DNA from: Isoetes taiwanensis
Lineage: Eukaryota; Streptophyta; Lycopodiopsida; Isoetales; Isoetaceae
DNA: 64,000 bases
Reading direction: 5' to 3'
NCBI GenBank assembly: GCA_021234155.1
Contig: JAJEKV010000071.1
Location: 5,268,483-5,332,482, forward strand
Below, piece after piece: positions 1 through 64,000 of the stretch (positions within the stretch are counted from its first letter, which is position 1; each line of letters starts with the position of its first letter). The notes under the pieces were generated by a model. It had not been told where the DNA came from. It was given only the letters and a program-made list of their open reading frames with translations, and did no database searches. Both the position numbers and the translations under genes were made by a program.

Positions 1-152
1 ATTTGATGCTCCCAAAAAGACTACCTCACAAAAAGCTATTGGAAGGTGTTTAACAAAGGGTGTCACCGTACTCATCATAGCATCCACCATTTGATGCTCA
101 CAAAAAGCTACCCACGAAAAGCCTATGCAAAGTGTTTAACAAAGTGTCTATA
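1..152. repeat. Imperfect direct repeat, period about 88 bp
   Basis: Two copies of a segment that begins ATTTGATGCTC, has CAAAAAG shortly after and ends AAGTGTTTAACAAAG lie at about 1-65 and 89-152. The window edge may cut a longer array. No function is visible. Confidence 0.6.
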
Positions 153-1237
153 AACTATTGGTGTAGCTTTGCCATGTCCCTTTCCCATGAGTTAAGACAA
201 TTATGACTTATCTAATAATAAATCCCAATGCCATGGCTCTATGCACACCACAGTCATTAGTAGACTGAGACTCTCTTTGCTAGTCTAGCTATGGGACATG
301 GCTAGTCTAGCTATAGGATATGGCAACACCATTCTCTCTATAAACTAAATTTTCCTTAGAGCTATTTGCAATCCAAGTACCGCCTTTTAAGAGGCATGCC
401 AATTTCAAGGAGCAAGACAAGAAGCATATATATTTACCTCTAAATGCAACCATCCTTTGAGAATTGGAAGGCGTGAAATGGACAAAGCAAGTTTGATGAA
501 TTAATTTCCATATAAATATTTCAAAAAATTATTGACAAGGGGACCATACAAGAGACCCAAAAAATTATGGATAGATATAAGACTATATTGTAGACCCAAA
601 TGATTACGGACAGATATATCAAACACGTGTAATTGTTAAGTGGGAAGTTTCACTTGCGCATACCAAAGATGCTAAGATAACCTAAAACTATACTATGCAT
701 CTCCATCTAAGACATGTCATATGAATGCCTCCATCTTCCAAAGCATAGGTGGATGGCTTCTATATCAAATCCACCTACTTTTTTCGAAGGCAATGGTGCA
801 AAATCTGGTTTCATTTTCTGAAGATTTAGTCAAGTTTGCTAGGAGAAATCATCACAACTGAATCATTTTCTTTTATTAAAATAGATGCACGAGCATTTAT
901 TTGAGAAAAATAACATCTAATTCACTTGGTAGCTGGAATTATAGGAACAATTTATGGGATCTTGTAACATTTTGCTTTCATGCAAAATGCAAAATGTCTA
1001 ATTAATACGGGCAATATCCTTTTTTCCATGTTTAATATTTTATGTATAGCTTTCGAGTTAGAACTGACTATACCTCTATGTTCTATGATTTATGGATACT
1101 CGAAATGGTATACAATGAAGGATAATATGTTTTGTAATCGACCATATAAACACATGAAATAGATAGGTCTTATGAAAGGGAACACAGAGATATCAAGGGC
1201 AAATACATAAATCTGTACATTAGTCTTTGCTGCTAGC
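153..1237. other. AT-rich sequence with no recognisable gene
   Basis: Only short open frames without codon continuity or known motifs are present. Nothing supportable was found on either strand. Confidence 0.6.
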
Positions 1238-1761
1238 CCCACAGGTCAAAGTACATGAGCTCATTGCCCAAGTGGACAGGTGGCATTGGTATAATAGATT
1301 CCTTAATACAGAGTAAGGTCCTCAATACAAAATTCATTTGGAGGCTCCTGAATGGTGAGGATGTCTCTTTGATCTACACCTTCTCAAACAATCTCTGGGT
1401 CATTGTATCCCCCCAGGCAAAAAAGTAGTCAAACCAGTTCCTTCTTGGACACTATTTCACCCTCGAGCCTTTTCCAAATGTTTTTGTTTTCCTATGAGGA
1501 TTATTGGCAATGTACGATGCAGTCAGATATTTATTCTGGCCCCATTTTGGCTGTGTCCTTCTATCTATACCCTAATAAAATTCCATGGTGGTAGGTGTCA
1601 TTGTTGTCAGACCTCTCAGCTTCTCCACTTGTTGCATAGGTTCATCCTCTTACACAAAGGCAATGGGTTCTAACAGATATCGTCCTATCGATTCAAGCAT
1701 AGTATGAAGGTGACTGCCTCTTATCGTAGCCTGAGTTTCAAAAAAAAAAAAAAAAAAAAAA
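1238..1761 (+). mobile_element. LINE (non-LTR) 3' end with poly(A)
   Basis: Translation from about 1268 gives the reverse-transcriptase C-terminal connection typical of plant L1-like LINEs: a KWTGGIGIID motif, then KFIWRLLNGEDVS, before a stop. The frame decays after about 1430. A pure A tract at 1740-1761 marks the retrotransposed 3' end. No RT core or endonuclease precedes it, so this is a 5'-truncated copy on the plus strand. The short open frames here are not separate genes. Confidence 0.65.
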
Positions 1762-1925
1762 ATATTATACTCTCACGTTAGTATAAGTTTATATAAGGTA
1801 GCATAGAATTTGCCTTTTATAGTGGAGGTCGTTGTCATGGACAGAATTACCTTTGGGTTATCATGAGGATATTTACAAAGGCAAGCAGCTCCATATAGCA
1901 TCTATTTTTAGTTCCAGTGACACTA

Positions 1926-3400
1926 TGACACATCACCAGGGTATAGGTAGACCCTTATGGATCACTAGGGGTTAATCTGGGTTAACTTGAAAGGGCTTTT
2001 ATTAGCTATGCTAAGTTATTAGTAAATTAAATAACCTAATTAGACTAATTAATCTCATTAATTAGTAATATTATCTAATTAGAAGAAGCCACCTGGCCCA
2101 AACCGATTGGCCAGGAGGAACTTGCTAACCTTGGGGTTCAAATTGGATCCCTACCTCCAATTCTGCCCCAAATCGATTTGGGAAGAGTTGGAGGAAGGAG
2201 GAGCTACTAGCCACTGCAATTAGACCAGAAGAATGGAGGCCTTTCGTGATAACGGTTCCAGCCAAGAGGCTGGTTAGTCCCTAGATAGCTTGTGCTTCAA
2301 CTAACCCTTGTATAAATAGATGGATGGTTAATTCTTCTATGATTACTGTTAAAATGATGATGGATACTTTGCTTATGGTTATGTTCTCTCTTTCTGTTTC
2401 TCATGTATGTGTCTGGGGTTAAGGGTGGGTAGAGACCTGAAAGCTTCCTAGAAGTAGATATGCCTCTAGCTAGAACCCTTAAGACCCAGTAATTGCGACC
2501 TGTGCACAAGATCCCACCTGGTTGCGCAAGCTATAATGTGATTGAGCACCAGACAACAGGTACCGTGGTGAAGCAGGGGTGGAGCCTTGCTGAGTGCAAC
2601 TACTGGAGCTCCTACAGTGTGTTAGGCTTATAGTCGGTCCTTGCGTTGGGGCCAGGTATGGGTCTGACACCTCCTGGGTCACAGAAAATATGCCTATATG
2701 GACGTCCTGGGCTCGATGGGTGTGCCGAGGCGGCCCATGGATTTTGGGGGGTTAAAGTCGGGTACGGATGCGTGTGCACTGAGGTGGCATGTATCCTCTA
2801 GCACACCCAGGAATCCATTGTGCCCGGGAAGGGGACGCCTCCCTAACCTGCCTCATTGGACCGTGACGATGTAACCCAGAGTAGTCTCATAGAGTGATTC
2901 CATGAGATTGCATCCCCGGAAGGTTACAATCACGCCATAGCATGTTTCATCCTATCCGACGGATGGAGTGGACTACCCTAGCCATTGTTCTATGCCATAC
3001 AATGCCACGTTATATCTCTGTCTGCTGTTATCTTGAGGCCTTGACCGCCAGTCGATCCCCTGGAGTCCGAGCCCGGGGTAGAGCCCTTATTCATGGTATA
3101 TTGTTTATGTATCTTGTACTTGAATTTGCTATTTATATGATGATGGATGGACCACCCTTTGTGGTGATATATTATTTGTGTATGTTTGCTATGTGTTAAC
3201 ATATACGTATGCTTCCGCTATATAGGACTCCCATAGAGGACGTGGGACGAATGATACCTCCGTGTTCCTCACCCGGACACTTGGCCATCCCAAGTGGTCC
3301 GAGTTAGACGAAGGGCCTTTCCATGGTGATGTAGTTGCCACGGGAGGGGGATTCCCTGTATCTGTACGATGGGAGCATCGTATAGATTTTGGGAGCGTCA
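1926..3400 (+). repeat. 5' LTR of the plus-strand gypsy element
   Basis: The 3' boundary is firm: GGGAGCGTCA at 3391-3400 is followed by the primer site and recurs at the 3' LTR end (8901-8910). The 5' boundary at TGACAC (1926) is inferred from the TGAC/GTCA terminal pairing and the possible target duplication. The block 2918-3400 aligns with 8411-8910 at high similarity. A TATA-like box lies at 2311. Small open frames inside are incidental. Confidence 0.7.
2311..2320 (+). promoter_or_regulatory. Putative LTR promoter TATA box
   Basis: TATAAATAGA lies about 390 bp into the LTR and is a good plant TATA match. It would start the retroelement transcript shortly downstream. This is inferred from position only. 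Confidence 0.45.
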
Positions 3401-3403
3401 TAG

Positions 3404-3415
3404 TGGTATCAGAGC
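3404..3415 (+). promoter_or_regulatory. Primer-binding site, initiator tRNA-Met type
   Basis: TGGTATCAGAGC begins 3 bases after the 5' LTR and is the standard plant retrotransposon primer site complementary to the 3' end of initiator tRNA-Met. It fixes the element's strand and the end of the 5' LTR. Confidence 0.85.
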
Positions 3416-4019
3416 ATGATTTTGGTAGACCAAATCATTGCGCTAGCCATAGTTTAACTCGTTAGGTTACTTAGTTATAGGGAATCTTGACTTAGGTTAA
3501 ACTACCCCAATTCCATAGCTAATATGTGTGTTGGCCTAGTTATGAGAGGATTAAATTAGTTAGGTATGAAGGTGTAAGTTATTATAGTTAAGCATGTTAA
3601 GTTCTTAGAGGAAAGGAGGTCTTTTATTTCCAAGGGCCATAACATTTTCTAGGTAACTCGGATGGATGCGATTTGTGCATCAACGTATTGGGAATGGCTC
3701 AATTGACTAAGGAGCATAGGTAGCTGGCATCAAAACGACCTCAAATGGCCTCAGGCTCAAAAGGGGCGTGATCAGCAAAACATCGACTCAGAACTTGAAA
3801 AGAAACACGTATTTTTTCCATCACGCCACCGTATAAAAACGTGTGTAAAAAAATGCAAGTACCATCGCCGTATAGAAAATTTATTTAAAAAAAATAATTG
3901 AAAAAAAAAATTGAACTTTAAAAAAAGTGACGTTTATTTTCTTCGTTCCCATCTCGTCTGTTTGTGTTCGTCGCCTCGCCCGTCTGCCATAGCCGCCAGA
4001 GAAGAGCTTGCTTCCCCAT

Positions 4020-6948
4020 AACCTCGTGCTTGGCCGCCGCCACTGCCGCCATAATGACACCCCCTTTTGAACCTTCTCCTACCAATGAACATGGCTCATA
4101 CCTGCGGTTTTGTGTATTACTGTAACCTCAGCGTCCACCAGGTCTTTGCCGAGCTTGGAGAGCAGCTTGCCGACGACTCAGAAAGGTCGACCTCCTTCTC
4201 AATGAGTTCAGCAGTTCGCCACCAGACATAGGGTGCCCTACCCTATCTTTCACTTGTTGGAGTGTTTCCTTCTAAAGTTGAATGCCTTGAGGGAGCCATA
4301 CACTTTGGTGGAACAACCCGACTAGATCTTGATGCTGGTCAAGTTTTACCCTCCTTCATGTGTGGAGGTTGCCGAAGATGAGGCCATCCGGGCAGAGGCC
4401 GAAAGGATCATGGGACTAGCCTGGGGTGATGATGCGCGGGAAATAAAGAGGGGAGATCCGAAGGCCTAGGGTAGGGAGTATACCTACCTGGGAGATGGCC
4501 AAGCCAAAATTGCTGGGGACCCATTTAACATCCCCCCTATCAATTTGACGATGCGTCTCAGAGTTTATTTGGGGCGACATACCTGACCATCTTACTCTGG
4601 ACATCATGATAGCCATCCAGCTGGATATGCAGGCTAGGCCGGATAGATATAAGGCTGAGTTTTTGAGAAGACTCACCACCCGTTGCCTCGCTGAGGTGGA
4701 AGAGTGTATGGCAACTGCTCACGCTGCACAACAAGAGCTTGAACGGGCGGTGCAACAACGAGCAGAGGAGCTTGCCAAGCAAAATGAAGATCAGCAGCAG
4801 ATCCAGCAAAATGAAGAGCAGAATACACAGCAGTGCCAACCAGACTAAAACCCTTGTTTTTAAACGGAGGCGGAAGTACACGGCAGGAAAGTCTAAAAGT
4901 GCCTATAAGGAGAAGCTGAAGACCGTGGGCGGTATTGGAAAGGACGCGAGTTATGGCCGCCGGCAGGACCGCGTTAATGCCGCTCGGCCTTGGCCCACAT
5001 TGCGGCGAAGACTATCTTCAAAGAACCTTTCACTGACAAGATCACCCACCTGAGGCACCAGTACGCACTTTGTGGCAAGCCTGGTCCATCGGGTCGTGGG
5101 CAGACGCGATCGGAACCTTATAAGGTATGTATGATATTTACATCAAATGGCACTGCGGCACCATTTCAAGTACTGTTGGTTGTTTTGGTTTGTGTCTTTA
5201 AATCAAATGGTGCAGTGGCGCCTTTTCATATCAAATGGCGCCGCAGTGCCATTTCACGTGCAGTAGTCTTGACTATAGGTTAGGATTCTGCCATTTCCCT
5301 TCAAATGACGATGTGGCACCATTTGTGGTTTCGTCGGCTTCAGTACATAATGAGTTTTAAATTTTACCTTTGAAATGGCGCTATGGCACCTGGCTCTAGC
5401 AGAAGTTACCATGCGTTGTAAGCAGCCCAAAGACTTCAACTGGTGGGTCTTCATGTCAAAGGATATCTTTCAACTGTGGGACCAATGGAAAACTGACAAG
5501 CTCAAGGACAACAAAGGGCAGCTTATAGTCTGTACCTGGGCCAAGGATAGTGACTACTTCAGTCAGACTTATCTGCGGTGCCTCAGAGGCATGCATTATG
5601 AGGATTGTAGGGTCTTATTCCAGGAGGTGCTTGATGAGAAGGTATACGCTAAGGTTTCCACTGATTACACAGGTGAGCAGAGGGCTAGAACTCTCAAGAC
5701 ATTAATGTTCTTGAAGAAGGAAATTTTTGAGTATGTCAAGGAAAACTTCCCAAGACAGTTCACCTCCTATGAAGACTTCTGTTCCACTGTGCCAGGCTTT
5801 GACGATGACAGCTTAAAAGCCATAGGAACACTGCATAACAAATGGGTCAACGATGGCATTTCCAAGGAGGGAATTTTTGGAAACATACCTCCAGCCTTGG
5901 CAAGTATCATAAGAAATAAGTTATGCAGAGGGATGATACTGAAGACTTCCGCTACGAGGTTGAGCTCACTGATAGCAGAAGGTAGATCACATGCACTCCT
6001 GTGCCAGCCTCTTTGATTGTTCTGGATACAGGGAGTCTAACTCCAATGTGGGACCAATCGACATTGTCCAAGTTCTTTGACACTGCCGTCAAGAACACGA
6101 CTGCTGAATCTTTTTGGACAGTTTGCTTCACACGTCCAGAACACGATTTTGTTGTCTCCTCAATGTTGAATAACCTGGACTCTAGATCCAGAGTTTATAT
6201 TGGCATGTCCGAGGATGGGGACAAGAATCCGGCACCAACAAAGGTGCTGGAACCGCATGCATTTGTCTATGCCACCAAGATCTAGTCTTCTGCTTTGACT
6301 GTTGTCGAAGAGATTGACCTCAAGTTTTCCTATGTCGATCACCCACAACATCTTCCACCAGTTTCTACTCATACTAAAGAAGAGGCAGATAGAGAGAGTG
6401 AGGCCATGATTGAAAAACTCTTTCGCAGCAGATTCAGGTACACTTGGCAAGGCTTATCCGGAGAAATCATAATGAGAAGTCAGCTGGGTCCTGCAACCTG
6501 TTCCTACCTCGTGCATAAGCTGGTACAGCCAGGTACAGGAGTGTTCGACTATTTCTCTTGTGGTGCTTTTGGCAGAGCTGGGTTGATTCATAAAAGGTTT
6601 TGCATCGTGTTCGAACTTGATCAGGTCAAACAACAGTGCCTGAAGAGGATTCTTGGTAGGCTAGACCGCATGCTCAATCCTATCCTGGCTGCAATCCTTG
6701 TATCCCAGCATGAAGGTGTTATTGAAGGTGGAGTTGAGGAACATGCAGAAACAAGCCAAGCACCTAAATCACCTGAGATTGCTTATGTTGACTACGAGGC
6801 TATTAAAGAAGCTAAGTTTGACCTTGACAATCTCGATGAAGCTGACTTCACTACCCATGCATTTGATTTTGATCCCATCAACGGTGCTGGGCCATCTAAT
6901 CCTATTGCTAGCACTGAGGAGTCTGATACAGCGGAGAAAAACTTGTAA
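4020..6948 (+). pseudogene. Spliced, decayed gene with methyltransferase-like C-terminus, carried in the gypsy element
   Basis: The N-terminal half (about 4090-5124) is coding in alternating frames. It contains a region reading VAEDEAIRAEAERIMGLAWG, a Gln/Glu-rich coiled coil (4606-4848) and a Lys/Arg-rich stretch. Introns are likely: a donor-type site at 5125 and an acceptor near 5402, though their phases do not match as drawn. The C-terminal half is nearly intact in two frames (5403-6016, then 6001-6948) and ends with a stop at 6948. It reads LIVLDTGS then WDQ, as in motif IV and its follow-on in beta-class amino DNA methyltransferases. About 190 residues later comes VFDYFSCGAFGRAGL then FCIVFELD, matching the motif I FxGxG and acidic-loop region. 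The order motif IV before motif I fits that class. DPPY has become DTGS and the glycines are poor, so catalysis is doubtful. An in-frame TAG at 6283 adds to the decay. It could instead be an unrelated domesticated protein. Confidence 0.45.
5125..5402 (+). repeat. Probable intron with five quasi-palindromic AAATGG...CCATTT motifs
   Basis: GTATGT follows TATAAG at 5125, and TCTAGCAG ends at 5402. Within lie five 22-bp near-palindromes starting at 5145, 5205, 5233, 5303 and 5373, each opening AAATGG or AAATGA and most closing CCATTT. The copy at 5233 is the reverse complement of that at 5145 with one mismatch, so the RNA could pair. Related ATGGCGCC motifs recur downstream at about 7108 and 7148. 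Confidence 0.6.
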
Positions 6949-7255
6949 ATTATGTGTACCTCAAATGTAAAAATAATATTTTTTGTATATAAGTTTATCG
7001 AGCTCATATATTGCTCGTGTCTCTAAGTGTCGATGGATATACAAATCTTCCTTGTTAAAAAATTAATCTTGTTCTTAGCTATAATTTTTGCACTGCCATG
7101 TTTATGATGGCGCCAGATAATGGCACTTCACATGCACGAATACACATAATGGCGCCATAATTGCTCAAAAATTGGTTATGAAATAGACTAGAAAAAAATT
7201 CCGTCCCTAATTGGAAGCACAAAATTTCTCATTTTAATGAAATTGTGCTTTTAAG
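6949..7255. other. Junction between the carried gene and gypsy pol
   Basis: AT-rich sequence with two more ATGGCGCC motifs (about 7108 and 7148). No coding is visible until the RT thumb resumes at 7256. It probably holds the 3' untranslated part of the carried gene and the joint with the retroelement. Confidence 0.5.
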
Positions 7256-8410
7256 GACTTCGTTAAGCTTGCAGCGCCTCTTACGGACCTTACAAAACAT
7301 GAGAAGGTTAGGGATTGGATGGCACACTGGAAGGAGAAGATCCATGCCAGATTTCAGTCATTAAAAGATGCCCTGACAACCGCTCCAGTTCTTACCTTGC
7401 CAGATCCTTAGAAGGATAAGTTGGGTTGCCACTAACGCCGGTAAGATTGCTACAGGTGGAGTGTTAATGCAAGAAGGTAGGGTAATTGCCTATGATTCTA
7501 GAAAAATGAATGATGCGAGCAGCGATACCCCACGTATACCAGGAATTACTTGCCGTGGTGCATGCCTTGCGTATATGGAGACATTATTTGCTCGGGAGAC
7601 GATTCCAGTTGGATACGGATCAACAAAGTCTCCAATACATTTTCACACAACCCCACCTCAATCTTAGACAGTGACGATGGATAGAATTTCTAAAGGACTA
7701 TGATTTTGAAGTACTCTATAAGTCGGGCAAGTATAATGTTGTTGCTGATGCACTTTCCAGGCACCAGTTGGTCACCCGAATGCATTGTAATGCGATCTCC
7801 ACTCTCCCCAATGAGTTTGGTAAGTAGATACATCAGACTCTTCCAACTTATCCTAAATTTCAGAAAATATGGCAAAGCCTATCCAGGGAAGCCAGAACAG
7901 ATAAGGAGAGGGAAGCTTTCCGCTATTATAAAAAAGAATGTAGCCTTCTTTATTACAAGGATAAGTTATGTGTTCCCGAGACATCAGGAGTTCACAAGCT
8001 CATTCTCCACGACACACATAACAGTCCTATAGCGGGGCATGCGGGATTTATGAAGACATATTTTAAGATCCACTCCAGCTATTTTTGGCCAAGATGAAGA
8101 AGCACATTGCCCCCTACATTAAGCAATGTCAGGTATGTCAGCAAACAAAGGCGGAACAGTTATGCATCCCAGGAGAATTGCAACCCTTAAATGTTCTTAA
8201 TGCAAAGTGGGAAGTTATTACCATGGATTTTATCGTGGGGCTTCCGTGCAGCCTAAGGGGCTTTGATGCATTAATGGTTGTGGTCGACAAGCTTTCCAAA
8301 ATGGCGCACTTTTTGCCATGTCAGACCAGAACACTGCATTAGATACCGCCTTGTTGTTCACAAAGGAGGTATTCCACCTCCATGGGATGCCCCGTACCAT
8401 TATATCGGAC
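7256..8410 (+). pseudogene. Gypsy pol remnant: RT end, RNase H, integrase N-terminus
   Basis: Frames join to give the RT thumb (FVKLAAPLTDLTKHEKV), RNase H (GGVLMQEGRVIAYDSRKMN, then the GKYNVVADALSR signature near 7730) and the integrase HHCC finger (GHAGFMKT, then CQVCQQTK, 8030-8150). The DDE core follows with its first Asp in ITMDFIVGLP (8216-8245), and the second-Asp region reads HGMPRTIISD (8375-8407). Several frameshifts and a stop at 8341 show it is dead. Coding stops abruptly at 8410, where sequence jumps into the middle of the LTR, so the rest of integrase has been deleted. Confidence 0.85.
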
Positions 8411-8910
8411 GGAAGGCTACAATCACGCCATAGCATGTTTCAGCCTATCTGCAAAGTGTGCACAAGAGGGGCAGATTAATGGACTACCCTAGCCATTGTT
8501 CTAAGCCAGCCAACGCCATGTCATATCTCTGCCTGCTGTTATCTTGAGGCCTTGACTGTCAGTCGATCCCCTGGAGTCTGAGCCCCGGTAGAGCCCTTAT
8601 TCATGGTATATTGTTTATGTATCTTGTACTTGTATTTGCTATTTATATGGTGATGGATGAGACACCCTTCATGATGGTATATTACTTGTGTATGATTGCT
8701 ATATGCTAACATGTATGTACGCTTCCGCTGTATAGGACTCCCGTAGAGGACGTGGGACGATTGACACCTCTGTGTTCTTCACCCGGACACTTAGCCATCC
8801 AAAGTAGTCTGAGTTAGACGGAGGGCCTTTCCATAGTGATGGAGTTGCCACGGGAGGGGAATTCCCCTTATTTATACGATGGAAGCATCGTATAGATTCT
8901 GGGAGCGTCA
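8411..8910 (+). repeat. 3' LTR, 5' two thirds missing
   Basis: From GGAAGGCTACAATCACGCC onward this matches 2918-3400 of the 5' LTR, including the shared end GGGAGCGTCA. The join to integrase has GGAAGG near it on both sides, as expected for a microhomology-mediated or template-switch deletion. A short unrelated insert (CTGCAAAGTGTGCACAAG) lies near 8448-8475 relative to the 5' copy. Confidence 0.8.
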
Positions 8911-9470
8911 CACTCCCATTGCCAAATGGTTGGAATTGCAGATCCCAAAACCCATGTAGGCTCGTACATGGCGCTGGTTTTGGGATAAGTTGTTCTATCC
9001 TAAAGTTTTTATACTTTAGATCTCTATAGTATGCTGACTTTGCCTCTTAGATGTTGAAACACTTGTGCAATATCATTTTACTTATCCAGAAGTTCAACCA
9101 GCATGGTCCTAGCTACAGGTTTATTTAACAGTAGACTGAATAGCTAATGCATCCTCTTGGCATTCTACCCAAATGCATGGGCTTGAGCTAGGCAGAAGGC
9201 ACTTCATCTTGGGTTTGGTTGGCTCCTGTGGCAGCAACATAGGCTCCACATTTTTCAAAGCTTTTACTCATTTCCTCATGGTGTTATTGCTCTAGTCCAG
9301 ACTAAGTTCTTCGTTCCTTGAGCATGAAGTGAGAGACCGTATTTGGGTTTAGTATCTTCAAATTAATTCTTCATTGGTCTCCGATACTGGAATAATTACC
9401 TAGCACTTCAGGCTCATGTCTCGGGAATATTTTCCTGTGCTTACACAACTAGATGAGATATGTACTTTTG
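8911..9470 (+). mobile_element. Decayed LINE C-terminal remnant
   Basis: Broken frames read RTWRWFWDKLFYPKV near 8950, and further on a piece like LGFGWLLW that resembles the C-terminal end of the LINE at 12.5-12.8 kb (ACGWLLWSIW). This suggests the tail of an L1-like ORF2. There is no intact frame. A G/A-rich patch lies at 9490-9530. Confidence 0.35.
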
Positions 9471-9599
9471 ATTAAACCTTTTTTCAACCTTCTGGGAGAG
9501 GGGGGGGGGAGGGAAAGGGGAAAAGGGCATTTGCACACGCTTGGGCAAAGGGTTGAGTGGAAAATTATGTTGACAAGTATTGAATTGGAAGAGAAAGAG

Positions 9600-9930
9600 G
9601 TAAATGAAAGAAGAGAATAGAATAGAATAGAATAGATTTTTTAACGTCCTTGAAGACCCATACAATAGCACAATCATTACTACTAGGATTATAAAACCCC
9701 TACATCGAAAGGTTTCAAGGGAAAAACCTTTGCAGTAATGATGATATTGGACAAGCAAGAAGAAAATATAAGTAGATGATGATGACTACTAAGAGCTCAA
9801 TAATTGAAGACGCTCATCCATAACCTCAAGTATGTATAATGCCAAGTCACACAGATGGGGCTCTGAGAAGTTGTGGAAGCATGGAATGGAATGTCAAAGT
9901 CAAGCCACGTAATTCTATTCACAAATTCAA
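9600..9930 (-). mobile_element. Truncated LINE 3' end with (GAATA)n tail
   Basis: On the minus strand a short ORF2 end reads like LEVMDERLQLL. A conserved untranslated segment follows (AACCTTTCGA, then TAGTAATGATTGT, then GGACGTTAAAAAA), then (TTCTA)n, seen on the plus strand as GAATA repeats at about 9614-9640. The same 3' module occurs at 33.06-33.23, 38.78-38.93 and 47.26-47.49 kb. Here only the last 0.3 kb was copied. It abuts the end of gypsy integrase at 9932. Confidence 0.7.
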
Positions 9931-9931
9931 T

Positions 9932-12463
9932 TCATGTTCGTTTTCCATGTGAAATTGGCAATCTCGAGAATGTGGCCTCCTTTTTTTTTTTTTGTACCGT
10001 GATTTGCTCAAGTGCTTGAGCCCTGTCTTCGTCTAATGACTCCAACATCATCAATCGATCTTCCACTGCTTTTGTTGCTGATAAGGACTGCTGACATATT
10101 AGCTTGAGAGCTGGAATTTCAATATGAACTGGAAGAGTGGCTTCGATCCCATAAACTAATTCAAATGGACTATGCCTTGTAGCTGTTTTTTGGGTAGTTC
10201 TAAATGCCAAAGAGCATTGGATAGTTGCAGATGCCATCAAGTTGGGATGCGTTGACTGTTGTTTTGAGGATGCTTTTCAAAACCTTGTTGGACGACTCTG
10301 CCTGCCCATTACCCTGGGGGTAGTAAGACGAACTCTTGGTGTGCCTGATTTTGAGTTGGCCTGGTCAATGCTTGCATGGTATCATTCATAAACTGGCTAC
10401 CTCTATCTGATAGAAGCTTTTGAGGCACTCCAAACCTGATACAAATGTGAGTAAATATGAAGGAAGTAGTACTTACAGCAGTCGCTTCCCTTAATGGTAC
10501 AGCTTCCACCCATTTGGTGAAGAGATCTGTTGCTGCAAGAATGTAAGCATGTTGCCCAGATGATGGTGGCTCTATCATCCCTATGAAGTCCAATCCCCAA
10601 CATTGAAACGGTCCAGGTGAAATGATTCCCTTCACTAACTCTGGCTGTAAGACCCTTTTTCCATGCAATTGGCATTTCTGACACCGCTTAATGCGCTCAT
10701 GGCAGTCTCTAAACATGGTAGACCAATAGTATCCTGTGCACAGTATTTTCTTTGCTGTGGTATCTGCTAAAAAGTGCCCTCCGCAGATGGCTTCGTGACA
10801 ATCCTGCATCACCAGCTCCTGTTCTTCTTCATCTAGGCATCTGAGATACATACCATTTCTATCCTTCTTGCATAAGACATCACCCAACATGGCAAACCCT
10901 GAACATTCTCCCTTGAATCTCCTAACTGCACTCTTGGTCAAACCCTCTAGCAGTATTTGATGTTGCAAAAACTTTTGCAGTGGTGCCATCCAAGTGCTTT
11001 CTGCCACTATGAAATTCAAATCTATCTTATGGACGCCCTCCTCTGCAGTGATATCGTGAGAAAAAAAGGCATAAGGCAAGTATAGGCTGGGATCTCGCTT
11101 ACCATCAAAAGTTTCCACTTGCAGGTCAAACCTTGATAGCTTGACTGCCCACCTGTAAAGTTTATCCTTTTTCTCTCCCTTATTGAACAAAATTTTGATA
11201 GGATTGTGTTTCATATAGACAATGACCTTTTGATTGTAGAACAAATAGCCATACTTGTCCATTAAAAGTATCAACCCTGCTGCATATTTCTCATAATTGG
11301 GATATTTTTCTTTTGTGCTGGTCCATTGTTTTCCAGAATAAGCAATTGCCCTTTTGCCTTGTATTAAAGCTATACCTATAGCTTTAACGGTGACCGTGAT
11401 ATAGACATGGAATTCTTCTTCAATATTTGGAGAACCTAAGGCCGGTTCCCGGCTAAGAATTGCAATAACACTTTCAAAACCTTCTTGACATTTTGGGGTC
11501 CAGAAAATGGAGACATATTTGCTCTTGCCTTCCTCTACGTGCCCTACTCGTGTGTGCAAAATTAGGAACATGCAACCTCAGGAAGCTCATCATACCTATC
11601 AAACGTTTCACTTCCTTCAGATTGCTTGGTGGTGAAAGCTTCTGGATAGCTGCTACCTTGTCGTCTGCCACCTAAATTCCCCCCGCTGAAACTTCGTGGC
11701 CAAGCAACAACCCCTTTTGGGCCCAAAAAATACATTTCTTAGGATTAAAACACACGCTAAAGTCCCTGCACAGAAGGCACAATTGCCTGATCATGTTGAG
11801 ATGATCCCCTCTTGTAGTTGCCAAACACAAATCGTCAAGAAATATTCTGAAATTCTTGGAAGGCATGGTTCTGAACACTGTGTCCATTGTCCTTTGGAAT
11901 GTCGAAGGTGCATTCATAAGCCCAAAGGGCATTCTTTTCATAGAAAATGTCCCCCAAGGCATAATAAAAGCTGTTTTCGGTTGGTCATCCACCTTCACAC
12001 TGATTTGATTAAAGCCCGAAAATCCATCCAGGAAAGAATAATACTAGTTACCTGCTACAGCATGCAAAACCTCTTCGAGAAAGAGTAACGGATAAAAATC
12101 CTTGAGGGTTGCCTTGTTGAGTTCTTGATAATCTATACAAATCCTTAAACTTCCATTTTTCTTGTTTACAGGTACAATGCATGAAACCCAAGTGGGATTT
12201 ATTATTTCTGAAATAAGGCCAGCAGCCAACGTCTTTTCTATTTCAGCTTGAATCAAGGGCAATAAGGTTGGGTTTATTCTTCTCATTTTTTGCACCATTG
12301 GAGTTACCCCTGGTTTCAATTTAATCTCAAACTCACAGACATGCGTTGGTATACCCTTCAGCTCATCATAATCCCAGGCGAATATGTCTGACATCTCTTG
12401 GAGTGTCTTTTGTAGAATTTGTAGGTCTCTCTGCTCGATGTTCATCCCAACTGCCACTTGTCT
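9932..12463 (-). pseudogene. Gypsy RT, RNase H and integrase
   Basis: The RT N-terminal part at 12,457-12,044 has the CIDYQELNKATLKDFYPL motif. The RT core at 11,998-11,672 has RMPFGLMNAPSTFQR and the catalytic box FLDD in place of the usual YxDD. The RT thumb (11,671-11,474) leads into a 420-codon frame (11,571-10,309) with RNase H (KEKYPNYEKYAAGLIL), the integrase zinc finger (HEAICGGH, then CQKCQLHG) and DDE core segments (GLDFIGMI, then LLSDRGSQF). The last piece (10,240-9,932) has the HSPFELVYGIEA motif common in gypsy integrases. Frames change at about 12,030, 11,570 and 10,300. The protein would reverse-transcribe and integrate the element; here it is a pseudogene. Confidence 0.9.
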
Positions 12464-12478
12464 TGCCTCCCCTTTTTT

Positions 12479-12840
12479 TTTTTTTTGAAGGACGACAAGC
12501 TTTATTCACCAAGTAAGAACTAGAGCAACATAAAATGCCAAGACAGAGTTATAACCCCAGTAGACAAACCGATCCAACTGAGCACAACCACCTGCCTATG
12601 CAAAAGAATGAATCTGAAGATAAGTATGCCAGATCAATACTTTCTTCTCTTGATCAAGAGAAGAACAATTGTAAGCCATAACAATTTTATTTTGCGCCCA
12701 CTGAAGAACAATCTCATCTGCAGTATCTACGCCCTTAAAGATAAACAACCTCCTTCTCTTCCAGATTGACCATAAAAGCCAGCCACATGCGAGATGAAAA
12801 GCTCGTTTCCGTAGTTTGGGCCAAGCATCAGGATAGATGC
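12479..12840 (-). mobile_element. 5'-truncated LINE inserted in gypsy pol
   Basis: A T-run at 12,473-12,486 is the poly(A) tail on the minus strand. Upstream on that strand, broken coding reads AFHLACGWLLWSIWKRRRL, an L1-like ORF2 C-terminus shared with the copy at 54.2-54.5 kb. The flanks TGCCTCCCCTTTTTT (12,464) and TGCCTTCCCATTTTTT (12,838) look like a 14-16 bp target duplication. Removing the insert and one copy makes the gypsy frame continuous from TKNG into ARQVAVGMNIEQRD. Confidence 0.8.
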
Positions 12841-12867
12841 CTTCCCATTTTTTGTTACTAAAATTTG

Positions 12868-13600
12868 CTACACATTTGTTTCTTTGCTAGTGTCTATCAC
12901 CAAAATAGGGTGCATGTGTCTTAAGGCATCTTCCGGAAGATCTTCCTCTGCTATGGACTGTTCTTTCAGGTAATCCAATAAGGTCTCTCTACAGACCAAA
13001 TCAGCCTCCATATTGTCTCCTCTAGGGATGTGTTGTATGCTCCACTCCCGGGGGGTGCACCTATTATATAGGGGGTATGCCACCTGCGTGCAAGGGGCCG
13101 ACAAAAACCCCCTTGTATACGTGTTTGAATTTTTTCAAAAACCCCCTTTCCAGCCACATACAGTGCCAAAATCACCCTAAAACCCCCAAAAAGTTACCCC
13201 TAGGTACGAGTAAATGTACGGTTTAAGGGGAAAACAAACCCTTTCGGGTCACTCATATGGTTTGTACGGCCAAAACTATGTGAACCCCCCTTGGCTCCAC
13301 TGTCCAAAATATTTCAATTTCTCCAATGCTAGATTTTTGTATCTGCACATATCCTCATGCTTGGCCTGAAATTCGCCTGTCAATTGCTTACAGACTAACA
13401 TGGAGTCTCCAAAAATATGCAGCTGCTTAAATCCCAAATCCATTGCTTGATTAAGACCCATGAGGAGAGCCTCATATTTTGCCACATTTGAAGTTACTGC
13501 AGGGACATTTTTTCCTGATCGGGCCACTATTCTTTTACATGAGTCCTTAAGAACTGCCCCAGCAGCTGCGACTTGAGCCCTTTTTGAAATCCCACCATCA
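12868..13600 (-). pseudogene. Additional RNase H domain, split by a MITE
   Basis: From 13,600 downward the frame reads FDGGISKRAQVAAAGAVL (first Asp), then KYEALLMGLNQAMDLG (Glu), then LHIFGDSMLVCKQLTGEF (Asp). Past the MITE it continues WSIQHIPRGDNMEADLV (last Asp). These are the four acidic positions of an archaeal/plant-type RNase H rather than the gypsy RNase H found later in the same polyprotein. The codons for FGQWS join directly to IQHIPRGD when the 247 bp insert is removed. The domain lies between protease and RT, not between RNase H and integrase. Confidence 0.8.
13047..13293. mobile_element. 247-bp MITE of the CCCGGGGGG-TIR family
   Basis: It begins CCCGGGGGGTGCAC and ends GTGAACCCCCCTTG, with an exact 8 bp target duplication GCTCCACT at 13,039-13,046 and 13,294-13,301. 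The first 55 bp resemble the right end of the 13 kb transposon at 27,780 (terminal 14-mer, then TATATAGGGGGTATGCC, then CTGCGTGC). There is no coding capacity. It probably moves with a transposase supplied by a relative of the large element. Confidence 0.9.
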
Positions 13601-14718
13601 AACTATAAACTGGCAGTTTTGTTGTGTTGAGATAATGGCCTCATGAGCACTTATTCTGAGACCCCCTAAGACGACAGTTTTGTTCTCATCATCAACCCAC
13701 AATGTCCCTATATTGTCTTCATGGTCAGTTGTTAAGGCTGCGTCGAGACTGTCTATTTCTCGAAGTCCCATGCCCCTAGATTGCAACAAGTCTTCTGCCT
13801 TCATGAACATGAGCTCTTCTCCACATGACGGGCCAATTCCTGCCCCTTCTCTATTGTATAACACTGTCCTATTTGTGCATCTGTTATAGTACAAGTCCCC
13901 TGAGACCAAACTGGCCTGGCATCGATTGCACGCATCCATTTCCTCCCCAAGATCAGGTCATACAAACTACCGCAGCTTTCTGAACCAAAGGACACCACCA
14001 CAAAGTCCGTGATGGCACGTACCCCTCCCACATTAATATTTATGTTAGTGATCATTCCTACGGGCTTAACTTTATGATTTACAAAAGACTTCAGCAATGA
14101 GTGTGGTAGGGGCGTCAATCTGCATCTTAAGTTTATGCATGATGTGTAAGGGCATAACATTCAGCCCTGAACCTCCGTCTAAAAATACATTTTTCAAGGC
14201 AATGTCATTAAGCACAGCTTCACACATGAAAATACCTGGGTCAACATCTGTTTTGGATGATACAAGGTCCGTGGCACAATATTCTTGATCTTCCTCCACA
14301 AGCTTGAAGAGTTGTTCCCTGTACTTTGGAGCTACTTTGAGTAATGTCACCAATCTATGTTGACCCTCGCATTCTTTAACAACTGCTCTATTTCACAATT
14401 ATTCAGTTTGGCTTTGTGAGTTGCAACAATGACTCTTGGAGATTCTTTTACATGTTGTGCCCTAGTTTGAACTACAAGGACTTGCTCTCCTTCTTCATCA
14501 ATTTCTACCAGGCAGAAAGGTGTGCTTGCCTCCTCCTTTTTGGCACTCTTATCTTGATCTTGCTTGGAGAGGTACTCCTTCACCAAGTATCTATCATCCA
14601 AGTGTCCAACTTCTTTACAAAATGAACACACTGGGAACTCTCTCCCAAAATGTCCTCGTTTTCCACATTTTTGACATGGTTTAGAAAAACATCTAGCTTC
14701 CGAATGTCCCATCCTATT
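13302..14718 (-). pseudogene. Gypsy protease region and gag zinc knuckles (C-terminal gag part)
   Basis: On the minus strand, from 14,718 down: MGHSEARC completes the first zinc knuckle, then CQKCGKRGHFG and CSFCKEVGHLDD give two more Cys/His boxes. A linker follows, then the protease with FLDGGSGLNVMP (14,353-14,072 frame), where DGGS replaces the usual DTGA/DSGA, as often in plant gypsy elements. The next frames (14,160-13,801 and 13,939-13,598) continue the polyprotein (FGSESCGSLYDLILGRKWM, a common post-protease motif). Frameshifts separate these pieces. Residues 13,600 downward belong to the extra RNase H. Confidence 0.8.
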
Positions 14719-14770
14719 CCCGGGGGGTTCACGTATGTATTCCGTAGAATACATGTGCGTGGACGGGAGA
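14719..14770 (+). repeat. Left TIR and subterminal box
   Basis: Terminal 14-mer CCCGGGGGGTTCAC, a small palindrome (TATTCCGTAGAATA) and the internal box ATGTGCGTG. A GTATAC motif lies at about 14,797, and GTATAC also recurs near the right end and in the MITE, a candidate transposase-binding element. Confidence 0.85.
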
Positions 14771-15118
14771 GGGGTTTTTTCGGAAAAAAAATAGTACGTA
14801 TACATGCGGGCGCTCATACGTTTTGGCGCCCAGATGTATGCATTTTCCACGGTCCGGGGATGGATTTCTTGGAGCTGCTGAGCCGTAAGAGTACGTTTTA
14901 GGGGTTTGAATCCGGCGCACATGCCGAAAAACGTTTTAGGATTTGGTGTTTCGGGAGGTAATGTTTTGAAGTTTTTTTCGTCCCCGCCACATAAAAAAAT
15001 CTAGCATGAGTTTAGTCATGAACGGATTAGGAAGTAGTTAGACGAAAGCAAAGATAAACCATTGTCGATGCATTTGATTTTAAAGTCCATTTGCATTGTT
15101 GATGCTTTTTTTTTTGCA

Positions 15119-16827
15119 GCCAAGCTTCCCCTTTCTCCATTTCGCCTCCATTCGTGAGATCCGTGGTGGAAATCTGGTTTTTAGAGGGTTTTTGCATCTA
15201 AGTAAGGTCTGTTAAGATCAGTTTTGTGCATGCATGTTGGTAACGCTATACATTCACAAGCAGCTCTCTAATATTACTTTGCTGTTTCTTTGCTTGTGTC
15301 AGGTTGAAGAAAATGGAAAGGACGATAGTTGTTAAGGTGAATGAAGGTTGTGGAATCGTGGCTGACCTTGGCCTCGTGATGGTGTCCCAAGAATGCACTT
15401 ACTTGGATGTCCGCAATGAAATAAGACAGGACGGGCTACTGGAGGATGAGAAAGAATTTGTAGTTCTTGGAGATAGGGAAGTGGCCTTCACGTCAAGGCA
15501 GGAGGTAAGGTTTAAGGTTTGTGGTGACGAGGTTACTATCAAGGTGGTTGGAGAGCCTGCACAAAAAAGGCAGAGGACTGTTGTTGAGAGCATTTCATCT
15601 CAAAATCTCCAATTTGAGATGGTAGACCAGACTGTCATAGAGGAGCAGACCAATGAAGAGGTAAATCATGATGATGAACTTGTTCTCGTTGAAGATACCG
15701 CCTTTTTAGATGATGTATCAGATTTGATTTTTTCAAAGAATAGGTTGCTATCCAAGTTAGCAACAAGGTTTGATGTTGCCAAATGGCAAGTTGCTTTGAA
15801 GAAGTTAAGTTCAAAGCTGCAGCGAAAGAATCGAAAAGACAGGTTTGAATTGTGTTCTTATGATGCCCATGGTAAACCAGTATTTGCTATTTGGTGTCTT
15901 GAATGTGAGAAACGTTATGGTAAAGGTGGAGATGACACCTTGTGTAACTTTGAACGCAGCCACTTGAAGTCCAAGGGTCATGCCGATAATTACGAGCGTA
16001 ACCTCAAGTGTGAGGAGAAGGGAGAGCAGGGTGTGGAGAAGGAGGATCAGCCTTGCAATGTTGAGGAGGAGCTGGACATTTGCAAGGAGAATCAAACTCT
16101 AGTAGAAAGTACATTAGCTGCTGCCATTGCAAAGTTTCAAGAAGAAACTAGAATTTTTGATGTTGTGTTCAAGCTTTATGAGAGCAGCGTTGGTGGATAT
16201 GCTAAACTTGATGACATTCGTGTTGTTTGTGCCATGTGTGAAAGGCTTCTCGAACTGTTTCCAAGAACTGGATGTCTTAATGGCCACATGAAAGATCATA
16301 TTCTATCTAAGAGACACGTGCATCTTTGTCATGAATAGTGTAAGGAGTCAAGTGACCAAGCAAAGAAGAGGTGGCGGGGTAGAAGAAATGGGCTGAAGCG
16401 GACCATGACAAGGAAAATTGCATTCTTTTTTTGCAAGAGGTAACCTCTATTTTATTTGTTAGAAGTAGTGTTCACGTTTTACGTTTTAGCTGCTATAATG
16501 TTGAATAATCTCAGCTGATTCGGACTGATTTTGACATGAGCAGCAAATCCTCCGTGCCCTCCTCCAAGCTCGAGCAGCCAAGCTTCATCAAGTAACAGTT
16601 CACGTGAGTACTCTTAGTGGCTTCATAAGTGGTTTGTATTTTAAGTTTGTAGGGTATCTAGGGTTTCATTGTCGTATTTCGGTAACAGAAACGTCCTTGG
16701 CTCTACTATGCTGGGGCTATTGGCAGAACAAATATAGGTATGGAGATAAAGTTAAGGATTTAAGACCCTTTCTGCATGAGCTGAAAGAAGGGACACATTG
16801 GTATTGTGAACCTGCATTGCAGCATAC
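15119..16827 (+). pseudogene. Long zinc-finger gene of the 13-kb transposon, 5' part
   Basis: A probable untranslated exon follows TTTTTTTTTGCAG (15,119), and a second acceptor at 15,302 precedes the ATG at 15,313. The main exon is open to 16,335. Residues 1-85 look like a compact alpha/beta fold rich in hydrophobic strands, possibly beta-grasp. A KKRQR-like basic patch and an acidic linker follow. Next come two Cys2-His2-like modules: WCLECEKR with HLKSKGH (about 15,894-15,985), and CAMCERLL with HMKDHILSKRH (about 16,230-16,316). An in-frame TAG at 16,336 is followed by 35 open, strongly basic codons, so it is probably a nonsense mutation. A Ser/Pro-rich exon (16,544-16,603) and an exon from 16,689 (CWGYWQNKYRYGDKVKDLR) lead to the CACTA insertion inside the codons for LQH-T. 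No known family was recognised. It may be a transposase partner or a captured nuclear gene. Confidence 0.6.
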
Positions 16828-16844
16828 CACACTAACCCCAAAAT

Positions 16845-17275
16845 CTGCTCTATGTGTAGTTTTTTGCTGTCTTTTTTGCAAAAAAACAACACTTAAACAC
16901 CACCCATAGTAATGTTCCGAAAATGCTAGAAAACACGTGTAGTTTTTTAGTGTTGTTTTTTAGACATAAAAGACGTGTAGTTTTTATGCGTGGTTTTTGG
17001 AAAAAAAAAACAACACATAGTTTTTATGTGTAGTTTTCACCGTGTAAAACAACCTGTAAATTCTATGTGTGGTTTAGAGAAAAACAACGTTTGTTTTTCA
17101 GTAAAAACAACATGGTTTCAAGTGTGGTATTCACCTATAAACAATGCATGGTCTTCATGGTCTTTTTGTGTTGTTTTTTTTTAGTGTTGTTTCTAGTGTA
17201 ACTAGACATTGTTTATTTTCAATATAAGTCACGTTGTTTTCGAGAGTATGAATTTAAGTAGTGCTTGTTTCTAAG
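16845..17275 (+). repeat. Left subterminal repeat array of the CACTA-like element
   Basis: Over a dozen imperfect copies of GTGTAGTTTTT and GTGTTGTTTTT (or the reverse complement AAAAACNACAC) occur in 430 bp, on both strands. They are candidate binding sites for the element's DNA-binding protein. The small open frames here are by-products. Confidence 0.75.
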
Positions 17276-17279
17276 TTCT

Positions 17280-18680
17280 ATTATTACTGAGCCATTGGAT
17301 ACCAATAAAATACATGCCATAAAACCATTGAAAAACACAAATAGATATTTTCAATGTATCTGATATTACAATCTATTTCGTCAAATGTTAATAACAGCCC
17401 AACAAAACTAGAAAACAAAACCATTTTCCAATTCTTGTATTTTGGAGATAATTCTTGTATTTCAACTGGATATTTGGTGTCCAGATAACAAAATCGTTCT
17501 TGTATGCTCCAATTCTTGTATTTTGGAGACAAGATGAAGCCAACAAATTCGAATCTCTTAGCCTTTGGGCATGTGATCTGACGGATACTTACTCCATTTC
17601 CACTTCCTGAAAGCTCCAGTTATGCAATAGTCACACCTGCAGCAGAACCACAAGTAATCAAGCTTGCATATCAGTGGAAAATGACTTGTAGACGTAATTA
17701 TTTTCGTGAATCCTTCATTAAGTCCTTTAGCAGAAATAAAGAAATACCTAGATAGCTATGCCCATTGAACTTGCCTTCTGGCTTCTGTACAGAGTTGGCG
17801 TGCTGTTGAAGGTACCCAATCCCTAACCATGGCAAGAACTAACAGATAATCCTTTAGGAATCAGAGGCCGGATCTTGAGCAACAATATCGCTATTACAAA
17901 AGGCCCTAAGACGCCCTGCAACATGCAGCAACTAAGCTGCTCTTCCAACCACGCACTTTAACCAGAGATCTCTGCAGAGCAACTGGCGACCGTCGCATCC
18001 GCCCTAAGTGCTTGAAACCCTAAATATTTCTTCCTATTCTCCTGTGCAGATAAGAATATGGAAGTAGAGGTTTAGATCTTTCTATCATGGTCGAATTCGA
18101 AATACTGTTGAACACAAACCTCACACGTAAAGCAAGCCCCTCTAAGCGGATCGAACCACCTTTAAAGGCGGATCATACATCCGTGTTAAGAGAGCTTTGT
18201 CTTTGAAAATATTTTTAGAAGCCGGATCATGCGCATTCCGGATCATACAACCGCCTTTGAAAATAGAGATCAGAAGCGAGAAAGGAGGGAAAAACTCAAT
18301 GCAGGGATCAAATCCGGGCTGTTAATTTTGGGCCAATCGGATGACAGGACATGGATCATCATCTAAACCAGTCATCTCAATAAACCAGTCATCTCAGCCG
18401 TTGAATGTTGAATGGAGGTAATTATTTACCAATTTCAAATGCTTGATAAAACAACCTCCACCCGGATGCTAATTTTAAACTAGGTTAAATGCTCTAATTT
18501 TGTGGGGCATCTATAAAGGAGGTTAATTTTGTTCAACCTCCTTCACTAGATGGAATGCATGATGTCGGTTTAGCATTTGAGAAAATTCTAGCCTCCTAAA
18601 TGTTTATTCTACAAGGTAGCCAGGCATTGTTATAAACAAAAATAGAAAAAGCCTTCACAAACTGAACTAATTTACACAAC
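17280..18680. other. CACTA interior without recognisable gene
   Basis: It contains small local repeats (AATTCTTGTATTTTGGAGA twice near 17,430-17,530; CGGATCATAC-type repeats at 18,165-18,250). No protein signature was found on either strand. Confidence 0.55.
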
Positions 18681-18689
18681 CTTTAATAT

Positions 18690-18950
18690 TACGGGTTGTT
18701 ATACCTAACATAACGGAATGTCCTTTATGTTAGGGTAACATAACATAAAGATCTCACTTCACACTCGTCGTTAGATTAAAAATTAATATAACAGAAACCG
18801 TTAAATATTGCCTCACACAGACTATCACGCCGTTAGGTTAAAACTTAATATAAGGAAAATTGTTAAATATTACTTCACGTGGATTGTCATGCCGTTATGT
18901 TAAGAGTTAACATAACGGAAACCGTTAAATATTTCTTCACACTGAAAAAA
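18690..18950. repeat. Tandem repeat, about 60-bp units with AACGG...CCGTTA
   Basis: Three to four imperfect units carry CCGTTA(G/T)GTTAA, TTAATATAA and GGAAACCGTTAAATATT, followed by CTTCAC. Each unit has facing AACGG and CCGTTA cores, which are MYB-type target cores in plants; that link is inference. Confidence 0.65.
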
Positions 18951-19689
18951 ACCACCTTTCTTTAAATAAAAGGGCATAGGAACCAAATTGCATACCTCAT
19001 ATTTAGTCAAACGCTCTTGTAACTTCTAATGTTTCTCAGTATTGCACCGATTTGATATGTCGTGCACCAAAGAGTCGGATTCTGTGCTCCATATTCTAGA
19101 TTGCCCAGAGGGGGGTATTTGGCGAAATTGAGGTGCACTAGATTTCACTTATACAAATAGGGCTTCTGCATGTGATTCAATGCAGGATATGTGTGCAGTG
19201 GGGTCACCCCACCTCCATATCCTATTAGGTTCTAACTAGCTAAGAGCAATCGAGTTTCTATTAGAACAATAGTGAGGTGGCCAAGATGAGCAGTGAGGTG
19301 GCAAAAATGAGTTATGATGTGGAAAAATATAGATGGATGGAAAAATGAAGAATTTGCTTTAGAAGAAGCATCATTCAATATGGTGACATGGCATTTTTTG
19401 GATGATGTGCCATGTCATATGATGGTTAAGCATTTTAGGCACTTTTGGTGGAATATGACTAGACCTTTCTAGACCAAAAAAGTAGAGATGCCAGTGAATC
19501 AGATTGTCGTGAAACTCAGTCCCATGGGGTAATATCAGTAAGTATGAACTTTATGGAACAATCGATTTGCTGAAAACATGGTTAATGACATGGAAAAGTT
19601 GGCATCATGATAGGCAAAGGATATTTTTTGCAATCTTCACGAAATGAGTGAGGAAATTTGAAATTTGCAAAAGTAGACATGCACATGAT

Positions 19690-20260
19690 GATGTGGCACA
19701 TCAGTGGCGACAAGTCATGCCAAGTAAGCAAGGCCAACTTTTAACTAGGCCAAAAATAAATAAAAAAATGTGCAACTTTGGTTTTCCATGGGTGATGTGG
19801 CAAAATTTTGGTGACATGGCAAGATCTGCATGATTTGGACATGACAATGACTAGGCATTTTTGCAACAAATGGACAAAGCAAGTATTTTTGGTATAAGGA
19901 ATTTGGCAAAGAGAACATCAAGAACTTAGAGCAATTTTTGTTACCAAAAGGGTGATTATTTTACTTGTTCTTGACTTATTGACCAATATGCCACCTATGC
20001 CACCTGGGCACTCCAAGTGGTGACATGGCATGCCAAGTAAGCAAGGTCAAGTTTTGACTAGGCCAAAAATGAAAAGATGTCCATCTTTGGTCTTTTCATT
20101 GGGTGATGTTGGCAAATTTTGGGTGACATGGCTAGACGATGGTGACATGGATATGATGACTAGGACTTTATGCAAGAAATATGATAACCTTTGAAATTTT
20201 TGGTAGAGGAGTTTGGCAAGGGATAGAATAGAGGGATCTTGAAGAACTTAAAGCGCTAAC
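19690..20260. repeat. Direct duplication of about 280 bp
   Basis: The segments 19,690-19,970 and 20,010-20,260 share ordered blocks: CATGCCAAGTAAGCAAGG, ACTAGGCCAAAAAT, GGGTGATGT, GGTGACATGGC and AAGAACTTA. The second copy is also the outer part of the foldback's left arm. Confidence 0.65.
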
Positions 20261-22425
20261 ACCTTCCCCAAATCGAACCAGGCCAGGACTTTGCGCGGCT
20301 TCCTCACCAGAGGCGAGAGGCCAGACTCCAAAAGATGGACCTCAGAAAGGTTATCGAGGAGGCGACCTTTTTGTGTTGCAGCTCCTGCGGGAGGGCAAAT
20401 GCCAATGCCCTCTTCCCCTCCCTCCCCCCCTCCTCTTGGGAGCTCAATTTTCCTATCCGACCGTTGAATCTGCCATTCAAGTAACCTGCTTCGAGCAGGC
20501 TCAAAAAAATCCAAGATCCACGAAGCGTCTTGCGGGTTAACCGCGTAGAAAACCAAATGTTTTGTCATTCGGGCAGTACAAAGGCTCCGGAATGGAGATT
20601 CGACTTCGCCATGCCATCCGGAACGGCGAAATTACCCTAGGGACCAAGTTACACGGTCATTTTTGAGTGCGAAAGAAACACAAACCCTCTACATGGCGAT
20701 TGCGGCCACCTCTTAGACCAATTGACTACGAACATGTTAGACATGAGCTACTTTGGCGCTTCTTGGAAAAGGGGTAGTCTTCTGCCCACGAAACTTGGTC
20801 TCCAGGGTAATGTCAATGTTTTGAGTCTATTGGCAGAGTCAGTTCACAGTTCCGGAGTGGAAAAGTTGCCCTACCGTGGCCAGGGTTCTTTGGGAGAGGA
20901 CTTTTGGGGCAAACTGCTTCCGGAAGGTTTTAAGGTTCTGTCCTTAAGGTTCTTCTGGCATCAACACCCTCCCTCTACGTGGATCCTGGTCGAATCTGAG
21001 TAGGATACGGCCTCCGAAATGTAAACCCTGTGTGTTGCTAGGTTATTGAAAAGTTTGCGTTATGGAGGTCGAGTTTTAGTCGGTTGCACTTGGGACATGG
21101 TCGAGAAGCTGAAGCAAAAAATATGAAGCAATAGGAACTGAGGGAATGGGGTTTGAAGTTATCCTCCTCCCAGTGTGGCAATTAGAATTCAAGAGCGCCT
21201 TTTGCAGTAGCAAAATTGTTTGGGATCATTCAGGATGGCCAATAGATCCAAACTCTGTTATTTCAGTTGCCATGGCTCCGCATGTGCGTTTAGCAAAGGT
21301 GCACCTAGCTATCCAAGAAAATGACTACGTTTGGCCACCAAACGTAAACCCCAATGTGTTGCTAGGTTATTGTAAGGTTTACGTTTCGGAGGCCAAAACA
21401 TGGTCGTTTTCTTGGATAGCTAGGTGCACCTTTGTTAAATGCACATTCGGAGCCATGGCAACTGAAATAACAGAGTTTGGATCTATTGGCCATTCCGAAT
21501 GATCCCAAACAATTTTGCTACCGCAAAAGGCGCTCTTGACTTCTAATTGCTTCATTGGGAGGAAGCTAAACCCAAATCCCATTCCCTCAGTTCCTATTGC
21601 TTCATATTTTCAGCTTCAGCTTCAGCTTCTCGACCATGTCCCAAGTGCAACCGACTAAAACTCGACCTCCATAACGCCAAACTTTTCAATAACCTAGCAA
21701 CACTGGGGTTTACATTTTGGAGGTCGTATCCTACCGGATTCGACCAGGATCTTGCACAATGTCATCACGTAGAGGGAGGGTGTTGATGCCAGAATACGGA
21801 CCCTTAAAACCTTTCGGAAGCAGTTTGCCCCAAAAGTCCTCTCCTGCAGGTCCCTGGCCACGGACGGGCAACTCTCCCACTCCAAAACTATGAACTGACT
21901 CTGTTAATGGACTCAAAATGTCGACTTTACCATGGGGACCAAGTTTCGTGGGCAGAAGACCACCCCTTCTCCAAGAAGCACCAAAGTAGCTCATGTCCAA
22001 CACGTTCGTAGTCAATTGGCCTAGGAGGTGGCTGTGGAACACCGCTATGTAGAGGGTTCATGTTTCTTTCGTTGCCCAAAATGACCATGTAACTTGGTCC
22101 CTGGAGTAATTTCACCATTCCGGACGACATGACGAAGTCGAATCTCCATTCCAGAGTCTTTGTACTGCCCGAACGACAAAACACTTGGTTTTCTACGCAA
22201 CCAAACTCCTCTACATAAATTTCAAAGGTTATCATATTTCTTGCATAAAGTCCTAGTCATCATATCCATGTCACCATATCATCTAGCCATGTCATCTAAA
22301 ATTTGCCAACATCACCTAATGAAAAGACCAAAGATGGACATCTTTTCATTTTTGGCCTAGTCAAAACTTGACCTTGCTTATTTGGCATGCCATGTCACCA
22401 CTTCGGGTGCCTAGGTGGCATGCTT
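19990..22425. repeat. 2.4-kb foldback (long inverted repeat)
   Basis: The left arm (about 19,990-21,345) and right arm (about 21,383-22,425) are inverted copies, with a short centre containing GTGTTGCTAGGTTATTG. Mirror markers include TGCACCTAGCTATCCAAG (21,301) against CTTGGATAGCTAGGTGCA (21,412), and matching translated blocks MSYFGASW on opposite strands. The right arm lacks about 300 bp present in the left (20,214-20,520). As the direct copy near 19,920 retains the start of that part, the right arm probably lost it. The open frames in the arms (for example 20,722-21,003) resemble no known protein. A transcript would form a very long hairpin. Confidence 0.85.
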
Positions 22426-23530
22426 GAGCCTAGGTGGCATGCCTGAGCCGCCTTGGCATGTTGGAGCCTAGATGGCATGTTGGAGCTTGCGTGTCATGTT
22501 GGAGTCACCTTGGCATGTTTAAGCCTAGGTGGCATGTTTGAGCCAACTTGGCATGTTGGAGTCCACGTGGCATGTTGGAGCCTAGGTGGCATGTTGGTGG
22601 CATGTTTGAGCCACCTTGGCATGTTTGAGCCTAGGTGGAATGTTGGAGCCACCTTGGCATGTTTGAGCCACCTTGGCATGTTTGAGCCTAGGTGGCATGT
22701 TGGAGCCCCCGTGGCATGTTTGAGCCACCTTGGCATATTGGAGCCTAGATGGCATGTCTGAGCCATCTTGGCATGATGGAGCCTAGGTGGAATGTTGGAG
22801 CCACCTTGGCATGTTGGAGCCTAGGTGGCATGTTTGAGACACCTTGTCATGTTGGAGCCTAGGTGGCATGTTGGAGACGGCGTGGCATGTTTGAGACCCC
22901 TTGTCATGTTGGAGCCTAGGTGGCATGTTGGAACCCACGGGCATGTTGGAGCCCACCTTGGCATGTTTGAGCCACCTTGGCATGTTGGAGCCTAGGTGGC
23001 ATGTTGGAGCCTTGGTGGCATGTTTGAGCCACCTTGGCATGTTCGAGCCTAGGTGGAATGTTGGAGCCCGGTGATGGCCTGTTCGAGCCACCTTGGCAGC
23101 GTTGGAGCCCTAGGGTGGCACGTTGGAGCCCTTTGGCATGTTTGAGCCATGGAGCGTGATGGCATATTTGAGCCACCTTGGCATGTTTGAGCCTAGGTGG
23201 CATGTTGGAGCCACCCACTGCATGGGAGGCTAGATGGCATGTTGGAGCCACCTTGGCATGTTGGAGCCTAGGTGGCATGTTGGAGACCACATGACATGTT
23301 TGTGCCACCTTGGCATGTTGGAGCCTAGGTTGCATGCTGGAGCCCACCTTGGCATGCTTGAGCCACCTTGGCATGTTGGAGCCTAGGTGGCATGTTTGAG
23401 CCACCTTGGCATATTCGAGCCTAGGTGGAATGTTGGAGCCACCTTGGCATGTTGGAGCCTAGGTGGCATGTTGGAGGCCAGCGTGGTATGTTTGAGCCAC
23501 CTTGGCATGTTGGAGCCCGGATGGCATGTT
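22415..23530. repeat. Minisatellite of 19-bp units in a 38-bp higher-order repeat
   Basis: Nearly 60 units alternate between GCCTAGGTGGCATGTTGGA and GCCACCTTGGCATGTTTGA. Small indels break the phase near 22,930-23,230. The unit length is not a multiple of three, so several frames stay open. These spurious frames encode runs like HLGSNMPRWLKHA and are not proteins. The array abuts the foldback's right arm, whose outer edge has one degenerate unit. Confidence 0.9.
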
Positions 23531-23879
23531 GAAAGGTATACTTCCTCTCTCTCTCTTTGTTACTTTAGAGAGAGAAATTGAATTTAGAGCAGTCTTTCAA
23601 TTAACTTTTGGGTCTTCAACCTTTGACTTCAAGTGTTCAAGATGCTTAGGTGATCAAATGTCCTTCAAGAAATGCCTATATGATGCCAAACTATCCATTT
23701 TTGGTTCTTCATATCAACTTCTACAAGTTGCGATGGATGTCTTCAATTTTCACGCTCTACAAGCTCACACAACACATGTATGAAGTCAAATGCTAGTGAA
23801 GTGTGTCAAACATATATAACTTTTGTATGCTGCCATTTTGTGGCAGTAATGGCATGTGGACAACTTGATCATACATGAA
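23531..23879. other. CACTA interior, no gene seen
   Basis: A CT-rich stretch (CTCTCTCTCTTTG) and ordinary AT-rich sequence occur between the minisatellite and the right subterminal repeats. Confidence 0.5.
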
Positions 23880-24175
23880 ATATTAGAAAACCTTAAAAAA
23901 CCACACCTCAAAAAAAAACTACCTTAAAAAACAACACCTGAAAAAAAACATCCCTTCAAAAAACCATACCGCCTGAGAAAACAACACATCCTTAAAAAAG
24001 AGACTACACCTCCTTTAGAAACCACCCATTCTTTAAAAAAAAAAACTACGTATCCTTAAGAAAAACTACAGCAGATCCTTGGAAAACCACACCCCCATAT
24101 ACGTGTAGGTTTTTTTCAAATCTTCAAAAAGACAATGCGTATTTTGTTTTTACTGTTGTTTTCAGCCGTGGACCA
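23880..24175 (+). repeat. Right subterminal repeat array of the CACTA-like element
   Basis: Repeated AAAAAACCACACC, AAAAAACAACACC and AAAAAACTAC motifs are the reverse complement of those at the left end. They run up to the terminal GGGGTTGTAGTG. Confidence 0.75.
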
Positions 24176-24193
24176 AATGTTGGGGTTGTAGTG

Positions 24194-26157
24194 TACATTT
24201 GTAGTCGGGCAGGGTTTAATAGAGATTAGTGGCTCGTTTAGGCATAAGAAATGCAAGAGGGTCAGTCTTAAAGGTGAACCCTTTGAAAATTATCAATGTT
24301 CTTTATGTGCTGCTATTCCGAAAGAGAGGGATTTTTACATGAGAGTGCATAGACAGACTGATGACAAGGTGGCAAGGGGATTTAGAACCACAAAATTATG
24401 TATTAGATCAGATTACTTGAATGCAATTGAGATGAAGAAGATGGCCAGGTCTGCAGTTCATGAGGTAAGGAAGTTACATAAGGAATTAATGTTTTCCAAA
24501 ATGAGAGTTACTGCATTGTCCATGAAAGAAATGTCGCTAAGAGGGAGTCTGGAGGAGTCAATGAACAGGGTATCCTTCTTCTTTAGGTGAGCTGGAATCC
24601 TGTTTGCTACTTTCAATTTGGTATTATCTTTAAAACTTTAGGTGCATAACAGGCTTTGGAGGCTGTGGTTGACGAACCACAACACGCATTCGTTGAGTAA
24701 GAACTTCATTAGTCGGGAAACCTTTATAGACGTGCAATTGTCATGCCATTTTTTTGTCTTTGCTAATAAAGTATTTTAGTTCGAATTAGGGCATTTAGAG
24801 TTGCCCTTACGAAGGCACCCGGATTAGGCATTATGTGAGAACTTCTTCTCTAAAATTCGGTGGCATGGTGCGAATGCTAAAGAGCCTATGGCCAGGGCAG
24901 ACTTGTTGGAGAGTGCCTCTGCCTCAATCATATTTCGTGAAGTTTCAAGCAGCCACTACCCTCCTGTTTCCTGCAGCACATGCTAAGCAAGAACACATTT
25001 GGGAAGAGTTAGAAAAGAAGGTAGATACCAATGGGGATGTGCTCACCTGTAACCTTGCAGATTACAGTAGCGTGGATACGGATGACAAGATTATCGAGGC
25101 CTTAAAAGGAAGGGCTTCTTTGCCGCACAAGCATTGTGTACAAGCGTTGGCATTACAATTGAGGAGAATGATGGCTGGTTTAGTGAGCCATGGAAGGCCG
25201 AAGATTGGTTTCATAGTAGTCGTGTGGTAGACCTGAGCTCTACCACATTGGGAGATGAGACCGATGCCACGGAAGAGAATATGGAGATTGAAGGTGAAGA
25301 TCCAAGGAACGAGGTAGTTAGTGAGGATGATGTGGCCAGGTCTGAATTACGACATGTGTTTGACGAAGTGTTAGATGAATGCGAGAGGAGGAAGCCATCT
25401 CATGTTTCTTGGCATGTTGTTATGGAAGGTAAGAAAATCTTCAAGTCAACTATAGTGAGTCATTTGAATGGGAATCCGTGGCTATCAAAGGACAGGTTGA
25501 CGAGGGTTAAGACTATGGTATATTCTATTGAAGAAAGTAATGTTGATGCACAAACTCTGCTCGGCATTGGGACAGATTGTGCAGTGTACTTCGAAGAACC
25601 AGTGGAATCAGCGGTGGCACCACAAACCAGACAAGCTTCAGCGAGAAAAAGGAACAAATCTGCTGCAATTCATAAGGTTTGGTATCTTGGTAGGGTACTT
25701 AGCATGAGGAGGAAATCTGGCAGTGCATGGAAAGAGAGTAGGGAGCCCGTGGACTTAGTTAAACGCCCGTCTTTTGAAGTTCAATTAAATCTGGCATATT
25801 ACAGTAAACATTGCAGCAAGGACGGCAAGTCCACTTGGTTTTACTTATGATCCGGCCGATAATCGACTTATAGACCTCGAAGTCTATCATATCTCTTGCA
25901 TCTTTAAGATATGAACCTGCCAAAAACATTTACCATCTGCATGATAATGACAGAGTACAGCTGAATAAGTTTGACCGTGAACAGAACATTGGTAGGGTAA
26001 TATTAAATTAGACGTCTTCAAATGGTTGAATTCTGCTACTAACTGTCTCTTCTCTTTCATTTTTTTTTTGTAGGTGACAAGGGCAAGTAGAAGGTCTAGG
26101 GAGTTCATAAGGTTCAGGCAGATATTTGTGAACTACTTTATCAATGATCATTTATGA
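24194..26157 (+). pseudogene. Long zinc-finger gene of the 13-kb transposon, 3' part
   Basis: This continues the exon broken by the CACTA element: SFRHKKCKR, then a possible zinc pair CSLC, and a helical Lys/Glu-rich stretch to 24,569. The GTATCC donor and the acceptor at 24,641 keep the frame (NR to VHNRLWRLW). Frames then change several times to 25,133. From about 25,134 to 25,850 a 238-codon frame is intact: an acidic region, then a conserved-looking block (HVVMEGKKIFKSTIVSHLN, LSKDRLTRVKTMVY) and WYLGRVLSMRRK. A one-base shift at about 25,848 continues into YDPADNRLIDLE. A last intron (donor after GGTAGG, acceptor 26,073) leads to the final exon, rich in Arg/Ser, ending at 26,157. This is a nuclear-type protein I do not recognise; the C-terminal module could bind chromatin, but that is speculation. 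Confidence 0.6.
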
Positions 26158-26159
26158 TT

Positions 26160-26939
26160 AAAGCTACCATTTCAACAGTTTAAGTTTAAGAGCGTTTTTA
26201 CGCTTTGTATAAATCTCGTGCATGTTCTATTTGCTTTGCTTTACTTAATGCATTGTCTGTTTTGGAAACTGTGGATCTTGTTTAAACTTTACTTTGAATG
26301 CAATAAGCGATTGGCTACTTGGTTGCTTGTGGAACTAGTTAGTTAGGTGTGCTTTAAGCCTTTCAGATTCCATTACTCCATGATTTATTTCTGCAGCATT
26401 TACAGAAGCATAATAAAATGCTTCCAAAACAGCAGATGCTGTTACCCTACACTCTACTTTAAGGGCATGACGTGAAGACAATAAGACATAATCAAAATCA
26501 TACTTTAGAAACAACAAAACATACCTTTGTTTGAAGTCCGATTTGGTTAAGAACATTACATAAAAGAAACATATTAAGAGACAAAGTAAAACACAAGAAC
26601 AATGTAAAGCGCTTCATATTCATATTATAATAACATACTTTACAAAAAGGAAGGTTCACACTGCGCATGGCGGTTTACATCCCCTGTTTTTCATGGCCAT
26701 TTACAAAACAAAGCGGTCCTAAACGGATCGGATCGGAGCTTTACAAAAAAAAAAAGAGTCGGGGAGCTTTACAAAACAAGTTCGGGGATATTTCGTTATG
26801 GCAAATAAAAAACCTAAGCTATTATTATAGGCGTCCCGGAGGCATAACCGGGGCACAACTTAAGCGGATATCGAATAAGCGGGCGGAACGGAGGTCGACT
26901 AACGAGCGGGGCTTCAACCGATTGCCGGGAGGTGGCATC
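26160..26939. other. Region between the two convergent transposon genes
   Basis: It probably holds the two 3' untranslated regions. A-rich tracts (26,744-26,756) and GC-rich 26,820-26,940 are present, without further coding. The plus frame at 26,667-27,101 overlaps the small minus-strand gene and is a shadow. Confidence 0.5.
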
Positions 26940-27169
26940 CTAAGCAAACACATACTGATTGTTCCCTCTTGCACGGATTTTCATTTCCAAAAGCCGCTCA
27001 TCTGCAGGAGTCACCCGATCAACCCATTGCTGAAGGAGCTCCATGATCTTGCATGTGCACCACTTCCATGTAGGAAAATTTCGCGACAACCTTCAGCTTA
27101 GTGCCCTTGGGCTCTTCCTCAGGCGCGGCCTTCAGTGGGCACCCGGGCGGTGGTCTTAATCCGCGCCAT
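26940..27169 (-). pseudogene. Small gene with histone H3-tail-like N-terminus
   Basis: From the ATG at 27,169 the first residues after Met are ARIKTTARVPTEGRA. The universal H3 tail starts ARTKQTARKSTGGKA; nine of fifteen positions agree (A, R, K, T, A, R, T, G, A). A frameshift near 27,120 leads to EEEPKGTKLKVVAKFSYMEV, and a second near 27,045 leads to MELLQQWVDRVTPADERLLE, ending with a stop at 26,940. The reconstructed length is near 76-80 residues, with no histone fold after the tail. It sits just inside the right end of the 13 kb transposon, transcribed inward towards the long gene. It might mimic H3 to bind chromatin readers. Chance or capture of an H3 5' exon are alternatives. The two breaks show this copy is dead. 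Confidence 0.5.
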
Positions 27170-27766
27170 TGTCGAATGTGGGAGAGGAATAGGCGGATCG
27201 GGAGAAGGAGTGTCGGATCGGGAGAAGGAGAGGAATAGGCGCTAGAGGGAATGAGCTTCGATCGGGTTATGCCATTGGCGGCAGCTGCATGGCGAAGTTC
27301 ACCATAATGACGTCCTTAAAAGACGTGCCCGAAAATAAAATCATGACCAATAATTAATTTAAAGTCATTATTCAATAATCAATAATGAATTTCGTTATGA
27401 TGTCATCCTAAAATCGATTTAATTAAAATAAATAAAATTCCAGGCGTATTTCTTTCTTATTTTCTGGAGTGACCATTGAACTCAAATGGCGCCACGAAGA
27501 ACCCTAAATACTGATTGGATGCAACATTTGCGGACTGGATGTAAAAATACGGTAGAGGGTAGGATACATGAATGAAATTCGGACGTAAAAATAAGGTTGA
27601 GGGTAGGGCAAGAAGTGCTTAGACTGGGTGTAAAAGTATGGAATCGGGTATGATTCTTCGACAGTATGGGACCGTATACATAGGGGTTTCTATGGAGGGC
27701 CAGCTGTATACAGAGGGGTTTCTCCTGACTTGATGCACGCACATGCCATATGCCCCTTATATAGAG
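27170..27766. other. Right subterminal region of the 13-kb transposon
   Basis: It includes a purine-rich repeat (CGGATCGGGAGAAGGAG twice, 27,196-27,235) and two copies of GTATACANAGGGGTTTCT (27,674 and 27,708), plausible transposase-binding repeats. An AAATGGCGCC motif occurs at 27,484. It probably contains the promoter of the small gene on the minus strand. Confidence 0.5.
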
Positions 27767-27780
27767 GTGAACCCCCCGGG
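27767..27780 (-). repeat. Right TIR of the 13-kb transposon
   Basis: GTGAACCCCCCGGG is the exact inverted copy of the left end, followed directly by target duplicate ATCCTATT. Confidence 0.92.
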
Positions 27781-27788
27781 ATCCTATT

Positions 27789-28664
27789 GCAGTAAGCGCA
27801 TACTAACCCGGAATTTGAAGAAGAAATATGCTGCTGACCTTTAACTGCTTCTGCCAGCTGTTTGGAGACCTCCATAAGACTTTGCATACTCAATTCCAGC
27901 TTACTTGTGGCCTTGGCAACTTTAGCTTTTATTTCTTCTTCAATTTTGGTCTTCTTATCTTTAGCAAAGGCTGCTAAACATGGTTCGACCTCCTGGTCCC
28001 ATTCGCGATGGTTGTAGTCAGCTGCATACCCTGGTCCTTCCTCCTCAGGCAAAGAATGCTGCAATTTTGATAATTCTATGGCCTTAGAGAAGGCTTTATA
28101 GACTGAGTCCAATAGCCCCAAACTTTGCAGCTTGAACATCTTCCTGTATAACCTAGAATGTGGTTTCAGACCAGCCACGAAAAAACACACCATATGATCC
28201 GTAGGTGTCTTTACTTTCTGCTCCTGGCATCTCAGAAGATAAGAGTTAAATCTTTCCACAAAAAGATGTATGCTCTCGCCCCTCCTAATGGTCATAGTGC
28301 AAATTTCTTGTACCAACCCATTCTTGGTGCTCACGGTACCAAATCTTTCCAAGAAATTGTGCACCAATACCTCCCATGTGGTTATTTGATAGCTCTTTTG
28401 ATAAAGAAACCATCCCTTGGCATCTCCCTTCATTGCAAGACCAAAAACTGAAATCTTGTCTCCTTTCTTCTTACCAAAATCTGCATAATATTCCTTAAAG
28501 TGGCTCAAAAACTCAGTAGGATTTTTGGATCCGTCAAATGTAGGTACTGGAGTAGGCAGGTTTACTTCAATCTGGGGAAGAGGGGATCGAATGTATCTTA
28601 GCTACTGCTGTGCTACCTTCTCCTGCGTCAGCTTCTCCTGTAGTTTTGCTTTTGGGTGACATGC
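27789..28664 (-). pseudogene. Gypsy gag, N-terminal and central part
   Basis: A Met at 28,662 (MSPKSKTTGEADAGE) begins a frame that shifts near 28,590 into PTFDGSKNPTEFLSHFKEYY and continues as a 240-codon open frame. It shows the retrotransposon gag fold signature (GDAKGWFLYQ, FLERFG, then ESIHLFVERFNSYLLRC). A Lys/Glu-rich linker and the first half of a zinc knuckle (CAYCNR) end at the transposon insertion. The rest of the knuckle is at 14,710. The gag would coat the RNA in virus-like particles. Confidence 0.85.
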
Positions 28665-30770
28665 TTGTGTCTTTGTACCAGACAATGCTCACAGCCAAGA
28701 TATCTCGGTAGAACCTCCAAAGAATGTTGCCACAATTTTTGGCTCTATTGAGGCAACTATTCTGCTTTGGTACAGAACCTCCAGAACTAGTCTTAAGGGC
28801 CTAGTTCCACCCTTCAAAACAAAGATCTGGAACAAAGGCAAGCTTCCTTCTCTCTATTTCAAGAGAAAGAATTGCAAACGTGATGTGTTTGTTGATGGCG
28901 AGAAATGATTTAGGAAAAGATTGTTTTTGCATTCAGATAGTGAAGCTTTTGTTTTGTTGTAGGGCACACAAAAGATCCAAGTTCTCCACCTCTTTTTCAA
29001 AGAAGAGAAATGGATCTGGAAGAACAATATACTCCACCTTCTATTTACTGGCAAAAGAGAATGATCTAGTATGAGAGTCTTTCTATTCAAATATGGAAGA
29101 TATTTTTGCAGAGTGCACAAAGATCAAAGATCCAAGTTCTCTCCCTCCTTTTCAAAGGGGAGAAATGGGTTTGGAAGAACAATATTTCGATCCTAGGAAG
29201 AATCCCTTTGCAATGGTATAAAGAAAAAAAGTGCAATGGTATATGGAAAACAGGGAAATAGAAAACAATTGGGACGAAATAATGATTTTTGCATTCCTGA
29301 AAAGGGGCAAAAGAAATCGAAATAGCCTCGTTGAATGAATTCGAAGGAGACTCTAGACCAGCAAGAACATATCAAATGCATATGAATGCATATGAATCTA
29401 ACACTGCTTGAATTGAATAGAATAGAAAAGTAACAGTTCAATAACCCGGTTTTTGAAGAAAACTTTGATGGAAACGAAGCCTTTCTGAATTCCATTCCCC
29501 TGACAGTTGAGTGCCCCATAAAACCATACCTGGCAACTCATAAATATAGGTGCAACTTCCCTTCACGAATTTAGCAGTAATAAATTCTGAGCTTCAACCA
29601 CTGGTTCACGATCTGATTAACCCTAATTGTTTTCTTGGTATTTTCGTCCCCCCCTTTTTTTTTTCTTTTTTCTTTTTTTGTTTTTTTCAATAGTCTACAA
29701 CGTGTTAACTATCCTGGATTACAGAATAAAAAAAGCTAGCCACTAGAAGCCTAGGTTAACATACATTTTTTTTTCTTTTCCTTTTGATATCTTGCATTTA
29801 TACTGCGTTGTAGTAACTCCCCCACAATCATGAATATGCCTTGGGCAATTTCATGAGGTGATCCAACTCAGTAGGCCTTCAAAATATTCAGATGAACACT
29901 CCAAACATCTCCAACATCTTAGCTCCAAATAACCTAGAAGAAACTACATGTCCAAAAAAAATGTGAGTAAGGTGGAATTTGTTGCCTGAATCCAGGCAAC
30001 AAAAGGGAATCCAAAAGGGATCTTAGCGGTGATGGGCACCAAATTTGTGGAGAATAGAAGCAAATTTAGAGCGTGGAACTAAGGAGACTCATTATCAGTG
30101 ATTGACATATCCGAACATGAAGTTTGTAGTCTTTTCAGAGGTTGACATAGAGGCATTGCCATAATTTATGAAAATACTACGACATTCTAAGAATTTGGAT
30201 AAAATACAAGGGCATTTTTATAAATTGCCTAAAATATATTCCAATTATGAGATCAAACACTGTGTCACCACCATTCTCCATAATGCCAATCCGTGGCACT
30301 TAGGCAATCCCTAGTGTCTTAGCACCTTATTAAAACTAAGACATTTTTGTATAGTCATGCACTTTATTTTAAGGGATAAGGTTTAAAAAAATGAATTGCT
30401 TTAGAAAATATGTGCGCTAATAGGTGGTACAAATGTACATGACAATAACTACATGGTAGGCATGGCAGGGCAATCAAAAAGAATATCTAGCTTGCGAATA
30501 TATCACATACAAGTGATAATTTTGTGTGAAGGCTTCTAAGTTGTATAAAGTAAAATTGGAAATTTTGATACACATGGATATAAGGCATATAAAGAGGTTA
30601 TCTCAAGGTCTATCAAACCATATATAATGCATACACTTTGATTCTATTCTTCGAGATTCTTTGATGCTCCAGTGCATGCGCGCCAAGTGTCAATTTTTTT
30701 TTTCTAGGAACATTTTTGTATTTTCCTAGTTAATATTTATTGAGGAGGAGCCACAGCCACGTGACTCCCC
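28665..30770. other. Leader side of the gypsy element and unannotated sequence
   Basis: No LTR or primer site could be fixed. A duplicated block (AAGATCCAAGTTCT, then GAAATGG, then GGAAGAACAATAT) lies at about 28,973-29,030 and 29,125-29,185. T-rich tracts at 29,650-29,695 and 29,766-29,785 may be old poly(A) tails of minus-strand insertions. No gene was seen. Confidence 0.45.
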
Positions 30771-30884
30771 ACGTGCACTTTGCATTTATTGCGGCCATTA
30801 ATACACTCTAATAACTTGATGCCCCATTAATACACTTTGCATTTATTGCGGCCATTAATACACTTTGCATTTATTGCGGCCATT
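30770..30884. repeat. Tandem repeat, 28-bp unit
   Basis: CACTTTGCATTTATTGCGGC preceded by CCATTAATA occurs three times, two of them directly adjacent (about 30,826-30,881), with one diverged spacer. Confidence 0.7.
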
Positions 30885-31160
30885 ATTCCGACGTCCGCCG
30901 TAGCCAGACCTGTGCTTGCCCCTGCATACAAAACTCCGGCGCCATTGCAGTCCATAAGGCATTTCTGTGGACCAATGCGGCCATGCGAGCAATGATGAGA
31001 CAACCCCGTAGATCCACTTCCATTCCATGCATACTTCAAACAAGGTGCGTGCTCTATATCTCTCATCCCATTCCCTTTCTGGCCCTTCAACAAATCAAAC
31101 TAGAAACATAAAACAAATAAATTACATTAAACAAATGAGGCAGAGATAAAAAGATGCTCA

Positions 31161-31580
31161 CCGCGTTGACGGCCAAGTGGTTAAGCTAATGGTTATGGGA
31201 AACCCCCATCCAGGCTCAAAGCCCACTGCCCATCATCGGGTGCAGCTAAATAAACAAAAAGGTCCATCGCGTTGTTAGCCTAATGGTCAAGCCATTGGTT
31301 CTGGGCATCACCCATCCAGGCTCAAAACCCACTGACTAGCAATGGATGGCGAGAAAGTGATAATGACAACCCCGCTGTTAGCCTAGTGGTCAGGCCATTG
31401 GTTCTGGGCAGCACCCATCCAGGCTCAAACCCCACTGACTAGCATCGGGTGATAAAAAGGAGAGGATAAAAGAGAGAAAGGGATACCAGCATTGGGAATC
31501 TCATGGTCGTCTCGCAGCAACTATCTATCGTATGGGCAAGAGGACACAAGGCAACAATGTGGGTTCAAATCCCGCCTGTT
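31161..31580 (+). mobile_element. Cluster of tRNA-derived (SINE-like) heads
   Basis: Three copies about 105 bp apart (31,161; 31,264; 31,369) each have an A-box-like TAGCCTAGTGG (diverged in copy 1), a conserved CCATTGGTTCTGGGCA stretch and a B-box-like CCAGGCTCAAACCCC. A fourth, different head at 31,490-31,580 ends GGGTTCAAATCCCGCC, a near-perfect B box. None closes an acceptor stem, so these are SINE-type polymerase III promoters, not functional tRNA genes. Confidence 0.7.
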
Positions 31581-31715
31581 CGGCAATTCATAAATGCTAC
31601 CACATGTGGTCTCGCACCCTTGTGAATAGAAACCCATTATTAAGCATGCATTGCATTGACAGATTGAACGTTAATAGTGGGCCAAACCTCAGCGGGTTGG
31701 AACTAGAGAAACGTT

Positions 31716-31737
31716 CGCGGCGGCCTTGGCCGCCGCG
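31716..31737. repeat. Perfect GC hairpin, 10-bp stem
   Basis: CGCGGCGGCC TT GGCCGCCGCG is a perfect inverted repeat with a two-base loop, in otherwise AT-rich DNA about 140 bp after the last SINE-like B box. It may be part of the SINE body. Confidence 0.8.
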
Positions 31738-31739
31738 AT

Positions 31740-32540
31740 AAGTTTCTTGTTGGTTGTAATTTTGACTTAAGGCATATTTGCATATTGTATTTATATACAA
31801 AAAAAGGGGCACCTGACAAATTGGATATTAATTATGTTTGAGATGCGGTTGGATCTTCGCCATCCGGAAAGGGAGTTTTGTGACCTTAACCATTGAAAAA
31901 AATCATGCACAATACACATACTTAGAAAAATTCAATGGCTAATAATATTTAGCTTCTCCAAACAAAAACAAAAATTAACAAAACAAAAACAAAAATTAAC
32001 TTAGTGGAAAACAAAAATTAATTCCATATCTGATCCACGCATAACGGATAAAGTTCAAAAACCAAGTACATTCCCACCATTGAAAGGACAAATCTAATAT
32101 AAGGGAGTTGCTCTACATTTATTATTGAGCCCATGTCTTTGCAAATTTTGCTTTTATTTTAAAAACGCTTTTTTTTTTTGTTCTTAAATGGAATTGCTAC
32201 TTACAAAGAAGGTCAAGATGTATGGCGGCATGGAATCTGGGAAGCGGATTCCAGGGAGTCCCGCGACCGGCGGGAGCCGGGAGCGGGTCCTGGAATCAGC
32301 GACCCAGTTCCAGGCCACCACAACATGGTAACTGGGTCGCAGCTTCAAATTTACCTGCTCCTTACCTGCTGAGCGGAATCATCATGCCGCTTTCCACTCC
32401 AGAGGCGGAATCAGCGTCCCAGTTTCCATGTTGATTAAAGTTTGACATGTGACATAGAAAATACGTGATACTTGCCACAAATTTATTAAGGATTCCACTA
32501 AGATTTCCACCATTTATAAAAGTGACAACGGATATTAAAT
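31740..32540. other. No gene seen; contains a GC-rich patch
   Basis: AT-rich overall. 32,220-32,420 is GC-rich, with repeated GGAATC and GACCCAG motifs in both orientations (for example TGGAATCAGCGACCCAG), but no known feature was identified. Confidence 0.45.
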
Positions 32541-32544
32541 CACC

Positions 32545-33235
32545 CTTTTGGGAGGCATTTCAAGATATTATTGTCTCTTTACAACATCGTTTTGGACTTT
32601 CATCTCGCACCTTCTAACAATGCTTCCTCATCTAGGTTTGAATGTTATGACTCCCTCATCTAGCACTAAGATGTCATTAAACGCTCGTCCCTCCAAGAAC
32701 CTTCTCTTGCACACTTATTTGCTTGCTTCATTGTCCAGGAACAAGCTTGTAGCTATTGCATCAATTCGCACGGGGTCCCACAGGCTACGGATTGAGACAG
32801 GTAAATGGGAGCGGCCGCAATTGCCGCGAGAAGCGAGACTATGTGCCTGTTGCCAGTTACAGGTTATTGAAGATGAAAGCCATACTCTTCTGAGTTGCCC
32901 TGCTTTTGAGATAGTCCGGAATCATTTTTCGACCTTAGCATTCCATTCCACGCTTCCACAACTTCTCAGCGCACCATCTGTGCATGACTTGGCATTATAC
33001 ATACTTGAGGTTCTAGATAAACGTCTGCAATTACTGAGCCCTCAGTAGTCATTATCTAAGCTTGTCTAGTATCATCATTACTGCAAAGGTTTTTCCCTTG
33101 AAAACCTTTCGAGGCAGGGGTTTTTTAATCCTAGTAGTAATGATTGTACTAGCCCATTGTATGGGTCCCATGACCTATTGGTCTTCGTGGACGTTAAAAA
33201 AACTATTCTATTCTATTCTATTCTTGCTCTTGTGT
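32545..33235 (+). mobile_element. LINE 3' end with (TTCTA)n tail
   Basis: A 166-codon frame (32,548-33,048) holds the ORF2 C-terminus: IASIRTGSHRLRIETGKW, then a zinc-knuckle-like CACCQLQVIEDESHTLLSC, and LALYILEVLDKRLQLL at the end. The 3' untranslated part has AACCTTTCGAGGCAGGGG and GGACGTTAAAAAAACTATTC, and the copy ends in TTCTATTCTATTC. The 5' part is missing. Confidence 0.85.
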
Positions 33236-33239
33236 CATT

Positions 33240-35477
33240 TAGTATGTCTAGCAATGTATCAAGTGAAATGAATGTGATAAAATCATCTTCCTTAGATATG
33301 GCTATGAAAAGACCACAGAAAGTGACAGTCCATCATCCAAAACTGTGCTAATGTTATTTGAATCTTAAATAAAAAACATTCATCATTTTTGCAATGATAA
33401 ATAAAAATACTTGTAAATACAGACAAACCATATATCAAAGAAGGTGCATCCAATGTAGCCCCATAGAGGAAAGGTGCCAAGATTTGAAACCTTACCAACA
33501 TAAGGAATAAGGAAATGAGTAGCTTGCACCTTAGAACCAATTTTCATGGTCAAGGTAAATGATCGAGATCATGCCATGCTTAAAGCCCATTTGAATCTTG
33601 CAGAATCAGATGCTCATCTTCTCAACTTCAAAGGTAAACTTGCAACCTATAGAAGCATGACACTTGTAAGCATGTAAAACAAAATATCGCAAAGTTATCG
33701 GGAAAAACTTTATATCATTTCCATACCCAGTGCTTTGACAATACCTCTTCAGCGCAAATTTGTTCATCTCTTATCTTTGACATTAAACTTTCATTCTAAG
33801 GTTCGCTTATCTCTTCCTGAAAGACATTCTCAAGCACATGCAATACATGATTCACTTCAATGGTTGATTATTGTACTTGCATAATGCAAAAACTCTTCTT
33901 TGCCAGTGAAGTTCCCTCTGATACCCCAAGACATATAATAGACTTAAGTGCAACATTACCTCTGATGCAAGCAGAAGGTTGTAATATTAACTCGATCAAG
34001 AAGATAGTTCCAATAAAGCTGCCATAAGTTCCCTTCTTGATGAAGAGCTAATGGCAGAAAGCATGGTAATCAATCACCCCATAGTTTAATGCATTGCCTG
34101 AAAGAAATTGGCAAATCAAAATTTTAAGTTTTAAAGAAACTCCATACACAACCAAATAATGTTAATGGTCTGCAAAATGGTGGTAATACCTTTCGTTCTC
34201 TTTCCAAGACCAATCATCCATATTTACAATAAAATGGATTTGAGAAGGGATTGTCTATTCAATCTGAACTTCCACAATGAAAGATCCACTGCCCTGCAAC
34301 ATCATGCCATGTGGGCTACTGTTCACTGCATCCAAAATCTGAGCAGCATCTATCTAGTACCATTTTGTTAGCCTCCAGCAGCCTTGAGTTTGACGAACTT
34401 GATACTGCAAGTGCAATGTCATGCATAGTTTGTTGAAATTTAACATTATTGCATAACTTGTTAGCCAAAGCGAACTTGCTAAATACTAACATACTTTCAC
34501 ACATCATCAAACACAGTAGTACCATGAAACTTCAAATGCTTATGCTTCTGAATCCAACTGCCTATTGCATCAGAGTTCTTTGAAGGAAAAGTCGGAAGCA
34601 AAACTAACTACTTACCTTGCTTTCTTGTGAAATGTTGGCACCAACATGCCTTGCTTCTCAATCTGCACAAATTTGGTAGACCATTTAGAATATGAAAGAT
34701 CATAATTATGTCTAGATATCTACATTTGGGATTAATTGCAATAGCTTACCTCCAAGAAACTTTTCCAGTCCATCTTTTAGCCTATTGTCTAAGTTTATTG
34801 TAAGGGTGCTATAGCTATGTTTTAAATTGCAAAAGAATCCAACCCGAGCTTTGAATCATCAATAGTTTGTTTTATAAACCCTAAATCAATGGCTCCATCC
34901 CTGCAAGAAGTCCTGCAAGAATTGATTCGTCTGCATTTCTGTGATGGCTTAGAGGAGACCAAAAGATATCCAAAATAGGATATAGGATGCAATGCTCGAT
35001 GCTCAATAGCTGTAAATTGATTCTTCACAATATGACAAACAATCAATGCCTCCACAAAGGGACCAAACACCTTGTGCAAGTTTATAGGAAGGTGAAGCAT
35101 TGTGACCGATGTTGCTGCCAGAACGTATTGCCGCTGCTAGTTGATTCAGCTTCATTTGGCAACCAGTCCATTCATTGCATATGCCTATCACAGCTTGGAC
35201 ATCAATGTGCCTTTCCGAAGTGATTGTAGCAGCAAGTGAAGAACGTAAGAAAAAATATGCAAGTCGAAATGCAATAGATCTAGATCTCCATGATCTTCAC
35301 ATTTCTAAAACAAAGATAGAACCCTGAATCTAGACGCTCGACAATCTGCTTGCTTCATTCGTTTCTCTTGGAAACTTCAGCTGGGTATAGCGGCGGATAG
35401 AAATGCAGCTAAAAAAAGCTCCAGTCCAGTATACGCGTTCCAGGCATAGAAATCAACACAATTCCATTTTAAAAGAT
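33240..35477. other. No recognisable gene
   Basis: Several open frames of 60-90 codons exist on both strands but none shows domain motifs or splice-compatible continuity. A decayed gene cannot be excluded around 34,820-35,230. Confidence 0.45.
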
Positions 35478-36482
35478 AAGATATACATGTCAAGTGTGTG
35501 CCCGAGGACATATCTGATCTCGCATGTCCATGACCTCCAAAAGGTATGATCCCAGCATCTATACGGAAGCCACGCTCAATGTCACATGTAGCAGCTGGCC
35601 AGGCCTGACCAACTCAGCATAGCGCGTCCAGATTTGATCATATGCTGGGCAGCTTTGAAGGGTATGAGATTCATCCTCAATGACTCCCATTTGGCGACAT
35701 TGACAAAGCCTGCCCTGACATGGCTCACCAATCCATCTGCCCGTCCCAATTCAAAGATGATGTGCCCTTGTGTGAATGGAGGCAATGAGTCTGTGCCTTT
35801 TCATAGGCAAGTGGGTATGCAGATAGTATTGGGGGCCTCATTCCAATGTGAGATTTATGTGGCGTTGGTAGTGTGATGTCTTGACCTGTTCAAGGGCACT
35901 GGCATCCCAGAGCTTGCTGAGGAAGCAGGCGTCAAGATATTGCCTCAAGCTATGGCGATCTGCCTCTGTTTGCACATGTATGCACATGTGCTCCTGCACA
36001 TTCCATCTAGCCAACCATTGACCTCTCTTTTCCCTCCAGCAGGCCTTGAGGCGATGCGGCCCCATTGCCTTGATATAAGCTAGGTTAGAGAGACGAGCAT
36101 CGTCCATATTTACCACTTTCCGAAAATAGACAATGTGGCGATTAAGGACCGCCCTCTGAAGAGGCAAGAAACCCATCTCCTGCAGCAGAATTTGATATGG
36201 GACTGTGGACTTCACCCCTAGTGCTTGTACTAAAAAGACTTTCTGCACCTGCTCCAAGTCATTCCAGGTAGTGAGGAACACTACTGGACCCCATACTTCA
36301 ACCCCGTATAAAAGGGAAGGCTCCACTAAGACCTTGAACAGGTGCGACTGATGGGCCCAATCATACAACTCCGCTCTATGACTATTGTTTTGCATTGCAT
36401 ATAGTGCCTTCCAGCCCACCGTCACTCGTAGCCGTATGGATGTGTCGCAGTGCATAGTAGAAGGAAACTCCACTCCTTAATA
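35478..36482 (-). mobile_element. LINE ORF2 C-terminal fragment (left copy of an inverted pair)
   Basis: A 211-codon minus frame reads WKALYAMQNNSHRAELYDW, then LVEPSLLYGVEVWGP, and KTSHYQRHINLTLE at the end. Broken coding then reaches the zinc-knuckle region (CRQMGVIEDESHTLQSC type, near 35,660-35,690). It is the inverted counterpart of 37,735-38,745. The tail with (TTCTA)n is absent. Confidence 0.8.
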
Positions 36483-37505
36483 TTTATATGGAAATGACAT
36501 TTGACTGTCATATAGGATAGTTATACTAAATATACTCTGAGATGTATAGTTAGTCTTGCACAAATCCTTTTGAGTTTAAAATATTTCTCTCAGTTTATTG
36601 TACCATTTTCATTGATTTGATAATGAAATTTACCTCTTGTGTTTCAAAAAAGAAAATATCAATGTGCTGAAGCAAATAAATGATGGTCTACGATTAAAGT
36701 GCCCAATTTTTAGTGACCATATAAATAGTAGAAAAATAAGTACAATACTATTCTAGGTGATATGGTAATGGTTTATGAATTCGAATGTGGGAAGACATTG
36801 AGCAAATTTATCTTACAAAACTGATCAAAACTTGAAGAAACGTTGATTGCAATTCATCCCTAACAACGACTGGCCATGCCCACATGGCAACATTTATTAC
36901 TCTAAAGGATTTCAAGTAAGACATTCTTTACCTTTCATGTTTTATTACTCAAATTTAAGTGGGTCATGCCCGCCAATTTCAAATTGCAATGCACCTAAAG
37001 GGTGATTCTTATATACTACTAGTCGTAATACAAGCCTTGAAGGTCGTGTAGAGTAAAGTTTCAGCTAATCACTAAAACAAAGGATTGCAATACCGGATCG
37101 CTTGAAGCTGATTTGAATTGAGCCAATGAAGATAGCTTGAATTCACACAACATATGCTATTGATGTGTAGCATACAAGCTGCATATGTAATATTGTAGTT
37201 GATGCTTCTTTTGAACATTTCCTTCAACTCATTGTTGTTGCAATGTTGATCCCCAACACAAAAATTAATATGTCTAGTAGACATTAAGATCATGTTCACC
37301 TTCAAAAATTTAGAAGATATGTCACAAAATAAATGGCTAAGTTTAAACAATACTCTCTAATCAACTTGGAGCAAAAATATAAGTATGGATGAACGAAAAT
37401 ACTCTCTAACCAACTTGGAGCAAAAATATAAGTATGGATGGACGAAAATGGGAAAAGCATATGACCTACTTTGGTGACAATGGTGTTCCATAGCCCTAGT
37501 TTTCG
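36483..37505. other. Spacer of the inverted LINE pair; no gene
   Basis: AT-rich. It contains two tandem copies of a 49-bp unit at 37,351-37,399 and 37,400-37,448 (TACTCTCTAA, then CAACTTGGAGCAAAAATATA), differing at about three positions. Confidence 0.65.
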
Positions 37506-38935
37506 TTAAAACGACCCGTGCACATGTGCAGCCACTTCACCTCAAACCATTCTTCTTCCTAGCTTACACACCAGCAGACATGCAACGACATCTTGATGCC
37601 CTGGACACATTTTGTGAAGCGACTGATATGCGCGTCAACTTGGCCAAGACTAAGGTGGTTTTCATATCATCTTCACGACAGCCGAGGATCCCCTCCTTCC
37701 GTTACCGAGGGCAGAATGTGGAAGTAGCATCCACATACAAATATTTGGGAGTGGAGTTTCCGTCTACTATGCCTTTGGGACACATCCATCGACTACGAAG
37801 TTATGGCGGGCTTTGGAAAGCACTATATGCAATGCAAAACAATAGTCATAGAGCGGAGTTGTATGATTGGACCCATCAGTCCACACTGCTCAAAGTCTTA
37901 GTGGAGCCTGTCCTTTTTTATCTGGGGTGGAAGTATGGGGCCGATGGTATCCCTCGCTACTTGGAATGACTTTGAGCAGTCAGAAAGCCTTCTTGGTACG
38001 AGCACTAGGGGGTGAAGTCCACAGTCCCATATCAAATTTTCTTTGCAGGAAAGCAGATTCTTGCCTCTTGAGGGGGCCCTTGATCGCCACATTGTCTATT
38101 TTTCGGAGAAGGTGGTCAACATGGACGATGCTCGTCTCCCAAAACTAGCTTATATCATGGCAATGGGGCCTGGCGCCTCAAGGCCTTGGAGGGAAAAGAG
38201 AGCTCAATGGATGGCTAGATGGAATGTGCAGAGCACAGGTGCATACATGTGCAAACAGAGGCGATCGCCATAGCTTGAGGCAATATCTTGGCGCTTGCTT
38301 CATCGGCAAGCTTTGGGATGCCGCCCTTGAGCAGGTCAAGGCAAACACACTACCGGCGCCACATAAATCCCACATTGGAGCGAGGCCCACAATGCTACTG
38401 CGCACCCACTTGCCCATGAAAAGGCTTGGACTCATTGCCTCCATTCGCGAGGGGGCACATCATCTTGAATTGAGGCAAGGCGGATGGATTGGTGAGCCAC
38501 GTCGGGGCAGGCTCTGTCAATGCCGCCAAATGGGAGTCATTGAGGATGAATCTCATACCCTTCAAAGTTGCCCAAAGATATGATCAAATCAGGGCCGCTT
38601 ATCTTTGAGTTGGTCGGGCTGGCCACCGCTACATGTGACATTGAGCCGCGGCATCCGATGACGGATGCTAGGATCATACCCGAGGAGGTCATGGACATCG
38701 CGAGATCAGGTATGTCCTCGGGCACGACTTGACATGTACATACACATTTATTTCATGATGATGTATACTTATGCGGTTTTGACATTCTTATTACCGCCCG
38801 CGGTTTTCCCTCGAAAACCCCGGGGTGGGGTTTTTAACTTGGACGATAATAAGTTTTGTGCGCTCCTCTACAGGTCCCATAGGCCGATTGGTCTCAGTGG
38901 ACGATAAAAAAACTATTCTATTCTATTATATTCTT
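37506..38935 (+). mobile_element. LINE ORF2 C-terminal half with 3' tail (right copy of the inverted pair)
   Basis: The plus frame 37,526-37,969 has VNLAKTKVVFISSS, then YKYLGVEFPST, the post-catalytic RT region and thumb. Shifted frames carry WKALYAMQNN and then IASIREGAHHLELRQGGW with the knuckle CQCRQMGVIEDESHTLQSC near 38,510-38,570. The untranslated part ends GGACGATAAAAAAACTATTC followed by TTCTATTATATTC. It is 5'-truncated before the YxDD box and frame-broken. Confidence 0.8.
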
Positions 38936-39633
38936 CTTCTTCTTATAGTAAAATAGTATTTGAGAATACACCAACATAAATTTGTTACACCACACATAAT
39001 ACTTCTTTAAATAAAGCTAATTCTTCACGTAAGCAATAGACCTATGTCGTTCTTATGTTTTATTTTAGTAAAAAGCAAACCAACTAGAGGCTAATCCTCA
39101 GCTTATTATTTCTTGGCTTAAATCCTATCGGTTAGCAGTCCTACCTTAAAATAGAACCTCAAAGTTTCTTATAAGAAAGATGTAACGAGTTCCCTTCAAA
39201 CAATTCGGAGAGAGATTCGATAAACCTGTTCAGTATGTAATGTTGTTAGACAATGTGTCCATCACTATCCATATCTGTGGTAGACATCTGTATGAAATAT
39301 ATGCAGAACTCTTCTTCCACAGAAGATGATTGAAATTTATGGCATGCCCAAATTCTCAGCCAAAAGTGGTGCATGGAATGTACAATGAGAACAAATTACA
39401 GATATTACCAGCATATGTTCAGTAATATACATCAGAGACATCATGTTTTATGGTGTGGGCAAGCTGTTCATACTACAATCTATCAATTGTAGCCAGTAAC
39501 AAACAATAACCCTCCAAGATCTTACCAGTACCATATCATACTGGCTTCCTCCATGCTCGTATCGATCTTCGAGTTTTTGTGCCATTTTCATTATAAAAAA
39601 AATGCTTATTTTGAATAAATGACAGTAGCTTAC
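38936..39633. other. Downstream side of the TPM-domain gene
   Basis: It must contain the first part of that gene's next intron (minus strand from 39,633) and probably its remaining exon(s), but I cannot identify the 3' exon with confidence. No mobile element was recognised. Confidence 0.4.
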
Positions 39634-41059
39634 CTTTGGACCTTGCTCTAATGGACCTAACATTTGCAATCCCTTCTCCATATGTAGCATCCTCAGCTTG
39701 TTTCATTTCATCTTGATCCTTTACAACCAGTGCATTCCCCGCGGACGATCTGAAGGCAAAATTACTGCCCAACAAAAATATCGGCATACTAATCCATGCA
39801 ATATCAACAAACTTCAATCTTTTCCACCATTCTCTTTCAGGTTTGGCAGGTGGGAACCCATCTGCCTCCCATACCTTCTCTGAAATGCTTTGAACAGAAA
39901 TTATCATGCCTTCATCATATTTACCCTTTCTAAGTTGTGGTACCACTTTTCTCTTGAGTAAAGATCTAAGCCATCCAACATTATCTTCCCAAAAATAGCT
40001 ACCTTCCAAAATATGCTTCATATTCCACCCCATCTCAATTTCTATCTTTTCCTCAGACAGGACTAGCAGAATAAGCAGTGCCTTCCCTTGTGAATCCCTG
40101 TCCATTTTCCAGAGGTTATAAATGTCTTGGACAAAGTCCTTAGCTGACAGGTTTGGATTTGAAAGAGCTTCTACTGTAATGAGAGTAATTTCTGCACCAG
40201 TATCATAGTGTAATGCATCTACCACTGAGTTTATATGCTCCACAGCACTCCTGCTCAACACATTTGCTTGATCTGAAACCCAGCAACCCCAGTTATGCGG
40301 ATTGGGAATTTCATTAGCAGAGTGATATGCTTCAGCCCTCTGAAGTGTCAAATTTTCCAAGTTATCATCAAAAGAATCGTAGCCTAATATTTTAGCTTCA
40401 AAACAACTACCTGTACATTCAGAAACAGTTGGACTTGCATGACGTAGATGTGTCTGAATAGGAAGCAAGGCTGGATGTATCAGAGCGGATGGCAGAGGAT
40501 TGCTAGGTCTAGATCTATTCCTCATCAAGCAACATAAACCTAGAGGCATGAAGATCATAAATATTTGAATCCATGCTATTTTGATAAACTGTACAATGAA
40601 CCCAAGAATCTTGACACCAGAACGCACGATGCTTTTGTACATCTTAAAAGGTGCATTCTGTTTAGGGGTCTGAGAGGAGCGAATGATCACTCTGCTTTTC
40701 CTGCAACGATTATGAGGTCTCGATTGCAAGTTTAATCTGCATAAGATCAAGGTCAGCAAGATCGGGGTTATCCAAAAGCATTTAGACCATGCTGAACTAT
40801 TTTCCTTAAACGCGCAACTAAGATGTGATGTCCGGCATGCCGAACCTAGCTTCTGTACCTTTCTATTGAAGCAAAACTCTTTTGGAGGATTCCACCCCGA
40901 TGATAAACCGGTGATTGCCCTTCCAGAAAAACTGCGACCTGGCTCATGTTTACTACCGAGAAAAATATTAGACGTGCAGAGCATCTTTTCATGCGTCTCT
41001 TCTATCTTGATCAAGCTAGAATGACAAAAACCAACTGCAATTTTACTACAAAGTGCCAT
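39634..41059 (-). CDS. TPM-domain (TLP18.3/Psb32-like) membrane protein, main exon
   Basis: The exon is open from the ATG at 41,059 to a strong donor (AAAG|GTAAGC) at 39,634/39,633, giving about 475 residues; the frame only reads on by chance to 39,536. Residues 258-397 form a TPM domain: WVSDQANVLSRSAVEHINSV, then TGAEITLITVEAL and GKALLILLVLSEEKIEIEMG. Plant members act in photosystem II repair or as thylakoid phosphatase-like proteins. Hydrophobic segments lie near 94-110, 150-180 and 419-436. The N-terminus (1-60), Ser/Lys-rich with few acids, could be a plastid transit peptide. The N-terminal 250 residues are longer than in TLP18.3 (about 285 in total), so it is a distinct relative. One or more downstream exons are missing from this call. 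It is the best host gene in the window. Confidence 0.8.
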
Positions 41060-41594
41060 TTCTTCAGTTCCTCAAAACTAATTCTGAAAGCTTATAATCT
41101 GCATGATCATTCAAGATTTGAAGACCTTTGAAGCCCATGCATGCTACTGACATTTGGGAGTGCACCTTACTTCAAGCTGAGGTCTGGATTAATATGATTA
41201 ATCCTCTAATAATTGGTGGTCTCAATAATTAAGCAGGAGTTGTAAGGTCATGGTGTTAGTGGGTCATGTTGGATTGTGTCATTGAATAGCTTTATTGCAT
41301 GAATATTGCAGGGGATCAGTCCTTTTACCATTGTAGATATTCTCTTCTTAGTTTCATTTCTTACCTTGGTTTTAACTTTACCTTCACAGCTCTGGTCTTC
41401 CGATAATGCTATAGGTGTTTCACTTCAACTTGCGGACTTTTTCAAAGGTAAAAATGCTCTTGTCAGAAATTACACACACATCATTGTTTTCTTTGTCTTG
41501 AATTTCGGCTTGTTTTCTTCTTTCATTTGATTTCGTCAAGCTTTTTTGTTTCAAAAACTTTAAAATACAAAACTTGTCTGATGAGCATCATAAG
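41060..41594. other. Upstream region of the TPM gene
   Basis: 535 bp between two same-strand genes, presumably holding the TPM promoter and the 3' end of the repeat-protein gene. The plus frame at 41,306 has no supporting motif. Confidence 0.4.
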
Positions 41595-42218
41595 TCATTC
41601 ATGTGTGTCTTGATCTATGCATGGAATCTCTTCCACTGCTGTTTCAGTAGGTTCCATAATATTGTTTAAAGAAAGTTTAGCTTGGTCTTGTTTTACTTTT
41701 TCCTGGACCTCTTGAAGACCCATGACCTTGCAATGGCTGCAAAGCTCAACCATATTGACCTGCTGGTCATGACATTTTGCAAGCCCTCGCTTCTTTGGAA
41801 TTTGCCTTCTCCTTCTCCTCTCTTGCTCAGCACGCTGTTTCCGCCTTTCTTGTTGCTCTTCCTTGGTTTTCTGTACCATTCTTCTTTGCCTCCTTCTCCT
41901 CTCTTGCTCTGCAATCTTTTGCCTCATCTCCTGTTGTTCTTCCCTAGACATTATTGCCATTTTTCTTTGTCTTCTACTTCTTTCTTGTTCTGCATGTCGT
42001 TTACGCCGTTCTTGTAGTTGTTCCTTGGTCTCTTTTGCCATCCTAACCTGCCTTCTTGTCCTTTCATATTGTGCTTGTTGTTGCAACCTATGCCGTCGGT
42101 CTTCACTTGTCTCACTTAGTTGGATCGCTTCTCTATGTCTTTTCTTTCGTTCTCTTTCAATCCCAAGTCTCAGTTCTCGTTCCTCAAGAGTTTCATCCAC
42201 TCTTTTTCGTCTCGGCAT
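41595..42218 (-). CDS. Basic coiled-coil protein with five 27-residue tandem repeats
   Basis: A 207-residue intact frame. After MPRRKRV, residues 8-142 are five 27-residue repeats of the pattern ET-EERx-R-x(3)-ER-RRRxxRMA (for example KETKEQLQERRKRHAEQE, then RSRRQRKMA). They resemble the 23-residue STPR DNA-binding repeats in spacing and composition, but the unit is longer. A C-terminal part holds Cys/His residues (CHDQQVNMVELCSHC), then an acidic tail. In animals such arrays can precede Helitron Rep proteins with a similar Cys/His pair, so this may be the N-terminus of a mobile-element protein whose remainder is lost or spliced away. No frameshift is present. The function is probably nucleic-acid binding by composition; otherwise unknown. 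Confidence 0.55.
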   Translation of the reverse strand: MPRRKRVDETLEERELRLGIERERKKRHREAIQLSETSEDRRHRLQQQAQYERTRRQVRMAKETKEQLQERRKRHAEQERSRRQRKMAIMSREEQQEMRQKIAEQERRRRQRRMVQKTKEEQQERRKQRAEQERRRRRQIPKKRGLAKCHDQQVNMVELCSHCKVMGLQEVQEKVKQDQAKLSLNNIMEPTETAVEEIPCIDQDTHE

Positions 42219-44035
42219 GGTTTATGCTATGGCAGATACCTACCAAAGACTAGAGAGGTTAGTAACACTTCATATGGATATACCTCACAAAGTAAGAAAT
42301 TTACAAATCACAGGTTTTGTTCTGTCACTGGTTCATAAATTAATGATCTAAACCCATACCATGCTCTAAACCATATTATAGTAAAGAACACCTGCATTAT
42401 ATGAAAATGCGACTCTGTGGAGATGGGAAAAAAAATATTAGGATCCTTTCCTGAAATTTTTTCTTAAATTTAGTTCAGCAACATTGTTCTGCCAACATTC
42501 AGAAGTTGCACAACAAAAGGCCAAATAAATGCTTTTATGGAGACAAAGTCACGTAGAGACGTGCAATGTGACGAGCACTATGCGTCTAGATGTACTATAC
42601 ATGCTACACATAGTCTACTGTTGTCAAAACATGCTGCCTAATTATAGAAGGATTTGCTTAATTAATTAAAATATGCAAAAAATATTTAACCCTGCTTTTT
42701 TCCCGCTGCCATGCGCCCAAAATGCAGTTATAAGGGCTGTAACAAGATGAAAGCCAGGTGATTGAGAACCTTGAACAATTACAGCAGAAGTGGCAAAGGG
42801 GGGAGACATGAAAATTTGCAACATTGCAGTACAGATGTCCAACTATCTAATAAGGTTGCAGCATATGCAAGACAATCATTATACCGTAAAAGAATCTACA
42901 GCACGGCAAAAGACGAAAACGCTAAAAGACTTTATGGAATACAGGAAATTCGCTAGCTTTTTGGATCCTTAGATGGAACCTGTGGAAATGCATCAGGAAG
43001 TCGTTCCTTTTCTAGATCATACAAGGTAATGTTCCATCAGACCTCATGATATGTGATAGAAATAATGGATACAACAGGAAATACCCATTCTTCATTTTTC
43101 AATTGGATGAATCAAGTGAGAAAGGCATATGAGCTTGAAAGTTTTTTTTTTGTGTTTGTGATTGGCATGATTCTTTTGCTAATATCGTGCTCAATTCTCG
43201 TGCTGAATAGAGACACTATGACACATATTGACGATATTAATCATGCAGGCAAAACAACTTAAGCTGGAAAAGATTAAAACTTGGGGATTTATTTATAGTG
43301 TTTGCTAAGAACTTCAGTATGGTAGTATTTCGCATACCAAAGAGTATGAAACAGCGTGATAGGGTTCGTTCTATGCAGATCAGTTCCAGCGTTATATGTA
43401 TGCTGCGATTGTTCAGAAGAAATAAAAACTAATGAATCATGCATAAAGCATAGTCACTAACCTCTACGTGATTGAAAATTCGTCCCCCTGGAGTGCAGCA
43501 AACCCAATCCTAAACATTAAGCATTGAAAACGCTTCACTGTACTAGTAAAAGAGCTCAGGAACTTTTTTTGCGTGAAGCGGCTACGAGGAAGCCTGCAAC
43601 CTGCACGTGTCCTAATAAGAAATAAAGCGTACATTTTGTGCTTGGAACCTACCGGTCGGAGCGGTTTCTGGCCACAGCCGGAAACCGCGACGACTGGCAG
43701 GCTCCTTCACGTAAGCAACCGGAAGGCGAAATTCCGGCGATCATTTTTTTTTTGGCATCATTTTTTTCCATCCCTTTGAGTTTGGCTCCAAAGCGTTGGC
43801 GATGGTGATCTTTGTTGTCGTCGTCCAGTTGCCGATACCTCTTATTTTTTGAGTTGGCACAAGTCAGAGCTGTATTTTGAACGACTTCTTGATAGTTTCG
43901 GAACAAGTTTTGGTGGTCTATAGTAAGTGGTAGAGTTTTTGGAGTTCTGACGGCGACGCCTGCTCATTTCTGAAGTTTAGAGATCTTTTGGAGGCCCGAG
44001 TTCTTCTTACATGGGGTTTTTCTGTGGTTTATGAC
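42219..44035. other. No recognisable gene
   Basis: AT-rich, with short open frames of no recognised type. Sequence from about 43,560 is more GC-rich and may be the start of the LTR-element remnant that follows. Confidence 0.45.
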
Positions 44036-44039
44036 ACTT

Positions 44040-46643
44040 TTCAAGTTTTCTGTGGTAAATGTTTGTTGCCGGAGTTCGTGAAGCCAGCACTTATTGTTTA
44101 CTTGATATAGCCATTGTGGTTATTCACTCAACTAGCTTTGTTGATTGGCCCCAAATTCTATTCCAGCGCCTTCTCCAAGAAGTGGACCGCCTTCGCCAAG
44201 CTCCAGGCACGGGTCTTGATTCAGTTATGGGAGCACATTTCCAGGCCATTATTTAGCAATGCCTTCCAGACCCTAGTCAGATCTCGCCTGGCCCTTAGAT
44301 GTCACTTCACAGGCTTCCAATCGAACACATTTGGTCATTCGTCCTGTCTGTGAACTTCGAGAAGAGACCTCTCGACCCCACACGGAGGCCAGACATTCTC
44401 CATGATAATAAACTTAGCCAGATGCTCGACCCTCTTCTTCAAAGATCATCAATGTCCCTTCATTTCAGTCCACGCACGTTGAAGCGTCCACATTCCACCA
44501 GGCTTCACATGCATCCATGCACATTGACCAACCGCCTATTCTGCCTTTGGTTCCCTTGGTCTTGCCTGCACCATCCCGACGAGCACTGTATGAGTATGAA
44601 CAAAATGTGGCCAGTTACATGCTCAAGCTCCAGGAATGTCAAGATCATCTTATACAAGGTATTAAAGACTATATGGATTCCACGGAAGCTTTGCAGCGTG
44701 ACCTTCAGGCTGCCCATGCTCAGACCCGGGCTCTGGATGAAAGCCTTCAAAGTAAGCATAGTGCTTTGTTGACATAGGCTGCTCTCCTTAAGGAACAGGA
44801 GACACGCACCACTGTGGAAGAGAATCAAGCACAACTCCAGGCAACAATAGAACAGCTCCTGGCTCAGCTTCAAGTCAAGGACAAGGCTCTTGCCGATACA
44901 CGCTCTCTATACGGGGTTGCAGAATGAATTCAGCCGTCAAGAGCATGCCACCACACAAGGGGAAGTACGTATTTCTGTTTTGGAAGGCCAGTTAGCTGCT
45001 GTTCAAACCCAGGTCATAGGTTCAAGCACAACTCAATGACATGCAAGAACAGAAGATTGTGGATGACACTGAGATTGCTAGTCTCCTGCTACAAGTCTCT
45101 ATTCAAGGTCCTATACCTTCTCAGGCATCAGGCTCATCGAAAAATCAAGGACCAACTTCGTCTCCTGGCAGAGAAAGATATAAGATCAAAGATCTGAAAC
45201 ATCAGTTGCAACAGGCAATCCGATCTACAGATGAAGCCCATCAACAACAAGAGACTTATATAGCTTTAGCTATCAAAGTTCCAAATGATTTCCTTATGTC
45301 CACAAGCTATTTGGATTATGCGAAGTCACGAAGACATCTTTTTATGCTCAAATGGTTCAATGCCAATGGGGCTATCGATGTGACCTTCACTAGCAAGGAT
45401 TACCTTACTATTAAAGAAAAAGGACTTCTTTGCGCCTGCTTACCTTTTAGCTCATTACCTGTGAAGACAAAGATTTTTTCATTCTTTGACTTGTCCAGCC
45501 TATGGCCTATGTCGTGCATGATTTCTATCTCGCGGACACCCGTGACAAGTTCGTTGATGGTCCACCTTGTGCTTTCCAAGGAGATATTCATGCAAGGTGG
45601 CTATTGCAACAAGATAACAAGTATCTTCAAGATCCGTCCTGAATTAATGCTCTTCAGGCAGAGTACATGCCCGAGCTTGCTGGTTATTTACCTCTTTGGA
45701 TTGAGAAAGCCTTGCATGAGGTCCGTAAGTACATGTATGAAGATTGGGGATTGGGTATGCTCAGCTTTACTTACAGCACTTAGGCTCCTTAAACAGTCTC
45801 CATGCCCATCTTGAGTTTCAGACCATTCCTGTGGATTGGGCTCCTCCCCATCTAAATATTCTAGTCCCCTGTCCTGAATGAGAACACTGGTGTCAAGCCC
45901 TGGATCCGAATTTGCTTCAGGAATTCTGCACTCAAGCTCAGAAGACCATGATACAGCCTGCACCCCAACACGACACTCCTTATGTGTCACTGGGAGCACC
46001 TCCATGCCGAAATTTTCTTATCTTTGATTGGCGTTCCCCCTTTTGGACCAAGGCTTTGGCTGGTCATGCTGATTGGACCCGAACACATATCTCTACAGAT
46101 TTTTGCTGAATGTCTGGCAAGAAGGGGAAACCTTAGATCATAACACAAATAGGATCTACGTCCCAAATGAATAAGGTTGGAAAACCATCGCTAATGCCAT
46201 CTGGGGGCTCACTTAATTTTTGGAAAGAGCTGCCACTTCCTCGGATCCATCTTTCACAACCAAGCGGGTTTTTATGCGGCTTTGAAATGTCTTCCCACCT
46301 GCTCTTTGGCTCGCAGTCATCCTGTTTACTATTGCAATCCCAATGCTAGTGCCGGTGCTTTTGGCCTCTAGACTTGTCTGCTGATTGAATGCCAGTTTGT
46401 TCCAGCAGAGTTTCACCATGCCGTTGAAGACATGGCACAGTCTGGCTTTCTGTTAGATGCATCCCCGTTTATTCGGTTAAACACTGGAGATGCTTTGAAA
46501 GACCGACAAGACCTCATTTAGAAGTATCATTCCAAGGCTCGCCCTCATAACCGCCAGGATGACTTTAATCAAGTCACAGGTTTTCCATCTCCCGAAACAG
46601 TGCCTGCATTTCTCTCCTCCGAGTGTTCTTTGGTGGGGGGAAG
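44040..46643 (+). pseudogene. Gag-like coiled-coil protein of a 5'-truncated LTR element
   Basis: Frames alternate but join. An early part contains FAKLQARVLIQLWEHI (44,190). Frame 44,517-44,777 has RRALYEYEQNVASYMLKLQE, then LQRDLQAAHAQTRALDESLQ, and heptad-rich Gln/Glu coding continues to about 45,240. Later come LKWFNANGAIDVTFTSKDYL (45,346) and a C-terminal stretch with GFLLDASPFIRLNTGDALKD near 46,450. Many stops are present. There is no protease, RT or integrase, so this is either a non-autonomous gag-only element or a deleted copy. The stop lies just inside a purine tract and LTR start, which supports retroelement origin. Confidence 0.5.
46631..46643 (+). promoter_or_regulatory. Polypurine tract
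   Basis: TGGTGGGGGGAAG immediately precedes TGTTAG, as expected for plus-strand priming next to a 3' LTR. Confidence 0.6.
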
Positions 46644-47226
46644 TGTTAGTCTTGTGCACTAGTCACTAGACTATTCTTGAGCACTACACAGGCCAGCACA
46701 CAAGAGCCCAATGGCAGTGGTCAAGGTCAAGCAGGGAGCGTCAGGTAGCAAATCCACGCCCAAGCAGAGCCCACGACCATGCAGAAACCCAAGCCCCCAT
46801 CAAAAAAGAGGACAAGAGGTGACAAGTGACCACCTCCGGGGACTGCGCCCTTAACTTAGCAGGATTCACGGCATTAATGACAGTACTGAAAAGATTCCCC
46901 CAAATCAAGCATATGATCCAGGAGTTGGTAACCGAGATTTTGGGCTTGAGGCCGTTGTACTATATATATCAATAGAGTTAGACCTCAAGCTTTAGATTTG
47001 TTTCAGTTTTCTTGTCTCAGCGTCTCATGAGACCTCATGTGCTCCTTATGATATTCAAAGGTTACTTATCTTGGCATATGGTTTTCTTTGTTCTTGTTCT
47101 GTTCTTTCTATTCTTATCTCTTTTGCAAAATCTTGCATGACACCCTATACTAAGGATTCGTCTGTTTGATCCAAGGGTCCTCACAGAGGGTTGTCTTGCA
47201 GACAATCCCAAACCCAGACCCTAAAC
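46644..47226 (+). repeat. 3' LTR (or solo LTR), end uncertain
   Basis: It starts TGTTAGTCTTGTGCAC after the purine tract. A TATA box (TACTATATATATCAATAG) lies at about 46,959, and it has a T-rich R/U5-like segment. The 3' end is either CCTCACA (about 47,184) or CTAAACA (47,226), the latter pairing better with TGTTAG. No matching 5' LTR is in the window. Confidence 0.55.
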
Positions 47227-47257
47227 AATAAAGGAAACTCGAAAATGCCATCCTTGG

Positions 47258-47491
47258 AATAGAATAGTTTTTCTTAATGTCCACGAAGACCAAAAGGCCA
47301 TAGAAACCATACAATGGGCTAGTACAACCATTACTACTAGGATTAGCAAACAACTATCTCGAAAGGTTTCAAGAAAAAAAACCGTTGCAGTAATGATGAT
47401 ACTAGACAACTAGTAATAAATAAGTTTATACAAAGAAATTTATGACTGTTGATGGCTCAGCAATTGAAGATGCGCATTTAGAACCTCAATA
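47258..47491 (-). mobile_element. LINE-X, 3' end piece
   Basis: The minus strand resumes as EVLNAHLQLL, the counterpart of EVLDKRLQLL at 33.0 kb. It is followed by the shared 3' untranslated module and a short TTCTATTCC end at 47,258-47,268. It is the continuation of the LINE interrupted at 51,674. Confidence 0.75.
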
Positions 47492-50400
47492 TAGAATAGA
47501 ATAGAATAGAATAGAATAGAATAGAATAGAATAGAATATACATTAACGTCCCTCAGGCCGTGAGGCCCCCGGACTTATGTAGCATCCTGCGAGCTCCCAT
47601 AGGGTGCTCCCAGCAAGCAGACGCATAGGTTTTATGTAGCCATCTAGCGGGCTTCACTTGTTCTTTATATATTACCCGCATCGTGCTTATAGCTGGCTTC
47701 TTGGCCATACATAAATGCATCGTTATAAACAGTTTTGAACTGTACTTTGTGGGCTTCTCTGATCCGCCTCATCCGTGCTTTTCAGATTATTAGCCCTCTC
47801 TCTTTGTGCACCCCCCGGTGTCTTATTATCATTTCTTTTATAGCTTTCGCTATATCTGTGAGTGTCTCTTCTTTGTCCATGTATTTGGGGTGGGAGATCC
47901 CACCGACCTTGTTAAATTTGGACCTTATGTGGATTTGTAAACCGGGCATTCCTTTACCATGTGCTCTTCGTCTTCTATTTTTTAGTGAGTCACATACTTT
48001 CGGCATATTAAGCTCTGCTCTATCTATTTTCCTCCATCTATCTTTCTCAATTCGGAGGTCGTGGCTTCCCATCCTGAATCTGGCCAGCGTTCCCCTGTTA
48101 CTCTTATTCAACATGCTGCTTTTGTATGTGATATGCCCTATCTGTCCCCCTGGATTGAAGGTTTCCAATAGCCAGTCTGCCTTGGGCCCTGTGTGCCGTG
48201 CCAGCCAGTTTCTCATTGCTCTGCCTGTCCATTCTTCGTCCCATCCGATGCGCTTTGTATAATCGACTTAGTTGCATCCCCATATTTCTTTGTCCATTTA
48301 AGCCAATTCGTTAAACCATCCCTTGCCTTGCATTTGTTATGTCTTTGCTTTTCTTTGATTCATCTATCGCTAGTGGCGGCCGGTTTGTCCTCTTTCCCAT
48401 AGCTATTGTCCTTTATTAGGTACCTAACTGTTCTTTCTCAGGCCCTCACTTCCATTGGCTTCTCCCCCGTCTCATATAAGATTGTTGCCAATGATGTACC
48501 TGTCTTCACCTGGAATTCCTGTCCGTGCCATTGCCTCAGTATGCCTTCTTGTTTTTCCTATTTCTTTTCTGACAGGCCTGGTCCCCATGTCTCACATCCG
48601 TACAACTGTGTTGATGCTACTATCGTGCTGAATAGGTATGCTTTGATTTCCCAATTGGTGATCCTGTTGTTATTGCAATAATTCATCATGATGTAATAAT
48701 TGCCAATCTGGTATCTGCTCCTTTTGACCATCTCCCCATGTGTGTCGTACCCCAGATACCTATACCCTGTGGCTTCCTCTAGTTCCTCCCCCTTGTATCT
48801 AAATGGCCTGTGTTTTATCTTTGTCCCGAAGGTCACTATTTTTGTTTTTCCCAGGTTGACTGTCAGTCCTGTTTCCTCACAAAATTCCTCTAGTATCTCT
48901 AGCTTTCTGTGCATCCCTTTGGCTTTGGTCGCCATCATACCTAAATCATCTGCATATAGCATTATTGGGACTTTTGTTTTCCCTATCATTGGTGCTTCAC
49001 TGTCTCCTTGTCTTTCCCTGACAAATTCCTGTAGAGCATCTATGTATATCCCAAATAGTGTGGGTGATAGTGGACAGCCTTGTTTAACTCTGTATATCGC
49101 ATTCTATGGCTTCTCCTCCCCTCATTTGTTTTGGCATACACCTTTTGGTATAGCCTTGCGATTGATCCTACTAACCCTTACGGTGCTCTTAGTCCTATTA
49201 GCCTAAGTAGAAGTTTATTCCCTAAACCTTTGTGTGAAGGCTTTTTAAAGTCCACGGCAAAGATATGATCTTCTTGTTATTCTCCTTTGTACGCTCTATC
49301 ATTATCCTTAGAGTCACCAAATGGTCCGTAGTCGAATACTCGATCGAAAACCTGCGACCTTGTGCTCTACGAGCTTCCGCTTACGCTTACGTTTTCGTTT
49401 TTTGATCCGGCGTTTTCCGAACCATTTGCGAATCTTGGCTGACCATAATAGTCTGTAATTGCTTTCGGTTCATCCTTGTTTCCTCCTTTGTGGGCGGGAT
49501 TACCTTGTTAAAGCGCCATCTTTAGGAAGACCCAAATGTACTACCTCATTGAATATTTACATTTATAATCCCTATTATCTCTGTTCCTACGCACTTCAGC
49601 ATCTCCGCTGTTAGCCCATATAGATCCGGAGCTTTGTTGTTTGCCATTTTGTTTAGTGCCCATGTCACTTCTTCCTTGGAGAAAGGGGGTTTGTGTCTAC
49701 CTTCTGGGTCCATGATTGGTGCAGCTCCTGTTTTGTACAACCGTTCTAGGTATTTTGTCCAGTCTATTTCTATTTCCGTTCTTCTCCCCTCCTCCCCTTT
49801 TGATGTATCCGCTTTTGCTTTTGAGCCTCTTTTCATATTGTTCCAGAATACCTTAGGTCTCCTTTTCAGGTCTTCGGCCAATCCCCATTGATGGTTTTTC
49901 AGGTCACAGGTTCTCTTTCTTTTCGAATTTTCACGTGCTTGCTGCGTTCCTCTTGGTATGCCTCGGTTCCTTTTATGCATTTGGCTTTCCTTCGTTGTTC
50001 CATGCACCCTTCATCAAACCATCTTGACCTTGAAATGCTATAGCCCTCCTTCCTCTTTCTCTTCTCCCAGATACCCTCTATTTGCTTCCTCCAAGATGTC
50101 GTTCATATCATTCCCTCTGTCCTTCATTCCCTCTCCCCATTCCTTCGCTTTTATTTCCTTTTGTACCGTTTTTATGAATGTTCCCACTCTGTTTTCTCTG
50201 AATTTAATTGTTATCTCGGCCTGTTTACCTCTTCCTTGCTCGTCATCTGTTCTTCCCCTTGTCACATTTATCTTGAGCAATATGGGTCTGTGTCCCTCCC
50301 TCCTTCCTATCGGCCATTCCCTAATTCCATCTTTTCGATTTTTTTCTTTTTGCTTCCTCATTTGCTATCACATAGTCTACTATGCTGCTCCCATGGGCAT

Positions 50401-51673
50401 TTGTGCTTGTGAACTGGCCTGAATCCTCCCATCTTCTTAAACCATTGCATATAATACCTCCATCAGTGTTTCTCCTCTCATTTGTCGGGTTCCATTTTAG
50501 GTCTCACAGTGTCCATTGCCATTCCTCCCTCTTATAGTCTCAGTGTCCCTTTGTCCACTCTCGTTGTCTATCCACGCTTTATGTGATTGTTCCTGTCCCG
50601 TCCTTGCATTAATATCCCCCACTATGATCAACATTCCCTTATCCCTATGTCTCATGACGATCTCTCCCATGCTTAATAGTTCCAGTTTATCACATTGGGG
50701 CGGATAGTATACTATTAGCAAAATCTGATTTACGTAATCAAGCAACACAACATTTATAAGCATGTATCTTTTATTAATGTCGTTTTCCAAAATACATGCT
50801 TTTACGACATTTGCTATTCCTAATGTTAACGAGGCTAGCCTTGCGCTACCCTTCCTATTTTGTAGTTCTTTTCCCTCCAATGGGTGAACAAAGTGTAGCC
50901 TGGTTCATCTAGTAACCTCTTTGTCTTTGTGTTCCCATGTCTCTACCGGACATATGATATCTGGTCTCGTGCCCCGTTTGGCGTTCTCCATCATCCCAAG
51001 GATATCCGTACAATTCGATGCGGTCGTTACTTCTTCCTTCTTTTTCGCACCCCCTGTCTCCCTCACTTTGTTCTACATTCGTGTCCCTTCCTTATTTGTC
51101 CTCTCGTTCTTGCTCCACGATCCCCCACTCTCTCCCTTATCAGCTTTATGTTCTTGTCTAGGTCCCTTAGACCTCTTTTCGCTTCCCCATCCTAGCTATG
51201 TTTGTGTTAGAATCTTGGGGTTTGTTTCGGTCTATTGCCCCGGATGGTGTTATTTCCCTCATCTGCTTCTTGTCCACCCCCTCTCACTACCTCCGTTTCT
51301 TGATTCCCATCTCCCTCCCTTTTGAGGGTCCATCCCATCTCTCTGCGTTGTCGGTTCTTGCGGTGTGTTCTCCCGTCCTCTTTTGAGGTATAGTTTCCCA
51401 TTCTTTACCCCTGCTTGTACTCCGGCTTCGGTTCTCTGACTTTTGCCAGTTCTCTGTGTAACCCCTGTCTCTGCATGGGTGTTAGGGCCTCTTGTACTTT
51501 GAGTCCATTCCTGAGTTTGAACCCTGCATGAATGATTCTTTCTTTGGCTGCCAGGTCTCTCATAGTCACATTTATATGTCTCGCTCTCCCTCTCCAAGCT
51601 CCTGCTCGTGCTGCTTTCACTATCACATTCCTGTGTTCCTGAAAAACGTTCTCCATTATCTCCATTATCTCTT
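47492..51673 (-). mobile_element. LINE-Y: non-LTR retrotransposon with endonuclease and RT, nested in LINE-X
   Basis: 4.2 kb on the minus strand. Its 3' tail is GAATA repeats (47,495-47,535 on the plus strand). From the 5' side: an ORF1-like or linker segment (RDLAAKERIIHAGFKLRNGL, near 51,510-51,590), then an AP endonuclease-like part with IVGDINARTGQEQ (frame 50,880-50,497). The RT fingers contain NKMANNKAPDLYGLTAEMLK (49,546-50,007), the catalytic MLYADDLGMMATKAK (48,989-48,558), then VNLGKTKIVTFGTK and LYGCETWGP. A C-terminal basic region with LARFRMGSHDLRIEKDRW (48,216-47,782) has lost most of the zinc-knuckle cysteines seen in sister LINEs. Several frame breaks disable it, but YADD is intact. 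The many plus-strand frames here are shadows. Confidence 0.85.
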
Positions 51674-53700
51674 TATATATATAATGCCAACTCATGCACA
51701 GATGGTGCTCCAAGAAGTGAAAACGAGGAATGTAATGTTAATGTCAAATAACGATTCTTGATCATCTCAAAAGCAAGACATTGCAGAAGTGTATGTCTTC
51801 ATCTTCAATAACCTGTAACTGTCGTTCCCATCTACCTCCTTGTACGAAATGATGCAATAGCTACAAGCCTTTTCCTGAACAAAGAAGCAAGCAAATAAGC
51901 TTGTGGTACATGTGTCAAAATGGAGTTTGTGCATCCAGATGACCAGTTTTAACTTGAACCAAGGCATATGCATCTCATATCTTTTGAAAAAATGACCATC
52001 TAGAAAGTGTTTTAAAAGCTTAGGGTTAGAACTTGCAACGTAATTTGCACTCCTAGGCTATAAATGAGAAAGAATTTTGCACCATTCCAAGCTCTCCCAA
52101 GCACTAGTACTAATGGCAGGCCCCCACACTTCAGAACCATACAGTAAAATAGGCTCTATCAAAGCCCGAAACAAGTGGGCTTTCTGTGACCAATCATGAA
52201 TCTCTGCATAAAAATAATTATTTCGTATTGTATATAGTGCTCTCCAACCAGCAATCACATGCTTGATGATATACTATTTTCAGAATGTGTTCTTATAGAA
52301 TTTTACACCAAGATGCTTGTAGCTAACTACAACTTCAAGTTAATGGCTATCATAGTGCAAAGTTGGAACTTTATGCAAAAAAGACTAAACTACTAAGAGC
52401 TTGGTCTTGTATGTTCTCACAAAAAGTGTGTAGAGCATGTACGAAGTTGTTGCATACTAGCAGTTGTATATGCTCTAAGTGAAACATCATCATTATACCT
52501 AAGTTGCTTGATGATATAGTATGCCAAATCCGGTTCTTTGTCACCACGACTATTAAACCATGCCAACAATTATTATCGTTCAATGTATAAGCCAAAGAGT
52601 GTAGAAGATAAAGGATAATCTTGAAGTTCCATGTTGTTGTTGATTTGGGTACCTGATGCTGAAAATGTAGCAAATACCCTTTCATAGAGCCTAAAAACTA
52701 TGTTTCAAAGATTTAGTGCTTTCAATCTCTACCAAATAAGCTTTCAAATTACTGCATCAAAAGCAGAAACGAAATCCACAAAGCATATATAGAGGTCTTG
52801 TTTCAACCTTCAATTGTATTCAATAGGCATACGCAACGTGAAAATATGATCTATTGTAGAATGGCCTGGGTGAAAGCTTGCCTGTGATATAGCATGTATG
52901 CTAGTATGTTCTGCCCATGTTGTCAACTTCTTCTCAGTGACACTATCCATAGGAGCTTAGAAAAAATTGGATTGACCATGATCATGCGATAATTAGAAGG
53001 GTCATTTTTATCACCTGCATTATGAATTGGGACGACTTTACTAATAGCTAAGTTCTTGGCAATCCTTCTTGCAAATCTTAATTCAAATTACAATTGGAAG
53101 CAATATCAGACCCTCCCATTTAAGCAATTCTGCCTACAAACCTTGAATATTAGAAGACTTTCCTTTGGATAAATGTCGCGGTCCTTCGTTAACTTTCTTC
53201 TATATGAGTTGAAGAACATTGTCTACTAAAGGAGGCACAAAATTAGGAACTCCAGGATGATCATACACTTGAACCAATCGCTCATTTCATTATTGCATAG
53301 AAATATCTCCAGGAGTAAGCTGTGGCCATACAATATTTTATGTGAGAATGTCCGAGGATCACAAAGCAGCAATTCAAACATTCACCTTCTGATCCTCAAC
53401 AACAAAGTGTACCTTCTTGTTTTTCAACACAGCCTTATAATCCTTGATGGCATTTTGACATGTATTTGGATCAATTATCATGTGCAGCTATTCTTTAAGT
53501 TGTTTGCAGTCAATATGAAAATATATATTCTTAAGAAAGGATTTCGTAGTAGCAAGAGCAACACCAAAATCGTGTATGCTAAAGCATGGTACAACAAAAT
53601 TAAGCAACAAGTCAGCAAATGTAGCAATATGTGGAGAGTTGGGCAATCCAAAACACCTTCAAGTGCAGGGGCCATTATTTGTGCATATTCAGTAATTATG
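51674..53700 (-). mobile_element. LINE-X, RT to C-terminal part, heavily decayed
   Basis: Minus-strand coding in broken frames includes a fingers/palm segment LYICFVDFVSAFDAV (near 52,790), SSTLFGLYI (52,600), YNDDVSLRAYTTASMQQL (the YxDD box, near 52,480), WRALYTIRNNYFYAEIHDW and LIEPILLYGSEVWGP (52,258-52,058). The knuckle region LQVIEDED follows near 51,820, then APSVHELALYI, where LINE-Y interrupts. The 3' remainder is at 47,491-47,258. It is the same family as the 32.5, 35.5 and 37.5 kb copies. Confidence 0.8.
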
Positions 53701-54181
53701 TACACTCCTTATATTTTATGTTCTTATCCATGGGCGATTTTTTAGTATTTTTATATTTTATTAATTAGTATGGGTGATATGATTTCCTTAGAGCGCAAAT
53801 TTTATGTTCATTTTAATGGACAATTTTAGCTACCCTCCCCCATTTTTAAGAACTTCAATACACATGCATAAGCTAGTTGTATAAATAGCATGATGTGGAA
53901 CATCATCCTCTATATCTTTCACACCAACTATTTTTTATGGTGTTCTTGTAACAATTCTTATTGTGCCCTCTTGACAAACACATTTTTGGTACTATGAAAC
54001 CTTAGAATCGGTGAGCTTAGAATTGGTGCTACAATTATGAATCTTTACATAATTGAGGGATCCCTGCCATGAAATTCTGCTCATTTCTAGGAAGTGCCAA
54101 TCATTCCACAAAGGATTTGAGCTGTAAAAATAGAATGATTTGATATGATGTAATATTTCTTCCCATAAAGCCTTTTTCTTC
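53701..54181. other. No recognisable gene
   Basis: AT-rich sequence between two LINE fragments; nothing supportable. Confidence 0.5.
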
Positions 54182-54483
54182 TTTTTTTTTGAAGGGCGTC
54201 AAACTTTATTCAATATCCCAAGAAAGTCCATGTATAATTGCAACGGCAGGAACAAAATCTCAGTAGACCAAAATAATCCACTGAGTGATATACCCAAAAA
54301 TTCCTCAAAAATCAAGCATTTCTTTTCAGGAGCAAGCTGTGAACATAGGTGTGCCTCATGAAGAAATTGGTCAGCAGTAATTGTTAACCGCCACCTTTCC
54401 CAAATAGACCACACCAAAACCAACCTAACACTAAAAGAAAAGCCCGATGCTGAAACCTGTTCCAAGTGGAGGGATATTCCCAT
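54182..54483 (-). mobile_element. LINE 3' end with poly(A), L1-like
   Basis: The T-run at 54,182-54,191 is the poly(A) tail on the minus strand. The 94-codon frame has VLVWSIWERWRLTITADQF and ends FLGILNKV before the tail. It shares the pattern WSIW--RRL with the copy at 12.5-12.8 kb. It is 5'-truncated. Confidence 0.7.
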
Positions 54484-56719
54484 AAAGCTTTACAAGATCT
54501 TTCCTCTCCTATAGACAACAGGTTGCAACAAGTTTTCTTCAGATTGGGTTATGTTCTTTTGGGTCTTTTAAGCGTGACTCTAATGGTTGGTGTCGATTTT
54601 GGGAGTGAATTAGTAGAAGCGAGATGGAATCAGTATTTTTTCTTTTTCTAGACACTTTGCTTGTGCCCTCACTTTCTTCCAGAACAGAGTTTCTGCCAAC
54701 AACATGCAACTTGTCCTTTGAAGATTTTGGCGACTTTGCCCATAGAGATGGGGCTTCCGGACTAGAACTAGACTTTGCATTCTTCATAAGCATTTTTTGA
54801 TTTATCTATTTACACCTTGCAGCTAGCCATGAGCTTTCCATTCGTGCGGGCATCTTATTATCTTTTTGGGCCTGTATGGCATAGCTTGGTAGTTTCTTGT
54901 CACTAGCAAGAAATTTTTTGCATGCATTAAATCCGTGAATATTGTCCTTGCTGCATTTAAGACCAACAACTTCTAGAGATTCATAAGAGGGCAATGGTCA
55001 ATGGTAACCTCTAGCACTATGGACTTTTCTCCCAGTGTTAAGACCTTCCTAATCATCATAGAAGGATCATAAATCTTCCACTGCAAGATGCACTACAAGA
55101 ACTGGTGCTGGAAGACGTACTACAGTATCTTCAAGCTTTTCAGTATTGTCTTCCCACATGGATATTATGATCCCATTTGCTCACCCACCTTATTCTTTTG
55201 TAGGGTCGCAATGAACATGCACAAATTCTTTCATTTGTCCCCTTCTCTTTATGGCACCACTGTGTTATTTCCATATACCACCTTCTATCAAGCGCAAGTG
55301 TGATAATTGGGATTGCACATGCTCGCAGAGTCCTTGGAATAACTCAGGCTCTGCAAAAATGGAATGATCAGTTAATTGCAGAATATTAAAATGCTAAAAA
55401 GGATCATGGACACGATCCTTCGGATTAAATACAGCATTAAAGGTAGATTTATCAACAGACAAGAGTAACCTTATTTAACGTTAGTAAAACTCAGCTTCAA
55501 AGAATTGCAGTCACGATCTGCATAATCTTGAGGAGGGAGATTCTCCATCTCATACATCACTCAACAATATTTGAACTTAAGTTACTTTAAAGAAGAACAC
55601 AAATGCGAAAAAGTAGCCACACCCCGTTCATTAACTAGAGCATATATTATCCGAGTGTGTAATGGATAACGAATTCTCGAATGAGGTTTGACCACTTTTT
55701 TGTGTTTGTCTCAATCCTTAAAGTATTTTTAATTGTCGTTGCATTCAAATTCCTCGCAAGGAATAGCATGATCACAGAGACTCACTAAGCTACTCTAGAG
55801 AAATATTACTACAGAGTACTACAACTTTAAAACTGAGGGGGGCCATAATTTCTAGCTAAAATCTTGCCATGCAGCTCCATCAATTGCGGCAGTAAGGAGT
55901 AACCATGGTACGCATAATTTGCGTATCAAAGTTACGTCTTACTACCGAAATGGGTGGACAGCTCAGACAAGACTTCGGCTTGAAATAAGGGAACCTTCTC
56001 AGGCTTGAAGTTCTAGCAGAGCGACTTGGAACTCTCACGATTAGAAGGACCGAGATTTCTATTGCGTGGCGATCCTTCTGAGTTAGGCTTCATGGCGATC
56101 CTTCCGAGCTAGGCTTGAATATCTAGCATTATAATAGGGGGTTATTTTTATAGTTTTATATGCTTTTTTCACATGGTTTTTCTATGATTTCAGCGTTGTA
56201 TTCGTGAAGGCATCTAAATAGTATTTCTAGAGTGCGCCTTTTTTGGGTCGTTGATTTGGGTTCGCTGAAATAATCCAGTGGTTGATATTGTCACTGCATG
56301 CATATGTATCAAGCCCCAATAACTTTTACCCTCTAGATTCTTGTATTGATGGCGTGCAGGATTCTTGATGATAGGAGGATATTGGTATGGCATCATAGCT
56401 TCTATTATGCTAGGTAATGGTTTTTTCAACCTGTTCTGGGCACATCTTCGACCATGAAGGTTTTTGATCTCTATCCATTACAATCCATTTCATTTGGTTC
56501 TGAGAATTTAGCCTGCAATTTGTATGCATGCCTATTTCTGGACATGTTTATTCAACTAAGATTTTCCTACATATTTATTATGTGTATTATCTATTAGCTT
56601 GATCTATATCCTTTTATCAAAATTTGACTTCCTAATGCAAGCCCTGTATTAGTTGTGCGTATGGAAGAGGCATGTTTTTATTCCCTTTCCAAATATTTAG
56701 ATTGAAATATTTAGGTTTC
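54484..56719. other. No recognisable gene
   Basis: A minus frame at 54,793-54,539 is Ser/Lys-rich without domain motifs. The remainder is AT-rich. A near-duplicate pair, GGCGATCCTTC(T/C)GAG, lies at 56,078 and 56,094. Confidence 0.45.
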
Positions 56720-57042
56720 GGGTGAAAGCATGCTAGGGTGTACCATCTAAAGTACCTATTTAGGTAGTACAAAACTACCCAGAAAAGTACCCAGCACTGG
56801 GTACTGGGAACTTGCAAAAATGCCGCAATAAACAATAAGTTTGAGAGTTAATTCATTTATTTTAGTCATTAGTAGTATTGTTATCCTCTAGTACTATAGA
56901 TTGACATGCTATTGACCTTCAATTCAAAAATTTTCGATTGATTTCAATGGAAAGAAAAAACAGAAAGTACCAGTTTTAAAAGTACCCAGTGTAGGTACTT
57001 TTGAGGGTTCCAAAAGTGGTACACCGTAGCATGCTTTTACCC
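56720..57042. mobile_element. 323-bp TIR element (MITE), TTTC target duplication
   Basis: It begins GGGTGAAAGCATGCTAGGGT. The reverse complement of its end is GGGTAAAAGCATGCTACGGT, and the inverted similarity runs over at least 26 bp with two mismatches, then continues loosely. TTTC flanks both sides (56,716-56,719 and 57,043-57,046). Inside are repeated AAAGTACC and GGTACTTT motifs. There is no coding. Confidence 0.75.
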
Positions 57043-57127
57043 TTTCACAGGATTTGTTTACTCTTCTTCAGTTGGAAACCACTCTTTTCGAGATATAATC
57101 TGTAGGAATATAATCATGGTTATGTTA

Positions 57128-57669
57128 AAGAAATTGTGCAAGTTTTTCAATGGTTAAGAATGCAGAAAATAACTGCAGTGGTTTTGAATGTATTAGAAAT
57201 GGTTGTATCAGAAGCCATCTACAAGAATAATAACTCAATGATGCAAGCTTCTGGTGCTGCAATGGGAAAAACATCGGCTAAGGGAATAATGGAAAAAATG
57301 AGGGAATTAGCATCAGATGATTACAGAAGACCTTTCAAGAGATTTCAATATGGAATAGAAGTCTCTGATCAATCCAAACCCTCAACGAGCAGCAGAAGAA
57401 TTGAAATTGGATTAGAGCTATCTAGAGATAATGGCAATGGCATGATGCCACAGTACGCGAAAACAAGTATCTCTGACATGTTGGCTGATATTCAAGAAGC
57501 TTTATATCGATCCAGGATTTGCTATAGGGAAGATGCAAGTAAAACAGATGATTCAGAAAGCAGATTATTTGATGCACTGAAAAAAGCCATGAATGATTCG
57601 GATGTTAATACAGCTGGTATGAATCCCATATACTTGCCCTGCCATGCAACTATTTACTGTTGGTGTTAA
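57128..57669 (+). pseudogene. Open frame of unknown identity, possible gene fragment
   Basis: A frame of about 180 codons, open from at least 57,136 to a stop at 57,669. The beginning, VQVFQWLRMQK, recalls PPR-protein N-termini, but the rest (for example SDDYRRPFKRFQYGIEVSD) has no motif I recognise. Ser/Lys/Asp-rich and hydrophilic. Its C-terminal codons run into a tandem duplication. It lies in a cluster of gene scraps (PPR, ABC) and may be a captured exon. Confidence 0.35.
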
Positions 57670-57729
57670 TTATCTGATACTTGATGATGGTATGAATCCC
57701 ATATACTTGCCCTGCCATGCAACTATTTG
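57617..57729. repeat. Tandem duplication, 72-bp period
   Basis: An identical 41 bp block starting GGTATGAATCCCATATAC occurs at 57,617-57,657 and 57,689-57,729, with a 31 bp spacer. Confidence 0.85.
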
Positions 57730-57855
57730 CTGCCTAAAACATCACAAACATGAGGTATTTTACTGGTGGTTTTCGATGCTCTTTATGGAAGATTGCAACG
57801 AGATCAAAGTTTACAGCAATGATTAGGTTGAGATAGGTTCTTAGGAAACTAGCTT

Positions 57856-57950
57856 GCTCAGATATATGGTAAATCTGGAGCTCTGCAGGATGCCCGTGCA
57901 ATGTTTGATAACATATATATGAAGAATATATTATAGATTGTAATGCTTTC
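57856..57950 (+). pseudogene. PPR-protein fragment
   Basis: The frame reads AQIYGKSGALQDARAMFDNI, the classic helix-turn-helix of a PLS-type PPR repeat in organelle RNA-binding proteins, followed by MKNI and a stop, then MLSAYA in the next codons. Only one repeat is present, with no start or targeting region. Confidence 0.65.
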
Positions 57951-57956
57951 AGCTTA

Positions 57957-58019
57957 CGCTTTATTAGAAATCCATGCATACTTTTGTTCGATGAAGCTAC
58001 AAGTGCCCTTGATTGTCAA
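57957..58019 (+). pseudogene. ABC-transporter NBD fragment
   Basis: The frame reads RFIRNPCILLFDEATSALD followed by CQ. This is the Walker B and D-loop of an ABC ATPase, normally found in the middle of a 600-residue or longer transporter. Twenty-one codons only. It directly abuts the PPR fragment and no signature motif or Walker A is nearby, so it is a captured or rearranged scrap. Confidence 0.65.
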
Positions 58020-58857
58020 CATTGTTCAATGCTATAGTGGTTTTTTTACCTTGGGTGTGGCGTTGTTCAATGCTATAGTGGTTTGTTTATCTTGAGAGTG
58101 GCATCCTTTATTTTGAACATTGTACAACGCCACAATTTTGGAGTAAGGGGTGGAAGTTTGGCAAAGAGAGTACTAGAGAGAATGCTAAATCACATTCTTA
58201 AATTTGAAATTGACGAGGACGAGAATAACAATGGTGTTTTCTAAATACTTGTGTTTTATGTATGCAAAGTTGTATTATTTAACAATTTGGTCAATGTGTA
58301 ACTAAATGCACATAGATAAAATGTTTGTTTTGTTAGGGCCTGAAGGGCCAAATTTGTTTTTTAAGATATATAACTACTATTATTATAACATTAACACAAA
58401 CCATTACATCTAACAATTTTAAATTAAAATCCCCCTGAAACCCCCTTTGGTTTGGGTGCATATTCACACGGGGGGTTACATAGGGCAGCGAGAGCCCCAA
58501 AAAACTTATAATATATGTACAAAATTAACACCATTAAGTAGAATCCATCAAACCTTATAGTATTTTGCAAACCTCAATCATAAATAGCTAGCAAGAAACG
58601 CGATGGTGCTCCCTCTAATGCTGGTAAGTTAATGGAGCTCTCGAAGGTTGTTGAAGTCATACAAATGCTGAGACTTCAATCATGAATGTAAGGTGTAACT
58701 CTAATACATAGAACATATATCATGTTCTGTGTTTGGAGCTAAGCATTATACTGCAATGGGTGGCCAAAGACTAAGCATTCCTATCTTAGAGATCTCGATT
58801 GGCCATGCTTAAAAGAATCATCAACGCGGTCCTTCTGAGGGCTAATCCTTTTTTACA
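58020..58857. other. No gene; includes a possible lone transposon end
   Basis: A duplicated TTGTTCAATGCTATAGTGGTTT lies near 58,023 and 58,063. At about 58,466, CACGGGGGGTTACATAG resembles the right end of the MITE at 13.3 kb in reverse complement. No partner end was found. Confidence 0.4.
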
Positions 58858-59565
58858 ATGCTTGTGAAGTCATGTTACAGTATCTTGAAGACTAAGGGGT
58901 TACTTCCAATGTCTACCAAGTGGGAACTAGTGATCACGGAGGATAACCTTAAAAGCATCTGGAGAAATGCTTGGCTAAAATACCTGCCCCCACGTATCAA
59001 TGCCTTTCTTTGGCAAGTGATCCACAGGGTCCTAAGGGTCAATCATCTAGTCTCCAAATAGAACAATAGCCCACTCTGCCCCATGTGTGAAGAAGAAGAG
59101 GAGTCCATAGAACATTGCCTAGTGGAATGTGGCATGTTGCAAGTAATATAAGCATGGAGTCTGGAAAGCTTTGAATACCCATTGGGAACCAAGGAATTGT
59201 TGTTGGGAGTTCTCCCCCTAAAATGGTGCCCCATGAAGAAGGCGGCTTATGGGCTTGGACAATTTGATCAATATAGAAAAGGAAGAACGCCCTGATCTTT
59301 GACAAGGATCAGGAAAAACTCATAGCATCAAGTCAGCTACTCCATATGGTGCTTGAAAGAATTAAAAATTTTAAACACGTGTTTGAGAGTGAAGAAGTGG
59401 TAAAGGAAGAAAATCTACTATAGGATGAAAATGAAAATAGTGAAAGTTGGAGCCATCTAGCTATCCCCATCTCATATTCGTAGATGGTTGCACCCCTGCC
59501 ATGTGGCATTGTATTGTTCTCTCAAAGTAAATAAAGTCTTTTTTATCCCTTAAAAATGGCCATAC
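58858..59565 (+). mobile_element. LINE ORF2 C-terminal (zf-RVT) fragment
   Basis: The frame has LKSIWRNAWLKYLPPRINAF, then LWQVIHRVL, and after a stop CPMCEEEEESIEHCLVEC, the zinc-binding zf-RVT domain at the C-terminus of plant LINE ORF2. Decayed coding continues to NKVFF near 59,535, before CCCTTAAAAA, a probable 3' end. Confidence 0.75.
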
Positions 59566-62260
59566 AAGCCATTGAGTAGGATGATATAACCGCAGAGGAG
59601 GAGGCACCTGAGCTTGAAAAATAGCCGGCACAGACGCCAGATTAATCCAGCTTTTTGACAAGCATGAATTGCCTTCTGAGGTGGTCTAGAACTTCGGATC
59701 TGACAAACATTTCGTTCTTGCTAATTGAATATGTACAAAGGGAATGTTTATGGATGTGGCTATTCCTCTGGCGGTTTGCATGGCGGTTCAATCGCCACTT
59801 TGAACCACAATGGTTGTAAATAGACAAAATTGCTTACGGACGACAACAATCACAGATAAAAAGGCACACAACTCCTTCCATGCTTTTGCTTTTTATTATG
59901 TCAGTCTATGTTCTCGGTTTTTGACATAGCTCCTTTTGTGCTTCTATTTATGGTCTACCGAGGGGGGGGGAGACACACTCATTTTGCAAGCTATGGCTAC
60001 GACATGTTATAATAGGTTCGGATTCAAACTATGGCCATGTCTAAAGATACATGAAAAAAAAGCAAAGTATTGTTAACCGACTCAAAATTGGAGATGCCAA
60101 ATGGTAGACCTAAACATCAATCGACAAAAGGGAATGCCACATGGCATTATCATATTAAAACATAACAAAAAAAGGAGATCCAAGTATCATATTATTTCCA
60201 AGCGTGGCTCTAAACTATCTGCAAAAGGGACCTTTTAACTTCCAAACCAAATACTGAATTAGTAGCCATAGTGATAGGCACATCTGGAAAAGTTCCTTTT
60301 GCATTCTACTACAAGCAACAGGTTGTTTCACAATGCACTTTAGTACAAGTGATACTACTAGACTCCACATGGCTATTGTCACAAGAAGCTGAAGGTCGGC
60401 AAATGAAATACAATCACAAGTATGATCATTAGTATACAAAGAAATAAAATCAGCACAACAACCTTAGATGGCTTAATTATATAGCTAGTCTGCATTATCA
60501 AATGAGACCATAGTTTTACTAGGGCTGCTCGGAATCATCTTAGTAACATCTTCTACCTTAAAAATCATACTGGCCACATCCTTTGTACTTGATATGTAAG
60601 GGTTCAATGCATATGCAATATGTACCTCTAAATATATGTACGATGATAAGAAACTGAAGTACAACGTAAACAAGACTAGAATGCAATTTCCCACTTGGTT
60701 GATAGTTCATATAACTCTAGCTATCAATTTTCAATAGTTTAATACAAAGATCTACATGTTAGAGTCTTTTGTTGACAGCTAGTTCTTCACATGTCAACAT
60801 TGTGGAGGGCAATGTGGCTTTTCAACATCGTTATGAAAAACCCAAGCATGCCTTGAAATAGTGCAACTTGGAATATTTAAGGATCTTACAAATCGGAATG
60901 CTTAGAGTCAATCAAGGCCGAAAAGCCCTTACTTCCTTGTGCATAGCATTTTTAGAATCAATTCACAAGACACGGATTAGATACAATAATCAAATTTATT
61001 GTCCCTAAGGAACTCTATTATACGAGTGTGCAAGAACATGTCCATGTTACATACATCAATCCAATTCCCTAGTTTATGTGATCTGAGTCTACCCTCCTCT
61101 CTCAAGCACCTTCCTCAACAGATGTAGCAATGCCACCAGAAATGCAAGGTCTATCATGATCCCTGATAGCCCATGGTTTTCTTAATCCCATCGATAAGGG
61201 GCACAAAAAAACAAGGTGCTGCGCACGGAGGGTTGCCCTCCATGGCCGGAGAGTGTAGTGGCTTAAGTTGTAGTTGTAGACAATAGAGTATTTGAATCAG
61301 AATTGCTATTTTAAGACATTGACATTTTGTGAAGGTGATGGTACGTGTTTGCATTACTAAGTTCTGCTTAGGTGTTGAGGTGGAGTAGGATGTAGTTGGA
61401 CATATGGACTTTGAAATTTGAGCGCAAGGTATTGATGTTTGGTGCTTGGTATGGAACTAGGATGGCAGAAGCATAAGGAGAAGTGTAATAAAGGAGAGAA
61501 TGGATGTACATGTTCGAAAATAGGGGAGTTCCTCCCTTAAAAATCCGCCCACTTGTGTTAAATTCCGGTCATCCTGAAAAATTTCCGGCAATTTTTCGAC
61601 ATTAAAATAACAAATTTCCGGCATAATACACTAGAAAATGCTCTAACAAATATTTTTTCCGGTAGCCTCAAATAGCGAGCGGCATTTTTACTGGTTAGAC
61701 TCGTTGCTATTTTCGAGCCCTGCTCGGGCCATCGGACCCCTCGTGCGCAACACCTTGTTAATCTTGCATTGGTTGCATGTGTAAATCCTGTTCGTTTGAA
61801 TATGTGGATTGGAATTTGGCTTTTCTATTTGAGTTAATAAACTATTCGAAAGCAGCTTTTCATTAGAAGGTAAGTTGTAACAACACAACTGAAGTTATGC
61901 ATTGATAGATACAACAACATGCCAAGATATAGCTTTTAGCCTTGTACTTCAATATTTGGAGCAAAGATGACTCCCCTACCAAGACAAAAAAAACCCTTTT
62001 GGCACAATCTTGCTTTTAATACTATGCTTCAATATTTGGAGCCGAGGTGACTCCATCCCTATTTGCATCACCCAAATTACTTGCCATTGTATGCCACAAT
62101 GTTTATTTGCCATGTTATCTTCCATATTTCTCACATGATAATCAAAGTTTTGTTGGAGGAAACATGTGCTTAAAATCAAAGAAAAAACTATAATTACAAC
62201 ATCTTTGCAAATCCAGGGTTCTATTGTGTATTCCGATGTGATGACCAAGATTCCAATCTT
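59566..62260. other. No recognisable gene
   Basis: AT-rich with scattered short frames. A segment at 61,560-61,690 repeats TTTCCGGCA-like motifs four times. Two short AAYACTATGCTTCAATATTTGGAGC-like duplicates occur near 61,945 and 62,025. No coding or RNA gene was supported. Confidence 0.45.
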
Positions 62261-62269
62261 GCAGATCTA

Positions 62270-63475
62270 GGAGATGACTCTAGGCAGCTTTTCAATAGTA
62301 TTACTCAGAGATTGGCTTATGGAGAATGGCATGATACTAATGTTTTCTGGCATATTAATGGGTTTTGTGGTTATAAAATCAGCTTAGCTTACAGGTACCT
62401 CAATAGAGACCAAGATGTAACCATCCATTCGAAATGGAACATCGAACCTGACAGGGTTCTCAGAAACCTGAAATTTATGTGGAAGAGCCCAATTCATCCT
62501 AAGATCAAAGCTTTTATGTGGCAACTTTGGCATAAAGCCCTGGCCACGAACAGAAAGAGATGGAGGCTTAATATGTCTAACTCTGATATCTGTGTTAGAT
62601 GCCTGCAGGATCAAGAAGATGAAGCACACCTATTTAAAGAATGCCTATGGGCAGAATGGGTTTTGGAGCTGGCTGAATCTGAACTGAACATTCCAGGCCT
62701 TTCTAATATGCATATCACAGAATTCTTCTTCCCTGAAAACCTATTGAGTGGAGAAGATATATTCTCATGTGGAGAATGTGGAAGGGCAGAAACTCCTTAA
62801 TCTTTAAGGAGGAAATTATATGGCCTACTGCCATCATTAAGCAGGCCCAATATGATATTAATTGGGTCCTAGAGGTATATGGAAATCAGCAATAAGGTAC
62901 ATAATTACTTATGTTGGTTTTTTCCTTATTTTCAGGTAATACTTTGATTATGTTCAAAAGACTAAGGTGGAAGAGAATGAATCTCCATACAAATGCGCTC
63001 TGGTTGACACAATTTGGAGTTGAAGTACCAAATGGACATGGTGAAGACTGTAGCTGCAACTGCGCCTGCCTCTCTTACTATGACGAAAAAAGATACATCT
63101 TATGCAGTGCAAAAGACAAGAAGGACAGATTCAACCCAGGAAAGGCTCATCTATGCAAATGCCCCTACTGCCTTTTCATTGTAGCCAACAAGGGAATGGG
63201 AAGAAAGGACCACTCCAAAAGAGAGCCCAAGAAAAGAAGGTTCTCGGGTGAATACTAAGCCTTCGGCTTTATCTACTACCAGTTTATACCTGCAACTGCC
63301 ATAAACTTTTAACTTTTAACTGTTGTTTGATTTGGGATAGTTGGTTTTGTCAGGGTCAATAACCTACCCTTTCCTAAAGGTTACCTCCTAAAAGTTAGAG
63401 CTCACACTGCTCCCTTTTGTACCTTTATTATACATATTTAATATACACTGCCTTCAATTAAAAAAAAAAAGAAAA
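62270..63475 (+). mobile_element. LINE 3' end with zf-RVT domain and Cys/Lys-rich tail
   Basis: Frame 62,312-62,800 has WKSPIHPKIKAFMWQLWHKA, then CVRCLQDQEDEAHLFKEC, a zf-RVT domain. After a frame change, 62,911-63,258 encodes an extra tail with CSCNCACLSYYDEK, then CKCPYCLFIVANKGMGRK, ending in KKRRFSGEY. The A-rich end at 63,458-63,477 is the poly(A). Such a second Cys cluster after zf-RVT is not standard. It is 5'-truncated. Confidence 0.75.
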
Positions 63476-64000
63476 AGCAGAATGAAGCTTTTCAAAGCAT
63501 CCTCCATGGTGTCATTGTAATAAGTGCAAATCCAAAGTTGTATTGTGTATTCCCATTTGGATGCATGTTATGAGAAAGCAGACTGCAACTCTTTAAGGCA
63601 TCCTTCCATGGCATCATTGTAATAGGTGGAAATAATGACCCGATAATAAGCAAATATAGGGGAGGGTGTCCACCGGCTGCGCACTTAAGCGTAAAAGTTA
63701 TATAGCAGCAAAATAAGTAGCTTCCAAGCCGTGTAAGCCACACAGGAACATGACCAACAAGATAACATTCGTGGCAAGCTTTGTTGCATACCAAGCTGGC
63801 AATGCCAACTCATCTTATGAAGTGCCAAAGTGGTGGGGGTACATGCACCACCAAGGCTAAGCTGACAGCCACATAGGCTACCAGGGTAGCCATTTAAGGC
63901 TGCAACTGATAATTCCTAGGCAAGGACTGATTTTATTTTGATTTTTTCACTGGGTAATCTTTCAAGCAACCCAGTAACAGCCCAGACAACCAGCGGATTG
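63476..64000. other. Window end; direct repeat of about 36 bp
   Basis: GCATCCTCCATGGTGTCATT (63,498) and GCATCCTTCCATGGCATCAT (63,599), each followed by TGTAATA, are copies about 101 bp apart. No gene is supported to the window end. Confidence 0.5.

Follow-up and report, generated by a model that had tools for sequence, protein, structure and literature searches.

A 13-kb insertion in a gag gene of Isoetes taiwanensis raises the question of what kind of transposon produced it, since the initial annotation left it in an unassigned superfamily. The window analyzed is the whole stretch of 64,000 nucleotides from contig JAJEKV010000071.1, and all positions refer to it. The ends and the exact 8 bp duplication claimed for the insertion were confirmed by direct reading of 14711-14732 and 27767-27788. 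The sequence ATCCTATT is read at 14711-14718 and again at 27781-27788, as two exact copies of an 8-bp target duplication, and CCCGGGGGGTTCAC at 14719-14732 has its exact reverse complement at 27767-27780 (14/14). When the flanks were joined with a single copy of the duplication, the gag frame was restored (...LVCAYCNRMGHSEARCFSKPCQKCGKRGHF...) with an intact CCHC knuckle, as had been proposed, and Pfam recognized both gag halves.

14347..14718, minus strand: interrupted gag, 3' part with CCHC knuckles (zf-CCHC 6.4e-5)
14711..14718, no strand: left copy of the 8-bp target duplication ATCCTATT, direct reading
14719..27780, plus strand: whole element including a nested insertion, 13,062 bp
14719..14732, plus strand: left inverted end CCCGGGGGGTTCAC, 14/14 complementary to 27767-27780
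27767..27780, minus strand: right inverted end
27781..27788, no strand: right copy of the 8-bp duplication, direct reading
27781..28601, minus strand: interrupted gag, 5' part (Retrotrans_gag 1.1e-9)

At 10309-11571 the minus strand, which also carries the interrupted gag, has an ORF encoding reverse-transcriptase RNase H and integrase domains.

The ends are not unique to this insertion. The end motif (up to three mismatches) occurs six times in the window compared with 2.0 +/- 1.6 times in shuffles, a count reached in 3/100 of them. Scanning of the window with up to four mismatches gave 17 left-like and 15 right-like ends, which were compared only if 60-20,000 bp apart, and their flanking 8-mers were checked. 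Two pairs had flanking 8-mers with at most one mismatch and both were perfect, where about 0.005 perfect matches were expected by chance (all 255 pairings). These were the large element and a 247-bp element.

13039..13301, minus strand: 247-bp non-autonomous family member (MITE), element at 13047-13293, perfect 8-bp duplication

The duplication of the MITE, GCTCCACT, is found at 13039-13046 and 13294-13301. Beyond the terminal 14 bases, its left end resembles the right end of the large element and its right end the left end of the large element; in both pairs the similarity was above 300/300 mononucleotide shuffles, and in the other four end comparisons between the two elements it was unremarkable against shuffles. 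The subterminal similarity and the perfect duplications indicate that both elements belong to one family, with the MITE in opposite orientation, and that this family makes 8-bp duplications. The second copy shows that the family is real and, together with the ends, supports the earlier description of a DNA transposon that has short inverted ends and generates 8-bp duplications. At 47560 and 47806, end-like motifs had no partner with a duplication and were taken as chance.

The length of 13 kb is explained by a second, nested insertion, so that the idea of a single 13-kb element was not borne out (7.4 kb belong to the inserted DNA).

16828..24193, no strand: nested CACTA-type element, 7,366 bp, ends CACACTAACCCC / CACTACAACCCC, TAC at 16825-16827 and 24194-24196

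The nested element is of CACTA type, with a 3-bp duplication, CACTA-type ends and subterminal repeats near both ends. Its two ends are alike at 15/20 bases (such a pair was seen in 0/500 shuffles), and a GTGTAGTTTTT-like motif (up to two mismatches) has 12 and 14 matches in its terminal 600 bp and none in one middle 600-bp stretch. Joining its flanks yields a continuous frame that aligns gap-free with P0040 over 168 residues (55% identity); of the 12 top rows listed, 9 are likewise gap-free there. The nested element shares the 3-bp duplication, CAC ends and subterminal repeats with CACTA/EnSpm elements, but its left end reads CACACTA, and Pfam at 0.01 gave no match, and thus no CACTA transposase, in the seven ORFs scanned inside it; the nested element may be non-autonomous. 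Without it and one TAC, the host element measures 5,693 bp. Within the nested element, a large broken palindrome at 19703-22421 (paired arms of 22-237 nt with 86-100% complementarity) is possibly a fold-back or silencing-hairpin structure, and adjoins a tandem array at 22409-23517 in which GCCTAGGTGGCATGTTGGA-like units recur with periods of 57 bp and 19 bp.

The remaining DNA contains a broken gene that is homologous to a transposase.

15313..16439, plus strand: N-terminal coding exon with Cys/His (zinc-finger-like) motifs (P0004, 23% identity, E 5e-7; exon end inferred)
16691..16827, plus strand: coding stretch up to the nested insertion, including TAC 16825-16827 (P0040, 57% identity over 16697-16822; empty-site frame)
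24197..24586, plus strand: coding stretch after the nested insertion, FRHKKCKRVS...SLEESMNR-VSFFFR (P0003 149-263 against 24225-24569, 43%)
24653..24857, plus strand: coding stretch with the catalytic-glutamate region, after a putative 66-bp intron at 24587-24652 (P0003 674-752 against 24618-24857, 47%)
24853..25844, plus strand: C-terminal coding stretch in two frames, including the equivalent of the relatives' BAH-like domain (P0003 831-1048 against 25107-25808, 39%)

In the region of the N-terminal exon, 12 homologues match 15544-16431 (tblastn), and homology extends past an in-frame TAG at 16336-16338. The glutamate-region stretch, where P0003 685-726 matches 24642-24776 at 55%, is broken by a stop at 24777-24779. 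Further downstream P0052 matches 24853-25107 in a different frame from the P0003 match at 25107-25808; the frame changes near 25107 and after about 25808, and some of these changes may be introns. Approximately residues 264-679 (P0003 numbering) are deleted from the gene, and the junction at about 24567 is in frame, reading ESMNR-VSFFFR-(putative 66-bp intron)-LWRLW. The lost part holds both predicted catalytic aspartates, and the glutamate region is retained. This loss explains why no DDE core was seen at first, an observation that is correct for the window copy but not for full-length relatives, in which a D-D-E triad is predicted. Similarly, the long multi-zinc-finger gene reported before does have a Cys/His exon, but it is not foreign cargo, since it is homologous to a transposase. 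The proposed small H3-like gene was not found: MARIKTTARVPTEGRA, read from 27169 downwards on the minus strand, resembles the start of a histone H3 tail and has a stop right after it, and the overlapping ORF at 27022-27315 is without a Pfam match.

Pfam searches with single exons of the window gave nothing useful (no THAP at a threshold of 1), and a homologue search with the N-terminal exon alone found none at 0.01 among 1941 candidates. A composite query of the exons detected P0003 (E 9.4e-62), P0004 (1.4e-52) and the fern protein P0005 (1.8e-14) as its sole matches at up to 0.1, and a profile of their cores led to 143 homologues, 120 of which were listed. Among those listed, 97 match the window (tblastn, 0.01), all within 15544-25972 on the plus strand, and 17 carry organism names, namely the fern Adiantum nelumboides (6) and the liverworts Riccia (9, two species) and Calypogeia fissa (2). 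Some green algae are listed as carriers of P-type elements. The window row, which occupies 47% of the columns in a quick tree of 55 rows, grouped with P0040 and P0033 at 99, and this group joined P0003, P0012 and four Adiantum rows at 93. The relatives have near-invariant motifs (EDET, SDGDSRRR, DRQNW) and a BAH-like C-terminal domain. At the C-termini of P0111 and P0113 a PTM/DIR17-like Tudor domain is added, and these sequences hint that chromatin-reader-like modules were swapped between branches.

A search of viral contigs yielded 37 pattern matches and no relatives, and a search of genome contigs yielded 135 pattern matches and one relative, L001 (NZBA01000032.1). This contig of 6,169 bp, filed under a Planctomycetota MAG, is probably eukaryotic DNA in a bacterial bin. 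No 8-bp duplication was found at L001, whose flanks may be mis-assembled. Its gene bears on the alternative that the transposase-like gene is captured cargo, the element having been moved by another, unseen transposase. Such an origin would suit a window copy that is broken and unable to move itself, the lack of an intact copy with these ends in the window, and end letters that differ from those of L001. However, the gene takes up the greater part of the 5.7 kb that separates the ends, so that ends and gene belong together by position in the window; in L001 too, the relative's gene extends across the interval flanked by perfect 46-bp inverted repeats (58-103 and 6026-6071), and the 8-bp duplications observed here are those made by P-type enzymes according to sections of PMC7776569. 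Captured cargo is therefore improbable.

The assignment of this transposase comes from the predicted fold of the relatives, which is closest to the P element transposase of Drosophila (PDB 6p5a, 6pe2), with 408/442 residues aligned over the range 270-781. In the structural alignments, 15% and 11% of residues are identical to those of the P element, and the two structure models are not independent, since their input alignments overlap (A3 includes all 34 rows of A4). The computed enzyme has an RNase H fold in which the predicted triad (D389, D509, E746), conserved among the relatives, is split by a helical insertion domain (557-729, after the last core strand and ahead of the glutamate helix), and [C/D](2)H follows the last core strand. 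The latter, with D-D-E, is the P signature in the part of PMC8230255 consulted, and the D-D-[D]xxH-E order and DxxH-E spacing of the relatives agree with it. According to sections of PMC7776569, P elements also make 8-bp duplications, have inverted ends and carry an insertion domain that binds GTP. These results do not support an unassigned superfamily: by fold, the full-length relatives encode a predicted P-type transposase, and a known superfamily's transposase in such relatives is what the initial annotation had itself named as speaking against its reading.

At the level of sequence, support for P was weak. TNP-like Pfam models matched 3/47 relatives at 0.1; TNP-like_RNaseH_N was found at 2.6e-4, 2.2e-3 and 0.087, and TNP-like_GBD in L001 only at 0.13, all under the Pfam cut-offs (best TNP-like score 21.7 bits in P0020, against a cut-off of 24.6). 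No Pfam model was above its cut-off over the relatives' core. Searches of PDB by sequence (with P0003, a 3-row profile and a 47-row profile) gave no transposase, NCBIfam nothing relevant, and a BFVD fold search no match at up to 0.001. THAP was found by Pfam in 0/47 relatives at 0.1, and the element is therefore not filed under the THAP-bearing P element / THAP9 family.

The Drosophila P element and the plant lineage have in common the predicted fold, the D-D-[D]xxH-E order with its DxxH-E spacing, the helical insertion and the 8-bp duplication. They differ in the length of the ends (31 bp, compared with 14 bp in the window element), in sequence (15% identity), in the plant lineage's lack of THAP, its other Cys/His motifs and its BAH-like C-terminal domain, and in its occurrence in ferns and liverworts. 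THAP9 and zebrafish P-like elements, as described in sections of PMC7776569, share 8-bp duplications, internally deleted copies and short inverted ends, which measure 13 bp in zebrafish, but have a THAP domain and animal hosts; the same sections describe THAP domains as absent from plants. With an identity this low, no THAP match, near-invariant motifs of their own and sequence models under cut-off, the relatives could form a separate new superfamily that works as the P element does and shares its fold, but lies outside the P superfamily proper. This is rather unlikely, as the order and spacing of the catalytic residues fit the P signature, the P element match is far above Transib, RAG1 and Hermes, and the duplication is 8 bp as in P.

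Two other superfamilies make duplications of this length. A hAT element, a type common in plants, would account for the 8-bp duplications, the short inverted ends (both hAT features in the consulted part of PMC10741241) and a zinc-finger N-terminus, and Hermes also has an RNase H core with an insertion domain; a hAT origin is regarded as very improbable. Zisupton, of the KDZ type, makes 8-bp duplications (sections of PMC12730594) and occurs with Kyakuja in Chlamydomonas (sections of PMC8226300), and KDZ elements, known from green algae, have a long multi-exon gene with Cys-rich parts. However, Pfam found a KDZ transposase in 0/47 relatives at 0.1, and the best fold match is the P element, KDZ itself being compared by Pfam only; a KDZ element is likewise regarded as very improbable.

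The insertion is thus very probably a plant cut-and-paste transposon copy that is non-autonomous and has suffered an internal deletion, with a P-type transposase encoded by its full-length relatives. P elements often yield internally deleted copies, some of which make repressors. The relatives' enzyme would be catalytic, perhaps with use of GTP. Supplied in trans by an intact relative, it would recognize the CCCGGGGGGTTCAC ends, and repeats close to them, as putative binding sites, excise the element and join its strands to the target at points 8 bp apart, which would produce the 8-bp duplication. The window copy lost the part with both catalytic aspartates, gained a stop and frame breaks, entered the gag gene and received the CACTA-type element, with no order implied among these events.

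As an insertion the window element is ordinary, and its interest lies in its THAP-less P-type lineage in ferns and liverworts. A P-type element in land plants is not reported in the consulted parts of PMC12730594, PMC9297572, PMC7776569, PMC8230255, PMC10741241, PMC9033089 and PMC8226300, nor in the portions seen of the open-licence literature, whose scope leaves out subscription papers and Repbase. P is not among the types named in the examined portions of plant transposon lists; PMC9033089, in the portion seen, puts the list at six without giving names. The earlier claim of an undescribed family therefore holds in a weaker sense, that of a core with no above-cut-off Pfam match and no report in this literature. 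It is possible, although somewhat doubtful, that land plants carry a large unnamed THAP-less P-type lineage, a sister superfamily of P, in which other zinc fingers hold the DNA and the BAH-like domain (in one branch also a Tudor-like one) reads histone marks, so that insertion or escape from silencing would depend on chromatin state. The BAH-like domain itself may read chromatin. If true, the range of a classic transposon would be extended by a P-type lineage in ferns and liverworts, and such a lineage would point to a P-type core that functions without THAP. It would further provide a natural case of a transposase joined to a chromatin-reader-like domain, as a test system for targeting, and a profile for annotating 'hypothetical protein' genes of fern and liverwort genomes.

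A tRNA scan and Rfam at gathering scores gave no match in the window. Elsewhere in it, direct repeats at 2969-3376 and 8480-8886 (88-90% identical, 5.5 kb apart) are possible long terminal repeats of another element. A broken palindrome of about 2.9 kb lies at 35646-38574 (arm pairs 35646-35822/38398-38574 and others, 86-92%), and a 507-aa ORF at 39536-41059 (minus) with a TPM_phosphatase domain (5.2e-17) is probably a host gene.
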